The translations under genes were made by a program, and so were the position numbers. Positions 1 through 64,000 of a stretch of 64,000 nucleotides of DNA are shown here, piece by piece. This stretch comes from Henricia sp. BOLD:AAB3569 (Eukaryota > Echinodermata > Asteroidea > Spinulosida > Echinasteridae). Where the stretch lies: contig JBBELK010000369.1 in the NCBI GenBank assembly GCA_037783545.1, forward strand, positions 186,001 to 250,000. Reading direction: 5' to 3'. How positions within the stretch are numbered: the first letter of the stretch is position 1; the number at the start of each line of letters is the position of its first letter. The notes below the pieces were generated by a model. The model ran no database searches. It was not told the DNA's origin and saw nothing but the letters and a program-made list of their open reading frames with translations.

Positions 1-34
1 AAAATCTGGAATCGCGATTCCGATTTCTAAAGTG

Positions 35-235
35 GAATCGATTCCACTTGATTCCGGCGTGGAATCGCCCAAGTTTAGTGACTATACATTGCCAGAACAC
101 GTTTACATGTCTTTCGGTGTCAAGAGGTTAGTACCTTCTTCCAATGTTCTCGCGCAGGATTCATTGGACCAGTTGCTCCAGTTTTTGCCTTCTATAAACT
201 TGACGGCAACTCGGATGCAGTAGGTAGTGTATGCT
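35..235. repeat. Interspersed repeat family K, fragment
   Basis: The stretch around 78-110 (gactatacattgccagaaca and the following cgtttacatgt) recurs near-identically around 35055-35085 and 63258-63290, so this is a fragment of a dispersed repeat. No coding signal was seen. The stretch from 235 to 660 holds nothing I recognise. Confidence 0.5.
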
Positions 236-666
236 AGCAGGCCACCCGCTGTGGGAAAATGCAGTTGCGTATTGCCGTCCTTGATGTCCGGCTCTTCCTG
301 CAGTAAACCAAAGGAAGTAAATCTACTGAAACGTTTTTAAAAATGGCAAATGGGGTGGGGGGTGATGTATTTTGCCAGTAGAAACAGCCACGCGTAAGTG
401 CCAAATAACCGGTATTTTGTCTCTACCGTACCGGTTGAAGGCACCCCATCGCTCAATGCCGGTGCACCCCATAGAAACACGCTCAGTGATCTAAGCCTGC
501 ATGGACAGTCAGCACAGAGATGGAAGTTCACTAAAAATATTCAAATTTTCTTTCTTTAACCACATCTTAAAAATATCCCTGCAGAATTCTAGCTATCATG
601 TGAAGCACACTTGTGACACTTTTGTAGAGCCCAATGTTGTGGCAATTATTGTTTTGTGCACAAAGT

Positions 667-905
667 CTTAGAGCAGGGTTGTAGTCAAGTCTAACACAAG
701 CCTTCACAAGTCCACCACAAGTCCCCAAGTCTTAATCCAAGTCACAAGCTATTCAAATGAACTCCAACAAAGGCATTCTTTTGTGCGTGTTCACCTTTTG
801 CTTCTTGTTACTGGACTTAATACGGACTTGTGCGGGACTTGTCACAGACTTGTGATTCTATCAGCTCTGGACTTGTAATAAACTCGACTACAACCCCGTC
901 TTAGA
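667..905. repeat. Inverted-repeat element rich in ACAAGTCC
   Basis: The left end (cttagagcagggttgtagtc) is complementary, with few mismatches, to the right end (gactacaaccccgtcttag). The interior holds many degenerate copies of ACAAGTCC or its complement. This looks like a palindromic MITE-like unit. No gene is visible between 905 and 1360. Confidence 0.55.
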
Positions 906-1362
906 GAGTGTGTGTTGACGGATGAAGTTGTGTTGGGAAAGTTGCAAAACACTGCATGCATGTTGGACAAATGTTATTGGCTTCGGTGGACAAAGCGAGG
1001 ATGATCTTACAAAGAGACTTCCTAATGTGAACACATGCCTCTTCATGCGGTGAAAATTAGGGTTACAATCACTTTATTCGATAAGCAACATACATGTACA
1101 TGTAACTTTGTTTGACAAAGAGATCGCTTAAGTTCGATGAGACCATTTGGCAGGCCTTGTCATACATACATTAGGCGTCAAGCATCTGGCAAGTGCATGT
1201 TTTTTGACTCGTTGCTCATGTGTGAGGGGCGTAATAGAAAACCACAGAGCACTTGACGCTCAACACACAGGTGTGACCAGGCCATTGTGGAGTCACATTC
1301 GATCTTCATTAGCGGTTACTTAGACTGAACGGTTTTGATCTTCGTTAAGTGAGATGTGAATG

Positions 1363-1608
1363 TACGATTTCCCTTTTTGCGCGACAAAACCCCCACCTCT
1401 GGGGCAACATTTAGGTGACCAAAATCCCCACCCTCGGGTGCAAAACGTGCGCCTCTTGTATACAAATGCACAGAAAATTTTATTTAAAAGGGTCAAATGC
1501 CCCACCCTGGGGCATAAAATACGTGACCAAATCCCCGCCTAGGGGGTGGGGCAGCGCAGGGGTGGGGGGAGGGGGAGGGGAAACAATTGATAGGTGCATA
1601 ACATTAAC
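1363..1608 (+). repeat. G/C-rich dispersed repeat family N, copy 1
   Basis: Blocks such as aaatccccaccctcgggtgc and the end GGGGAAACAATTGATAGGTGCATAACAT recur at 3528-3842. The open frames here arise from the repeat. Confidence 0.7.
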
Positions 1609-1760
1609 AGGTCTTAGTGTAATGAACACAACATCTAGTATGGTGCCTGATCACTATTGAAATAAAACAACCAAACTTGGGATCATATTAAAATCGTAAG
1701 GGCCTTATCGGGACTCGAACCTGAGACCTCTGACTCACCAGGCAGATGATATAAAAAGAT
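1605..1760 (-). repeat. tRNA-derived SINE (type 2), copy
   Basis: The minus strand contains an RNA polymerase III B-box-like block (GGTTCGAGTCC) before CCGATAAGGCCCTTACGA. The neighbouring body (accaaacttgggat) is shared with copies near 8270-8365, 35640-35760 and 44885-45000. It is a SINE relic, not a working tRNA gene. Confidence 0.65.
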
Positions 1761-2261
1761 GATATGGATCTAGGGTGTACATGTAAACCATGTTAATGTG
1801 TATCGCTACCTTTGTAAACAATGATGAACCTTCGAGATGATACTCCAGTTTGTAGATCAAGTAAATTTTTTGATACTTTTTCCAATCTCGTGGTATTTCC
1901 CAGCTGGCATGAAACTGCGAATGTGGTTTTGCCTTCACTACGACATTCCTTGGTGGATTTGGAACAGCTGCAATAAAACAGTACGCAGAGTGACATCATA
2001 TGTACACATTGTACAGGTACATATACTACATGTCAGGAAAAACATGTCCTAGTAACTTCAGTGAACTTTGTTATTTGCCAACAAATTTCAACCAAAATTT
2101 CAGATCATGTAAACAAGGCCTGACAAATTGTATTAAGCGATTTGCATCAGGTTTGACAGAGAGAGTAAAATTTAAAAGCCATACGAATAAAAAACTGCCA
2201 CTTTCAACTTGGCGTCCTCCAATGTCAAGAAATTATACCGTGTTCAGAAAAATGGATCTCG

Positions 2262-2637
2262 TTTTAAAGGAGTGTGACCAGATCACTTTTTTTTACTCAT
2301 AACTCCCAGGGACTTACCTTATGGGTCATGAGATTTTTATATCATAACATCCGTTATATTTTTCTGATTACGAAACTGAAACTCCCGCGCTTCTAGGCCG
2401 CATATTTCCGAGGATATCGTCGAAAATCCACCGATTATTTGTAAACTAATTTTCCAGTATCAACGTTTATCCGCTGAAAGCATACTCGATAGTTTTGTTC
2501 AATTTTTTACTGGAAATCGCGAATGTTTTCGGGTTTTGGGGACATGGGAGGTGTGTATGGGAGTTACTTGATAATATTGGTAAGTTACATCGAAAACTAT
2601 TTTCCAGAAACTCTGGTAACGCTCCTTTAACCTAACA
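2262..2637 (+). mobile_element. MITE family A, copy 1 (diverged)
   Basis: It starts with AAAGGAGTGTGACCAGATCAC and ends at CGCTCCTTTAA. The internal order (gagattt, a catattt/tctgatt block, atatcgtc, ccaccgat) matches copies at 37811 and 53512. It abuts an oppositely oriented copy at 2629, forming a tail-to-tail pair. Confidence 0.65.
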
Positions 2638-3000
2638 ATCATATAAAATACCTCCCCAAAATACTATCCATGGGAAGAAAACTGGAAATTTGCAATCTCC
2701 AATTTGGATGTGGAAGCAAAAATGTTGGTGTAATTACTGCACTGCTTAAAGGCACAGGTTCGTCAGCAATGCGCGCGTGCCAAATTCGTGCCTTGAAATA
2801 CGCAACTTCATGCCTTTGCTATAGAGCTGCGTATTTCGTGGCACGAATTTGGCGTGCGCGCATTGCTGACGAGCCTGTGCCTTTAATGGAACCATATAAA
2901 TTAGTTTACAAAACATTGGTGGTTTTTCAACAATATCCTTAAAAATGTACGGATTGAGAATGCGAAATTTCAGAATGGTATTGAGAAAAATATGACAAAA
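2629..3000 (-). mobile_element. MITE family A, copy 2, split by a nested TTAA MITE
   Basis: The sequence is the reverse complement of the family: cctaacaatcatataaaata, then ccatgggaagaaaa, then attactgcactgc. It is interrupted at 2756 by the palindromic TTAA MITE and resumes at 2887 (tggaaccatataaattag) in the expected order. Confidence 0.8.
2756..2886. mobile_element. Palindromic TTAA MITE, copy 1
   Basis: It is near-palindromic, with ends TTAAAGGCACAGG and CCTGTGCCTTTAA. The element sits between TTAA duplications (2756-2759 and 2883-2886). Full-length relatives lie at 56579-56718 and 61562-61701. TTAA targets are characteristic of piggyBac-superfamily transposases, but no transposase is present here. 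Confidence 0.85.
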
Positions 3001-3152
3001 TATGGTATCAAAATTTCAACACCAATGAAAACGGTCTCAATTGCTTTCTTTTGTGATAAATTGTTCTTATAAAAAGACGTAATACAATGGCTCAGCATCT
3101 GATACGAGGCTGGCAGTGCTAATTTTGTCAACTTTACAGTTTGGCTACTTAC

Positions 3153-3325
3153 TGTCTATGTCAATACTAAAGCTCACGCTTTGCGAGTAAGCAGCTCCGA
3201 GTTTGTTAGTAGCGAGTACACGGAACGTGGCCATCGTGTGAACAGTGTCCTTCACCGTGCACATTCGTCCATCGCTACACTCACAGACGTCCTTCAGAGG
3301 GCAGGTATACCAACCAGAACTATCG
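3153..3325 (-). CDS. Receptor exon 4: second half of FN3 domain D1
   Basis: The acceptor tttctttctgacag precedes 3325 and the donor gtaagt follows 3153. The 173 nt exon enters in phase 2 and leaves in phase 1. It encodes SSGWYTCPLKDVCECSDG, then RMCTV, and ends with the FN3 F-G region FRVLATNKLGAAYSQSVSF. Four cysteines lie here, where vertebrate D1 domains usually have two. No downstream D2 exon is recognisable at 1-3100. Confidence 0.82.
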
Positions 3326-6300
3326 CTGTCAGAAAGAAAAACAGAAAAACAAGAAACATATCTAGAAATTGTGATCAAGACAGTCTATATATAAGGTCAC
3401 CCCCACAGATATCCATTAAAAGCTAGATCAGAAACGACTGTTATTTAATGGCACATCACCGTAACCGGTTTGGGTCGGTTTTGAACATGTGCACATGTAG
3501 CGTGTTTTGTGTTTGAACATAATACACCTATCAATTGTTTCCCCCACCTCTCTCCTCCCGGGCTGCCCCACCTAAGAGGTAGGGATTGTCACTTTTGCGT
3601 GACAAAATCCCCACCCCTGGGGCAAAATTTAGGTGACAAAATCCCCACCCTCGGGTGCAAAACGTGCACACATTGCTACTTATGCACAAAAATTTGTATT
3701 TCAGTGGGTCAAAATCCCCACCCTGGTGCACAAAAAAAGTGTCCAAACCCCCACCTAAGGGGTGTGGCAGCGCAGGGGGGAGAGGGGCGGGGGGGGATGG
3801 GAGAGGGAGAGGTGGGGGAAACATTTGATAGGTGCATAACATACATGTACACGCGCGATCTTCACAAGCAATGAGAAAGTGGCATGTGTGAGGTTTTATG
3901 TGTGATTCAATGGGAAAGTGCCCAAAACCATTCGTCAAATAATACAGATCTGGTTCATGAACTACATGTAGGCATGACTTTGCTGTACCAAAAATGACTT
4001 AACTTTTGATTCGCTTGACTGATTTTGATGCAATAAATACTATTTGTTTATCAGGATCCAGGAAAACCTTGATTCCGAGGTTGGCTCGTTCGACCTGGAA
4101 ATTTGTGTGTATAAGACACCATTATTATTTATAATTGAAACAAAATCTTACACGGAAGAATCCAAGTCATACTGCAGTGTGTAGCTTGTGTTGATGTTAG
4201 TCTCGATGCCTTGCTCCCATTTGCAAGTGACATCATAATGATTCGTACTGGAACAAGACAGATCCGTAGCACTGCTTGGGGGAACTGTGGTAGGTCAATA
4301 CAAAAATTAGTAATGTTAGTTGAGTTAAAGACTTTTCTAGCAAACTTGGGATGAGAGAACAATCATAAGAGCCTTATCGGGATTCAAACCCGAGACCTCT
4401 GAATCACCCAACAGATGCTATACCAGCTGAGCTATAAGGCACAGTAGTATACTTTCTCAGGTTTTCCCCAAGGCCTCCGACACACCGGACAGATGCTCCA
4501 CCAGCTGAGCTATGAGGCACAGTGGTATACTCCCCCAGGTCTTCCCTAAGACCTCCGACACACTGGGCAGATGCTTTACCAGCTGAGCTATGAGGCACAG
4601 TGGTATATACTCCTCAGGTTTTCCCAAGAACTCTGACACACCCAACAGATGCTCTACCAGCTGAGCTATGAGGCATAGTGGTATACTCCCGCAGGTTTAA
4701 TTCCCTAAAACCTGACACACTGGGAAGATGCTCTACCAGCTGAGCTATGTGGCACAGTGGTATACTCCTCAGGTTTTCCCAAGACCTCTGACACACCGGA
4801 CAGATGCTCCACTAGCTGAGCTACGAGGCAAAGTGGTATACTCCTCAGGTTTTCCCAAAACATCTGACACAACAGACAGATGCTCTACCAGCTGAGCTAT
4901 GAGGTAGAGTGGTATACTCCCTTAGGTTTGCCCTATATGAACCATGGGAGCGCAACTGGGCAAGGTAACCAGCACAATATCTGGTATGGTGCCCTCCCGA
5001 TTACCATTGAAATGAAACAACCACACCCTTCAAGCACATGTCATATTCATATGTACATAGAAAAACATTGGCAGTTTCTTTCAGGACTTTGGGAACAGGG
5101 TTAAAGGGGTAATGCAGCCCTCCCAATGGGAACGGAAGTATAGCTCAAGAAAATATTGAATTCCTGCTCATAACACTGGTACATTATGTACAGTATTGAA
5201 GAAAGAAAAAACAATCTCGGGCTTGACAAGATTTCACTGCATACGTATACGCTACTCACAATAAGTTAGGGATATTGTGGGGTGTACCCAGACATTTTAC
5301 TGAGGGTATGCATTCCGCTTGCAGGATTTTGTATATGATTAGACAATTGTATCTGCATGACAGACACACCTTGTCACAGGAATAAGTGACAACAGTCAGT
5401 TGAAGAAAAATAAAATTCAAAATTGACAACATATCAATATCCCTAACTTATTGTGATAGTGAGTAGTGTACATGTGTATCAATAGTCGTCCTTCCTCCAT
5501 GACATAATGCAGTGCAGCATGACCCAAAAATATAACTGTGACAAGGTAATACAAATACAGGCTAAAGTTTTTTGTTCAAGTGCTGCCAAGGCCATCAAAG
5601 GCAACCATGCTTTACAATGGGATAACAACAGAATTAGGCCGCCAGGTACATGTGCATGGACTGTACATGCATGCAGGCTAGAGTTGACACTGTGCGTGTT
5701 TCTAAATTATATTGGGACCCAGTAGAAACCAATCTTAAACGCTATTTCCAGGTCAGTAATGTACCGGTAGGGGCAAGAATTTCACCCAGCAATTTTTCAT
5801 TTCGAGGAAGGAAAATACCGGGGAATTTATCAGGACAGCGCAAATAGAAACATGCACCGTTCTCCTTACAGATTTTTTACAGATTCGTAGAATAAGAGTG
5901 TAACATATCTAAGGAAGGATGTTGGTAAACTAGCCTGACGAAATTTTAGCTACCGTATATATATACTTACATACGATGCATCAATGCTTCAGAAAACCTT
6001 GAAAATCTATATACTGTATGGATTTTGTGTGCAAGAGAATAGTACCGGTAATTTTTAAGAAAACCACCTTCGGTTGTCAATTTCCAGCATGAAATACCAT
6101 TTTGGACAGAAATAAATTCATGTGGTGTTTGTTACCATTGCTATCAACACTTTGCAATTTTGCTATCAACACCGTGCAATTTTGTTCCATACGTTTTTTC
6201 CATTGCCTGGTGCGCCCGCGTCCACTGTGCGTGTGTACAGTATTGTATGTGATGCGCGTGTCAAATGTATGACGCGAGCGCGCCCAGTAAACGCGACCGG

Positions 6301-9300
6301 CCCCGGCCCCTCCGACACAAACACATTTTTCTACAACTCACAAGTGACATGGCGGGCTTGTACTTTATGACGGACGATGAAATAAACTAAAAGGGTAAGC
6401 CTGAATAATTTGTAAACAAAAGTAGGACGACAAGGATCTACTTGGGCGTTATATAAAACAAATAATGAATGTTTTAATTCGTGCAATGGGAGGAATATTT
6501 TCATTCGGTGAAAGATAGAATGTGTTCCAATGGAACATTCCATCTTTCACCTCATGAAAATATTCCTCCCATTGCACTCATAAACATTCATTATTTGTAT
6601 ACCATCATATCTTTCCGAACTAGTCCAACGGCATCATTCAAATCGTGAATCCATGAGATCCAACAACAAACTCCTCCTAGCGAAAGTTTATTCCAAGAGA
6701 TCTTGGGGTGAAAGGTCCTTTGCCTCAGCAGCTTCATCTTTGTGGAACAAGTTACCAGAACACATCAAGCTATCGTCAAATCACTTGCAACTTTTAAAAC
6801 ATCACTTAAAACACATTTGATGAAATCTCATTAACTGACTGAACTCCATGATTGTGATATTAGATTTTTAATGTGTCTCGCTGCGCCATGAGCATCTTTT
6901 TTGATGGATACCGGCGCATTATAAATTTTCATTATTATTATTATTATTATTATACTATAGTAGGTTTCTGAACGTGCCCTGTAAATTAATTTTGATTCTG
7001 ACGTCCGTTGCTTTCGAAACAAACACCACCTACATGTAGGCCTACATGTACACGTACATGCTTAGGACTATTCTTGTATAATCATAATGGTTGACAGGAC
7101 CTGATGCACATGTATACATGTACCTAATGGAAAAAGCGGACTTCACTGAAAGGAAACCCGGTGCTTTTAATGGATATCCTCAATAATGTAGGAAGCCGAA
7201 CGTCACAACTTGTCTCGTGCCGTCTGGCTTTACAATTAAGTTGTAATTACCAGAGGGAGCTTGCTGCATTTCAAATCTGTCAACTGGCTACTTAGATGGG
7301 GATCGGATTAAACTGAGAAAAGGAGTCTCACTAGAAATTTAAGCTGGCGTAATTGATTTACTGGTACTGTAAGGACTAAAAAACAAGCTCAAGAGCTTAC
7401 AACTGGTGTAAAATGTGTATTGGAAGATTTAAAGATAGAGCACATGATTGATAAACTGTTAAAAATGACGTTATTTCCACCAGTGACTAAAATCGTATGT
7501 TGATAAAACTGCCTGGTAGAAATTTTAGCTACAATGTACATAGATGCAGTAATACTGCAGAAAACCTTGCATGGTTTTTGTGCATGAATGAATGGTAAAA
7601 AAGTTGTCTGCAGACAACTTTTTTTAAAAAGCACCGTCAGTTGGCAATTTTCCCAACAAAGATACCATTTTCGGGAAAAAAAAATCATGTGGTGTTTGTT
7701 ACTATTGCTATCAACACTTTTAGTCAGGTTTTTCTTGTCAACTCGTGAAGTAAAATTTACACTATGAGCAACTAACAATGGAAATTGGGCACACACCATT
7801 GTTATTAACAATGGAAATTGGGCACACACCATTGTTATTAACAATGGTGTGTGCCCAATGTCCATTGTTAGTTGCTCATAGTGACAGTATGACTGGTGTT
7901 GGAATCAGTTCTGTTTGTAAACCAGCCTCTTCCGTGTTTCAGGTGAATAGCGTCTGGCATGTCTGGTGTACTGATGTACGATACTTCCTTTCACATGCAT
8001 ATTCAGATAAAATTTGTGTTGCTATGTGGTGCACGCAGAAGACGTGAAGTACAGAATCAATACCGTGCTCACCGTGGAACAGAATGGCATAAAGCAACCA
8101 GACTGTTGATAGCTAGGCAATGGCGTGCACCACGTAGCAACAATAGCATAGTCTGTGACTTTCTAAACTGCACGTCCATTTGAAAGTGAAGAATTCGGGG
8201 CGTTAGCCATTATGCTAATTTATTTGGATATTATTGCCACAGCGCTTACGGTACAGTGTACATCAAAACTTGGGATGAGAAAAAAAACTTAAGGGCCTTA
8301 TCAAGATTCGAACCGAGACCTCTGACTCACCGGGCAGATGCTCTACCAGCTGAGCTACCCTTTGAGGCACAGTTGGTATATGCATCAGCGTTAACCGCGA
8401 TGATCCTGAGTGCCGCGTTTACATTCTGTAGTTGATCTCGAGCATGGTGCCAGAAGTTGCAGTCAAAGGTTATGCATATGTGTGCATGTACTGATCAATG
8501 TGTGCATGGGTTGTGCATGTACAGCGTACAAGGCCACTTGAATTTCACAGGCTTTTCCCCCTGCTACGGCTGTGGAGCGCATGCGGTAAAGATTAATTGC
8601 TTATCTAACGCAAACTGATCCCGAGCTCGAACCCTCCGCAAACGCGAGACCAAAATCTCGGGGCTGATCTGGGGGGCCAATTTGGTCCCGAGAGCATTTA
8701 CACTCGGTTTGTTCGGTGTTCAACCCCGAGCTCGGGATCAAGTGTACACAGGGTTTATCAGAAGACTGGGAAGTAAAATGATAAATGATTGAGACTTTGA
8801 GGTCCATTGTTATGGTAATGTTCCGAACACCGAAGTAGACATGTATTCAGTACAAATGTACAGGGAAACAGTACATGTACATAGCCTTTTGTAACTTGCA
8901 AAGGCAAGGCATTTGTGACATGCTCTGGAAAACGGTAGCACAAATCGCGCAGGCTAGGTCAAGTTTTTGCGACCATAAGAAGAAATTTGTGGCAAATCCA
9001 CGCTCTTATTAAAACAAAAAAACACAATGGAAATTTCTGGCGGTGCCCAGATACCTGGAATGGCCGTGTTTCGCCTGGAATTTCCTTTGTGTTTTTGTAT
9101 GTTAATGAGCATGGATCTGCCGCAGATTTCTACTTATGGTTGCAAAAACTCGACCTACATGTAGCCTACCCGGTACGCAACTTACATGTAAGCTACCTTT
9201 TTTCAGAGCGGGTGATACATGTGCTGTTCCAAAAGCGACATGTACATGTAGGCTAACTGAGAGACCTGTACATGCCACTGTGACACAAACTGAAAAGAGA

Positions 9301-12300
9301 TGATTTCTTTAAAGGTCAATATAATATATCACTCGCACGATGGAACATTTTAAAGATTCCTGGAATAAGGGCATACAAATGTTGGTAAACTTTTGGCACA
9401 GTTTGCTTTGTGCATTGGTTCATCAACTGTGTACATGTATGCTTGTATACTTGTACATGTAGGCCTATATTTTGGAATATTTGTATCCTTAAAACATTAT
9501 TTGTAAATTTCATAATCGATCAAATACTTGAATATATCTGGTACATCAGCCAATTAATTTCCAACCCCTTAAAGAACCTGTACAGTGAAATTTGTATAGT
9601 GGCCACCCTCGGGACCGTAAAAAACAGATTTAATATGATAAACAGGTGGCCCCCTTTATAAAGATTGCATTAGCATTACACACACACATGGCATTTGGGA
9701 CCAAAGACGGGTGGCCACTATAAACAGGTGGCCTTAATAGCAGGTTAATTTCAGTGTATGTATTTTTTGTTTCACCATATTTGGATGTGTATACTTTTCA
9801 ACTAAATATTACTGAACATTATACGTACATGTACATGAACCATACTAAATACCTTTGTTTACCTAGGATTTTTATAAGGCCTACAGAATTGGTACACATA
9901 GAGGTACATGTAGCTTGACAGCGATTTTCAAATTTGGCTCAAAAAAGAGACTAGTGCAGCCACAAGCGGCATGTGAAAAGAACAGTCTCATGTCAAAAAT
10001 GATTGAACTTTTCAATTACCCGACGTCACAAACAAACAGAGACATCACGCACGACTTGTCCTTTCAAAATTAAGTCCAATAATTAGCAGCTCACAGTAAT
10101 AAATCTTGGGGCTCGCCCACGCTTTCATTGGCTTGGTCACGACAAACAACTTTAATGAGTATATGCATCACAAAATGCAAGTCAGTTGGCAAACAGTATC
10201 GGATGCCTCCTATTCCTGTACATTGTACACTTCTACATGTGTACATATGTACAACGTGTCAAAAAAACCAAAAATATGTCCTATTTTTGATCTTAAATAA
10301 CTGTCAAATTCCAACAGATTTAACTCGCTCACTACGGCGCGCCGCTGACAGCGGCTCGAGAAATGTCTACTTCCGGACAGAAAGCCGCTGCCAGCGGCTC
10401 GCCTTGACACATAAATAAATGGTGGCCTTTAATTAATTACGTCACAGACCTTGAAAATATTCCGTAGTGAAAGAGTTAAACCAAAATTTCTGAAAATTTG
10501 TCCAAAGCTGTGTCCGTATTGGCACGTTTTACCGAGACGACGGTAAAATGAAAAATTGCTACTGCTGTCCGCATTTGGACTTTTTTTACACAAATTTCCC
10601 GAGATTGTGGGGGAGCATGCGCAGTGTCCCTTTGCAGTATGACCTTCACATCCCGGACGTACTCTTCCAGAGTGCTTTTACCGACTCGATGTGTCCGCAT
10701 TGGACTTATCATCTCGAGAACAATTACATGTACCTGGTAAATTTTCCTGGGCAGCAGTTGGCCAGGAAAAGTAACCGCTGGACTCGGGAAAAGTTACTAA
10801 GAGGAAAACGTCCTAGGCTGTCTGCACTGGATTAAAAATGGGAAAGTACCCATCGTCTCGGTAAGTTTTTTTCAAAAAAAGTCCAATGCGGACAGGCCTC
10901 AAGAGGGTAAGATTTCAAAGCCATACAAAAAAAGTCAATTTCAGAATTCGCCACTTTTGACTTGGTCTCCTCCAATGTCGATACAATACTGGAGACGGTG
11001 GCGGAAAGTGCGTGCTGCAGCCGAAAGCTTCTGAAGAAATGCAGGGTCACCCCTAATTGTCATTGCAAGCCATCTCGATCGTTTTGCGCAACTCATCAGG
11101 GGGTGCAAAGGGACCTCAGACATAGATGATCTCCTTGACAACAGAGGACGCCAAGTGAAAAGTGGCAAATTCTCAAATTTAGAGGTTTTTTTTCATATGG
11201 CTTTTAAATCTCACCCTCTTGGTCAAAGCAGATGCAAATCGCTCAATAAAATTTGTCAGTCTTGTTTACTTGATCTGAAATTTTTGTTTAAATCCGTTGG
11301 CAAATGACAAGGTTATTTAAGATCGAAAGTACATAGAACATGTTTGTACAAAGGTATGCTCATAATACGGTGGTGATCACCTGCTATTGCCAAATTGAAA
11401 TAAACACAAATTGATGTATAATTGGTTTCAGTTCATTGGTTAAAGAAGCTTGTCTAGATCACAATTTCTTATCACCAACTTCCCCCCTCCAATTTTTGTC
11501 CATGGGTGTTGAGATTTTGATACCATATCATTTGTAATTTTTTTCTCATTACCATTCTGAAATTGTCTGCTCTTAATCTGTATATTTTCAAGGATATCGT
11601 CAAAAAACCGCCGATGTTTTGTAAAGAGCGTGATCCAATTCCGTCCCTCACGTGTGAGGGACGGAAATCAAGAGACAAATGCCTTTCCTTAGTCAACAAC
11701 AAATGAAAACTAAAGTGAACCTGTTTGTTTACCTTCTACTGATGTTAATACACACACCCAGTTTATCACATGTTGAAATTAACTTTACAGTTTAATGCAG
11801 AGGTTGTTTTTATTCGCGAGGGACAGATAATCAATAAAATTGACAAAAAAGGAATTTTTTTACATGCATTTTCAACTATTTCTTTAAAATGTGATGGCAC
11901 AGTGTGCCCAGTCAAATTTATTCTGTTAATTTTTGTAATATGATTGTAAAATATGGACTTTTATTTTGATTAATTTAAGAAATTTTGAAGTCTTCATCCA
12001 GTATTTACCGTACCAGTTTCGAATCACGCTCTAAACTAATTTATCCGCTCCATAAAGTAGTGCAGTGATTACACCAACCTTTTTGCTTCCACGTCCAATT
12101 TCTTGTTTTCTTCCCATGGATAGTATTTTGGGGAGGTATTTTATATGATCGTTAGTCTACAATGAAATCCATTTTGTGAAAAAATCTCAACAAGCTCCTT
12201 TAAATATATTTGCCACACACGAGGTACAAAAAATGTACCATACAACGTACTGGTACATACAGCTCCAGTAAACTCCCCTGGGGCTGTAGGGGTGGAGTAT

Positions 12301-15300
12301 TGAATTTTTCAAAGCACCTCCCCCACTTCCACTTTCAATTTCGATTTTTTACAATTTTGGGAAGAACTAAAGTGCAGTGTTGGGTGAAAATCCCAGGTAC
12401 CGTGTACATGTACATGTACATGTACGGTATGACTTCTTGTTGAGAAGTAGCACAATTTAGTAAACAAGTTTTTGTTGCAAGAGCAATGCATTCGCAATGG
12501 ATGGTGACGGGTGTACGGCTAACTTAAAGGATTTGTGAAGTGAAAATTAACAACAAGCTGGTTTTATACACAAATCAAAGGATCAAACTGCTGCCTACGA
12601 AGAGGCACACTAAAATTTGTTTTTATTTCAGAAAGAAGTGACCTTTTCTTTACTTCAAAAATGTTTATGATGGGTGAGGGCGCTGTTTAATGCTAGTCAT
12701 GGAGGGAACCCACAGTTGAAAAACAAAAAAACATTACATTTCAAACAGTAACAGTACCCAACTGATCAATTTTTGGCTCAAACAAACTTGTCAGGATTGT
12801 TGGGAATGACATACTAAACAAACTCAGTAAACTGATACAGTTCATGATATCAAGAAGCCACTGAAAATGAAACCAACTTTTGTACACAAGTCTATGGAGA
12901 ATTCCTCTGTTGTCCTGATATAACATCACGGCTTTGCTCATGAATATGGAAATGCTCATTAGCATTTTTATCAAAAAAATAGAAAACTTGCAATTACACC
13001 AAAACGCAACTATCAAATTCTCTGAAATTGATTGAGATGAGTTAAACACATCCTGTACTATAGTTTTATGTAATATAAATCCTATTTCATACGTCCTTTA
13101 TTACTGGCAAGCATCACACATCTTTATAGTACACTGTACTGTGATTGCCTTTTTGCGATAAACACGTCTTGTTTTAAGGAGTTTGGAGATTTTTTTTGCA
13201 TGTTTTTTATTTCACTTTGTGGGTATATTTTTGCCCGGACAATCAAGAGTTTCGGACGGGCGGTAAAAGGCCCAAATTAAACTCCACAATATCCAAAAAG
13301 GCAAGTTGAAGCCGGGTAGGTGCTACATGTACATGTACATTGAAGTGTACATGTAAATGTAAAAGGTGAATTGAAAAAGGTCTGATTTGCCTTTTTCAAG
13401 TCACCATTTAGGCAGGGTTGAACTCCGCAATTGTCAAGGTTGCTTGTAGTGTAAACGCTACCCGAATACAGATTTGGGTAATTCCCAAAATTAGGGGTCC
13501 AAAATGTTTAGTGTCCCAGTTACATGTACGTACGACACTCTCCGCTTCAAAAATCACCACTTATGACCCCAAACTCTCAGTAATGGACTGGGGCCTGTGA
13601 TTATAGGGGGCAGCATCATTTTCTTCAATATTTAGTTTTCTGATTCCTGAAAAATATTAAAAACAAGCTTAAAATTTGTTCCATGGTATTGAATAGGAGT
13701 TTGGTGTCCCGGGTTACCTACGTCAATGAAAATTGGTTGTAGAATAAGTATTAACCTTGGTGCTATATCTACAGTACACACAAACATTAAATTTGAGTGG
13801 CATTTGTTCAAATAAAAATAATTTCAATCATTAAAAACACCTGGAAATCTTAAAAAGCATGTCACACTTTTGGACCCCTAATTTTGGGAATTACCCATTT
13901 GGCAATTTGAGGCATCCTTGGGGCAGTGACCACCATGTGGTAGATTTAATTGACCAATCTGGCACCAGTTCTGCAACACTTAACAGCCCATGCATGCTCT
14001 GCTGTCACAATTAGTGGGGAGGATAGGCGATTTAAACATGGCAAATGTTTAGATTTGCGGTCGCAATAAAAATGCCAGGGGCCGTTTTCAAAGAGCGCTA
14101 AGACACGTCTTAGGAAGAGTCACTCTTCTTATCTTAGGAAGTTGGTATAGGAATTACATTGTAGGACGCATTGAACTCGTCTTAACTTTTGTGAAATCGA
14201 TTCCTGGTCTGTTTTAAGGGTAAACTCGGCGTTATATGGACTGACCCAATAATTACATTACATGTACATGTACTTCATACAACTTTCATGCATGCTCCAA
14301 AGGCAGTAACCCAACTGCACTATTGTCCAGGGTATGCATTCAATTTTCAGTGATCCCAGCAGAGCCAGGAATCCGTCACCTGTATGTAAATTTCCTTCAG
14401 GGTCGCTCCTTTCAAACCAGAGTGATCAATGCCAAGTTTTTCAATTTTATTTCTTGTTTTCTTTTCACTTTAGCTTTCATTTGCGTAGCGTTCCTGCACT
14501 TATACAGCAGGAAAAAAATGTAGGCCAAACACATGTAGTACACTTCTATAAATAATTTGTGGGGGTGGCAGTTGTAAAATTTATTTCTGTTTAGGCCAAA
14601 AAAAAGAGCTATGTTTAGCGTTAGCGTGCGCGTCACTTTAAACCCTGTGCGTCAAATTTTTCTTCTTCTTTTTCCCCCGATTAAAAACATGCCTATTGAC
14701 TGTCAACTTGTCTTTACTGCATGGAATCCACTGTGAAATATATTGTGTGGAGATTGTGCATGTACTGTATGTCTACGGTTTCACATACATTTCTAGAATA
14801 CATACATTGTACTGTATCTGTGACAAAGTAATATGAAATACGGTGCCAGGAAATTACGAAACAGTATGGAAACTTGTGAATTTTGATGGAAAATCATTTT
14901 TACAAAAACAATTGATGTTGCCCAACAATTGATGATGATTACACCAACCTTTTTGCTTCCACATCCAAATTGGAATATTGCAAATTTCCTGTTGGGTCTT
15001 TTTATAAATTAGAGGTCCAAAAGTGTGACATTTAGTGTCCCCTGTTACACCTGATAGGTGTTATTTTTCGTACAAAAATCATTAAAATGGCTTTTAAATT
15101 TTGTATGAATTGTACTTCATGTACTCACTCTTTGAGATGTAAAGTATTTAAAGAATGTGTCCTGAATTTACAAAAACAAGATGTAAAATGTAACGGGGAC
15201 ACCAACATTGGACCCCTAATTTATAGAAAGACCCCGTTTTCCTCCTATGGATAGTATTTTGGGGAGGTATTTTATATGATTGTTGGATTAGAACGAAATC

Positions 15301-18300
15301 AATTTTCTGGAAAAAATGGGACAAGTCTACTTGTGTGTACTGTACAAACCTCCAACAAATACTTCTGTGCTGTTCCCACTACCAGGAGATGACTGTCCCG
15401 CTACACAAGCGTAGAGTCCACTGTTCGCAAACACCGCATTCTCAACTATCAACAGCGATGTCTTGTCATCAAGCGCACTGTACCACTTGTTGGGTAGCGT
15501 CATGCCATCACGGCTCCATCCGATGTCCTCGCCATGGATTGGGTTGGACTGTGCTGCCGTGCAAGAAAGGTTGAAGGTTGTGCCGTCTAGAAATGTGGGC
15601 CGGACTGGGAAGATGTCAACTGTAAAACACAAGAAATGGGATTGGAAGACCGAACAAATGGCATTATCTTCATTTATGATAAAACCAACCTGTGTAAATT
15701 GGTGTTCCCAATGGACTTTCAAAAAAGAAAAATACAATTTCTTTTTTTAAAGGCAAATATGATTATTGGCCAAAAGTTAAGATCATTAAGTGTTCATTTT
15801 CAGTGGTTCAAAATTTGTATAGATACGGCTGTTACAAGCCACAAGTTAAAAAATGTAACCCTCTTGTTGACAGATATTTCACAGGGGTGGATCCAGGGGG
15901 AGCGTGGAGGGCGCACATCCCCACCCCCTTTTCCTAAAAAAAACCAAACAATTACATGTACATGTACTGTATCTGTTAGTTTATTAATTATCAATAACTT
16001 TCGCAACTGTTGGGGTACCGGTATCTCCCTCACATGACATAACACTTTTGCCTGCTTAAAGTGGTTAAATATTGCCTTAGATCGCACCACAGAGCACCTA
16101 GAATCCAACATTTTTCAGGGCCCTTAAGCGGGCTTCATGCTATGCGCTCGGTATTTGATTGTTTTCACCATTTCATGCTTAAACATTTCTCCCACCCTCC
16201 CCTTCCCACCCCCCCTTCCCACCCCCCCTTCCCACCCCCCCCCTTCCCACCCCCCCCCCCTCCCACCCCCCCCCTCCCACCCCCCCCCCCCCCCCTTTCG
16301 AAAATCCTGAATCCGCCTCCGTTTCATGTTATTTTAAAACACGACTGTGATCAAAGTCTCAGCAAATTGCGAAACAGGACGTACATACATGTATGTATAC
16401 CGGTACATACATGTACGTGTGCAAGTGTACCCTATGTAACTGTACACATCTGCAACAGGAAATCATACAAGTAATCTGTGTCATTGCCGTTGCACTTTCC
16501 TACTAAACATTGTGCAGGATAATTGCGTGTTGCCACAAAAGTTCATGACAGGAGGGAATCTCCCCGAGTACTTCTTGCCACATGCCATGAGGAAGTTATT
16601 AATTTCACAATCCCGATAAATTATTTTTAACACACTTTTCCTAGACACACAGTAAGGGATTTTGGTTACTGGCACCTCATCAGTAGGGGGTGGGGTAGGG
16701 GGTTGAGACTGGTAGACTAAAAACTGCTTGACTACTGTACATGTACTCGGGTGCTCCGCAAACGACACAGTTCAACAGAACTTTCAACCTTTGTCCTGTT
16801 GCACTTCCATTATTGCATGTAGGACAAATTTACACAAGCCCTACGCATTCAATTTATTTGCCAAATTTCTATCCCTAATTTATTCACAATGGCATACATG
16901 TACAACCGGCACACGTGTTCTGTACGATCAAAATAATGTGGTCCAGTTTTTATTTTATTTTTTTCAAATGACTGTTTTTATCAGATTCCTGTGACAAGGT
17001 GCTTACGGAACATGTATGTCATGCAGATACAATTGTCTAATCGTATACTACAAAATCGTTCAAGCGGAATGCATACATGTACCCTCAATAAAATATCTGC
17101 ATACACCCCACAATATCCCTGTCTTATTGTGAGTAGTGTATCATGATTATTTATAAGAGCCAGGGTTTCACTATCCTGAGATCTCATGGAATTTCCACTC
17201 TGCTAAGTGCCATTACAATTCCCTGAGGAAATACACGCAAATCTGTGAAGTTACATGTAGGCGGCTATTGCAGAGAATGCACACGAGTCATTTTGATGTA
17301 ATTTAATCAATTTTGTCATGTTATGCTGAAGAGAAACAATTTCTATGCTTTCCAAAAATTTGATTGAGTTTTTGTTCTTCTTGACTACCCCTTCCTACTG
17401 AAATTTCCGGCGACGTTTTTATTTACTCCGCAGTTGTTCAAATTAATAACGGGGATTTAAAAACGGAATTCCCTGTAGGCTTTAAATAGCAGCCAATCAC
17501 CAACGTGGATACGGCAAGCACAACTGAGTATTACACTGTACTGTGTAAACTGCTTGCGTGTATTTGAATGCCCGCAATGTACTACCAAGCGTCCTGATTG
17601 GGCGACAAAATTTCCGTCGCCGTTTCCACAGCGAAATGGGGCCAGTTTCAACAGGGCCTCGGAATGCACGAGTAGGGGAGTGCGTTAAAGGGGCACTTGA
17701 CTGTTGCAAAAGGATGGAGTTTCACATGAGTGCTCGTTTCTGGATTTCCAGCGACAGTGTTAACAAAAAAATATCAAGCAGTTTGCTGCAGAAACAAGGC
17801 TGTTGGACAATGGGTTTATCAATGTTTGCCACCTGAGACACTAATTGGAGGGAAGCACGCAACCCACAGAAATACATTGTAAATAATATAGAGCAAGTTC
17901 TATTCACGACTAGAGTGAACCACTGGTCGAACGTCATCCTGGCAACACGCATGCGCATTAATGTGTAAGTGCGAACGCCTTTGGTTAGTCAACTGGTTCC
18001 ATGCATAACACTGCATCAACTCAATGCCTAATGGGTACCAACATGACCAATGACCAGCGCGACCGTGCCCTGTGGGCTGGTTCCAAATGGTCAACCAGAC
18101 ACGACTAACCATCGTTGACTAGACTGCATTAAGTTAGAAATAGCCCAACTGTAGCTAACTATAGTCGTCAATCGAACTTGTTTGTGATGTTTGTGCGTCT
18201 CAGCGTTTACTATAAGGACAAGTAAAAAGCCTTAAACAAGGCTGTGTTAGCTTTTAAAAATTACATGCAAACAAAAAACGTGGGACGGATTAGTCTGTCT

Positions 18301-18724
18301 TTGCGAACAATTTAATTTTCAATTCTCTTTCAATCAGGGATGTGTTTAGTGGCTGTCCAAAGTTGTCAACATTTTTACAGTTCTACATGTATAGAGAGTA
18401 CAGTAGTATTTTTCAAGACCCCTCCCTCCCCCCGAAATACTACTTATAAAAAATTGTTGTCACTACCGTCAAATGTCAACATTTTACAGTGCATGTAAAG
18501 TCCTACGCCCCAATACCCGCACCAAATGCACCACACAGACCAATATCTTTTTGAATCTGTGCAACCATTATAAAGAAATGCGTACAGTGTACGATACCTG
18601 TGTCTTGCGCCTGGACTTTATGCAGCCCTTGAGTGCCCACTGTCAGGTAGAGAACAATAGCAAAGTGCAGTGTGCACCTGAAGCAGTGTGGGGCAGGGTA
18701 GGGTGCTCCTTGCTCATGTACCAT
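3153..18724 (-). CDS. Class I cytokine receptor-like protein, Ig plus cytokine-binding FN3 domain (3' end outside window)
   Basis: I joined four exons: 18724-18598, 15619-15350, 4284-4152 and 3325-3153. Their junction phases are 1, 1 and 2, and the last exon exits in phase 1. They give 234 residues and the gene runs off the left edge. Residues 1-42 are a signal peptide. Residues 43-132 form one Ig domain (LSC, IGW, SGLYAC). From about 133 to 234 runs a fibronectin-III domain with the class I receptor D1 pattern: PPSSATDLSC, then VTCKW, then TSYTLQY, two further cysteine positions (WYTC and RMCTV), then FRVLATNKLGAAYS. In gp130, IL-6R and CNTFR an Ig domain precedes this same module, which binds four-helix cytokines at the cell surface. 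D2, the WSXWS box, the membrane segment and any JAK-binding motifs would lie outside the window. The fold assignment is strong; the exact subfamily is inference. Introns of about 3.0, 11.1 and 0.8 kb are filled with MITEs. Confidence 0.83.
3528..3842 (+). repeat. G/C-rich dispersed repeat family N, copy 2
   Basis: This fuller copy of the 1363-1608 element has inverted ends (TATCAATTGTTTCCCCCACC and GGTGGGGGAAACATTTGATA). It lies in the intron between receptor exons 3 and 4. Confidence 0.75.
4152..4284 (-). CDS. Receptor exon 3: first half of FN3 domain D1
   Basis: The acceptor acctaccacag precedes 4284 and the donor gtaaga follows 4152. The 133 nt exon enters in phase 1 and leaves in phase 2. 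It reads PPSSATDLSCSSTNHYDVTC, then KWEQGIETNINTSYTLQYD. The C-x9-C-x-W spacing (LSC to VTCKW) is the hallmark of the class I cytokine-receptor N-terminal FN3 domain. An internal phase-2 intron in D1 also fits what I recall of vertebrate receptor genes. Confidence 0.85.
4366..4925 (-). repeat. Tandem array of a tRNA-derived half-SINE, about 7 units of roughly 80 bp
   Basis: On the minus strand the A-box-like word TAGCTCAGCTGGTAGAGCAT recurs with variation about every 75-85 bp (near 4424, 4505, 4585, 4665, 4739, 4818 and 4898). Each unit also carries a variant of GTATACCACTGTGCCTCAT. Only the unit at 4366-4440 has the B box (GGTTTGAATCC). Repeated SSAG-type open frames here are artefacts of the array. 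Confidence 0.85.
5244..5470. mobile_element. MITE-like element family O
   Basis: Terminal inverted repeats are seen: ACTCACAATAAGTTAGGGAT near 5253 and ATCCCTAACTTATTGTGA near 5438. A diverged reverse-complement partial copy lies at about 16983-17142. The stretch from 5470 to 6060 has no recognisable gene. Confidence 0.7.
6070..6190. repeat. Dispersed repeat family Q, fragment
   Basis: It shares phrases (accaccttcggttgtcaatt, catgtggtgtttgttac, tgctatcaacact) with sequence at 7640-7725, 30850-30910 and 59390-59420. Confidence 0.5.
6460..6600. repeat. Long inverted repeat (fold-back)
   Basis: The two arms, about 60 nt each, are near-perfect complements. The left arm includes gggaggaatattttcat and the right arm atgaaaatattcctccc, centred on tgttccaatggaaca. 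It directly precedes a LINE 3' end. Confidence 0.8.
6622..6952 (+). pseudogene. 3' end of a non-LTR retrotransposon (LINE ORF2 C-terminus)
   Basis: The frame reads LLLAKVYSKRSWGERSFASA, then ASSLWNKLPEHIK, and stops at about 6830. R-SFA-AAP-LWN-LP-xI is the usual C-terminal signature of CR1/L2/Jockey-type reverse-transcriptase proteins. A GCGC-ATTATAAATTTTC 3' UTR end and an (ATT)n tail at 6930-6950 follow. The element is 5' truncated and inactive. Confidence 0.8.
7380..7760. repeat. Dispersed repeat family Q
   Basis: Shared segments include attgtctgcagacaa-type palindromes, catgtggtgtttgttac and agttgacaagaaaaac. They recur at 30690-31030, 59293-59560 and 62118-62230. Two copies carry a CTGCAG-centred palindrome flanked by homopolymers. 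Confidence 0.55.
7761..7881. repeat. Palindromic element family I, copy 1 with an internal duplication
   Basis: Ends actatgagcaactaacaatg and cattgttagttgctcatagt are complementary. The unit caatggaaattgggcacaca occurs twice in tandem before the inverted copy. A simpler copy lies at 44532-44613. Confidence 0.8.
8024..8150. repeat. Inverted-repeat element, copy 1
   Basis: Ends gttgctatgtggtgcacgc and gcgtgcaccacgtagcaac are complementary. A related copy lies at 29170-29310. Confidence 0.7.
8270..8365 (-). repeat. tRNA-derived SINE (type 2), copy
   Basis: On the minus strand TAGCTCAGCTGGTAGAGCAT is followed by a B-box-like GGTTCGAATCT and AAGGCCCTTAAG. The region from 8370 to 10500 shows no gene and only short repeats. 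Confidence 0.7.
10509..10900. mobile_element. MITE family F, copy 1
   Basis: It is bounded by GTGTCCGTATTGG and CCAATGCGGACAGGC. Internal blocks such as ggcagcagttggccaggaaaa and catcgtctcggtaa are shared with 28159-28557 and 42192-42571. Confidence 0.8.
11455..12203 (+). mobile_element. MITE family A, copy 3, split by family B
   Basis: Family A sequence (gtgttgagattttgatacca to ccgatgttttgtaaa) is interrupted at 11626 and resumes at 12032 (taaactaatttatccg) through to caagctcctttaaa. Confidence 0.85.
11626..12031 (+). mobile_element. MITE family B, copy 1, nested in family A
   Basis: It starts GAGCGTGATCCAATTCCGTC and ends GAATCACGCTC. TAAA flanks it on both sides (11622-11625 and 12032-12035), and only one TAAA is present in uninterrupted family A. 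The left end carries an internal palindrome, CCGTCCCTCACGTGTGAGGG. Confidence 0.88.
13476..13896. mobile_element. MITE family D
   Basis: Terminal inverted repeats are GGGTAATTCCCAAAATTAGG and its complement, flanked by ATTT on both sides (13472-13475 and 13897-13900). The inner part of the terminal repeat, AATTAGGGGTCCAAAA, is shared with family C. Confidence 0.85.
14935..15320 (+). mobile_element. MITE family A, 5'-truncated copy 4, split by family C
   Basis: Sequence gattacaccaacctttttgc to aaatttcctgtt is interrupted at 14994 and resumes at about 15236 (gttttcctcctatggatagt). The copy ends about 30 bp from the Ig exon. Confidence 0.8.
14994..15234 (+). mobile_element. MITE family C, copy 1, nested in family A
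   Basis: Ends are GGGTCTTTTTATAAATTAG and CTAATTTATAGAAAGACCC. The flanks are TGTT and CGTT, fitting a slightly diverged 4 bp duplication. Other copies lie at 51817-52062 and 61088-61332. Confidence 0.85.
15350..15619 (-). CDS. Receptor exon 2: Ig domain
   Basis: The acceptor cttgtgttttacag precedes 15619 and the donor gtttgt follows 15350. The 270 nt exon is symmetrical (phase 1 in, phase 1 out), as is usual for Ig modules. It encodes the B-strand Cys in TTFNLSC, the core Trp in DIGWSRDG, and the F-strand motif NSGLYACVAG. N-glycosylation sequons include NLS and NST. The exit phase joins exactly to exon 3, giving FVGVPPSSATDLSC. Confidence 0.87.
15620..18597. other. Putative first intron of the receptor gene
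   Basis: No exon was recognised. The stretch holds a C-rich tract (16190-16300), a partial family O copy (16983-17142), ACATGTAC words and AT-rich sequence. Confidence 0.5.
16190..16300 (+). repeat. C-rich simple repeat
   Basis: Units of CCCACCCCCCCTTCC run into poly-C. The minus strand is therefore a long run of G tracts that could form quadruplexes. The sequence that follows (tttcgaaaatcctgaatccg) resembles a repeat end. Confidence 0.9.
18598..18724 (-). CDS. Receptor exon 1: signal peptide
   Basis: The acceptor tttgtcttttcag lies just upstream at 18734, so a 5' UTR exon probably exists further right. The ATG at 18724 has A at -3 and G at +4. The exon encodes 42 residues, including the hydrophobic run FAIVLYLTVGTQG and then LHKVQAQDT, before a donor (gtatcg) in phase 1. 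That is exactly the phase the Ig exon needs. The link to the Ig exon is by position, phase and signal-peptide character only. The N-terminal stretch before the hydrophobic core is long for a signal peptide. Confidence 0.62.
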
Positions 18725-19766
18725 TCTCAAGATCTGAAAAGACAAACGTGTTACACATGAGCACATCATAAAATAGGACACAAAGATGTAATCACTGAGT
18801 AATTAGCAATTTAATTTCGGTTTCCTTTATTCTAGGACACCCTGTGCATGTACCGTACCTCATACATGTACCGGTATATCGTCGCTGACACCACGAAATG
18901 ACACCAAAGTGCGCTTCCGTTGCAGTTCATGAAACCCGCACAGTGGGGGAAACAAGTTTTCACAAACTGACATCCGAGTGTGTGCGAGCGCACTCCGGAC
19001 ACTGGACTCAAAATGCAGGAATTTTTGTTTCCACGAACTGACACCCAAGAAAACGTTTATTTGTAAAAATTTATTTGTAAAAAAGCTATAAAAATGCTGG
19101 ACACGAATAATATCATCCGAATGTTTGTAGAATAATAATCAAAAAATTGACCGAAACAATCCCTGATTTGTTAATTTACGATAGGTGTCCCTTCTGAAAA
19201 CAAAAATGCTGGGTGTAATTTCATGAAAACACAATTTACATGTGTGCTGACGTCATTTTGTGCCCCAGACCAGCACTGAAGTGCCACTGCTTGTCAGTTT
19301 GTGGTGTCACCGACGATATATTCAACAGGCAGCAGCTGTACATCATTTTATTTTTAACTCAACCAAGTGTTGTTTTGACTATTTCCCCCAAGTCTTCTGC
19401 ATAAAATCAGGGAGGTATTATTCCACATTCGATTTGCAGTCTCAAATGTGTCCTACATGTAGTACAGCGTGATCTTTTTCAACAATGCATGCCATGCGCT
19501 TTACGTGCATACCGCTTGAGATTATCTACAATATTATAGCATAACTCAAATATGACGTTCGGTGGTACTCACTTTGCAATATTAGACCTACATGTAACTG
19601 AGGATAAACTAAACACACAAGAAGGAAATTTTAAAGCCCCATGAAATACATGTACATGTACTGTGCCTGCCTGAAAGAATATTTATGAGGTACGGTACAT
19701 GTACAGTGCAACAAATACAAAATGGTTTGAAGTAGAAATAGTAAAAACTGATGAATCCTCGTTGTT

Positions 19767-19830
19767 GGATGATTGGGACTACTGTATCTCCCTCGGCTAC
19801 ACCTCGGGAGATAGTCCCAATCATCCAACA
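19767..19830. repeat. Short perfect-arm hairpin
   Basis: gttggatgattgggacta and tagtcccaatcatccaac are exact complements around a 20-30 nt centre with a second complementary pair (atctccc and gggagat). Confidence 0.85.
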
Positions 19831-19894
19831 CTATTTTCCCTTAAACCATGAACAATACTCCATGCTACTGCATCAGGATCATTGCTTACTGTAG

Positions 19895-20252
19895 TGTTAT
19901 GGCCGAGCGGTCTAGCGCGTCGAACTCAAGTTCCTGTGCCAGTACTAGAATGTGAGTTCGATTCCGGGCCGTGACGGGTTGTGGCACTTGTGCCCTTGAG
20001 CAAGGCACTTAATCACACTTGTTCCGTCCTTCGGAAGGGATATAAAGCCGTTGGTCCAGTGTGTTAGGTAACGCACTTTAAAGATCCCAGAGCATTCTTT
20101 CGTGAAGTGCAAGGGGATTCCCCGGTGTCTCTGGCCATTTCTAATTCTAATTCTTCATAGGTTTCCTCACGCTTCCGAGTGACAGTGCATTGAGCACTAT
20201 TGAGGAATCCTTGGTATGAATACCAGAAAGAAATAATAATAATAATAATAAT
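19895..20252 (+). mobile_element. tRNA-derived SINE (type 1), full-length, (AAT)n tail
   Basis: The head TGTTATGGCCGAGCGGTCTA (A box) and GAGTTCGATTCCGGGCC (B box) resemble a long-variable-arm (Leu/Ser-type) tRNA. A body containing gagcaaggcacttaatcaca and a 3' part ending gaatcctt and an (AAT)n tail follow. The copy lacks a tRNA acceptor-stem closure, so it is a retroposon. Confidence 0.88.
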
Positions 20253-20587
20253 TGTAACAGTACTCGAAACAAGAAGTGGTTATCGGCCAAAACTGAAAGC
20301 CGCTGACCCATGCGAGAGCGAATACAAGTACGTAAGCCAGAACCTATTATTGTACATTGTACTGGTATTACATGTACAATGTATTATTTTAAATACCACT
20401 ACCGGTACATGTAAGTTGCCGTTTCTAACCTTGGGTTAATTTACAATAGACTATTAATTATGGCCTTTTCCCACAAGACAAAATCTCGGAGGTGGCCCCG
20501 GGGCGACGCCGGGTGATAATAAGCCCCGATTCCCACTTGCAAGTCTCATTCCCCGGAGATACTGGTAGTTCAACCCTGCTCCGGACC

Positions 20588-20813
20588 AGGGGCCAATTTC
20601 ATGGCGCTGTTTAGCACAGAATTTCTTTGCTCTGTAAAATGGGTTACCAACCAAAATTGTATGTCAAATTGTATTTTTTAGGAACAGGAGCAAAATGTCA
20701 GTAAATACACCTCACATAATGATTTTGGCTGGCAACCCAGTTTTGCAAAATAAAGAAATAAAAATCTGTGCTAAGCAAATTTCTGTGCTAAAACAGGGTA
20801 ATGACATTGGCCC
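20588..20813. repeat. Palindromic element family E
   Basis: Left ggggccaatttcatggcgct and right agggtaatgacattggcccc are roughly complementary. The interior has tttagcacagaatttc and its complement. Relatives lie at 33370, 48021, 52386 and 54978. Confidence 0.7.
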
Positions 20814-21029
20814 CAGGGTTGAAAATTTTGGCCCCGGGGCAAGACACTTTCCCCGGGGCGAGAACGGTAGTGGGAAAAGGGGCGGGGGTGAGTTTCAAGT
20901 GAGGGATGAGGTGCCGATCTCCGGGGTGAGTGTGAATCGACGCGGGGTTGAACTCGGGGGGTAAGTCACCTCGGGGCGAGTTCGCCCCGGGGATCAATGT
21001 TCTAGTGGGAAAAGGCATGTACTGAAATC

Positions 21030-21128
21030 TTGTAGGGCAGTTTCTTTTTTTTCTTTCGTGTGGACAAGCATGGTTGAACCAATTTAAATAACAAAAGCTG
21101 TCCTACAGCTATTCGATACGGTCTCTAG
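21030..21128. mobile_element. MITE family G, partial copy
   Basis: The inner part (cttgtagggcagtttctt) and right end (agctattcgatacggtct) match the full copies at 24036 and 29622. The left terminus is missing. Confidence 0.65.
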
Positions 21129-21356
21129 TTCTACGCACAGCATGTAAACAAGAAACAAACTACATGTACACCTGCATGAAATGCAAACATTTACATTCGA
21201 TGGAAAAATCACCTTTCAAATTTTCTGGTAACATGTGGGCAAAATTTCTGGAGGGCAACTGCCACCCGACAAAGTGAATACAAATTTGGAAAACTAATTT
21301 GCAACAGACATTGGTGGATCAATAATCTTCCATAATATGTGAATTATGTAATGGGG

Positions 21357-21728
21357 TGTTATGGCCAAGCGGTTTAGTGCGTTGAACTCAAGTTCCTGTG
21401 CCAGTACTAGAATGTGGGTTCGATTCCGGGCCGTGACGGGTTGTGGCACTTGTGCTCATGAGCAAGGCACTTAATCACACTTGTTCGGTCCTTCAGAAGG
21501 GATGTAAAGCCGTTGGTCCAGTGTGTTAGATTTCGGTAACGCACTTTAAAGATCTCAGAGCATTCTTTCGTGAAGAGCAAGGGGAGGGATTCCGTGGAGT
21601 CTCTGCCAGTTTCTAATTCAACTTAGAAGTTGATAGTTATTCGAATATCTATGTTAATTGATCCCATTCCTGTAATTGGCAGTCCTTCCGCTGTTGGATG
21701 TGGTAAATAAATAAATAAATAAATAAAT
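21357..21728 (+). mobile_element. tRNA-derived SINE (type 1) with a different tail, (AAAT)n
   Basis: Head and body match the SINE at 19895. The 3' part is instead aattggcagtccttccgctgttggatgtgg followed by (AAAT)n, shared with 25522-25632 and 59755-59967. Two tails on one body indicate separate subfamilies. Confidence 0.85.
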
Positions 21729-22609
21729 TTAGTTTAAACAACATGCAGTCATGGCAGTAGGGTCAATACAATGCAAACATGATTCAGATGTTCAAGATTT
21801 TTATAATTGATAAAAGCTATGTATAGGCCTACATTGTACATCATATGACCATGTATGTTCTGTCGCAGTGCATTACCCGATAAAAATGCAGTCCAACATT
21901 TTTATATAAGGACAGTATGGATTGGAATTGACAGTTAATTCAGAAACCAGTTTGCAATTCTTTCAAGTGTCGGTTAACCGGTGCTAAAGATGCACGTGCA
22001 ATTGTATACAATACCCCTATAGGCCCCTAAAATAATCACTGAAGCTTTACCTGGTGAAAATTTTACCATGACCCAATATAAATTTATTTCAATTTTATGA
22101 AGTCATTACAATAGTAAATTCGTTTAAAAATTGGGTTTCGTTTAAACATTCTGCAAAACTGTTTTTTTGTCTTCATTTTTGTCCCAGATTAAACGATTAA
22201 CCAGGTAAACATCCCATCCCTAACCTCAACGCACTTTTCCCTTTTGTTAATGCACCACCCCCACCCCTAAAAACTGAAAGGAATCCTTTTTTAATTCCTT
22301 CAATGTTTGAGACACAATGGGGGGAATAAAGGAAGGGGAAGGTATACCCATTGCCACATATCCTGCTGCATAATATGCAAACCTTGACAGAACACACATA
22401 ATGTCCTTGTAGACACATGCCCGGGTGACACATTAAAAGTTTTAACCAAGGTCAAAAAACATTCTACATTGTACAAAATAAATCCAAGTGCAGACTCACG
22501 GAGGAATTTCCAGGATGGAATGTTATTGTTAAAGATAGTATGTAAACTGTTACAAATAGTTTTATCCCCCTGTGTGATTGAAGATATTTATGATAAAAAC
22601 CAGCAAAAA

Positions 22610-22860
22610 CCAGCTCCGCAAAAACCAGCTCCGTACTTCGTCTAACTTTTGAAAAAACAGTCAAAAAAGGGTTTGCATTTATTTCGCCCCAAAACCACTT
22701 CCCCCTGAACCATTTCGCCCTGAACAACGGCCTGTGCACGCAGTGGTTTTGGGGCGAAGTGGCATTTGGGCGATGTAGTGTTTGGACGAAGTAATTTGGG
22801 GCGAAATGGCACTCGGGCGAAGTGGTTTGGGGGCGAAATGGTTTTGGGGCGAATTGAATT
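22610..22860. repeat. Degenerate GGGGCGAA repeat with fold-back arms
   Basis: The left side carries TTCGCCCC-type words (caaaaccacttccccctgaa) and the right side many GGGCGAAATGG or GGGCGAAGTGG words about 15-20 nt apart. The arms are complementary around 22730. Confidence 0.7.
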
Positions 22861-23825
22861 TTCGTCTCATTAGACATAAAAATAATTGTTTTACCCATTT
22901 CTCAAAGACTATAGCACCTCAGACAAAAAAAACATTTCAGGGGAAGTTTTCTATGGTCATCATGTTTATATTGTGTAAGTTAGGCGTAAATCTGTGAACA
23001 TTTCTGATTTTCGAGATACCAATCATGTATACTGCCTTTAACAGTACATGTAGTACAACGCCGCGGCTAATGCTGCAGTTCCTTATGAAAGCTACGAGAG
23101 GAATTTCAAACACTTACCGAGCCTATCTGAATTATGAACGTACTGGATACCGTACATTCTACATGTAGGCCTACATTTGCAGACGTTGGTTTACGTTTAT
23201 GTGTACGTGACACGTATGGTACAGTAGCTTGCTCGTTTTATAGAAATTAACCAATGAAATGAAACTGCACCTGAAAGCAATTCTACAAAAAACGTTCTTT
23301 TAAAATAGCTCGGGGGAATTTTAGTATCTGTTCCACAATGTACACTGTGTACATCAATAAAAACACGTTTACAAAATAACAATAATACTTGATGAAAATA
23401 TGCGTAGGTTTATTTTCCACAGCGTAAAATTACGTAGATCAAAAAGTGGTCAGACAAAATATCCAGACCTGAAAGTACCAGTAAAAAAAAATGGAACCTC
23501 ACCATAGCGATTCAACTTAATTGGTGCACTTTTTCTCTGCATACGTACCGGTACATTGAACCCTTACTAATTGTATAAAGTCACAGACAACTGCAATATT
23601 GACATCTCAAAATTTAGCAGAGCAGACAGTGCAGGGCATAATTTATTCGGTATAGCTAGCAGTTTGCTATGCAATAATGGACTCTTTGCTATGCATTTTC
23701 TTAACGAATAGCATTAAAGTTAGCATAACTACTGCATTAATATTTATAGAGCACAGCAAAACTGCTATGCAAAATTTCTCCGGAAATCTTGTGCCAGTAT
23801 ACTTTGTCATCCGCTAATCCACGTG

Positions 23826-23965
23826 TACCCCACCCCAACCCCACCCCCACCCCCCCCTACCACACCCCACCCAACCCGCACACGACCACCATCACCCCAA
23901 TCCCAACCTTAACCCCTCACCCAACCCCTCACCCAACTCCATCACCCCAATCCCCTCCCCCTTCG
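23826..23965 (+). repeat. C-rich simple repeat
   Basis: CCCCACCCCAACC-like units with interspersed ATCACCCCAATCCC make a low-complexity tract. The proline-rich frames within it are not genes. Confidence 0.85.
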
Positions 23966-24035
23966 CCAAAAAACTTTGTAATGAAAAACTAATATTTTGT
24001 GTAGACGGACAGACGAACAAACGAATGGGAATAGG

Positions 24036-24184
24036 TATAGACCGTATCGAATAGCTGCCATCTTGCAGGGCAACTTTTGACATTTAAATTGGTTAACAAT
24101 GTAAGCACAAAATGTGCAACCATGCATATCCTCAAGGAACAAAGAAACTGCCCTCCAAGATGGCAGTTATTCAATATGGTCTAT
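24036..24184. mobile_element. MITE family G, copy 1
   Basis: Terminal inverted repeats start TATAGACCGTATCGAATAGC. Just inside each end is GCTGCCATCTTG or its complement. Copies also lie at 29622, 37264 and 50667. Confidence 0.85.
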
Positions 24185-24479
24185 AGACTCATTTGTTTCA
24201 CAGCTCGCCAAAAATACTGTTACAGTAATGGTAACAAATGCATACTGCAGCTGTAAACGTAGGAAATAAACTGGAGTTTTAACACAAAACTCTTGCAGAA
24301 ATCTTGCAAAAAAAATGTGTTTGTAAGGTTTAAGCTTCCTTTTATAACAAATATAGGATGTTTTTTCCGGGCGATATGGGAATGTACATGTATGTACCGC
24401 ACTCGTCATTAAAATACCTAAGTCACCTTTCTCCTCATATCGGTAAGAGTTGAGAAGTTTATCAGAATTTGTTTCTTTA

Positions 24480-25500
24480 AAATGACTCAAGCATCGGTAA
24501 GTGCAGATTTGATGGGAAATTTTGAGATTTAGTGAGGAAACAGAAATTTTACAGCCAGTCTCATATGTTTTGTGCCATGGTCTGATTAAGCCATGATCAA
24601 CTTCTTAATTGTTTACCTAATATCACTCGCAAAACCACCCAATGAACTGGTACCATGCAGGTACATGTAGTACCATACATGTACATGCCCCATGTAATCA
24701 GCAAGGTTGAAAGCATTAATAGCAGGCCTTTGCCAACTTTAGGTCCATTGTGAAAATGATCCATTTGAGGCTTGGGATCAAAGGGCAGTTTCTGTTAAAT
24801 GCAAATTGGCTTAGGGTAGAGATTAATTTAGCATAACAATAGATGTGTTCTAAATAGGCCTACACCTTGTGGTGCAGTGGAATTAGGGTAAATTGAACAA
24901 TATCACTATGTTTACAGTATAAACAGTCAAAATGGCAAAGGTTAATACAAACCTGTACAAACCCGGCATTTTTATTGCGACCGCAAAACTGAACATTTGC
25001 CGCATTTACACTACCTGGTACATGTAAACCTCGATTCGGCTTCAACCGGACTTTGCAACCTGCAAAAGTCAACGCTAATTGAAATTATAAGTTCAGAAGT
25101 CGATCAGAATGTTTTTTCTTTAAAATGACTCATCGGAAAACAATTTAGTACATGTAGTTGATCATGGCTGTAGACCTTGTGTGCAAAACATATGAGACAA
25201 ACTGGACAATTTCCAAGCGTTTCCTCACAAAATCTTAAATTTTTCTCACTCAAAATGTTGGGTTTTTCTATCAAATCTGGACTTACCTATGCTAGATGCG
25301 TCATTTTAAAGAAACAAATTTCTGATCAACTTCTCAACTCTTACCAAATTTTGTCCTTTAAAATATCCCCATCAAGCATCGGTAAGTGCATATTTGAAAC
25401 CCAAATTTTAATAAGAGTGAGATAATTTTAAGATTTTGTGAGAAAACACTTAGAAATTTTTCAACCTGTCTCATACTAGTCATAGGCCTATGTTTTGTAC
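24480..25500. repeat. Dispersed repeat fragments (gcatcggtaagtgca family)
   Basis: Segments such as gcatcggtaagtgca, cagtctcatatgttttgtg and aaatgactc occur at 24490-24600, again at 25120-25510 in both orientations, and at 58520-58700. No coding frame is convincing. Confidence 0.5.
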
Positions 25501-25521
25501 ACAAGGTCAACTACTCAATTG

Positions 25522-25632
25522 GGCACCTGTGCCCTGGCTTGAGCAAGGCACTCAACCACACTTGCTCCCATTCCTGTAATTGGCGGTCTCTCCGCTGTTG
25601 GATGTGGTAAATAAATAAATAAATAAATAAAA
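25522..25632 (+). mobile_element. tRNA-derived SINE (type 1), 3' fragment
   Basis: gagcaaggcactcaaccaca is followed by the tail attggcggtctctccgctgt and (AAAT)n. Confidence 0.75.
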
Positions 25633-25914
25633 TTTCCTTTGACAGTTGACAGTTTAAACTGTCGTCTACTGTTCCGCTTAATCACCAGCGAAGCTCACAT
25701 AAATATGAAGTCAAACATTTCCCTGCGAATGTAGTCTTTGCACAAGCTGAAACAAGTTGGACTTTCTGCAAATTCGCGGCACAAATTTCGCTTTCGCGTT
25801 CCAGTCAACGCGACCGTCTTTGCACGGTGACATTGTGCCAGCACAGCCCATCATCCAGTAATACGGCATCGTTACTTAGAGAAAAACTGTAGGCTCTAAC
25901 GTAAAGGTCGGCAT

Positions 25915-25995
25915 AGTCGCCATGTCCGTGACCTCGCCACCCTATTGATGAACAATGGATGATGAATAGGGTGGCGAAGTTATCGACCTGGTGAC
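25915..25995. repeat. Hairpin
   Basis: cgccaccctattgatg and a complementary arm (gatgaatagggtggcg) surround a short loop. Outer ggcatagtc and gactatgcc also pair. Confidence 0.8.
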
Positions 25996-26154
25996 TATGC
26001 CAACATTTATGTTACAGCTGATTACTCATTTTTTGCGAATGAAAGGACATATATTTTGTGGTCAATATCTGTGCTTGGTAGCACCGTGAAATTGACGTTA
26101 GAAAGTCGCAACCGACTCGGACTTGTGAGCTACAAAAAAATCTTTAAAGAACAG

Positions 26155-26310
26155 TTTGCACAGTGGTCGAGTTGGTTCAACTGTCTTGATGAGTTGGTCA
26201 ATGGACGAGTTGACTTGACTTTATTTTAGACGAGTTGGTTCAACAGTCGAGTAGATACAACGGTCAATTTCAAGTCGAGTTGGCAAACGGTCGAGTTGAC
26301 CAGTTTATGG
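26155..26310. repeat. Degenerate gtcgagttggt repeat
   Basis: About eight imperfect occurrences of (t)cgagttgg are spaced irregularly; low-complexity, not coding. Confidence 0.6.
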
Positions 26311-27094
26311 TAATTAACCACAGCATGCCATCATTTCATATGTAGGCCTACTGGTAAAACATGCATGGCCTAAAAAAACAAAAATTGTGCATGTGTAAAT
26401 GTAACTTACCGCAAAATCGTTTGCCTGATGATTAAATACACTCAAGTTTTCTGGAATTGAAACATCGTACGTAGAAAGGTTATGGCTATTTGTTTCGAGT
26501 ACACATCAGCGTAGCTTCCGTCATGTCCGTAGTAGCATCGGCCATGATCCTGATCCTGATCCTGACACAAAAATACTTCAGACGCATTTGTGTCCTTGAC
26601 CGCCTGCGGTACGGTCCGGTCGTACAGCGCTATGCGCCTACAATGCACTAAAAAAACAACTGTGCCAAGGTGAGTAATAATTAGACTAGTTCCCGGTCCA
26701 CATAATCCACATACGACTTCGACTACATGTATTCATGTTTGTATGTAGAATATGAGGTACGGAAACCAGTCTAAATAACAATCTGCGATATGTCCCAGTC
26801 CTCTCCTTATTTATATAAAAAGTTGATTTTTGGAACTTATTTCAGAATTTGAATTATCGAACATTTTTAAGTAATATGCCAGTTGCAAATTATTATTAAG
26901 TTTTCTTCTTTCAACTGCTTTTTAGCGCATTACGTGAACTTGTTTTGGGCGCATTTGCAAGTAAGCTATGCGTAATCTGACTCACATCTTTTAATTTAAA
27001 GTGGTGGACTGGAAACTAGTTCATTATTGAACGGAGAAACAAAATAGTGAACCGACAAAAGAGGGCGCAAGCAGGTGCGAGCAGGGGTCAATTT

Positions 27095-27408
27095 AAAGGA
27101 GCGTGACCAGATCACATTTTTGAACCCCCATGTGTGTTGAGATTTTGTTATCATATCATTTATTTTTCTCATTACCATTCTGAAATTTCGTGCCCTCAAT
27201 CCATATATTTCAAGGAATATCGTCAAAAATCCATAAAGCAGTGCAGCGATTACACCAACCTTTTTTGCTTCCACATCCAAATTGGAGATTGCAAATATCC
27301 TGTTTTCTTCCCAAGGATAGTATTTTGGTCTTTGGGGGCGGTATTTTGTGATTGTAAGGTTAAAACGGAATCCATTTTCTGGAAAACCTCGACAAGCTCC
27401 TTAAATTA
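27095..27408 (+). mobile_element. MITE family A, copy 5 (internally deleted)
   Basis: It begins AAAGGAGCGTGACCAGATCAC and ends ACAAGCTCCTTAAA. It lacks the segment between tccataaag and the upstream block seen in full copies. Confidence 0.8.
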
Positions 27409-28158
27409 TTTTGCTTTATAAAAATTGGTTAATAGTCAAAATTGTATGTCAACTTGTGTATTTTACGATCAGTCCAATGAACATTCATGAAAAGTTATTT
27501 CGTGAATTTCATGATTTATTTTAGCGAAAACGGGTCATTATAGTAAGACACTTGCATGAAGAAACATGTACACTGCACTTTTTTGACATTTTTTATCATT
27601 TATTCCTCATTTGTAGCATAATTATACACAGGCTTTGCCATCATAAGTACACAAAAACGACAGTATACTGTAATCCTATCATTAAGAACTGTACGTTACA
27701 GGCGAATACATGTAATTGTTCTGTCTATGTTCCACACACGAAATCACGAATACAAGGCAACACACTATTAAAAACTCGTTAACGTAAGTCTATTGCAGCA
27801 CGTGGTCAGGGAATGTCCGTCTATATGGAGTAAAAGAAGCGTCATTTTCAAGCGGTCGGTCACTGCACAATATACACGCATCTACATGCAGTGCATGCCT
27901 TCTGTTTCTACACTACTAAGCACACTTACGAATACACACTTTTTTTCGTTATTTTGTTTATACGACTCGAAGCTTTGCATCGTAGTAATAAACTAGTAAA
28001 GTTTGACATCAGTTGCCATGGTAATTGGGTCTAAACATTCGCTGGTAATCTCAAACGTCCATTGGTATAGCGCAGGGAAACAGTTCACTGGTTTTAGTGT
28101 AGATCCAATAACTATGGCAACACACAAAAGGTGACGTTTTCACTTTACTACTCTATAA

Positions 28159-28557
28159 AGGCCTGTCTGCATTGGACTTTTTTGGGGGGAACGATGGGTA
28201 CTTTTCCTATTTTGTGTCCAATGCGGACAGCCTGGGAAGTTTTCCTCTCAGTAACTTGTCCCAAGCGATTACTTTTCCTGGCCAACTGCTGCCCAGGAAA
28301 ATAGACCAGGTAACGTTTCCCGAGACGATAAGTCCAATGCGGACACAATGAGTCGGTAAAAGTGCTCTGGAAGCGTACTCCAAGGCCGTGAAGGTCATCC
28401 CGCTAAGGGACACTGCACATGCTCTCCCACGGTCTCAGTAAATGTTCCCGTGTCAAAAAAGTCTAAATGCAGACAGCAGTAAACTTTAGCCATTTTTCAT
28501 TTTACTATCGTCTCGGTAAAACCTCCCAAAGAACAAGTCCAATGTGGACACGGCTTA
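28159..28557. mobile_element. MITE family F, copy 2
   Basis: It runs from GGCCTGTCTGCATTGGACTT to AGTCCAATGTGGACACGG, with the shared interior ctgcccaggaaaa. Confidence 0.82.
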
Positions 28558-29169
28558 ATTTCACTTTAAAACACATGCCAAGGTTACTGGGTCTACTCTA
28601 CAACCAGTGAACTGTTTCCCTACACTTTATCAATGGACGTTTCAGATTACCAGCGAATGTTTAGACTCAGTTATCCTGGCAAACTGACGTCAAACTTTAG
28701 TAGTCTATTCTACTAATATATGTTCCCACTTACATAGCACATGACACAATGCAAAATCTTTGTACATCAACACGAAATCCACATCATAAATCACTTTTTT
28801 TGTTACACACGGCATAAAAAAACCAACGAAATTATCCATCATTTAGTCTGTTCATAAATATAATACATCGGACCAGTCAGTACATGACATCTATGGCAGG
28901 ATTCATATTAGTTCTATATTACACATAGCTTAAGAAATTTCTACCATTTCCAGTGGACCAATTAAAAAGGCAATATATAATTAAAATATCCCCCCAAAAA
29001 ACCCCGCAATTCATTGTACATTTTAAAACTATTTCAAACCCATTAGATGGTAAAGAAATTTTGAGTATGACGATCCCTGTAGGCCTTTTGCGTGTGACCT
29101 TTGGCTGGTGCCCCGAATTCTTCACTTTCAAAAGGAGGTGCAGTTAGAAAATCCACATACTAGGCTGTT

Positions 29170-29310
29170 GTTGCTACGTGGTGCACGCCATTGCCTGACA
29201 AACAACAGTCTGGTTGCTTTATACCATTCTCTCCTACCCTGAACACGGTATTGATTCTGTACTTCACACCTGCTTCGTGCACCCGGTCATATTACATAGC
29301 AACAAAAATT
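29170..29310. repeat. Inverted-repeat element, copy 2
   Basis: It starts gttgctacgtggtgcacgcc. Internal sequence (acagtctggttgctttatac, gtattgattctgtacttcac) is the complement of 8045-8115. Confidence 0.65.
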
Positions 29311-29621
29311 TAGTCTGGTCTGACATTAATGTGCATGTGAAAGGAGTAACGTCAGTACATTTGAAACACGCAAAAGGCCAATTGGGGATATAACTCCTGA
29401 CATATTTTTACCGCACCATATACATGCATAAACAAAAATTCATTGAAAAAAAGCAGTGGAGCTAAAAACGTCTGTTCTTACTAAGTTTCCTTTCATGTAC
29501 GCTAAATTACAAATAATTGTTATTGGACACACTTACATGTACGTAATCACATGTATTGGCGTTTTTTTCTAAATGCATATACATGCGTATTTAAATCTCC
29601 CAGATTCATTAATACCAAGTC

Positions 29622-29770
29622 TATGGACCGTATCAAATAGCTGCCATCTTGTAGAGCAGTTTCTTTGTTCACTGAGGACATGCATGGTTGGACATTTTGT
29701 GCTTACACTGTCGACCAATTTAAACAAAAAAGTTGCCCTACAAGATGGCAGCTATTTGATACGGTCTATA
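29622..29770. mobile_element. MITE family G, copy 2
   Basis: Inverted ends are tatggaccgtatcaaatagc and gctatttgatacggtctata. GCTGCCATCTTG and CAAGATGGCAGC lie just inside. Confidence 0.87.
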
Positions 29771-30689
29771 CCAAGTCTATAGTGAGAGTACCAAAGGTAG
29801 CTGTTTTTTGTTTTTTTTGTTTTTTTTCTTCTTAAAAACGCCACTAATTGCACGAATTAAGCAATATATACATTTTAATTTTTAAAACGATTGCCACTAC
29901 TCGTCTTCTTGCCAACTGGAGCGACTTGAAATATACACGCAGACAAAATAAGTAATTATAGAGCCGAAGGAGGCATGTGTAGTCTACTTAGTACTGGTAC
30001 TGCTGTGATGCCAAAACACATCGACCCCCGTAGTGTAATGCGCATCACAGTTTGATACACATGTGCAAAAATTGCAAAACTGGATCCGATAAACCACTGA
30101 AATAATTTTTTTTTAAAAATCAACAAAATCATAAAACTAAAAAGCCAGCTAAAACCATTTTGAACATCGTTGTGCACAGTCCTAATTAGCAAGTGCGCTA
30201 GTAAGAATACAAAATATTAAATACCTATAAATTGTAACCAAGCCAGCAGTTACGCATAAAAATAGGACGACACTTCACTGAGCACCTCCGGAATACCAGC
30301 CACTCGCAATGCGCATGCATGTACACGATAATACGGCATATCAAAAAGTGTATAGATTCACCGCACAATTCCATGTTTTCAACGTCTACATGTACAATAG
30401 TTACTAACAAGAGAAACTGGTTATATTTTTTGAAATGTACTTTTACAAGTTTACACTTTTAGAGCAAGCGAAAAATGCAGTTTAGTGACCGTGACAACCA
30501 CATGTACATTTTTTTACATGGAATATTTACATGCACAGTTTACTTCACAAGGGACACAAAAGACGCTCAAATTTATAATTTGATTAAGCAAATGTGGGAT
30601 GAGAGTAAAATCACGTAGTCCATCCACACCGCGGTACCAACCCGAGACTTCCGGATTTTATGTCTTAAAGACAATACATCATTTGCAAT

Positions 30690-31030
30690 TACCGGTACGC
30701 AAAATTATACTTCATGAGTTGACAAGAAAACCCGACTAAAAGTGTTAATAGCATTTTATTTTTTTTATGAGATTTTTGAATTCCCTCTGACGCTTTTTGT
30801 CACTTTTGACCGTAGTTGGTGGAATTGGGTCTTGAATAAAAAATTTTAAAAATGGTAGCAAACACCACATGAGTTTGTGGGAGAAATTGCCAACTGAAGG
30901 TGCTTTTTTAAATAAATAAATTGTCTGCAGACAATTTCTTTACAAAAACCATGCATGGATTTTTAGGTTTTTTGAAATATTACTGCATCTATGTGGCTGA
31001 AATTTGTACAAGGCAGTTTATCAACATTAT
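30690..31030. repeat. Dispersed repeat family Q, copy
   Basis: It shares ttgacaagaaaacccgacta, caccacatga and the attgtctgcagacaatt palindrome with 7380-7760 and 59293-59560. Confidence 0.55.
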
Positions 31031-31105
31031 TTTTGAGTTATGTAATGCTGTTCCTGTTTTTAAAAGTTTTCCAATCATGTAATCTGTTTTTAAGTTCTGA
31101 CATGT

Positions 31106-31909
31106 ATACTCATCCAAAAAAGTTAAGGACCGTTTTTTTGCATGCATGTCATACAGAAATGACAACACCTAACAATTTAATGTTGTTTTCATAATTTCAT
31201 TAAAGAACCGAGAAGCGTTTGCAAACAGAAAATTCCATGTCAAACGGTGCAGTGAAAACAAAGCTAGAGGCTGTTAAACTCAACAACCCTCTAATTTCAA
31301 AATCACAACAGTTTCTCTGACAAAGTGTTAGTAGCGTGTGTGGCCTTCGTTGTTTCCAAGGTATCCAAGGGAGCGTTGTCGCATGGAGCGGACCAGGTTG
31401 CAGAGGAAGGCTTGGGGCACTGCATTCCACTCTTGCTGAAGCCATTGCAGCAGGAGGATGGTGATGCTGTTGAACGTCCAAGCTCGTCCCACAGATGTTC
31501 TATGGGGTTCAGATCGGCCACTGCATTCTGCTGACCCCGGCTTGCCTGAGGAAGGTGTGTACTGCTCTGGAGCGATGGGGCCTGGAATGCAGTGCCCCGA
31601 GACCTCCTCTGCAACCTGGTATGCTCCATGCGGCAACGCTGCCTCAAATGCACAAAACAACGGCGGCCACACGCGCTACTAACACTGTTTGTCAGAGACA
31701 CTGATGTTGTGGTTTTGAAATTAGAGGGCTGTTGAGTGTAAAAGCCTCTAGCTTCGTTTTCACTGCTGCGTTTGACATGGATTTTTCTGTATACACTTCT
31801 CGGTTCTTTAATGAAATAATGGAAAGAACATTAACTTCTTACGTGTTGTCATTTCTGTACAGCATGCGTGCAATAAACCGGTCCTTAACTTTTGTTATGG
31901 GTATATTAT
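31106..31909. mobile_element. Fold-back element made of two inverted Tc1-like transposon 3' halves
   Basis: Both ends read inward as an AAAGTTAAGGACCG-type terminus (31125 and, complemented, 31885), with TA at the outer edges. About 400 bp arms are inverted copies of each other. The minus strand of the left arm encodes ADLNPIEHLWDELGR and then, after a frameshift, WLQQEWNAVPQAFL and NNEGHTRY. These are the C-terminal hallmarks of Tc1/mariner DDE transposases. The plus strand of the right arm encodes a decayed copy of the same C-terminus ending GGHTRY. The N-terminal DNA-binding part is absent, so it is non-autonomous. Confidence 0.82.
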
Positions 31910-32408
31910 AAATATGCATGATACCATCGTACCGCATTCTAAAATGCTTTCTTCAACCCATTCAAAACCACTTATAAGCACACCTTTTCCCCATCAGATT
32001 AATTTAGACCATATTATACATACACATACATTTAAAATTCCTTGCGAAGAACTACACATTTGCGTCAATTACACAATGTATTTTACATTTTCTTTGAATG
32101 TGCACACCAAGTTACCTTAAATAAAAATATACAATTTGTTTGACTGTTCTATATGTTCACAATGACTGTTTCTAGCTACATGTATATTACAAAATCTTAC
32201 ACGAAATACATATTACAAGCATTGTTTGGGTAATTTTAAAAATACGTCTTTTAGAGGAGCACTACATGTCTTAAAGGTTTTAAGTCTCGCCCAGAAAAGC
32301 CTAGCGTACATCGACCTTGCAACTGGAAGCAACTCAACTGATCAGTTGCTGTTGATGTGTGCACAGCGCGCTCATATACATTTGTTTTGTGTGTAAAGCA
32401 ACTGATCA

Positions 32409-32610
32409 GGGGCCAATTTCATGGCGCTGCTTAAGCGCTAGCTGCAAACGTGTGCCAACTTTAAGGCTATTTCACGGCCGCGGCGTGCTTAAGCATGCAC
32501 GTGCTTGGAAACGGGCAAGGTTGCGTCACTAGTGTTTAGCAAATTTGCCTCTGAAGCTAGCAAACGTTTGGCAGTGCATAAGGTTACAGTCTCCATGAAA
32601 TAGCCGGAGC
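32409..32610. repeat. Family E-related palindromic repeat
   Basis: aggggccaatttcatggcgct is followed by gctatttcacggccg and later ccatgaaatagccggagcct; the same order occurs at 54978-55253. Confidence 0.65.
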
Positions 32611-32744
32611 CTCCGTTAGCACCCAAAAGTTAAGACCAAGTCAAGCATCATAAATACCGACTCTTGAGTCATTTCTACATTCATTGTATGAATCTTCTCA
32701 CCAAGAGATCATACTTTGCAACACTCCAAGGCGGCCGCCACAGA

Positions 32745-32995
32745 GCGAGATTTGCTACACTGACAGGCCATCCACAGCCATCAAGTTCAAAACACGGTGC
32801 GTACAAATGAATGGTGGCCAATGAACGTGTTTACACCTCAACCGTGTAAGACAGCAGCAAAGCTGACGTTTTAACTCATCAACCGCCTCTGTCACTATAC
32901 ACTGCCTCCGGCAGCAAGTGGTTGATGCAAGAACACTATTTCTTAGCCAACACTTTCTTGGTGAGACAGAGAACTTTTTGAAAAACTCTTGCACG
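32745..32995. repeat. Dispersed repeat family K
   Basis: gatttgctacactgacaggc, ccatccacagcc and gtgtttacacctcaaccgtg are shared with 34905-35105 and 63094-63305. Confidence 0.7.
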
Positions 32996-33369
32996 TTAAT
33001 GTTCGTGTAAGTGGAACACGACCCAGGGCTTTAGTTTGAATACCGCATTCAAACTTTTCTCGCTTGACAGAAGTGTTGCTTATGCCATTTGGTAGGGCAG
33101 AAGCACATCACACCTTCAAGTGTCTTGTTTCTGCAACGACATTTGAAGGCGTGACGTGCCACGACATTTTGACACGACGTGGGTACAACGTGTGAAACGG
33201 GCTTGATACTTTAAAAGGCCAAAATTGTGACTCCCACAATGTATTTTCGGGGGTCAATTTTATGTGGCTTGTCCTGTGTATTATTTGAATACATGATTGT
33301 CTTTCCACATGTAGCGTTCCACAAGTCATTACGTACATTGTACATTATGGTCGAGTTCAAATAATCTGC

Positions 33370-33508
33370 AGCCAATTTCATCAAGCTGTTTAGCAGAAAA
33401 ATGTTCTTAATCCAAAATTTGTTTGCTTTATAAAAATCCCATTTTTATAAAACAAAATTGTTTGGGATAAGCAAGTTTTTCTGCTAAACAGCTTGATGAA
33501 ATTGGCCC
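33370..33508. repeat. Palindromic element family E, compact copy
   Basis: gccaatttcatcaagctgtt and aacagcttgatgaaattggc are exact complements, with further pairing through agcagaaaaat and ttgcttt. Confidence 0.85.
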
Positions 33509-33608
33509 CTGTTCTATTCAAGTCACTGATCTCTATTGTACTGGCAGTATACAATGTACATTTAATAGCAGAATGTACATTCTGCTATTAAATGGGCATA
33601 ATTCTCCT

Positions 33609-33967
33609 TTAACATGGAGACACTTGCAAGTTGTCTGAATCCCATTCGTCTTCTCCATTGTGCTGTGGTTGTTGCTCTTGCTGTTCTGGTTGCTCCTGCG
33701 GCTGCTGTTCCTGTTGCTGTTCCTGCTGCTGCTGTTCTTGCTGTTGTTCTGGGTAAGCACCGTCATCATTCTCGTCCTCGTCCTTGGGCCGTAGTGTCTC
33801 GTCCAGGTCGTCATTACTATGATAACAACTGTCCTCTTCTTGGTTTTCACGCATTGGGTCATTGTCCAACATTGGGTCATTGTCAGGCTCGGCTGGTGGC
33901 TGCCCTTCTTCCACATGCAGGTCTTGCTGTTTATTGTCGGGGACCTCTTTGACCGAACCACTGGCAT
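33609..33967 (-). CDS. syd1: syd1 exon 5: acidic, Gln/Glu-rich C-terminus and stop
   Basis: The acceptor ctctataaacag precedes 33967, entering in phase 1. The exon encodes an acidic segment (NDPMLDNDPM repeats, RPKDEDENDDG), then about 30 residues built from EQQ/EQQQ units, then EDEWDSDNLQVSPC and TAA at 33611-33609. The plus strand shows an antisense Ala/Val-rich frame that is an artefact. Confidence 0.9.
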
Positions 33968-36900
33968 CTGTTTATAGAGTCCATGACAGATACACATTTT
34001 TGACAAGATTTATTTTCACGGTAATTGACCTTTATCACGGTGCGTCCATCTTTGTCTTGTTTCCCATAGTACGTGTCGGGTACGATCAGTGCGTATGCGC
34101 TACTGCGCGATAGCGCGTGTAATGCCCAGTTGAGAATCACTGTCCGCACAGCGCGTTCTCTTGGTCGCGCAACGCCTGTGCCATTGTGATGCATACAATG
34201 AACAATTTCAAGATGGGACCAAACTATTTTTCTGCAAGCCTCGCTTTGGTTACCATACGTTCATTTTAATAGGAGAAAAGGGAAGATGGCCGCAACATGA
34301 TAATTTACACATTATCAGTTATCCTACGAGCGCGAGTGCAATACGGCATAATTTAGTGTGTCTACATTCCATATAACGGTACCATGAGGTCAAAGGACGA
34401 GTGGTACACGGGATGCAGACTCACTACATTATGCTGTATTTCACAAGCATGAGTGGGATAACGAATGTATCTTCAAGCAAACTTAACGCACACGCGAGGG
34501 CGAGAAGCGCTACATTGCAGAGAGTCATCGGCATAACAAGCCGCATCGGATGCACACGCATCACGTTTGAATTCACCGTCATGTGATATGCAGCTCTGAA
34601 TTATTTTGTGATGGGGACGCAGTGCATTTGGAATACCAGGGCGCATTACGCAGAGTGCGACATAAAATAGAAAGGCGTACATACATGTAGTGCAATGTCA
34701 CACTGTTGTATCCACCAATCAAAAGCACGGATTCAGGTTTGCTTGAAGATAAAAGGCAATAGTTCTGTTCAGACTTTTGGAAAAAACCAACATGACACAA
34801 AGAAATCCAGACAGAGATCCTCCGGTACCTCTATGGATGACTAAGCATAATGGATCAAAGTGCGACCATGTAAGAAATAGCCTTGAACCAGATAACGAAA
34901 GCCGAGGCGACCGCCACAGAGCGAGATTAGCTACACTGACAGGCCATCCACAGCCGTCAAGTTCAAGTTTAAACACAGTGTGTACAAATGAATAGTGGAC
35001 AATGGATGTGTTTACACGTCAACTGTATAAAAGACAGCGGCAAAGTGCCCCTGTGACTATACATTGCCAGAACACATTTACACGTCCTCCGGCATCAAGT
35101 GGTTAAAATACACACATCTGTAAGAACTTACATTTTTTTAGTTATATGCATGCAACTGGGCCTACTCACTCGGTTTGCCCGGCCACACTTCCACCATTGT
35201 CTGCAGCACCTCAATGTGTTTTTCATAGTCTGCGTCTTTGCCCGTGGCCACTTCCCGTGTGAGCACTGTGTTACTGCCGTATGACGCAGCACTCATCAGC
35301 ACAGGGCCAAAGCAGACAGCGATGTTGTACGCACTCATCTTGTTGGTCTCGGAGTGGACCATGATCAACTTGAGATGGTCAAGGATGTACGCCCCTGTAG
35401 TCTGCAGATGGAGGAAAAAACAGACGAGCATTATTTTTTGTTTAGACAGAAGACACACTGTTCTCGCACTTGTTCTCGTACAATTACACTCTTCTTATAT
35501 CCGAACGTGGGATTTGAACCCGAGACCTCCGACTCACCGGGCAGACACTCCACCAGCTGAGCTAGTAGTGTGATACACTCCCTCAGGTTTTCCCTATGAA
35601 TCAAACTTTTTATATCTCAGTGAAAACCTAAGGGATTATACCACTGTACCTCAGTTGGTAGAGCATCTGCCTGGCGAGTCAGAGGTCTAGGGTTCTAATC
35701 CCGATAAGGCCCTTACGATTGTTCTCTCATCCCAAGTTTGGTTGTTTCATTTTAATGGTGATTAGCCACCATAGCAGATATTGCGTTATTACTCTTGAGC
35801 ACGGTTGTTTGTCAAGTTGCCGCCTGTTCAGTAAATTGTTCGTTTTTTTTTACCCGAGTACGACCTGAGGGCGGCTTAAGCTGACCTTTGCATAAGCCAT
35901 AGGAAACTTTTCCAAGCCCCCAGAGCGTGATCCAGTTCCGTCCCTCACGTGAGGGACAGAAATCAAGAGACAAATTCCTTTCCTTAGTCAACACAACAAA
36001 TGAAAACTAAAGTAAAACTGTTCGTTTACCTGCTACAGATGTTAATACACACACCCAGTTTATCACCTGTTGAAATTGACTTTATAGTTTTATGCAGAGG
36101 TTGTTTTTATGCGTGAGGGACGGAAAATCAATAAAATTGACAAAAACTACAATTTGTTCATGCATTTCAACTATTTCTTAAAAATGTGATAACACAGTGT
36201 GCCCAGTCAAAATTATTATATTAATTCTTGTAATATGATTGTAAAATATGGACATTTCTTTACTGTTTGAGGTAGTACATGTATTTTGATTAATTTAAGA
36301 AATTTTGAAATTTCCATTAAGTGTTCACCAGTTTTGGATCACGCTCCCCAATAAGCAGCGGCATGTACATCTACATGTACGTATTCCAAAAATTATAGCA
36401 CATGCTCATGTAGAGGTACTGTACAACAGACAAGAGGAAGGTTTAGACGCACCTAAAGCACGAATGTAAATACGAAAATAATGCTTTCAGCACAGGTCAT
36501 GTCATGGATCTTAGAACTCAAATTTGAATCTTGGTTTTTTGGTTTTCTTCCGTTCTAAGATCTCTTCAGAGTAATGACCAAGTGTTCAAAACATTTCAGG
36601 TTCACGTTCTACATGCATCTAAACCTCCCTACTATTCCTCCAAACCCCCGTTTGCCTTACTTTATTTGCTGGTGGCAGTGACTCAATCATTTTGACCAGG
36701 AGCTCCCCATTCTGGGCAGCATCACCGGGTGGATTGCCGAATGTGTCCATGAAACGCTGACACATCTTGGACGTGAATAACGGCTCAGGAAGCTCTCGCA
36801 AGTAGTCCTTCAAGACACCTGCAAAAATGCCACCAAAAGAAATAAAGTCAATCGCATTTCTCCATTTATCTCATTGAAGAGGAGGGGAGGAAAGGTAAAA

Positions 36901-39900
36901 AAAGAACCGCTGTTTTCTTTCACGGTATCTGCAAAAGCTTCATTTTATATAATAATTATTTTAAATTCACAATGACATGTACAACAATTTTGAACTACTG
37001 ATGTACCGGTAGTTGCCACTTCAGGACAGTGATATACATGTACACTGTATGTATGGTACAATAGTTCTTTATGTTCAAGTCACGAGACAGGTCTCTTTCT
37101 GTTATCTGTTCACCATGTGTATTCTAGAAAACAATTACGGTACATGCAATTATACACTGTACAGGACACTCAATCATTTTGTATCTATATACAATCCATT
37201 GCGAATCTGATGACAGACACTGGTGTTATGAAAATATGTATACAGTAAAGACCCCTGTACACCTATAGACCGTATCGAATAGCTGCCATCTTGTGGGGCA
37301 CCTTTTGTTACTTAAACTGTTCAACAATGTAAGCACAATACATGTATGTGCAACCATGCATTTCCCCAAGGAACAAAGAAACTGCCCCCACAAGATGGCG
37401 GCTATTTGATACGGTCTATAGCCTACATCATGCAGGTTGTAAAAGTCGTGGGAATTTGTGGGAACTCTGTTGAACAATTTAAAAATTTCTGCAGATTCTG
37501 CATCAATGTTGAAAATGTCGTAAGATGTGTGAGAAATCTTAAGAAGTCGTGAGTGAAGTCAAATGATGTAGGCCAGCATGTACCACTGGAAGTTGGGGAA
37601 ATTCATAGGCCACGCCCATGTTGCAGCCCTGCTTCTTACGATTTCTTGCAAATTTGAAAACTTGTCATGACTTTATGGCAGGCCTGCTCAAAAAGTCAAA
37701 TATCATTAATAAAAACCATGTTTGAATAAATTGTATAACCCCCAAATGTTTTTTTTTTTTCCTTGGATTTTTTTATTCGGATATTGTCAACACTTGCTCA
37801 CTTGTTTATAAAAGGAGTGTGACTGATCACATTTTTGATGCTCCCTTTTTTCCCAGGGGTGTCGAGATATTGATACCCTATACATGTATCAAGTGTCATA
37901 TTTTTCTCATTACCATTCTGAAATTTCTGCCCTCAATCGTATATTTCTAGGGATATTGTAAAAAATCCACCAAAGTTTAGTAAACGAAATGATCCGGTAA
38001 CATATTAAAACAGTGCAGTGATCACACCAAATTTTTGCTTCCACATCCAAATTGGGGATTGCAAATTTCCCGTTTTCTTCCCATGGATAGTATTTTGGGG
38101 AGGTATTTTATATTAATGTTTGAAAAAAATCGGGTCACGCTCCTTTAACAAATGCCCACTCAGACCTTGGTCTATCTGTTGTACCGGTATGTAAAATGGG
38201 TTACTTACAATGTACATGTAGGTCTACTGTACAGTTGTCACACATGTGCACTGCCGAGCTAGGGCAGGCAATGTCTGCAGGCTTCCAAGCTTGTGCTTCA
38301 AATCCAAAACTTTGCACAGCTACATGTAGGTATTACCATAATAGAATTCCCTTTCAAATTTTGGTGGAGTCCAATTTCAAAAGATTTTCAGGTGGGTTAA
38401 ATTCTGCTTCCAGCAACCTGGAGGATCTATTTACAGTCTCCTTTCAAGCAACCAGTTGGTCCAGTAAATCGTGGTTGTTCATTTTCTTCTCACCATCTTG
38501 CAGAGTGTGGTATTACCCTTTCTTCCTGCTGGTCTTGAATTTTGTTCCCTCAGGCTTTGTGGCTGTGCCCCTTACATGCTTGCAGACTGTGAGCCTAATT
38601 TCTTGGGTGAAAATATACACGCCAAGCGCTGGAACACTTCATAAATATTACTGTACACTCTCTGCTTGGGTATCTAAATAATACAGTTACGGTACATGTA
38701 CGTGTACCAGTAGGTGTGCTAGACAGGAGCGAAAAGTCCGCACTTAAAGGGAGCGTATCCTGATCACATTTTTTGGCTACCCGATTTTTCCTACGGATGT
38801 TGAGATTTTGATACCATATCATTTGTCGTATTTTTCTCATTACCATTCTGAAATTTCGCGCTCTCAATCCATATATTTTCAAGAATATCATCCAAAAACG
38901 ACCGGTGCAGTGATTACACCAACCTTTTTACTTCCATCAAATTGGAGATTGCAAATTTCCTGTTTTCTTCCCATGGATAGTATTTTGGGGAGGTATTTTA
39001 TATCATTATGTTAGAGCGAAATCCAATTTCTGGAAAATAAAATCTGAACAAGCTCCTTTAAAGGAGCATGTTCAGATTTTCTAGATTTCATTCTAACCTA
39101 ACAATCATATAAAATACCTCCCCAAAATACTATTCATGGGAAGAAAACAGGATATTTGCAATCTCCAATTTGGAGAGTGATTTTTTTCTTCCCCCAAGTG
39201 ACAAAAGATGTTGATTTTTAAGCACTATACGCTTTGGAAATAGACCCGTTGCACGAACGGCCATGACGGGGCAGTCATATTGTCACCGTGCGTCATGCAC
39301 GAGTAGGCACTTTGTGGATCTCACATCACTTAAATATGAAAACCTGCCTCCTGTCATGGCCGCCGGTGCAAAGGGTCTATAGTTGACCTGATTTCTCACC
39401 TGTAATAACATTGAGGTCGGGGTAGTTCTCTCTGGACAGATCTACCAGACTACTGGATGCTTCAAACTCGTCATGCAGTCTCTTCTTTCGTTTGGCCGAC
39501 CCACACACCCGATAGACACCGACCATGTTGATGCCTCTCAGTTCAATCTCCTCGATACACTTATGCACAATGATGGGAATGTTAGTGTGCGTGTTCTCTC
39601 GCCGTACTGCCACCTCCAACGGCACGCCGAATAGCCCACGTCGATCCAGGGAGGGCACGCGCTTCAACGTCACGTGTCTCTCTGTGAAGGAAAACTTTGC
39701 ATACATGATCCCCCTGGGCTCCAATCGCACAGCTAAGCAGAAGGGTTCGTCCTTGGGACGAGTGGAATGCATAAGAAGCTGCGTTAACCGTACGACAGCC
39801 TTGTAGCAGAGCTTCTGTCGGTTGGTGTCCCAGTCTGTGTAGCTGTATATCAAAAGGCCGAGGTCATGCGCTCGCTCCAAGTCAATTTCAAACTTCTCAT

Positions 39901-42900
39901 CCCAGCAAAACTCATCTTTAGCCGATACTGTTGCAGTCTGAGCTTTGTGGACGGCATCCACTTCCATTACACAGTACAGATCGCGGACGTCCTTCTTTGA
40001 GGATAACGACGGTGACATTTTCCTGCTTCCATACAGATGCAGAGTGAGGATTCCAGACAGTGGCATCTGTCTGTTCCGCAAACGGGATCCTATATCACTC
40101 TTGTATTTAGTGAATTGCGTTATGTCAATGTCGAGCGGCTTGCTTGCAGATATCCGTCTAGTTTTTTTGTCAGGTGAGGGTTTAGGTACGTATTTTGAAC
40201 TGCCCTCACCCGTGACATCAGATGACCCCTTCTCGCTTTTCTTACCGACGTGGCTTGACTTGATGGATTTCTCGCTCTGTCCTGGTTTACGCATACGTGC
40301 TTTCCCTTCACCGGACCTCCTCATAGCACTGGGAAAGAACTCAAGAATGGCCGACCGAGGCCGACCCGGCTTGACATCTCCTACATAAAGGCAAAGAAAA
40401 ACGAACAATTGATATATTATAAACTCCATTGAGGGCTTTCTCTCAAGTCTTAACCCATTAATTTTTCAGCCCGGCATTCACCAAGCTGCATCAATGATCA
40501 TTAAATTAGTCTTTGATCCTTATGTTACGGGGTAAATTTAATTTGTATACACACATGTACCGTATACTTTATGTACCGTTACATGTACACATGTACATAA
40601 TTGCTTAAAAGCGAGATGGGGCACTGCACATGTACATTTACAGATAGACCTACATGTACCTACTCTATAGTACATGTACATGTGTATGTTCTATAAATAG
40701 TCTCCATGTTTCGAGTCTTCCCCATATTCATGGACAGCCTGCTTGGCCAGCGCTGTGCGAGTGTCATTGCCAGTACTGCTGTTTTGTCGTTATGTGGGAA
40801 AAAACGCCCACACACTATAGTGCCGCATCATGAGAGGCAGTACATGACTGTACGGTTGGTGCAAATACGTACAAACGTATAGTCATTGCAAGGCAGTCCT
40901 TATGGTGTAGCATACGCATTATGCTTATTGCACTGTACTATGTACACATGTATGTATGTATGTAGGACATTCTACATGTCATATATATGTACAGTATTGA
41001 AAAGTGCCATGTGTTTCAAGGGGAAAATGTCGTATTGAATTTTTCATCAATATACGAAATTGCATTATTTTTCCGTACATTTTTGCCCAGAGTGCATGAC
41101 TACTGAAATAACTGTCAATCATTTTAAAACAACTCCAAGCATGTTTGAGATGTGGAATTAGCAAACGTCATTTGACTAATTTTAAGGTGTGTGATTTGTC
41201 TTAAAATTAAAAAAGAGAAAAGAAAATGTCTAAGCCCAAATTAAAATGTTTTATTAATACAAGTTATATTATTTGGGCTACAATGTACATGTACATGTAG
41301 CATACACATTTTGTACAGTAGGCATATGCTGGACATACTGAACAAAAAACACATTTTTGCTAGCAAATCAGCCACCACGTTGAAGCTAAATTTGACACCA
41401 TTCATGTGAAGCATTGTAAATTTCATCTGCACCTATTGTCTAGGCTTGTGACCTTGTTGGGTCTGTCAGACATGTGTTACATACGTAACTTTAGTTTTAC
41501 GAACATCACGAAATGTCAGATGACAGTATGTGTGATTTTTGTTTGTTGGGTTGTTGGGCTGGATGGTTGTTTGTTTGTTTGTGGTTAGTATAATTTTGTG
41601 TTGTGGGAAACAACTTAAGGCATTTTCCCACGACACTTTAACCCCGAGATAACCCGAGTAACAGAACAATTTAACCCCGAGATTACCCAGATTAAGGGTT
41701 CGTTTCCCACGGCAAATCTCGGGGATACAATTTACCCGGGTTAACTGGCCAAAAATGCCATCTAACCAGGGTAATTTCTAGCCCTGGTCGGGAGGTGGGT
41801 TAACCCACCAAATCTCTGGGTTAACGGCGGCCTTGAGACGATGCATGGATTTGTCGATTAAACCTACCACACGACGGGCACCGCCCCAAGGACGCTCTGT
41901 ATTCAGGTAGCGTTTACACTACAAGCGACCTTGACAATTGCGGGATTCAACTCTGTAATTGCGGGGTTCAACCCTAACCCAACAGGTGACTTGAAAAAAG
42001 CAAATCAGACCCAGGTTTAATTAACCTTTTTCAATTCACCTTTTGCATGTATACACTTGTACACATGTATCGCCTACCCGGCTTCAACTCGCCTTTTTGG
42101 AATTGCGGAGTTCGAGTCGGCAAAGGTGAATCAAATGTAAACGAGCCTTTAGTTAGAATATTCGAAGGGTCAATTATTCAAATTGACTAATGGCCTGTCC
42201 GCATTGGACTTTTTTTTGGAAAACTTACCGAGACAATGGGTACTTTTCCCATTTTAAGTCCGATGCGGACAGCCCAGGATGTTTTCCTCTCAGCAACTTT
42301 CCCCGAGTCCAGCAATTACTTTTCCTGGCCAACTGCTGCCCAGGAAAAGTTCCTACTGTAGGTAACTTTTCCCGAGACGAAGTCTAATGCGGACACAGTG
42401 GGCCATGAAGGTCAAACTGCGAAGGGACACTGCGCATGCTCTCCCACGGTCTCGGTAAAATTTTACTGTGTCACAAAGTCAAAATGCGGACAGCAGTAAA
42501 ATTTACCCATTTTTCATTTTACCATCGTCTCGGTAAAACCTCCCCCAAAACAAGTCCAATGCTGACACGGTTTATAACTTGCTCAGACTGCAAACAACAG
42601 GAGGACATTTTTGAGCAACTCTCACACTGGGTTGTGACCTTGTACAATGTACAACCATCAGCTAGGTATTTTGCTCAGGGCCACTGAATACACAGTAAAC
42701 TTGAATATTTACATGTGTACCAATATATCCATGGTTTCCCCAATAACGTCTCCCTATGGGTCCTTTGGATATTTTCCCACTCACTGTCAATATACCAAGA
42801 TTATTCCTGGCCTTATAAGGTCAAACATGGCTTGGCTTCAAGTTTAACCAAGGATTTTTTGTTTTGTACATGGAGCCAACAATGTACATTTTTTTGACGA

Positions 42901-45900
42901 AAACTCAAGGTTTGCGACAGAATTTATGAGCAGGGATTTATTACACAAGGGCGATTTGGCATACTTTCTCAGGACACACTAGTCTAGTGAAACAATTCAC
43001 TGGCATTCCTCAAGACAGGGATGCTTATTTCATTGGTCATCGACAAACCATTAGGGGCTAATTTCATGGAACTGTTTAGCCGTCGACTTTGCGCTAACTT
43101 GCTAGCTTCAGAAACAAATTTTGCTAAACACTAGTGATACAACAATGCCCGTTTCCAAGCGACACTCCAAAATCAAAAATGATTGTGGTAAACACTGACG
43201 CCTTCTTACCAGGGGATCAATCTTGATCAGTGTAATCACAGTCTTACTCTTAGTCATAAAAGAAACCCCGCTGTGCTAAAAGGTGGAGCTAGGCCCACAA
43301 ATGTAGTCCTGAAACTAGCTCCAGAGGTGGAGCTACATAAGTTGCATTCAGACGACAAGAGTTTGGGTGGAGCTACAATGTAGCTAGCTAATGTAGCTCC
43401 GGAGTTACATGCGCCAGAGATAGCCTGTCGTCTAAACGACCTAAAGTTTTCTGGCCTTGTGTGAAAAGGGAGTTAAACAACTTGTAGTCCCACAATGTAC
43501 AGGAGAGCTTGGTGTTTGATCCCGAGCTGAGGATTAAGTGTAAACATGCTGTAACATGCCATGCCTTTTAATCCCCTGCCCCATTATAATATGCACACCC
43601 ATCAACTGCCCAGTGGGCCATCCTGTTATTAAAGAGGTGCTAAAATAGGCTAATCTATCTAGGTAATCCTGTGCAATCCTTTCTTTCTGCACACTGGCCA
43701 GTACAGTCAAAGCACAATGAAATTACAGTGAAACTTGTATGGCCACTCAACATGCTCAAGGGACTGACAAAATGTGGCCAGAATATGCAGATGGCCCTTC
43801 TATAGAGGTTTAGCGTACACATGCAGGAATATCCGAACACCATAAAACATACCACAGTGCATGTCTATACAGGTAGTTGAGAAACAGCTAAAAGTGTAGT
43901 GTATGAAAGGTTTCCTCATTATAAAGTTGAAATTTCATAAAGCTGTTTAGCAGAAAAATGTGCTTACACCAAAATGTTTGCTTTATAAAAATGGGATAAT
44001 AGTTAAAGTTGTATGTCAATTTGTGTTCTTGGCAAGAACAGCAGAACACATTGATTGTCCAAACAGGTTATTTCATGGTTCAGGCCACTGGATGTTCCCT
44101 AACTAGACCCTTTCATAACATTGGGGACTGCTCGGTCAACCGGAAACATAATGACACGGTCAGGGTGTCATTTTAACCCTGACGAAGGATATCTCCCTTG
44201 TGCCCTATATGTACTTTAGTTACAATTCACTGGTCTTGTGGTCCGAGACCAGTAAAAAAAAATCAGAAGGACCACTAGATCTGTCAAAGACGCTGATCCG
44301 ATTGACCAGCGAAAATATTTACTGATTCATGGAAACATTCTCTGATGCCTAATCCACAGTAAACATTTCTTACTCAATGCAAAGAATTCCTGGTTACCAC
44401 AAACAATTCCTGATCGCTTTAGACATTTTCAGACAACTACATTTCTTTCTCCGATCTCTCCAGACTGCCCCAGTGTTGGATCAGAAAGCAATCCAATCCA
44501 TCCTGCACTCAATGACCTTAAACCAGATGGAAACTAACAATGGAAATTGGGCACAAACCATTGTTATTAACAATAGTGTGTGCCCAATTTCCATTGTTAG
44601 TTGCTCATAGTGAGTGGACCACCAAATTTTCAGCAGGACCAGTAAAGTTCTCTAATCTAGCTACAGTGTACTAGTCCTTCTGACCAGCATGAAATTCAGG
44701 TTAATTTCGACCCCTGCAATTAGTAATAAAATCTCGGTTTCGTTTTTTTTAATTTTTATAGAAAAACCCTGTACAGTAAATGTTTGAACTGGCAATGATA
44801 GTGCCTCTCTTGAAGAGCAGATTTAGTAGGTCAAAATCTAAAATTGGCCGAAATATGACTAATACACAATTAAGTTACTAGTATGGATTACCAAACTTGG
44901 GATGAAAAAATAAAATCATCTCATTTCAAGTTTGGTTGTTTAATTTCAATGGTGATTTGGCACCATATATCAAATATCGCATTCGCAGCATTGGGATTAT
45001 GCAAGCTACTTTTATCCTACTTACCCGAGACGGAATGTTGTCTATTGGTTTCAGATTCTTTGGGCTTCACAGTTGTCGCAACAATGACATCGTCCGAGGA
45101 CGATGCTCTTCTCAGCTTTCCAGAACCGTGCCTTTTAGTTTTATCCAGCCTGTGCGCATCTCTTAAATCATCTAGCTCCCTACCGAATCCTTTATGATCC
45201 AACTCGGTGTAGGCTGAATACGGTCTTGGCTTTTTGCATCCGGAGTACAATGGAATGCTACTCCGCAAGCCATGCTCGTTGCCGAATGCATCCATTTCAG
45301 TGTCAGGAACCTCGCGAAGGTCGTCATAATCCTCATCGTCCACAAATACCATGTAATCACTGTCCTCTTCAACAGGTAAGGTGCTGGGGTCGAAGGAGGC
45401 AGCTCGATGGAAGGTCTCTGGCTTGGGACTCGTCTCAGTTTCATGTTGGGCGTCGCTGGCACTCAAGTGCCGTAACTTAAAGTCTCTAAGTACTGGAACC
45501 GGAAGAGGTTGGGCACTGATGCTACCACCAGAGCCCTCGATTGCACTGCTGTTGCTGCTGCTACTAGTACTACTGATGGCCATATTGGGCCTCAGAGCTG
45601 ATTGCACTTGATGTTCAGATTCTTCTGGTAGGTCCATGTCCCGATAAGAGCTTCTGGTCCTTTGCTGATTGTATGTCTTCATGTTCGACCGAAGAATGTT
45701 ATTTTCCTTCTCTTCACAATGTACAGTCAAACTTGAGTGGCTATCGGTAAATGATCCAGGGCTGCGGTCCGAGGTCGACCCAAGTGAGCTATTCGTTCCG
45801 ACTGAAATAGACCTCTGCTTAGAGTTCTGGCCCAATGCTGCCGGGGAAAAACGCCCCGGGCTGCTGATGTTGTCTGCTGTGAATGAGCCCCAACTTGAAC

Positions 45901-46567
45901 GAAAAACTCCCTTCCCAATCTGCCGTGATTTTAAAGTTATCAATAATCGTATCGGTATCTGTAAAATCATGTAAACTTCATCAAGGGATTTCCTCGTCAC
46001 ATCGACATTGTTTACATAGAGAATTTCGTCCCCTATTTGTAGGAGCCCCGATTCTTCTACCAGACCACCCAGCATCAGACGGGATACGTGAATGCCTTCT
46101 TTTCTCCCGACCCCATCCCCTTCACGTATATAAAAACCTAATGTCTGACCAGGTATTTTGTTAATCTCCACAGTGCGTAGCAAGTAGGCTCCACCTAAAA
46201 TCTCTCTTTCCTGTGCTACATTTATCCGCAGTTTTCCAATCATGCCAATTGGTCCTCGGTCAAACACTGCGAAGCTGGTAATATCTGTGTCCTCAAAGGC
46301 CTGTGCTCGTGAAAGATCCGTGAAGAGTTCGCGCTCAGCAGCTTGAATGGTGGACACAGTTTCGTTGGTAATGCCACCAATATGCCTAAATCCGCCTGGA
46401 GTCTGGATCTCCACGCTACCGCCGCCCCTAGTATCAGACGGCGATGGTGGCTCGTCGCGGTCCCCGGCCCAGTAATCCGCAGACTGGCTCCGTGCAGAGA
46501 GTTTTTTCGTCCCTTTCTCCACATTCTGGCAGTCAGACAAGGCCCTGATTCGTCTCGATTCAGTCAT
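33609..46567 (-). CDS. syd1: SYD-1/SYDE family synaptic Rho GTPase-activating protein
   Basis: Five exons join in phase: 46567-45025, 40380-39400, 36818-36661, 35401-35170 and 33967-33609. They encode 1090 aa. The PDZ domain is at about residues 132-214 (TLGFYIREGDG carboxylate loop, LLQIGDEILYVNNVDV). A low-complexity Ser-rich linker follows. The C2 domain is at about 623-741 (GILTLHLYGSRKM, WDEKFEIDL). The RhoGAP domain is at about 764-950, with the catalytic arginine in GVYRVCG (about R805), LKDYLRELPEPLF, and NKMSAYNIAVCFGPVLM. The family (C. elegans SYD-1, Drosophila Syd-1, vertebrate SYDE1/2) organises presynaptic active zones, and some members stimulate GTP hydrolysis by Rho/Rac. The PDZ-C2-RhoGAP order is the invertebrate form. 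The ATG at 46567 is the first in frame after an upstream stop and has A at -3. Confidence 0.94.
34905..35105. repeat. Dispersed repeat family K, copy in syd1 intron 4
   Basis: ccatccacagccgtcaagtt and the ending tgactatacattgccagaac match the copies at 32745 and 63094. Confidence 0.7.
35170..35401 (-). CDS. syd1: syd1 exon 4: C-terminal half of the RhoGAP fold
   Basis: The acceptor tcctccatctgcag precedes 35401 (phase 0) and the donor gtgagt follows 35170 (phase 1). The exon encodes TTGAYILDHLKLIMVHSE, then NKMSAYNIAVCFGPVLMSAA, the conserved NxM-NLAxxFGP core of RhoGAP domains. Confidence 0.93.
35505..35580 (-). repeat. tRNA-derived SINE (type 2), fragment
   Basis: ttgaacccgagacctccgac and ccagctgagctagtag are the minus-strand A and B boxes; intronic. 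Confidence 0.65.
35640..35760 (+). repeat. tRNA-derived SINE (type 2), plus-oriented copy
   Basis: CTCAGTTGGTAGAGCATCTG (A box), GGGTTCTAATCCC (B box), then aaggcccttacgattgttct and the body cccaagtttggttgtttcat. Confidence 0.75.
35923..36346 (+). mobile_element. MITE family B, copy 2
   Basis: It starts GAGCGTGATCCAGTTCCGTC and ends GGATCACGCTC. CCCA flanks it on both sides (35919-35922 and 36347-36350). It is highly similar along its length to the copy at 11626. Confidence 0.88.
36661..36818 (-). CDS. syd1: syd1 exon 3: central RhoGAP segment
   Basis: The acceptor ggcatttttgcag precedes 36818 and the donor gtaagg follows 36661. The 158 nt exon enters in phase 1 and leaves in phase 0. It encodes VLKDYLRELPEPLFTSKM, then LLVKMIESLPPANK. 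Confidence 0.93.
37264..37420. mobile_element. MITE family G, copy 3, in syd1 intron 2
   Basis: Ends are TATAGACCGTATCGAATAGC and its near-complement. The right arm carries AAGATGGCGGC, a perfect match to the YY1 consensus. Confidence 0.87.
37811..38146 (+). mobile_element. MITE family A, copy 6 (near full length)
   Basis: It runs from AAAGGAGTGTGACTGATCAC to GGTCACGCTCCTTTAA, including ttttcttcccatggatagta and ttttggggaggtattttata. Confidence 0.85.
38747..39057 (+). mobile_element. MITE family A, copy 7
   Basis: It runs from AAAGGGAGCGTATCCTGATC to ACAAGCTCCTTTAA, joined tail to tail to copy 8. Confidence 0.85.
39056..39172 (-). mobile_element. MITE family A, copy 8 (truncated, inverted)
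   Basis: AAAGGAGCATGTTCAGATTT is followed by the reverse complement of the family 3' end (acaatcatataaaatacctc), stopping at tccaatttgga. Confidence 0.85.
39239..39381. mobile_element. MITE family H, copy 1
   Basis: Ends are agacccgttgcacgaacggc and gccgccggtgcaaagggtct. Internal cactttgtgg and cctactcgtgc-type words recur in copies at 48999, 50819 and 61976. Confidence 0.85.
39400..40380 (-). CDS. syd1: syd1 exon 2: basic linker, C2 domain and start of RhoGAP
   Basis: The acceptor tttgcctttatgtag precedes 40380 and the donor gtgaga follows 39400. The 981 nt exon enters and leaves in phase 1. A Lys/Arg/Ser-rich stretch is followed by the C2 domain and then RhoGAP from LFGVPLEVAVRRE to the arginine-finger motif GVYRVCGSAKRKKRL. 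Confidence 0.94.
41620..42150. repeat. Dispersed repeat fragments (cccgagataacccg and ttgacaattgcgg families)
   Basis: 41630-41830 repeats accccgag/aacccg words. 41905-42150 shares gcaaatcagacc and aggtgacttgaaaa motifs with 13290-13450. This is intronic in syd1. Confidence 0.5.
42192..42571. mobile_element. MITE family F, copy 3, in syd1 intron 1
   Basis: It runs from GGCCTGTCCGCATTGGACTT to AGTCCAATGCTGACACGG. Interior blocks match 28159-28557 closely. Confidence 0.85.
44225..44445 (+). repeat. Dispersed repeat family R, copy 1
   Basis: Sequence from tggtcttgtggtccgagac to tcctgatcgctttagacatt matches 60345-60562 closely and in order. No function is recognised. Confidence 0.75.
44532..44613. 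repeat. Palindromic element family I, copy 2
   Basis: aactaacaatggaaattggg and cccaatttccattgttagtt are exact complements. It is inserted in or next to family R and lies about 410 bp downstream of the syd1 exon 1 donor. Confidence 0.85.
45025..46567 (-). CDS. syd1: syd1 exon 1: N-terminus, PDZ domain and Ser-rich linker
   Basis: A single 1543 nt coding exon starts MTESRRIRALSD and ends in phase 1 at a gtaagt donor (TCTCGG|gtaagt). The PDZ domain is followed by a long linker of Ser runs and acidic stretches (VEEDSDYMVFVDDEDYDD). Confidence 0.95.
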
Positions 46568-46794
46568 TTTGAAGAGCAAAACAAGGACTCCTTCTGAAGA
46601 AAAATGACTGCATTTTGGGATAAAATGAGGACGGCTGGGCCACGGTAAAACCTAACGTATTTTTTTCTCTCACTGTCTCGGAGTTAATTTTAGCCAATAA
46701 AATTACACAAGAAGCTCAATTCTGTAAATGATTGTTGTACGCATGCGCAATGTGAACTTAGACTCTATGCAGCCGTTTATTAGGATTTACGTGG

Positions 46795-46880
46795 ATGGTA
46801 TTTTGGGGAGGTATTTTATATCATTGTTCGGGGAAAACGAAATTAATTTTCTAGAAATATCTGAACACGCTCCTTTAACG
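46795..46880 (+). mobile_element. MITE family A, 3' fragment near the syd1 start
   Basis: ttttggggaggtattttata through acgctcctttaa, about 230 bp upstream of the syd1 ATG. Confidence 0.75.
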
Positions 46881-47299
46881 TACAAACATTCCAGGGATGT
46901 CAAAAAAGAACATACCCTCCGTTTTCCATCCACGTTTCCTGAACCGCAACGTAACGCCTGCAGAAGGCCATAAATATTAAACTACGAACATGCGCAGCTA
47001 TTTACAACCACGTATGCTTGGGCTTCACATGCACGTGTTCAGTCCGTGCAGATTTTACAAAATCTTCTCATTGTATATAATACAGGCCTACATAAATGTA
47101 CATTTCCCATACACTCCGTATAAAATTAAACAAGTTATATATATTCTCATAGCCCTTTAGGATCGTTGAGGTCAATAAACCATATCCATTCATAAAAGCA
47201 ACATACCCAGCCCACGGTTTATATTTGCATTGTCGTAAAATTTTAATCAGCCACGGCCACTTGACCGGGAAAGAAACCTTATTCAACACTGTTCAAATG

Positions 47300-47360
47300 G
47301 AAGATCGAGATAGGATGGTCCAATCATGGAGGAAGAAACATTTCTTCCTCCATGGTCCAA
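47300..47360. repeat. Hairpin
   Basis: ccaatcatggaggaagaaa and tttcttcctccatggtccaa pair around a tiny loop. Confidence 0.75.
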
Positions 47361-48020
47361 TGCAATGGTTCCGCAAGATATGATATATTTTGTTTATACG
47401 AAAACTATTTATTGAAAATGATTTGTCGTCAATGTATGTGCACACACTTCATCGCAGGTTGGTTTTATCCTCATCACAAACGCCGTTTTTAACAGTTTTC
47501 GAATCATGCAATGCGCCTTTTCAGTCCATTTCACGTGCGTTTATAATATGTACGTGCAGTACTCGATATGCGCCTGATATGGCCGCGCTTTCATACCATC
47601 AGCTAGAGCTGGGCCGGATGTCACGATACCATAAATCACGATCAAAATGAAATACATAATAATTAAACAAATACTAAAATAAATAAACACTGTATAGGCC
47701 TACATATAGTCATATTTTAAGTTAAAAATAGAACAGCCGCGGACACTATTTTATGTGGTTCAAAATAGCTTAAAGAAATTCCACGGATTTCCACCACTTT
47801 GAGACAAGCTATAAAAATGCTTCCATCATGCTTTGTATGCTGAACATGCATCAAAAGAATATTATCAAGATGTTTTTCTTTTCTTTTTGTATGTACTATG
47901 TTAAAACGCTTATGACTGACGACAATTATTCCTTACATATCAATTTCACCAATTGGTAGACCTAACCCAAAAGTTGGTACGACACTGAGGCTTGAATCCC
48001 TCTCTATCTGTGAACTGCCC

Positions 48021-48243
48021 AGGGGCCAATTTCATAAAGCTGTTTAGCAGAAACAGTTGCTTAATAAAAAATTTGTTTGCTTTATAAAATGGGTTTTCAG
48101 TCAAAATCTTATATGATGACTGGTGTTCTGCTATTCTTGCTAAAAACACAAGTTGACATACAACTATTAACCTATTTTTATAAAGCAGACAAATTTTGGA
48201 ATAAGCAAATTTTTCTGCTAAACAGCTTTATGAAATTGGCCCC
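48021..48243. repeat. Palindromic element family E, long copy
   Basis: ggggccaatttcataaagct and agctttatgaaattggcccc are exact complements. Pairing continues through gctgtttagcagaaa and ttgctttataaa. Confidence 0.88.
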
Positions 48244-48409
48244 AGTTCGACCTTTCTGCTGAAAATGTGAAAAAAATTGTATATTTAAAAGTTTCTCTTT
48301 TGACTTCCAATATATATTTCTACATTTTTAGTAGAAGTTCTAAGATATACCGTAGCCTATTAAAGATGGTAAAACTGTTACAATCGGCGCTTTTATATCT
48401 CCATGTACG

Positions 48410-49300
48410 AGTGTTCTAGTTGTACTTCTCTCGACCCTAATTTCCTGCCGGCTTCCTGTATTCTCGTGAGTCGTCGAACATTTTGCTCCACATTGCCCAT
48501 CATTTTCGTTGTGATTGAATTGGGATTATTGCACATCTCAATTCATCATCCGTCTTTTGGATGTTCACTAGACATCCTACAGACCAACTCCGGACTTCTG
48601 AATTTGCGGTAACTGACAAGTTTAAAAATGGCACCATCCTCGTTTCAGATACTGAGCCATTGCACCGCGAGTCTTTCCATTTGCAAATTTTCATCACCAT
48701 TTTCGAAGACAATTTGTAATTTCTCCATAGGCCTACTAGTTGACGTCTTTCTTGTCGAGTTGCTTTGCTTGTGCCAGGGTTTTCCGATTTTCAACGTTTG
48801 GCCAAAGCACGCCATTGCTCATTGTTGTGAACAATAATAGCCAACAATTCCTTCATTGTAAGCAAGAACTGTTTCTTAAACGACGCCATAATGCCGTTCT
48901 GAACGAATGGCGTCTGCCATCAAATGTTTTCTTCTGCAGTGCCTCCGTGGTGGCCTCTGCTTGTTCAACGAGAACTGTACGTGCCATCGACGTTCCTATA
49001 GAGCCCTTACACGACGGCCATGACAGGGGACAGTCACATTGTCACTTTACGTCAAGCATGAGTAGGCACTTTGTGGATTTATTGTCACATCATTTAAATA
49101 TGAAAACCTGCACCCTGTCATGGCCACCGGTGCAAAAGCTCTATAGGAAAAAAAAGCAAGCCGAAGTGAATCTCTGGTTCATTGGACAAAATTCTCGAAA
49201 ATTCCGATACTTGATAAATTTCAAACTAGTACCGACAGCCTCGTTTCAGGTGCTAAGCCATTGTATACTACGTCACGCGCCTTTTTACTTGCAAGTTTGT
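48410..49300 (-). pseudogene. Possible decayed coding sequence with an internal duplication (unrecognised)
   Basis: A minus-strand frame at 48889 reads MASFKKQFLLTMKELLAII and stops after about 32 codons. Further down, NLQMERLAVQW and a Lys/Arg-rich stretch (VRRLTRIQEAGRKLGSRE) are separated by stops. 48590-48700 and 49210-49290 resemble each other (about 70 percent by eye), with a family H MITE between. The protein family is not recognised, and it may be chance. Confidence 0.2.
48999..49146. mobile_element. MITE family H, copy 2
   Basis: tatagagcccttacacgacg and ggccaccggtgcaaaagctctata are the inverted ends; the interior matches 39239-39381. Confidence 0.85.
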
Positions 49301-50281
49301 TCCATTGATAATCGACCATTTCACCGATATATGGGGTGACCGATGCATATTAAATATCAGGAGACCACCAGACGTCTTGGTGTACCCAACTAAATCAGGC
49401 CCCGTTAGAAACGAGGGGAAAATGGCCGGAAATAAAGTTTGAGAACACGAGGTATATTAATTGCCTGGAGGCTCTGAAGTGCTTGTCCTCCATCTTAAGG
49501 GGTAGAACATTTCGGTGTGCTACTTCTTTGTCTGTCCTTGGTATATATCCAATTCCGCTTTTCCTTTTAGCGAACCCCTTATTACGGAAATCTCGAGGTT
49601 TTTGGCTGTATTACGAAGGACTAGCCCTCATCTCCCAAGACAAATGTTTCTAAATAAAGATGTTTGTCTATCTCTTGCCATCTTGCATACTAGATTTGAT
49701 TTGATTCTTATATACTCTCCAACAAAAGAAACTGTGCATGGTAAAAATTGCTGTATTTTTTCAAGAAGGTGGAAAATAAACACCAAATTCACAGACAATA
49801 TTCTCCGACATTGTTAGAAAAAGGTTATGCACTCAAAACCTGCTCATGGCATAGTGCAGGACTTAGGCATGCCTGGGTGTTGATTTCACAATAGGGGTCC
49901 TACAGGTTGTTATGTAACAGAATTCCATAAAGTTCAGTTCAAGCCGTATAAAAGGACTACCCAAAAGTCAATATTCTCTTTCATGCGCGTGTCATTGGCT
50001 CCATGAGGCGAAGATGCACAGCAGTGATTACTGCACAAGGGGGACACACTCGATACTGACTTTGTGACTTCAATATTGGCAAGTCAGTTTTCAGCAACCT
50101 CTGAGAACACGAAGAACACATTTTGTACATTTCAAGTTCGGTTAACCATTTGAAAGATTTCATGGACTTTCATTAACAGTTTATTCCAGCGAGTTATCTG
50201 CCATGGCTGAAAAATACAGCAATTTTTATCATGCACAGTTTCTTTTGTTGGAGAGTATAGTTTAGTAAACATTTATCTGGT

Positions 50282-50440
50282 TACATAAAGCAGTGCAGTG
50301 ATTACACCAACATTTTTTCTTCAACATCCAAAGTGGGGGGATTGCAAATTTCCTTTTTTGTCTTCCCATGGATAGTATTGTTCAATTTAGGGAGGTATTT
50401 TATACGATTGTTAGGTTAGAACGAAATCCATTTCTGAAAA
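50282..50440 (+). mobile_element. MITE family A, 3' fragment
   Basis: aaagcagtgcagtgattaca through gttaggttagaacgaaatcc. Confidence 0.8.
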
Positions 50441-50666
50441 AAATAATTTTTTTGTCAGAATTCATCTATATAATTTGGCTTTCACAGCTTGATTTACGTT
50501 ACATGAATTATGATTAAGCAACAAAATCATAGGTATCCTTTTCGGAAACCCTAAACTTGTTGGGCGTGTCCAAACTTTGGTTGGGTAATGTATATGTGTA
50601 CAGCTAATAAAAACTAAAATGTCCACTTAATTCAGAATCCCCATAGTTCTTTCATGTTATACTCCA

Positions 50667-50822
50667 ATAGACTATCGAATAGCCGCCATCTTGAGGGGCA
50701 GTTGTTTTGTTCCCGTAAGAACATGCATGGTTGCACGTATTGTGCTTACTTTATTGAACAGTTTAAGTAACAAAAGGTGCCCTTACAACTACAAGATGGC
50801 AGCTATTCGATACGGTCTATAG
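50667..50822. mobile_element. MITE family G, copy 4
   Basis: aatagactatcgaatagccgccatcttg and agctattcgatacggtctat form the ends; the copy abuts a family H copy. Confidence 0.85.
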
Positions 50823-50960
50823 ACTATTTGCACCCCCGGCCACGACAGGGGGCAAGTTTTCATATTGTAATGATGTAACAATAGATCCACAAAATGCCTA
50901 CTCGTGCATGGAGACAATGTGACTGCCCCCTGTCATGGCCGCCCTTGCAAAGGGTCTCAT
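50819..50960. mobile_element. MITE family H, copy 3
   Basis: tatagactatttgcaccccc and gcccttgcaaagggtctcata are the ends. It shares a TATAGAC junction with the G copy to its left. Confidence 0.82.
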
Positions 50961-51816
50961 ATGCCCATAATACTGATCAAACAGTACTTTGAAATTAATT
51001 TGAGCAAACTCCTTACCCTCATATAAAAATAAAACATGCTTTTAGCAGAGATGCTACAGTTGTCATTACGATTTTTTAGGTGCAGCAAATATAAAAGCGT
51101 ATATTATTTAAACGTGAAATTTAACAAGCTGATCAGCAATAACTCGGTTATTTCACATGTTTCATTAAATGTCGTGTGTGTTGGGCATTACCAAGCTTAT
51201 ATGCACCTGCAAATTTCATTCTGGAATGGTGGTTTTAGAAATTACATGTATACACGTAAATATGTGTCCTCGCATATTGCTGTTTGTCCCATGCGTAAGT
51301 CAAACTTTGCTGATTTGTCAATTTGGTATCTATCAAAACAATGCATAGTTCCAACCTGTCAATCAACCGAACCCGCCGACCAATCACAACAGAGCTAGCA
51401 GACATCACCCACATAGGTCAAAGTGCACTGTCTCACAACAACATAACGCGATGTTCTGCCCCATACAATTTGTAGTGTGTTGTATGCGATGATCCAGGTG
51501 AATTTTTGGTTTCAAGGCCGGTCGTTTCGTTGTTCAAAGGTACGAAAGCACGTATGTCATGATATGACATCTCTGTATTACTGGCCCTTTACTCGGTGTG
51601 TTCTAAAATAACTGTCGACCCTGAAACATGAATACCTCCAATGAATCTGTGCTTTTCGTTGAAAGTCCCATTGCTTTGTGTCGCCATTTTGACAATAGCG
51701 TGTGAGCCATAGCAACAATATCCAAGGGGCGGGGCTAACTAGGCAAACTCGGAACTATGCATTAATGACGCTGCTGAAAAGCACTTTATAACATTGCCAC
51801 TTCTCAAAAGGTATAT

Positions 51817-52062
51817 GGGTGTTTCTATAAATTAGGGGTCCAAAAGTGTGACATTTGGTGTCCCCCCGTTACACCTGATATGTGTTATTTTTCGTGGAAA
51901 AATCATTAAGATGGCTTTTAAACCATTTTGTATGAATTGTACTTTATGTACTCACTCTTTGAGATGGAAAGTATTTAAAGAGTGTGTCCTGAATTTACAA
52001 AAACAAGATGTAAAATGTAACGGGGGACACCAACACTGGACCCCTAATTTATAGAAAGACCC
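51817..52062 (+). mobile_element. MITE family C, copy 2
   Basis: GGGTGTTTCTATAAATTAGG and CCTAATTTATAGAAAGACCC form the ends, with ATAT on both sides (51813-51816 and 52063-52066). The short open frame inside is part of the repeat. Confidence 0.9.
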
Positions 52063-52240
52063 ATATGGTGTACACTGCTTCAAAATCTGTAGAGATGTGG
52101 CTATTTGAAGTCACTTGAAATTTCGAAACTCTGGTTGAACATCCCATTATACCAAAATGACTTCACCGTACCAACAATGTTTCAAACACTGGTGTGATGA
52201 AAGTAAATATGGCTTGTCCTCATGTGTAGTTCATTTTCCT

Positions 52241-52320
52241 TCATCGGTGGCCATAAGGATGCCCAGTGCTTCCTGCTTTGATGTTGGTCTTGATAACACT
52301 CGGGGCTTTGCCCATTGGCA
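52241..52320 (-). CDS. MED8: MED8 exon 8: conserved C-terminus
   Basis: The acceptor tttgcccaacag precedes 52320 (phase 1). The exon reads [19 protein letters not shown] and HPYGHR, then TGA. In yeast the equivalent C-terminal helix binds Med18. Confidence 0.95.
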
Positions 52321-55300
52321 CTGTTGGGCAAAAAAAAACAGATAAAGTTAAAATAAAAACTGTTCAGAAAGAATGGTTAAAGATCAGGGCCAAACTTCAT
52401 GGCACTGCTAAGCACAAAAACTTGCTTAGCACAGATTTTTCTTGCCTTTATATTGCCAAAATAGGCGACCGGCCAAAATCGTATGTGATGTCTACTTACC
52501 AAAATTCTGCTACACTTTCTAAGAACACAATTTCACATACAATTTTCACTGGTGATCAATGTTACAAAGCAAACAAATTATGTGCTAAGCACATTGTTGT
52601 GCTTAGCAGACTACGTGTAAGCATTTCTGTCTTACCATGCTGCTCAGGTCTGGGCTGCTGTGACAGGCCTGGCGGTCCCCCTGGTGTGCCAGGCATGCTG
52701 TGTTGACCCGGCATCGGCAGGCGGATGGGTTTCATGTTTCTGCCCGTGGTAACTGCTGCCACTAAGGTTGCTGTGTCCGCTGGATTGGAGTTGCTCAAAG
52801 AACTTAGTCGCATTGCTGAGTTTAAACGAAACATGCAGATATTTTTAAAAACAAGACTACACTAGTTTAAAGGCCTGTCTACACGAGCCAACATTTGTTG
52901 GAACTTGTTGGGCGGTACATGGATGTGCTCGGCGGCGCGAACCAACATGTTACAGCATATCTTGACCACAGTTGGTTGCTGCTTTAAGTGGCAGGCATTC
53001 TAATCTGCTATTGGCCCGTTTCTCCAACAAGCTCCAACAAAGTCGGGTGATAGGTACAACCTAGTTGAAGAGAAATGGTTCTGGTGATTTCCTGATTGCA
53101 GCGGTAATAATAGCAACAGCGCCATGATCTATATGGAATGGCGCTATATTATTAAATGTACATTAACATCCTCACCGGCTGAATCACCGTCCCAATCGTC
53201 CCTTGCTGTGTTGACCATATCCAAAATGCGATTGACCAGTTTGTTCATGCTGTTAATCTGCTTCTGCTGCAAGTTTTTAAAACAACAATGAAAAACAGAT
53301 TTTCTTTTTTGTAAACTCTGCAAAATCTAAACACATTTTGGAAAGAGGAAAAACAGACTGTTTGGCTCTGAAACTTGGTGGACAAGTCATGCACGGATTC
53401 AAGTTAATGTGCATCAAATATGATGTTACCAAAAGGATTGTGCATTTTATTGCCGTTTTTATGTGTGGCATTTATTTGGGTCACCCTGTACATGTACATA
53501 CTAATAGCATTAAAGGCACTTGTCCAGATCACATTTTTGATATCCCCCGTTTTTCCCATGGGTGTCGAGATTTTGATACCATATCATTTGTCTTATTTTT
53601 TCTCATTACCATTTTGAAATTTCGCTCTCTCAATCCGTATATTTTCAAGGATATCGTAAAAAAATACGGATGTTTTGTAAAACTAATTTGTCTGGTTCCA
53701 AAAGCATTGCAGTAATTACACCAACCTTTTTTCTTCCACATCCAAATTGGAGATTGCAAATTTCCTGTTTTCTTTCCATGGGTAGTATTTTGGGGAGGTA
53801 ATTTATATGATTGTTAGGTTAGAACGAAATCCATTTTCTGGAAAAATCTAAACAAGCTCCTTTATAACATCTCATGGTTAGCATTAGTTCACTACCTGTA
53901 CTTGATCAGATGAGATTGTTGATGCCTTTTGCTTCAGTTGGAGTTCTCGTTCCTCAACCTCGGGCTCGGCTTTGGTGCGAAGGTAATTGGGCACCAATTC
54001 ATGGTTAAATGCTGGTACCCTGCCCTCGGTCATTTTCTGTTTGTTGAAATGTGAACAATGTAATTCGGCCTGTTACTCACAAACTGTATTTGATGACATA
54101 CAAAAGAAACTAAATGGGTGCATTTCGAGTTATTAAATCCAGGTTGTCATGCAAAATGCAGCTTGATCAGTGATTTCCATGGATTTTTGTAGTCTTGGTG
54201 CGAGACGATTCTCCGTGAATTGTTAACAACCCGCCGCGCCATATTTAACACCGACAATCACTAAGAGAGGGCGCCATACACGGAAAATCGTCTTACAAAA
54301 AAAATATATAAATAAAAAACTGCGAAAGGGAATGGTAAACATTGCACCAATAATCCATGAAAATTAACATTGAAAACGTCCACCCGGAAGTAGGTAAACA
54401 ATTGTAATGTTTCTGGTAAATCCAACAACACATTAATGGCAAGTTGACTGGACTAGGGTTTCAAAAAAGTGAAATAAATAGCATGTTCGATGAGTCAATA
54501 TGATGGTCCTTAGATTGTACGGTCGATCCTTGCGACTTGTGCCTGTCAAATTTGTTCGAGAGAGCCTGTGAGCGTCAGGGGCAGTCGGACTAGGCAAACC
54601 CACTTACGGCTGGATATAAAGGGACCAATTCCCTGTTAAGAAATGTGTCTGTATATGGATGTTATGATACTAACCTCTAAATCTTCGTCCCTGTCCTGTG
54701 AAAGAGTCAAGGGCAAGAGAACAAGATTCCGCAGAGCAGGAGTCTTGTCACTTTTCAAGACTTTATTCAGTGTGTTAATCTGTCCTATAAATCACAGGAA
54801 GACAATGGATTACTAGACGTAGTTCTTTCAAAATCGCAAATAACTTGCAATTCATGTCTTCAGGTTATACCCGCTGTTTAAACAAATTAAAAGGACTGGA
54901 GAAAAATCCTGGATTGGCACAAGATTTTTTGAATTGCCAATTAATGAGTTTATCTTTTTCTTTTTTTCCATGCAATCAGGGGCCAATTTCATGGCGCTGA
55001 TTAACGCTAGCTGAAAATGTGTGCTTACTGTAGCAGAAAAATTTTGCTAAACGTTAAGGCTATTTCACAGTCACGAGGTGCTTAAGCATGCGCGTGCTTG
55101 GAAACTGGCATTGTTGCGTCACTAGAGTTTAGCGGATTTTGGCTCTGAAGTTGAACGTTTAGCAGTGCTTAAGGTTACGATCGCCATGAAATAGCCGGAG
55201 CCTCCGTTAGCACAAAATCAGCTGCTAAACAGCGCCATAAAATTGGCCCCTGGACTGCTACATACGTAAAAAGCATACCTGATAAGAGGGCATAGCTGTT

Positions 55301-56383
55301 TAGCACAGATGGCCTGCAGAAAAATACAGAGAAACTGAATCAATTTAGAAAAACTGATCCAAAAACATGATCCTACCTTCCATGGTTATCCATGTTTTTG
55401 GTTAGCCGGAATGCCTCTGGCCAGAGTGGTCGACAGTCCCCGGCGGCCGGATTGTTTTGTAGCGAATTTGCTACCTAAAATGCATATTCATAACCTTGCT
55501 TAGCGCTCTCACATTATTGCGTAAAAATTGTCTTGTGCATGCCCGTGGCATTGGTTTCCACATGGACCAATTTTCTACTTGTGCGTGGCCTATTGCGACA
55601 TGCAATGCGTTTTGAGCTGCAGTCAAATTTGTTGAACTTTGAACCGCGGTGCGCTGACCTTTTCAACATGCAGCCAATGAGGTATCAGAGAAGCTGAGGT
55701 ATCAGAGAAGAATGACTGGAATGGAATTTTCTGTTTTGGAAAGATGGTTATTGGGATCTCATGCGTACAACCTTTACACGTAGTTGATATTCCAAATTAT
55801 CATGAAGAGCCTACCATGACAGGGTGGCATGTTCCTGCTCCAATTTGGCCAGGAAGTCTATCAGTGAAGATTTCAAGTCTTGAACTCGATTGGTGAGTGC
55901 CTCCAGAGAAACATCTAGTGCCTTCTCTTGATTCTATCATGAAAAGACACTAATTATGAAAACAAATATTGACTGCATTGAGGGGCATGGTTAAGATTAT
56001 AGGCCCAAGGTGATCTCGAAGCCATGACTATGTCCTGAAGCAGAAGCCGAAGGGCATATGCTTCGTGTTTTCTCAGACCAAGGGTTTTCTAAGAAAATCA
56101 TGGTATTTTTTCCGTATACATGTACATTGAACAAAGATTTGAAGGAAATTACCTCCTGGAATCAACAGATAATCTAATTTTAAGATATACTTAAAGTATA
56201 TCTTAAAATCTTAAGTATATCATTCAAATTTGTGTTCAATGAATAAGGAAAAAATACCCTTTCCCATCAAGAAAAATATTTCTAAATTTTTACCTTAATT
56301 TTAACAAGAAATCATGATTTTAGTGCACTAGGTGCAGGTATTGACGAAGCCGTGTCAAAATCGGAGGACAAAAAACATACCAT
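52241..56383 (-). CDS. MED8: Mediator of RNA polymerase II transcription subunit 8
   Basis: Eight coding exons join in phase: 56383-56381, 55933-55815, 55313-55279, 54784-54675, 54036-53896, 53266-53176, 52815-52636 and 52320-52241. They encode 252 aa against about 268 in vertebrates. Recognisable MED8 blocks in order: [96 protein letters not shown] and the C-terminal [20 protein letters not shown]8 is a nuclear Mediator head-module subunit; in yeast it contacts Med18/Med20 through its C-terminal helix and binds TBP. No frame defect is seen. The PG-rich segment before the C-terminus is short. Confidence 0.97.
52386..52616. repeat. Family E-related palindromic repeat in MED8 intron 7
   Basis: gccaaacttcatggcactgc at the left; agcacaaaaacttgcttagc and gctaagcacattgttgtgct are complementary in parts. 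Confidence 0.6.
52636..52815 (-). CDS. MED8: MED8 exon 7
   Basis: 180 nt, phase 1 to phase 1. It encodes [20 protein letters not shown] and a Pro/Gly-rich segment ([19 protein letters not shown]) before a gtaaga donor. Confidence 0.96.
53038..53165 (+). repeat. SINE family T, 3' fragment in MED8 intron 6
   Basis: cctagttgaagagaaatggt and ttctggtgatttcctga match the reverse complement of 58915-59235; the tail is ggcgctatattatt. Confidence 0.7.
53176..53266 (-). CDS. MED8: MED8 exon 6
   Basis: 91 nt, phase 0 to phase 1. It encodes [20 protein letters not shown], aligning with the coiled-coil QKQIQSLNK block of MED8. Confidence 0.95.
53512..53865 (+). mobile_element. MITE family A, copy in MED8 intron 5 (near full length)
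   Basis: AAAGGCACTTGTCCAGATCAC to ACAAGCTCCTTTA, the most complete copy alongside 37811. Confidence 0.87.
53896..54036 (-). CDS. MED8: MED8 exon 5
   Basis: 141 nt, phase 0 to 0. It encodes [20 protein letters not shown], then [20 protein letters not shown], the most conserved MED8 block. Confidence 0.97.
54675..54784 (-). CDS. MED8: MED8 exon 4
   Basis: 110 nt, phase 1 to 0. It encodes [20 protein letters not shown] and [16 protein letters not shown]. Confidence 0.97.
54978..55253. repeat. Palindromic element family E, 26 bp from the MED8 exon 3 donor
   Basis: caggggccaatttcatggcg and cgccataaaattggcccctg are its ends; ggctatttcacagtcacgag and ccatgaaatagccgg also pair. Confidence 0.85.
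55279..55313 (-). CDS. MED8: MED8 exon 3 (35 nt micro-exon)
   Basis: The acceptor tatttttctgcag precedes 55313 and the donor gtatgc follows 55279. Phase 2 to 1. It encodes [11 protein letters not shown] within the conserved WPSVL-ALLSGQ block. Confidence 0.95.
55815..55933 (-). CDS. MED8: MED8 exon 2: N-terminal helix
   Basis: 119 nt, phase 0 to 2. It encodes [20 protein letters not shown] and [19 protein letters not shown]. It contains no start codon, so the ATG must come from exon 1. Confidence 0.95.
56381..56383 (-). CDS. MED8: MED8 exon 1: start codon only, plus 5' UTR
   Basis: ATG followed at once by a GTATGT donor. Joining it to exon 2 (phase 0) gives [15 protein letters not shown] at -3 supports initiation. 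The 5' UTR extends right of 56383; its start is not determined. Confidence 0.75.
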
Positions 56384-56578
56384 ACTTGCAGTTTTCTGGG
56401 AGAAGTTAGCCACTGATTGGGCCCAAACAACGCACGGCCCGACGTTTCAGCCGACGTTTTTGCCAACTGTCGTAAGACAAAATCTGGAATACATGTATTA
56501 AAAGGAGATTTAAAAATTCAATTAGGCCTATAGATATTATAAATACTATTCCACTTATTTTTACTCTTCTACATATAC

Positions 56579-56718
56579 TTAAAGGCACAGGCTCGTCAGC
56601 AATGCGCGCCCGCCAAATTCGTGCTCGAAACACGCAGCTCCATGCCTTTGCTATGGAGCTGCGTATTGCGTGGCACACATTTGGCGGGCGCGCATTGCTG
56701 ACGAGCCTGTGCCTTTAA
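56579..56718. mobile_element. Palindromic TTAA MITE, copy 2
   Basis: A 132 bp palindromic body between TTAA at 56579-56582 and 56715-56718. It lies about 200 bp upstream of the MED8 start codon, in the promoter or 5' UTR. Confidence 0.92.
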
Positions 56719-56934
56719 GTTAATTTCAGTACGGGCTTCAACCATGGAGCTATGAAAGGATTAATTGAACCCAAATTATTAATCAATTAGGAGACCCTTT
56801 TTCAGGAAATCAAGAAATTCTTCTTTTTCAACATACATTTAATAGGCCTACTTATTACTTAGCCCAGCAGCCGATTTCACGAATCCTACCTTATGCACTG
56901 CGTACTTGCACAACGTTTTATTGCGTAAAGCGGG

Positions 56935-57085
56935 CTTCCCACTGTGCAATTTTTGCTACGAATTAGGTACGATTAGCTTCGATTTGGTACGATTATGTAT
57001 ACACTCTACACACAATCGTACCAAATCGTAGCTAATCGTACCTAATTCGTGGCAAAAATCGCACAGTGGGAGGCCTGCTTAAGCC
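56935..57085. repeat. Near-perfect palindrome of about 150 bp
   Basis: gcttcccactgtgcaatttt and aaaaatcgcacagtgggagg pair, as do attaggtacgatta and taatcgtacctaat. Confidence 0.88.
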
Positions 57086-57853
57086 GAAGCTAGCTGCGCA
57101 ACATTCCTGTGATAATTACACGCAAGCCTATGGGGTTTATTAGGCCCTGTGCCATTTTCAAAAGTTGCGCAAGCTACGAAATTTTTCGTGAAATCGGCTG
57201 CAGGCGATATTAAAAAAAGGGCCGTTTTAGGGCAAGAACTGAATGAAGAAGAGGCATTTTTTAGTAGAAGTTGGTAAACACTTGATTTCACCTAATTTTG
57301 GGTTGCTGAATCAAAAAATGACAGTTTAATACCAAGCTGTATTTTAAAGTGTGTTTTGGCCAAAAATAAAAATAATAAGATGGTTGAAAAACACTACTTT
57401 TTGCGAAAATGAGTGAAAAATCCTGTCATGATTTACACAGCGCACGCTGACGTACACGTACTATGGAGACAACTGAGGAGTTGGAACAACTCGACCATTG
57501 AAATACGCGTGAAATATCAATACTGAACACTGGTGCACAGCACGTCGCACGAGCGTTCGTGTCGATGTCGCGGTCGAGTTGACTCAATGATTTTGTCACA
57601 CTCCAGCCGTAAGAATCTACAGCAAAAATGTGTTTCCATTATGCTAAGATACACTTAAAAGTAACTCGATAGCTACCAAGACGAGCTTTATCAGCTTATA
57701 CACTGGACAGCGACCCTAGGCCTTCAGCTTCTCACCCGAAATTCTGAAATTGCTCTCGATCGCCTGCAACACGACATTCAGTGCTAGTTGCTCCGGAGTA
57801 CATGTAGTTTCCTCTCAAGGCGTTGCACCGGATGAACAGAATGACATAACTTT

Positions 57854-58377
57854 TAAAGGAGCGTGTCGAGCCAGATCATATTTTTGAGCCTCCCATGGGT
57901 GTTGAGATTTTGACACGTACCATATAATTTGTCATATTTTTCTCATTACATGCATTAGCATTCTGAAATGTTCTCAATCCGTTTATTTTCAAGGATCACA
58001 CTTGTTCCGTCCTTCGGAGGGGATGTAAAGCCGTTGGTCCAGTATGTTAGGTAATGGTAACGCACTCTAAAGATATCAGAGCATTCTTTCGTGAAGAGCA
58101 AGGGGAATCCCCGGTGTCTCTGGCCATTTCTAATTCTAAATGGGTTTCCTCACACTTGCGAGTGACAGTGCAATATGAGCACTATTGAGGAATCCTTGGT
58201 ATAAATACCAGAAAGAAATAATAATAATAATAATAATAATATTATCGTCGAAACCCACCGATGTTTTGTAAACTATTTGGGTTTCCGTCCCACAGACAGT
58301 ATTTTGGGGAGGTATTTTATATGATTGTTAGGTTAAAACGAAGTCCATTTTCTGGAAAAATCTGAACATCTCCTTTA
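57854..58377 (+). mobile_element. MITE family A, copy split by a SINE
   Basis: Family A (AAAGGAGCGTGTCGAGCCAG to ttttcaagga) is interrupted at about 57995 and resumes at about 58243 (atcgtcgaaacccaccgatg). Confidence 0.82.
57995..58240 (+). mobile_element. tRNA-derived SINE (type 1), 5'-truncated, (AAT)n tail
   Basis: atcacacttgttccgtcctt through the type-1 body and gaggaatccttggta to (AAT)n; same tail subfamily as 19895. Confidence 0.87.
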
Positions 58378-58914
58378 ATTCGCTTGACTGGTTTTTGTTG
58401 ATGCATTAAAGGTTATTTTTCATGCAAGAGAATTCCCTATCAGATTCTGGGGTTGCCTGGTTTGATCTCAGGGACCGGTGTACTGTATTCTTTCCAACAT
58501 TTTAAAATGACATCAGACCTCAGTTGTGTCCAAAACATATGAGACTGGCTGAAAATTTACGTGTTTTCTAAGAAAATATTTAATTTGTCCCACTCCTAAA
58601 TTAAAGTTTTTCGAAATTCTATTAATTCGGGACTTATTGAAGCTTGCAAAGTCATTTTAAAGAAAATTCTTATGTTCTTCCTTAAAAAATAATCTACAGT
58701 TTCCGTAGATTCTTAAAATAATCAACAGTGGACTGTAGATTACCAGTTTCAACAATAGTATGGCATCACCAAAATAGATTAATACATTAATAAAGTTTGA
58801 ATCAGAAATGAGACCGAATCAGAATCAGAAAATATATTTTATTCTGCGGTATTTATTGGGGAAACATTTATTACAACAAATTGTGGGAAGTTGTCACCAA
58901 AGTGACTATTGATC

Positions 58915-59235
58915 AATTTATCAAGACATTTTTAGGCGATAATAAAATAATAACAATAATAATAACACATGCATTTGTAAAGCGCCATCTATCTATGTAA
59001 ACATATTCCGAGGCGGCTGTTGCCATTATTACCGCTGCCATCAGGAAATCACCAGAACCATTTCTCTTCAACTAGGTGTGCAACCCGGCAAAGGCGCACA
59101 ATCCTATCAGCAGTTAGATTGTGGCATTCCCCATAACAGCTTCCCATATATCGCTTGGGTTGACGAGGCAACTGGGATTAAGTGCCTTGCCCAGGGACAC
59201 AGACACGTTGGTCGAAGTGGGGCTCGAACCACACG
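58915..59235 (-). repeat. SINE family T (tRNA-like head and GCGC-type tail)
   Basis: On the minus strand, gtggttcgagccccac (B-box-like) and gggcaaggcacttaatccca lead to ggcgctttacaaatgcatgt and (TTATTA)n. Confidence 0.7.
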
Positions 59236-59292
59236 CGCTCCCCATGACGATGACGAGGAGTACAACTTTCTCGGTTTATTATAAATTGTTTA

Positions 59293-59560
59293 AAGCCCCA
59301 ATACATCAATTTGCAGTTACCCCAAATTTACTTCACAAGTTGACAAGAAAAACCGGACTAAAAGTGTCGATAGCAATGGTAACAAGCACCACATGATTTT
59401 TTTCATAGTGTAAAATGTTAGCTTTGTGGGAGAAATTACCAAATTGTTAGCACACAATTTTAAAGGTTTTCTGAAGTATTACTAAGCCTACATGATAACA
59501 TCTATGTGGCTGAAATGTTTACAAAGTATTTTTAATCAGCACTATTCTTTAGTTATGTAA
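59293..59560. repeat. Dispersed repeat family Q, copy
   Basis: agccccaatacatcaatttg, caagttgacaagaaaaac and caccacatgatttttt match 30690-31030 and 62118-62230. Confidence 0.6.
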
Positions 59561-59752
59561 TGCCGTTGTTCCTAGAAGTTGTAAAAAAAGAAATTTCAGC
59601 TGCAAATGACATGTGGGCCTTTAATTTTCTCACCGAGCATACCGGTTACAATTAAACTCCTCAAATAAAGTTCGGAGAGTCAAGTTTGACTGACGATTTC
59701 TCTCTTGTTGCAAAATAATTTTCCTTGAATTTTATATAATTGGAAAGCCCTG

Positions 59753-59754
<2 letters not shown>

Positions 59755-59795
<41 letters not shown>

Positions 59796-59967
59796 CCACA
59801 TCCAACAGCGGAGGGACCGCCAATTACAGGAATGGAAGCAAGTGTGGTTGAGTGCCTTGCTCAAGGGCACAGGTGCCACAACCCGTCGCGGCCCGGAATC
59901 GAACCTACATTCTAGACTAGCACAGGAACTTAAGTTCGACGCACTAGACCGCTCGGCCATAACACCC
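59755..59967 (-). mobile_element. tRNA-derived SINE (type 1), minus orientation, (AAAT)n tail
   Basis: (TTTA)n, then ccacatccaacagcggaggg, the body, and the tRNA-like head complement (ccgctcggccataaca). Confidence 0.85.
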
Positions 59968-60124
59968 CACGATGATGTGTCATTTGTTATGATTAAGCAA
60001 TTGGGGGATGTGCAGCACAGCTGAATATGGGGGTGGGTGTAAAGTGAAATGTCACAAAATGCATTGCTATTGTCAAAAAGTGCATTGACACATTCCCATC
60101 CTCCAGTGAATTTTGTGACATTTC

Positions 60125-60152
60125 ACTTTCCACCCCCCCCCCCCCCCCCCCT
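60125..60152 (+). repeat. Poly-C tract
   Basis: Uninterrupted or nearly uninterrupted run of C. The flanks (gtgaaatgtcacaaaatg and cattttgtgacatttcac-like) form an inverted repeat with 60040-60060. Confidence 0.9.
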
Positions 60153-60344
60153 GTATTCCGCTATACTGCACATCCCCCAATTGATTAATCATAACAAATG
60201 ACACATCACTGTAAAGAGGAATAACGGGGCTTTTCAATGATACCAAATTCAAGGAAAATGATTTAGTAACAAGAGAGAAATCGTCAGTCAAACTTGACTT
60301 TCCGAACTTTTTTTGAGGAGTTTATATACAGTACATGACTGTGC

Positions 60345-60562
60345 AGAGTCGAAATTAACACTGGTCCCATGGTCCGAGTCTAGCACAAAATCAGAAAGAC
60401 CAACTAGATATGTCAAAAGCACTGTTCCGATGGACCAGTTAAAACATTTCCTGACTCATGGAAACTTTCCCCGATGCCTAATCCACAGTAAACATTTCTT
60501 ACTCAATGCAAAGAATTCCTGGTTACCACAAACAATTCCTGATCGCATTAGACATTTTCAGA
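60345..60562 (+). repeat. Dispersed repeat family R, copy 2
   Basis: tcctgatcgcattagacattttcagat and the preceding 200 bp match 44225-44445. Confidence 0.75.
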
Positions 60563-61087
60563 TCATACAAAAAGCAGATTGATTTAAAGTTATTTTGGGG
60601 CATAGGTGGGTGCATCTTTTCGTTGAGATACCATTTGTATATAGGTTTTCCCGCACATTTTCAAACTTTCTTCATTCAAATTCATAACCAAAAAAACTAT
60701 GATTTCGTCTTGAAAATACCCGACTTTCCATTTCCCATGTTCATATTTGTCCAAACCATTTTGTACGTTTCCATATACTTTTCGAAAATGACTTTTTGAT
60801 TTCGTGGTTAGCAGTTGCCAAATGTACGATGAATGATACAATTTGTTGAAGTTTCGGAATCATGAGAGGAACTAACCTAAAAAGTTGTCCTTCAAAATTG
60901 TGTCAAAAAAGCTCTATACAGTCTAACCAATTGGGTCAATAAATTCTTGTAATCGGTTGAACAAAGACGAATTCAATCCTTACATGATGTAGATGATCAT
61001 CAGTCAAGATTGAAATCTTATGACACTGAATGAACAAATACTGAAATTGGTTGACCATTTGGAAAGACCAGTGACCAAATCAATTAT

Positions 61088-61332
61088 GGGTCTTTCTATA
61101 AATTAGGGGTCCAATGTTGGTGTCCCCCGTTACATTTTACATCTTGTTTTTGTAAATTCAGGACACATTCTTTAAATACTTTCCATCTCAAAGAGTGTGT
61201 ACATGAAGTACAATTCATACAAAATGGTTTAAAAGCCATTTTAATGATTTTTGTACGAAAAATAACACATATCAGGTGTAACGGGGGACACCAAATGTCA
61301 CTCTTTTGGACCCCTAATTTATAGAAAGACCC
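61088..61332 (-). mobile_element. MITE family C, copy 3
   Basis: GGGTCTTTCTATAAATTAGG and its complement, flanked by TTAT at both ends (61084-61087 and 61333-61336). Confidence 0.92.
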
Positions 61333-61561
61333 TTATAGCATTTGTGCGTTTCACTCGTCATGGGACAAAATTGAAGTTAACCGGCTATGAATTTGGATGG
61401 AAAAACATTTTAAAATGTGCTGAAAAACATATATTATTAAACACAGGGTAGTCCAACTACCTAAATATCCCTTTTTTTAATGTGGGGACGTGATGTGTGA
61501 TATATAGGGTCCAAGCGGGTTAGCAGGTACAAGGTACAATATATGTATATCATCTCCTCCT

Positions 61562-61701
61562 TTAAAGGCACAGGCTCGTCAGCAATGCGCGCCCGCCAAA
61601 TGTGTGCCACGCAATACGCAGCTCCATAGCAAAGGCATGAAGCTGCGTGTTTCGAGCACGAATTTGGCGGGCGCGCATTGCTGACGAGCCTGTGCCTTTA
61701 A
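61562..61701. mobile_element. Palindromic TTAA MITE, copy 3, in the lipase 3' UTR
   Basis: A 132 bp palindromic body between TTAA duplications. By eye it differs at a single base from the reverse complement of the copy at 56583-56714. It begins 23 bp beyond the lipase stop codon, so it should be transcribed. Confidence 0.92.
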
Positions 61702-61724
61702 CTTGTAGATGGTCGGTTAAACCA

Positions 61725-61803
61725 TTAACAATTGGACAAGTTGAAGTAAGCTGTCCTGTCGGCGTTGATTCCAGTACGTGGCTTCCAGTTGCACATGGTG
61801 TAA
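61725..61803 (-). CDS. Lipase terminal exon
   Basis: The acceptor tttgttcccag precedes 61803 (phase 2). It reads YTMCNWKPRTGINADRTAYF, then NLSNC and TAA. A possible ATTAAA polyadenylation signal lies at 61481-61476. Confidence 0.85.
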
Positions 61804-63572
61804 CTGGGAACAAAACGGAGTGAGAAGCCTTTGTGATAAGTACACGGCAGATACAGTTACACGTGACACGACGTGAAACAGTGTTTTTGCTTGCATCGGC
61901 TTTGCTTTGGGGGGTTACAATTTTCCGTGTTGTAAGCATGTATTTTATGAACAGTGCTCTCATTATTCACTTTAAATAAAGCCCCAGCGGCCATGACAGG
62001 GGGCAGGTTTTCTTATTTAAATGATGTAACAATAGAACCACAAAGCACCTACTCATGTATGACACATGGTAACAATGTGACTGTCCCCTGTCATGGCCGT
62101 CGTGCAAAGGCTCTATACATCATTTGCAGTGACCCAAAATTTTACTTCATGCGTTCACAAGAAAAATCTTACTAAAGTAAAAGTGTTGATAGCAATGGCA
62201 CATTTTTTTGGTGTAAAATGGTACCTTTGTATGACATTATCTTCATGTTTTACTAGTGTATGATAAACATAGCAATCAGTATATAAGTCAGCTCAGGACC
62301 TCATCCATGTTTCAAGAAAACAATAAAAAACCGTGTCCATGCTTTCAAGAAATTCTGTGAAGCCTCCGCCCTATCTAGGCCGTTCCCCGACTGTACTACA
62401 CAGAAAACAGAGCCATAAATAAACGGCAGTCAGAGACGTAGTTTCGTTTACATGAGGGCGCCCTTGTAAAAAAATGCATGTGCAAGCGCATTCATATACT
62501 GAACAGCAAAAGAAACGCAGAAGCTTGATGCAGTAATACAAAAGCTGTTATGTGAATATTTTGATGTTAACTTAATTACAAAAGAAATTTTCAAATTTTG
62601 ATTAAACTAAAAATTTGCATTACTTTTACTGCTCAGTAAATAAATTTATCTTTTTTTCTACTTACGTTTTCTGGGGCAAAGGAGATTTTATCACAATTTG
62701 GTGAATGTAAATCTCGTTATCGTCAAAGATGGGCCAGTCAAATGGGTTCGTGAACTCGAAGTCATGATCCCAGTAGAACTGCAGTGAAGTCAGGTCTCCT
62801 GGATCCACGTCAGTGTTGGCAATGAAGTTCACCTCGGTGCCCGGTTTGAAGTTCACACTCGCCCTGTTTTGCGCAAGCAGAAAAAAACAGACCTCACACC
62901 TCACCGAAATTTATAGTTCCGAGCTGTCAATTGAGCCGAACCCGCGTGACCATTTATGACCAATCACAACAGAGCTATGCAGACAGTGCATTAGTATATC
63001 GCTCACAAACAGACACACGTGCTTGTAAGCTGTACTCGGCCGTACCACGCATACTTCTTGTAAGCAGCAGCCCCGAGTGCATTTTGGTTTCAATGTCGGG
63101 TAAGATTTGCTACACTGACAGGCCGTCCACAGCCGTCAACTTCAAGTTTAAAACACAGTGTGTACAAATGAATGGTAGACAATTAAATGGACGTGTTTAC
63201 AAGTCAACCGTGGAAGAAAGCGGTAAAGCTGACGTTTTAACTCGTCAACTGCCCCTGTGACTATACATTGCCAGAGCATGTTTACATGCCAGAGCGTGTT
63301 TACACTCGAGATGTAAGCATCTCGAGTGGTCAACTTTATTTGAAGCTATCACCCTTACGGTTCCTGACATTTTAAGTGTATTTACTGGTCCAGTGCTTAG
63401 ACAGGTCTGCCCAAAATATTAGTAGGCGGTTGGAGGGTATAAAATGCTTACCGGTTAAGCTTTGTCTTCTGTGTCTTGCCCTTAGTGCCGAAGAGAGTCA
63501 CAAAGGCCCACCCTTTGAATGTCTCTGAGAACCATGGGTCCTCAATATACAGTCGGAAGTGAAAGGCGTTCT
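61725..63572 (-). CDS. Pancreatic-type lipase, C-terminal PLAT domain (5' part outside window)
   Basis: Three exons join in phase: 63572-63452, 62863-62666 and 61803-61725, giving 131 residues and a stop. They form a PLAT/LH2 beta-sandwich as in pancreatic, hepatic and lipoprotein lipases: FHFRLYIEDPW, GWAFVTLFGTKGKTQKTKLN, NFIANTDVDPGDLTSLQFYW and FDDNEIYIHQIVIKSPLPQK. The pattern LFG-KG then D-DVGDL-xxxW is diagnostic of the lipase group. The last exon reads YTMCNWKPRTG and ends in Cys immediately before TAA, like pancreatic lipase, whose final Cys is disulfide-bonded. The catalytic alpha/beta-hydrolase domain lies right of 64000. The enzyme is presumably secreted; the exact subfamily is not resolved. 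Confidence 0.92.
61976..62117. mobile_element. MITE family H, copy 4, in a lipase intron
   Basis: agccccagcggccatgacag and cctgtcatggccgtcgtgca are the inverted ends. Confidence 0.85.
62118..62230. repeat. Dispersed repeat family Q, fragment
   Basis: catcatttgcagtgacccaa, tttacttcatgcgttcacaa and gtgttgatagcaatgg match 59293-59400 and 30690-30750. Confidence 0.55.
62666..62863 (-). CDS. Lipase exon: middle of the PLAT domain
   Basis: The acceptor ttgcgcaaaacag precedes 62863 and the donor gtaagt follows 62666. 198 nt, phase 2 to 2. Joining to the previous exon restores KLNRASVNF across the junction. Confidence 0.94.
63094..63305. repeat. Dispersed repeat family K, copy in a lipase intron
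   Basis: agatttgctacactgacagg through cctgtgactatacattgcca. Its right end repeats gccagagcatgtttaca in tandem. Confidence 0.75.
63452..63572 (-). CDS. Lipase exon: start of the PLAT domain
   Basis: The acceptor tatttttttccccag precedes 63572 and the donor gtaagc follows 63452. 121 nt, phase 1 to 2. It encodes NAFHFRLYIEDPWFSETFKG and WAFVTLFGTKGKTQKTKLN. No further exon is recognised between 63573 and 64000. Confidence 0.93.
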
Positions 63573-64000
63573 CTGGGGAAAAAAATATACATGTAAAACG
63601 ACGCACTGAAATCACAACATCACAAAAACAATTTCTACCCAAGTTGATTCTGTGGTTTTCAGTTCATAATTTCACTCCAAGTTCCTTCCATACCGCTTTT
63701 TCTGAAAGCGATGTGCGTCAAATTTATGTGCGAAAAGGCTCATTGTGAACTCACCCATAGCTCATAGATGTGTAAACAATAGAACGGGATGGCTTGTTTG
63801 CTACCACTATACGTTTGATAATTATCCCATTATAGACTGCTTTCGGCCATGTGCAACATCCGGGAATGTCTTATGGTCACCGGCCACATGCGTAAACGCA
63901 CGTACACGCGCGCCAACGCACCTGAACGTGCATAAAAAATACCCATCCATGTGTTTTTATTTGAACATGCTGCACGAGCGAGTTGTGATACATTTAAAAT

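Follow-up and report, generated by a model that had tools for sequence, protein, structure and literature searches.

A predicted gp130-type class I cytokine receptor gene with an N-terminal Ig domain in an invertebrate genome

The window, i.e. the whole stretch of 64 kb that was analyzed, contains on its minus strand the 5' six coding exons of a receptor gene with altogether 11 exons (Table 1). The remaining exons are situated to the left of the window (C369:180517-185622) and encode one FN3 domain and a transmembrane helix, followed by a Box1-like stretch and a tail of 275 aa; the whole gene spans C369:180517-204724. As predicted from the DNA of the window and the adjoining left sequence, the gene forms one open chain of 747 aa with GT-AG ends and matching phases. 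The four exons with matching phases that had been proposed in the initial annotation were all recovered at their positions (phases 1, 1, 2 and 1). However, D2 and its WSXWS motif, which had been expected to the left of the window, are actually encoded inside it by two exons that had been overlooked. The neighboring gene encodes a SYD-1/SYDE protein with a PDZ domain. According to the accessible text of PMC8918327, this domain is present in SYDE proteins of lower organisms and missing from those of vertebrates, hence the neighbor supports the invertebrate origin that had been assumed for the DNA; the animal may be an invertebrate deuterostome. Sequence searches for relatives gave no confirmed hit: the CHM protein yielded 14 unconfirmed pattern stretches in genome_contigs and a SYDE exon 2 in viral_contigs, one repeat pattern matched neither collection, and a second one matched nothing in viral_contigs.

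Table 1. Positions of the receptor exons and of the WSNWS motif in the window; the contig position is given for the transmembrane exon.
Feature	Position	Strand	Remarks
Exon 1, coding part, signal peptide, 42 codons	18598..18724	-	End phase 1; identical in second copy; least supported exon
Exon 2, Ig domain	15350..15619	-	Phase 1 to 1; Pfam Ig_3 1.6e-8 and ig 4.3e-8, both above cut-off; splice sites; second copy identical
Exon 3, D1 first half, C-x9-C-x-W	4152..4284	-	End phase 2; second copy 97.7% identical
Exon 4, D1 second half, four Cys, FRVLATNKLG	3153..3325	-	End phase 1; second copy 98.8% identical over 172/173 bases
Exon 5, D2 first half (VPNPPRNV...)	1810..1967	-	End phase 0; second copy 98.1% identical; overlooked in the initial annotation
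Exon 6, D2 second half with WSNWS	135..297	-	End phase 1; second copy identical; overlooked in the initial annotation
WSNWS motif	166..180	-	Sole strict WSxWS in the six frames of the 64 kb window
Transmembrane exon	C369:182839-182978		Outside the window

An intron of 11 kb separates the Ig exon from the first D1 exon. In the 17.4 kb that precede the Ig exon, 8 signal peptide candidates at 5 places, including the chosen exon, passed the same loose filter. The chosen exon ranks only fourth by hydropathy among the 8 candidates but is the nearest to the Ig exon, and a strong acceptor-like site is found 9 bases ahead of its ATG. It is the same in a second copy of the gene, but the adjoining intron is also 98.5% identical.

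As judged from Pfam and PDB matches, D1 and D2 of the ectodomain are FN3 domains of class I type arranged in tandem. D1 fits the class I signature CX(9-10)CXWX(26-32)CX(10-15)C, as defined in the available part of PMC1963337, at residues 143-199, with a spacing by hand of C-x9-C-x-W-x29-C-x13-C, in agreement with the cysteine pattern noted initially. Among the Pfam families, D1 exceeded the cut-offs of LIFR_D4 (6.4e-8) and EpoR_lig-bind (1.4e-7) while plain fn3 reached merely 0.095, which upholds its assignment to the class I kind instead of ordinary adhesion FN3 domains. With the IL6Ra-bind family, D1 alone scored 21.6 bits, below the cut-off of 24.3. D2 was above cut-off for fn3 and for Interfer-bind, an interferon-receptor family, and the third FN3 exceeded the Pfam fn3 cut-off (1.9e-8).

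Matches to PDB sequences were used in place of a fold comparison. The whole ectodomain matched best to gp130 (3.4e-21), followed by IL-12R beta 2 (6.7e-17) and CRLF1 (3.3e-15), and the gp130 match is colinear across Ig, D1 and D2 into the third FN3. The Ig-D1-D2 part matched best to CRLF1 (4.9e-15) and then to gp130 (1.4e-14), and the CHM alone matched gp130 at 3.6e-12; hence, the proposal of a class I receptor whose N-terminus carries an Ig is borne out, and its ectodomain is closest to gp130 and CRLF1. One shuffled copy of Ig-D1-D2 gave no PDB match at E up to 1, and one reversed copy of the sequence gave no Pfam family at 0.01. When the Ig exon was searched alone, adhesion Igs (DSCAM, CEA, ROBO2) were the best matches, and the 55 PDB sequences found with E values of up to 0.1 included no cytokine receptor other than the M-CSF receptor, a kinase. 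Because the Ig exon alone matches adhesion Igs, the evidence for the kinship of this domain to cytokine receptors comes from its linkage and phase, from the VG-x-PP linker and from the paralogues. The gain in bit score upon addition of the Ig domain (CRLF1 +21.5, gp130 1i1r +9.0) was rejected as proof of this kinship, since IL-12R beta 2 8xrp also gained +11.1 with a match that starts after the Ig.

The extension to the left of the window, which had been suggested in order to find a D2 exon pair, a transmembrane segment and Box1/Box2, yielded the transmembrane segment. It is the one strongly hydrophobic stretch of the chain (residues 450-468, mean 3.28 over 19 aa) and is predicted to form a single transmembrane helix. 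The juxtamembrane sequence LLKPVPNIS is Box1-like as a loose match by eye, while Box2 was not seen. The tail contains eight tyrosines, including those in YVRL, YTKL and YTRL, and showed no Pfam family at 0.1. The gene structure, the domains, their homology, the transmembrane helix and the coding constraint described below are shown by the sequence. Collectively, the sequence makes it very probable that the gene encodes an invertebrate class I cytokine receptor of gp130 type that crosses the membrane once, with signal peptide, Ig, a D1-D2 cytokine-binding module (CHM) with WSNWS, FN3, transmembrane helix, Box1-like stretch and tail. Of the two relationships proposed initially, the likeness to gp130 is thus retained on the basis of the transmembrane helix and the long tail, whereas the likeness to IL-6R alpha is not.

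The second copy, which is probably allelic, was found on contig C329 and retains 11/11 exons (94.3-100% identical) and 10/10 intron borders. The whole coding comparison between the copies revealed 39 differences (Sd 21, Nd 18) corresponding to a dS of 0.0417, a dN of 0.0105 and a dN/dS of about 0.25; for the CHM, dS was 0.0463 and dN 0.0061. The seven introns that were compared are 87.2-99.1% identical, and because several of them are as alike as the exons, the coding constraint rests on the dN/dS counts. It is in this regard that a pseudogene or a non-functional relic of a receptor appears very improbable. One related locus of the same genome, R2, has an in-frame stop ahead of the half Ig seen there and might point in such a direction, but both copies of the window gene are open throughout, show the above dN/dS, and differ in length only in-frame.

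A secreted or short alpha-type receptor, similar to CRLF1, EBI3 or IL-6R alpha, which would present the cytokine to another chain, is unlikely but has somewhat more in its favor. Ig-D1-D2 has its best PDB match in CRLF1, the donor of exon 6 is rather weak (2.9 bits, 84th percentile) with read-through leading to a stop at 103-105, and the Ig-bearing amphioxus GHRl is described in the accessible part of PMC9010856 as an extracellular part only. However, the exons for FN3, transmembrane helix and tail follow in phase at most 5.6 kb beyond exon 6, are flanked by good splice sites and also occur in the second copy; a secreted receptor was therefore dropped as the main form. The least probable explanation is an Ig-FN3 adhesion or guidance protein merely resembling a cytokine receptor. 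Animals commonly possess Ig and FN3 domains, the match list of Ig-D1-D2 also includes titin, ROBO2 and contactin at lower ranks, and the preference of the single Ig exon for DSCAM, CEA and ROBO2 would fit such a protein, but the class I families matched by D1, the joint presence of the cysteine pattern and WSNWS, and the colinear gp130 match into the third FN3 speak against it.

The order of domains in the predicted gp130-type receptor is that of vertebrate gp130 (IL6ST), i.e. signal peptide, Ig, D1, D2 with WSXWS, FN3, transmembrane helix and long tail. In the gp130 tail, YxxQ motifs are STAT3 sites, whereas none of the eight tail tyrosines (0/8) in the window receptor is part of a YxxQ; moreover, its D1 and D2 each contain two additional Cys. 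One membrane-proximal FN3 is found between D2 and the transmembrane helix, compared to three in gp130 as described in the available part of PMC10526877, hence the receptor is not gp130 proper, which combines Ig, CHM, three FN3 and YxxQ. With CRLF1 (CLF-1) it has Ig-D1-D2 and the VG-x-PP linker in common. CRLF1 is a soluble protein comprising Ig-D1-D2 without a transmembrane helix, whereas here FN3, transmembrane and tail exons follow D2 in phase. Domeless and CRLF3 are also invertebrate class I receptors but are not known to have a comparable N-terminal Ig.

In CLF-3, the D1 cysteine signature present in the window receptor is absent according to the accessible text of PMC1963337. The same text describes the Ciona gp130-like receptor, another invertebrate receptor of gp130 topology, with an exon structure reportedly similar to gp130; compared by this description, it differs by one reported gene without synteny to vertebrate receptors, while at least four loci are found here. 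IL6R-type receptors have been reported in sea urchin, acorn worm, Ciona and molluscs, and the description that IL6R and gp130 "normally" consist of signal peptide, Ig, IL6R domain, FN3, transmembrane helix and tail resembles the present gene (PMC13203501, in part). The same 2026 survey, in its available part, reported gp130 solely in vertebrates, with fish as the earliest. Finally, amphioxus GHRl is a non-vertebrate class I receptor with N-terminal Ig, but its ectodomain only is described and linked to OXCT1 (PMC9010856, in part), whereas here transmembrane helix and tail are joined and SYDE adjoins. Thus, this kind of receptor is already known from the Ciona gp130-like gene, the IL6R-type genes of several phyla and the Ig-bearing amphioxus GHRl, and the supposition that it had not been described is contradicted by the accessible parts of these publications (PMC1963337, PMC13203501, PMC9010856). 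The less expected features are the several receptor loci in one genome, the single membrane-proximal FN3 and the neighborhood.

As the most likely mode of action of the window receptor, we infer a ligand, an oligomer and JAK and STAT steps. A four-helix cytokine would be bound by the D1-D2 elbow, the Ig domain would provide a second contact, and two receptor chains would be drawn together. JAK held at the juxtamembrane segment might then phosphorylate the tail tyrosines (YVRL, YTKL, YTRL and others), which in phosphorylated form would dock STAT. A STAT_bind profile search of the own genome gave 0 matches, which is no evidence of absence, because its control was silent. A LIFR_D4 search of the same type likewise gave 0 matches with a silent control, although the spliced window gene matches this family.

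At least four related loci exist in the genome, the window gene and three further ones (R2, R3 and R4). R3 and R4 both have an Ig exon ahead of D1. When joined, the exon pieces of R3 match gp130 across Ig and CHM (2.9e-17); the junction between its two D1 halves showed no clean frame by eye, and R3 stands for exon pieces, not for an assembled gene. The human counterparts of the neighboring genes are presumably located mostly on 1p22-32 and 19p13, regions that carry JAK1, TYK2, JAK3, IL12RB1, IL12RB2, IL23R and CRLF1. We tentatively consider, at somewhat less than even chances, that the animal possesses its own invertebrate family of at least four gp130-type Ig-CHM receptors and that the window gene resides on the unduplicated counterpart of human 1p22-32/19p13. 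If true, the window receptor would be a direct pro-orthologue of the vertebrate clusters in these regions, the presence of the Ig-CHM receptor in that linkage group would be older than the vertebrates, and the diversity of receptors would have preceded the vertebrate genome duplications.

The receptor layout of vertebrate immune signaling is thus also found, in several forms, outside the vertebrates. How the IL-6 receptor family originated has been argued from few invertebrate genes, for example one Ciona gp130-like gene without synteny, as described in the available part of PMC1963337. A complete Ig-bearing receptor together with three related loci and a neighborhood comparable to 1p/19p13 makes it testable in which order the Ig-CHM layout, the receptor expansion and the genome duplication occurred. 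Moreover, the window receptor provides a concrete bait for an invertebrate ligand.

The receptor gene on the minus strand of contig C369 was found to extend beyond the window (C369:186001-250000), since its exon chain is continued in phase by five more exons in the 60 kb to the left, giving a protein of 747 residues with a possible poly(A) signal about 0.9 kb past the stop codon. The initial annotation had described four minus-strand exons with matching phases, and all four were found at their places with phases 1, 1, 2 and 1. It had expected D2 with its WSXWS motif to the left of the window, whereas both D2 exons lie inside it, the second with WSNWS; the leftward extension did not yield this exon pair but did yield the transmembrane exon with LLKPVPNIS and the tail. 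When scored with a simple weight matrix, the six donors in the window lay between the 84th and 97th percentiles of all minus-strand GT, and the five acceptors between the 85th and 100th of all minus-strand AG. WSxWS occurs once in the six frames of the window, and the looser [WF]SxWS occurs twice in the window plus the 60 kb leftward, the other occurrence lying amid stop codons. The D1b exon and the second D2 exon each encode two cysteines that are not part of the class I pattern, suggesting additional disulphides. The tail exon contains LDSTDSGF, identical in the second copy of the gene, which we take to resemble the phosphodegrons by which certain cytokine receptors are made short-lived. Palindromic MITE-like repeats are present at window 7773..7884, 44535..44613 and about 6480..6570, one family having copies 37 kb apart with 96% identity.

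Exons of the receptor gene and further receptor loci of the same genome (SP, signal peptide; D1a/D1b, exon halves of D1)
Feature	Position	Strand	Phase or motif
SP exon	window 18598..18724	minus	ends phase 1
Ig exon	window 15350..15619	minus	ends phase 1
D1a exon	window 4152..4284	minus	ends phase 2
D1b exon	window 3153..3325	minus	ends phase 1
D2 exon, first half	window 1810..1967	minus	phase 0
D2 exon, second half	window 135..297	minus	phase 1; WSNWS
FN3 domain, three exons	C369:185537-185622, 184720-184837, 183585-183686		in phase
Transmembrane helix exon	C369:182839-182978		in phase; LLKPVPNIS
Tail exon	C369:180517-181290		in phase; ends in TAG
R2	C105:635-640 kb	minus	D1 exon with C-x9-C-x-W
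R3	C105:677-686 kb	plus	D1 exon with C-x9-C-x-W
R4	C329:4.221-4.226 Mb	minus	D1 exon with C-x9-C-x-W

Judged by its sequence, the protein qualifies as a class I receptor on every defining feature open to a clear test; as for the JAK-binding boxes, LLKPVPNIS resembles Box1 by eye, and no Box2 was seen. Against all PDB sequences, Ig-D1-D2 matched CRLF1 (4.9e-15), gp130 (1.4e-14), IL-11R alpha (1.7e-11), IL-12R beta 2 (1.6e-11), CNTFR (3.5e-8) and LIFR (9e-8); titin, ROBO2 and other adhesion proteins came lower among the best 60 listed of the 91 sequences with E of 1 or less. The cytokine-binding module D1-D2 (CHM) alone matched gp130 (3.6e-12) and CRLF1 (2.4e-8), and its 50 PDB sequences at 0.01 were almost all class I chains, with one titin. 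With the full ectodomain the gp130 match reached 3.4e-21 and extended into the third FN3. In Pfam, D1 grouped not with plain fn3 but with LIFR_D4 and EpoR_lig-bind. One shuffled control gave no PDB match at E up to 1 and one reversed control no Pfam family at 0.01. The Ig exon alone counts against a simple reading, because its best PDB matches are DSCAM, CEA and ROBO2, not gp130. However, it is the next exon in phase with D1, the Ig-D1 linker VG-V-PP aligns with VG-L-PP in CRLF1 and SG-L-PP in gp130, and an Ig exon lies upstream of D1 on the same strand at two of the three other loci (R3 and R4); on these grounds the Ig is assigned to the receptor. Identity with IL6ST itself was ruled out, because the receptor has one FN3 instead of three and its tail lacks YxxQ.

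The search of the genome (740.7 Mb, 2104 contigs) with the CHM gave 17 exon-level matches with E of 1 or less, four of which represent the receptor gene and four a second copy at C329:5.524-5.528 Mb; one of the remaining weak matches, at C105:682 kb, is part of R3. Joined exon pieces of the R2 CHM matched gp130 (2.4e-12) and EPOR (2.5e-11) in the PDB, and those of R3 Ig plus CHM matched gp130 at 2.9e-17; R4 rests on its own exons and its likeness to the receptor gene (44% over 43 residues, E 0.001). R2 carries WSDWS and R3 WSEWS; no WSXWS was found in 10 kb of sequence at R4. All four genes have a phase-1 border at the start of the D2 exon, and in each it lies five bases 5' of the codon opening the xNxP motif. 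The Ig of R3 exceeded the Pfam cut-off (Lep_receptor_Ig 3.4e-7, 30.5 vs 28.8 bits; also Ig_3), that of R4 stayed under it (Ig_3 5.2e-5), and R2 showed the C-terminal Ig half only, also under it (V-set 0.0036). Among seven non-Ig frames of R2-R4, single exons mostly too short for Pfam, one was above the cut-off (fn3 3.6e-7, R2), one just under (fn3, 24.0 vs 25 bits) and five had no family. By eye, at least two FN3 repeats follow the R2 CHM. The half Ig of R2 is preceded by an in-frame stop (L035:9894-9896, a stretch of C105), which may reflect a decayed gene, a missed intron or an assembly fault. Just upstream of D1a, the Ig-D1a intron of the receptor gene contains a tandem array of seven 78-base tRNA-like units (window 4389..4933), one passing Rfam tRNA at 4369..4441. 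The same kind of array was seen in translations between Ig and D1a of R4 (L037:8271-8798), which may point to a common duplication or to a preferred site of insertion.

All 11 exons are present in the C329 copy, 94.3-100% identical at the DNA level, and all 10 introns have AG/GT borders. We take it to be the other haplotype, and a recent duplicate is the conceivable alternative. Intron identity ranges from 87.2 to 99.1% (7 of 10 introns compared, one over 70% of its length only). The coding sequences differ by 21 synonymous and 18 non-synonymous changes (dS 0.0417, dN 0.0105); the values are 0.0463 and 0.0061 for the CHM (6 and 3 differences) and 0.0576 and 0.0189 for the transmembrane segment plus tail. 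The only length difference, nine residues in frame, is in the tail. The SP and Ig exons show no differences, which is uninformative because the intron between them is also 98.5% identical. Elsewhere, C24 and C103 carry two long FN3 arrays with many pairwise equal scores, which suggests that both haplotypes are present in the assembly.

The next gene upstream, also on the minus strand, is a SYD-1/SYDE orthologue with PDZ, C2_SYDE and RhoGAP exons (window 35162..46651); its last exon may be a further frame at 33609..33971, which is acidic and rich in Gln. To the right on C369 follow PNKP (PNK3P 5.2e-26), CLPP (CLP_protease 3.3e-7), calreticulin (3.5e-21) and a TPR gene (65 aa) that fits either name, because both STIP1 (1.4e-28) and SGTA (5.5e-22) match. 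Also on that side are genes that we take, by likeness to the human sequences, to be DHCR24-like and LRRC40-like; no Pfam family was found for the one exon searched of either gene, nor any PDB match for the DHCR24-like exon. Left of the receptor, three similar open frames (C369:150803-151522, 158454-159179 and 169292-169981; stretches L004, L003 and L002) have 240, 242 and 230 aa that score as coding. A hydrophobic stretch near the C-terminus is present in at least two of them, and a Pfam search with one of the three found no family. Human SYDE2, DHCR24 and LRRC40 are located at 1p22-32, and SYDE1, CLPP and CALR at 19p13, as is SGTA if the TPR gene is that one; PNKP at 19q13 does not fit this pattern. 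According to published work, human JAK1, IL12RB2 and IL23R lie at 1p31.3, IL12RB1 at 19p13.1 and TYK2 at 19p13.2 (PMC9774035), JAK3 at 19p13.1 and JAK2 at 9p24 (PMC10632324), and CRLF1 at 19p13.11 (PMC8780587); the SYD-1/SYDE PDZ marks a non-vertebrate (PMC8918327), and no synteny was found for the Ciona and fly receptors (PMC1963337). The linkage shared with human 1p22-32/19p13, drawn without statistics from 284 kb of C369, should therefore be seen as a lead rather than a finding. No report of receptor linkage to such SYDE/1p-19p13-type neighbours was among the matches listed from the open-access literature, nor one describing multiple Ig-CHM receptors as a family in an invertebrate.

The suggestion that a gp130/IL-6R-alpha-like system of this lineage might be undescribed was too strong, because receptors of this kind are in print for invertebrates: a gp130-like receptor is published for Ciona (PMC1963337), IL6R-type genes for sea urchin, acorn worm, Ciona and molluscs (PMC13203501), and the Ig-carrying GHRl for amphioxus (PMC9010856). 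A sea star IL-6-like molecule is also referred to (PMC9465101), and class I receptors are thought to derive from invertebrate gp130-like ones (PMC7274943). Among the eight tail tyrosines, none is in YxxQ and three are in YxxL; STAT3-type output as for gp130 is not predicted, because YxxQ is lacking. By analogy with gp130, we infer the ligand, pairing, JAK and STAT steps: a ligand would be bound at the D1-D2 elbow with the Ig as second contact, two receptor chains would be paired, JAK would associate with the juxtamembrane segment, and STAT might dock at the tail tyrosines.
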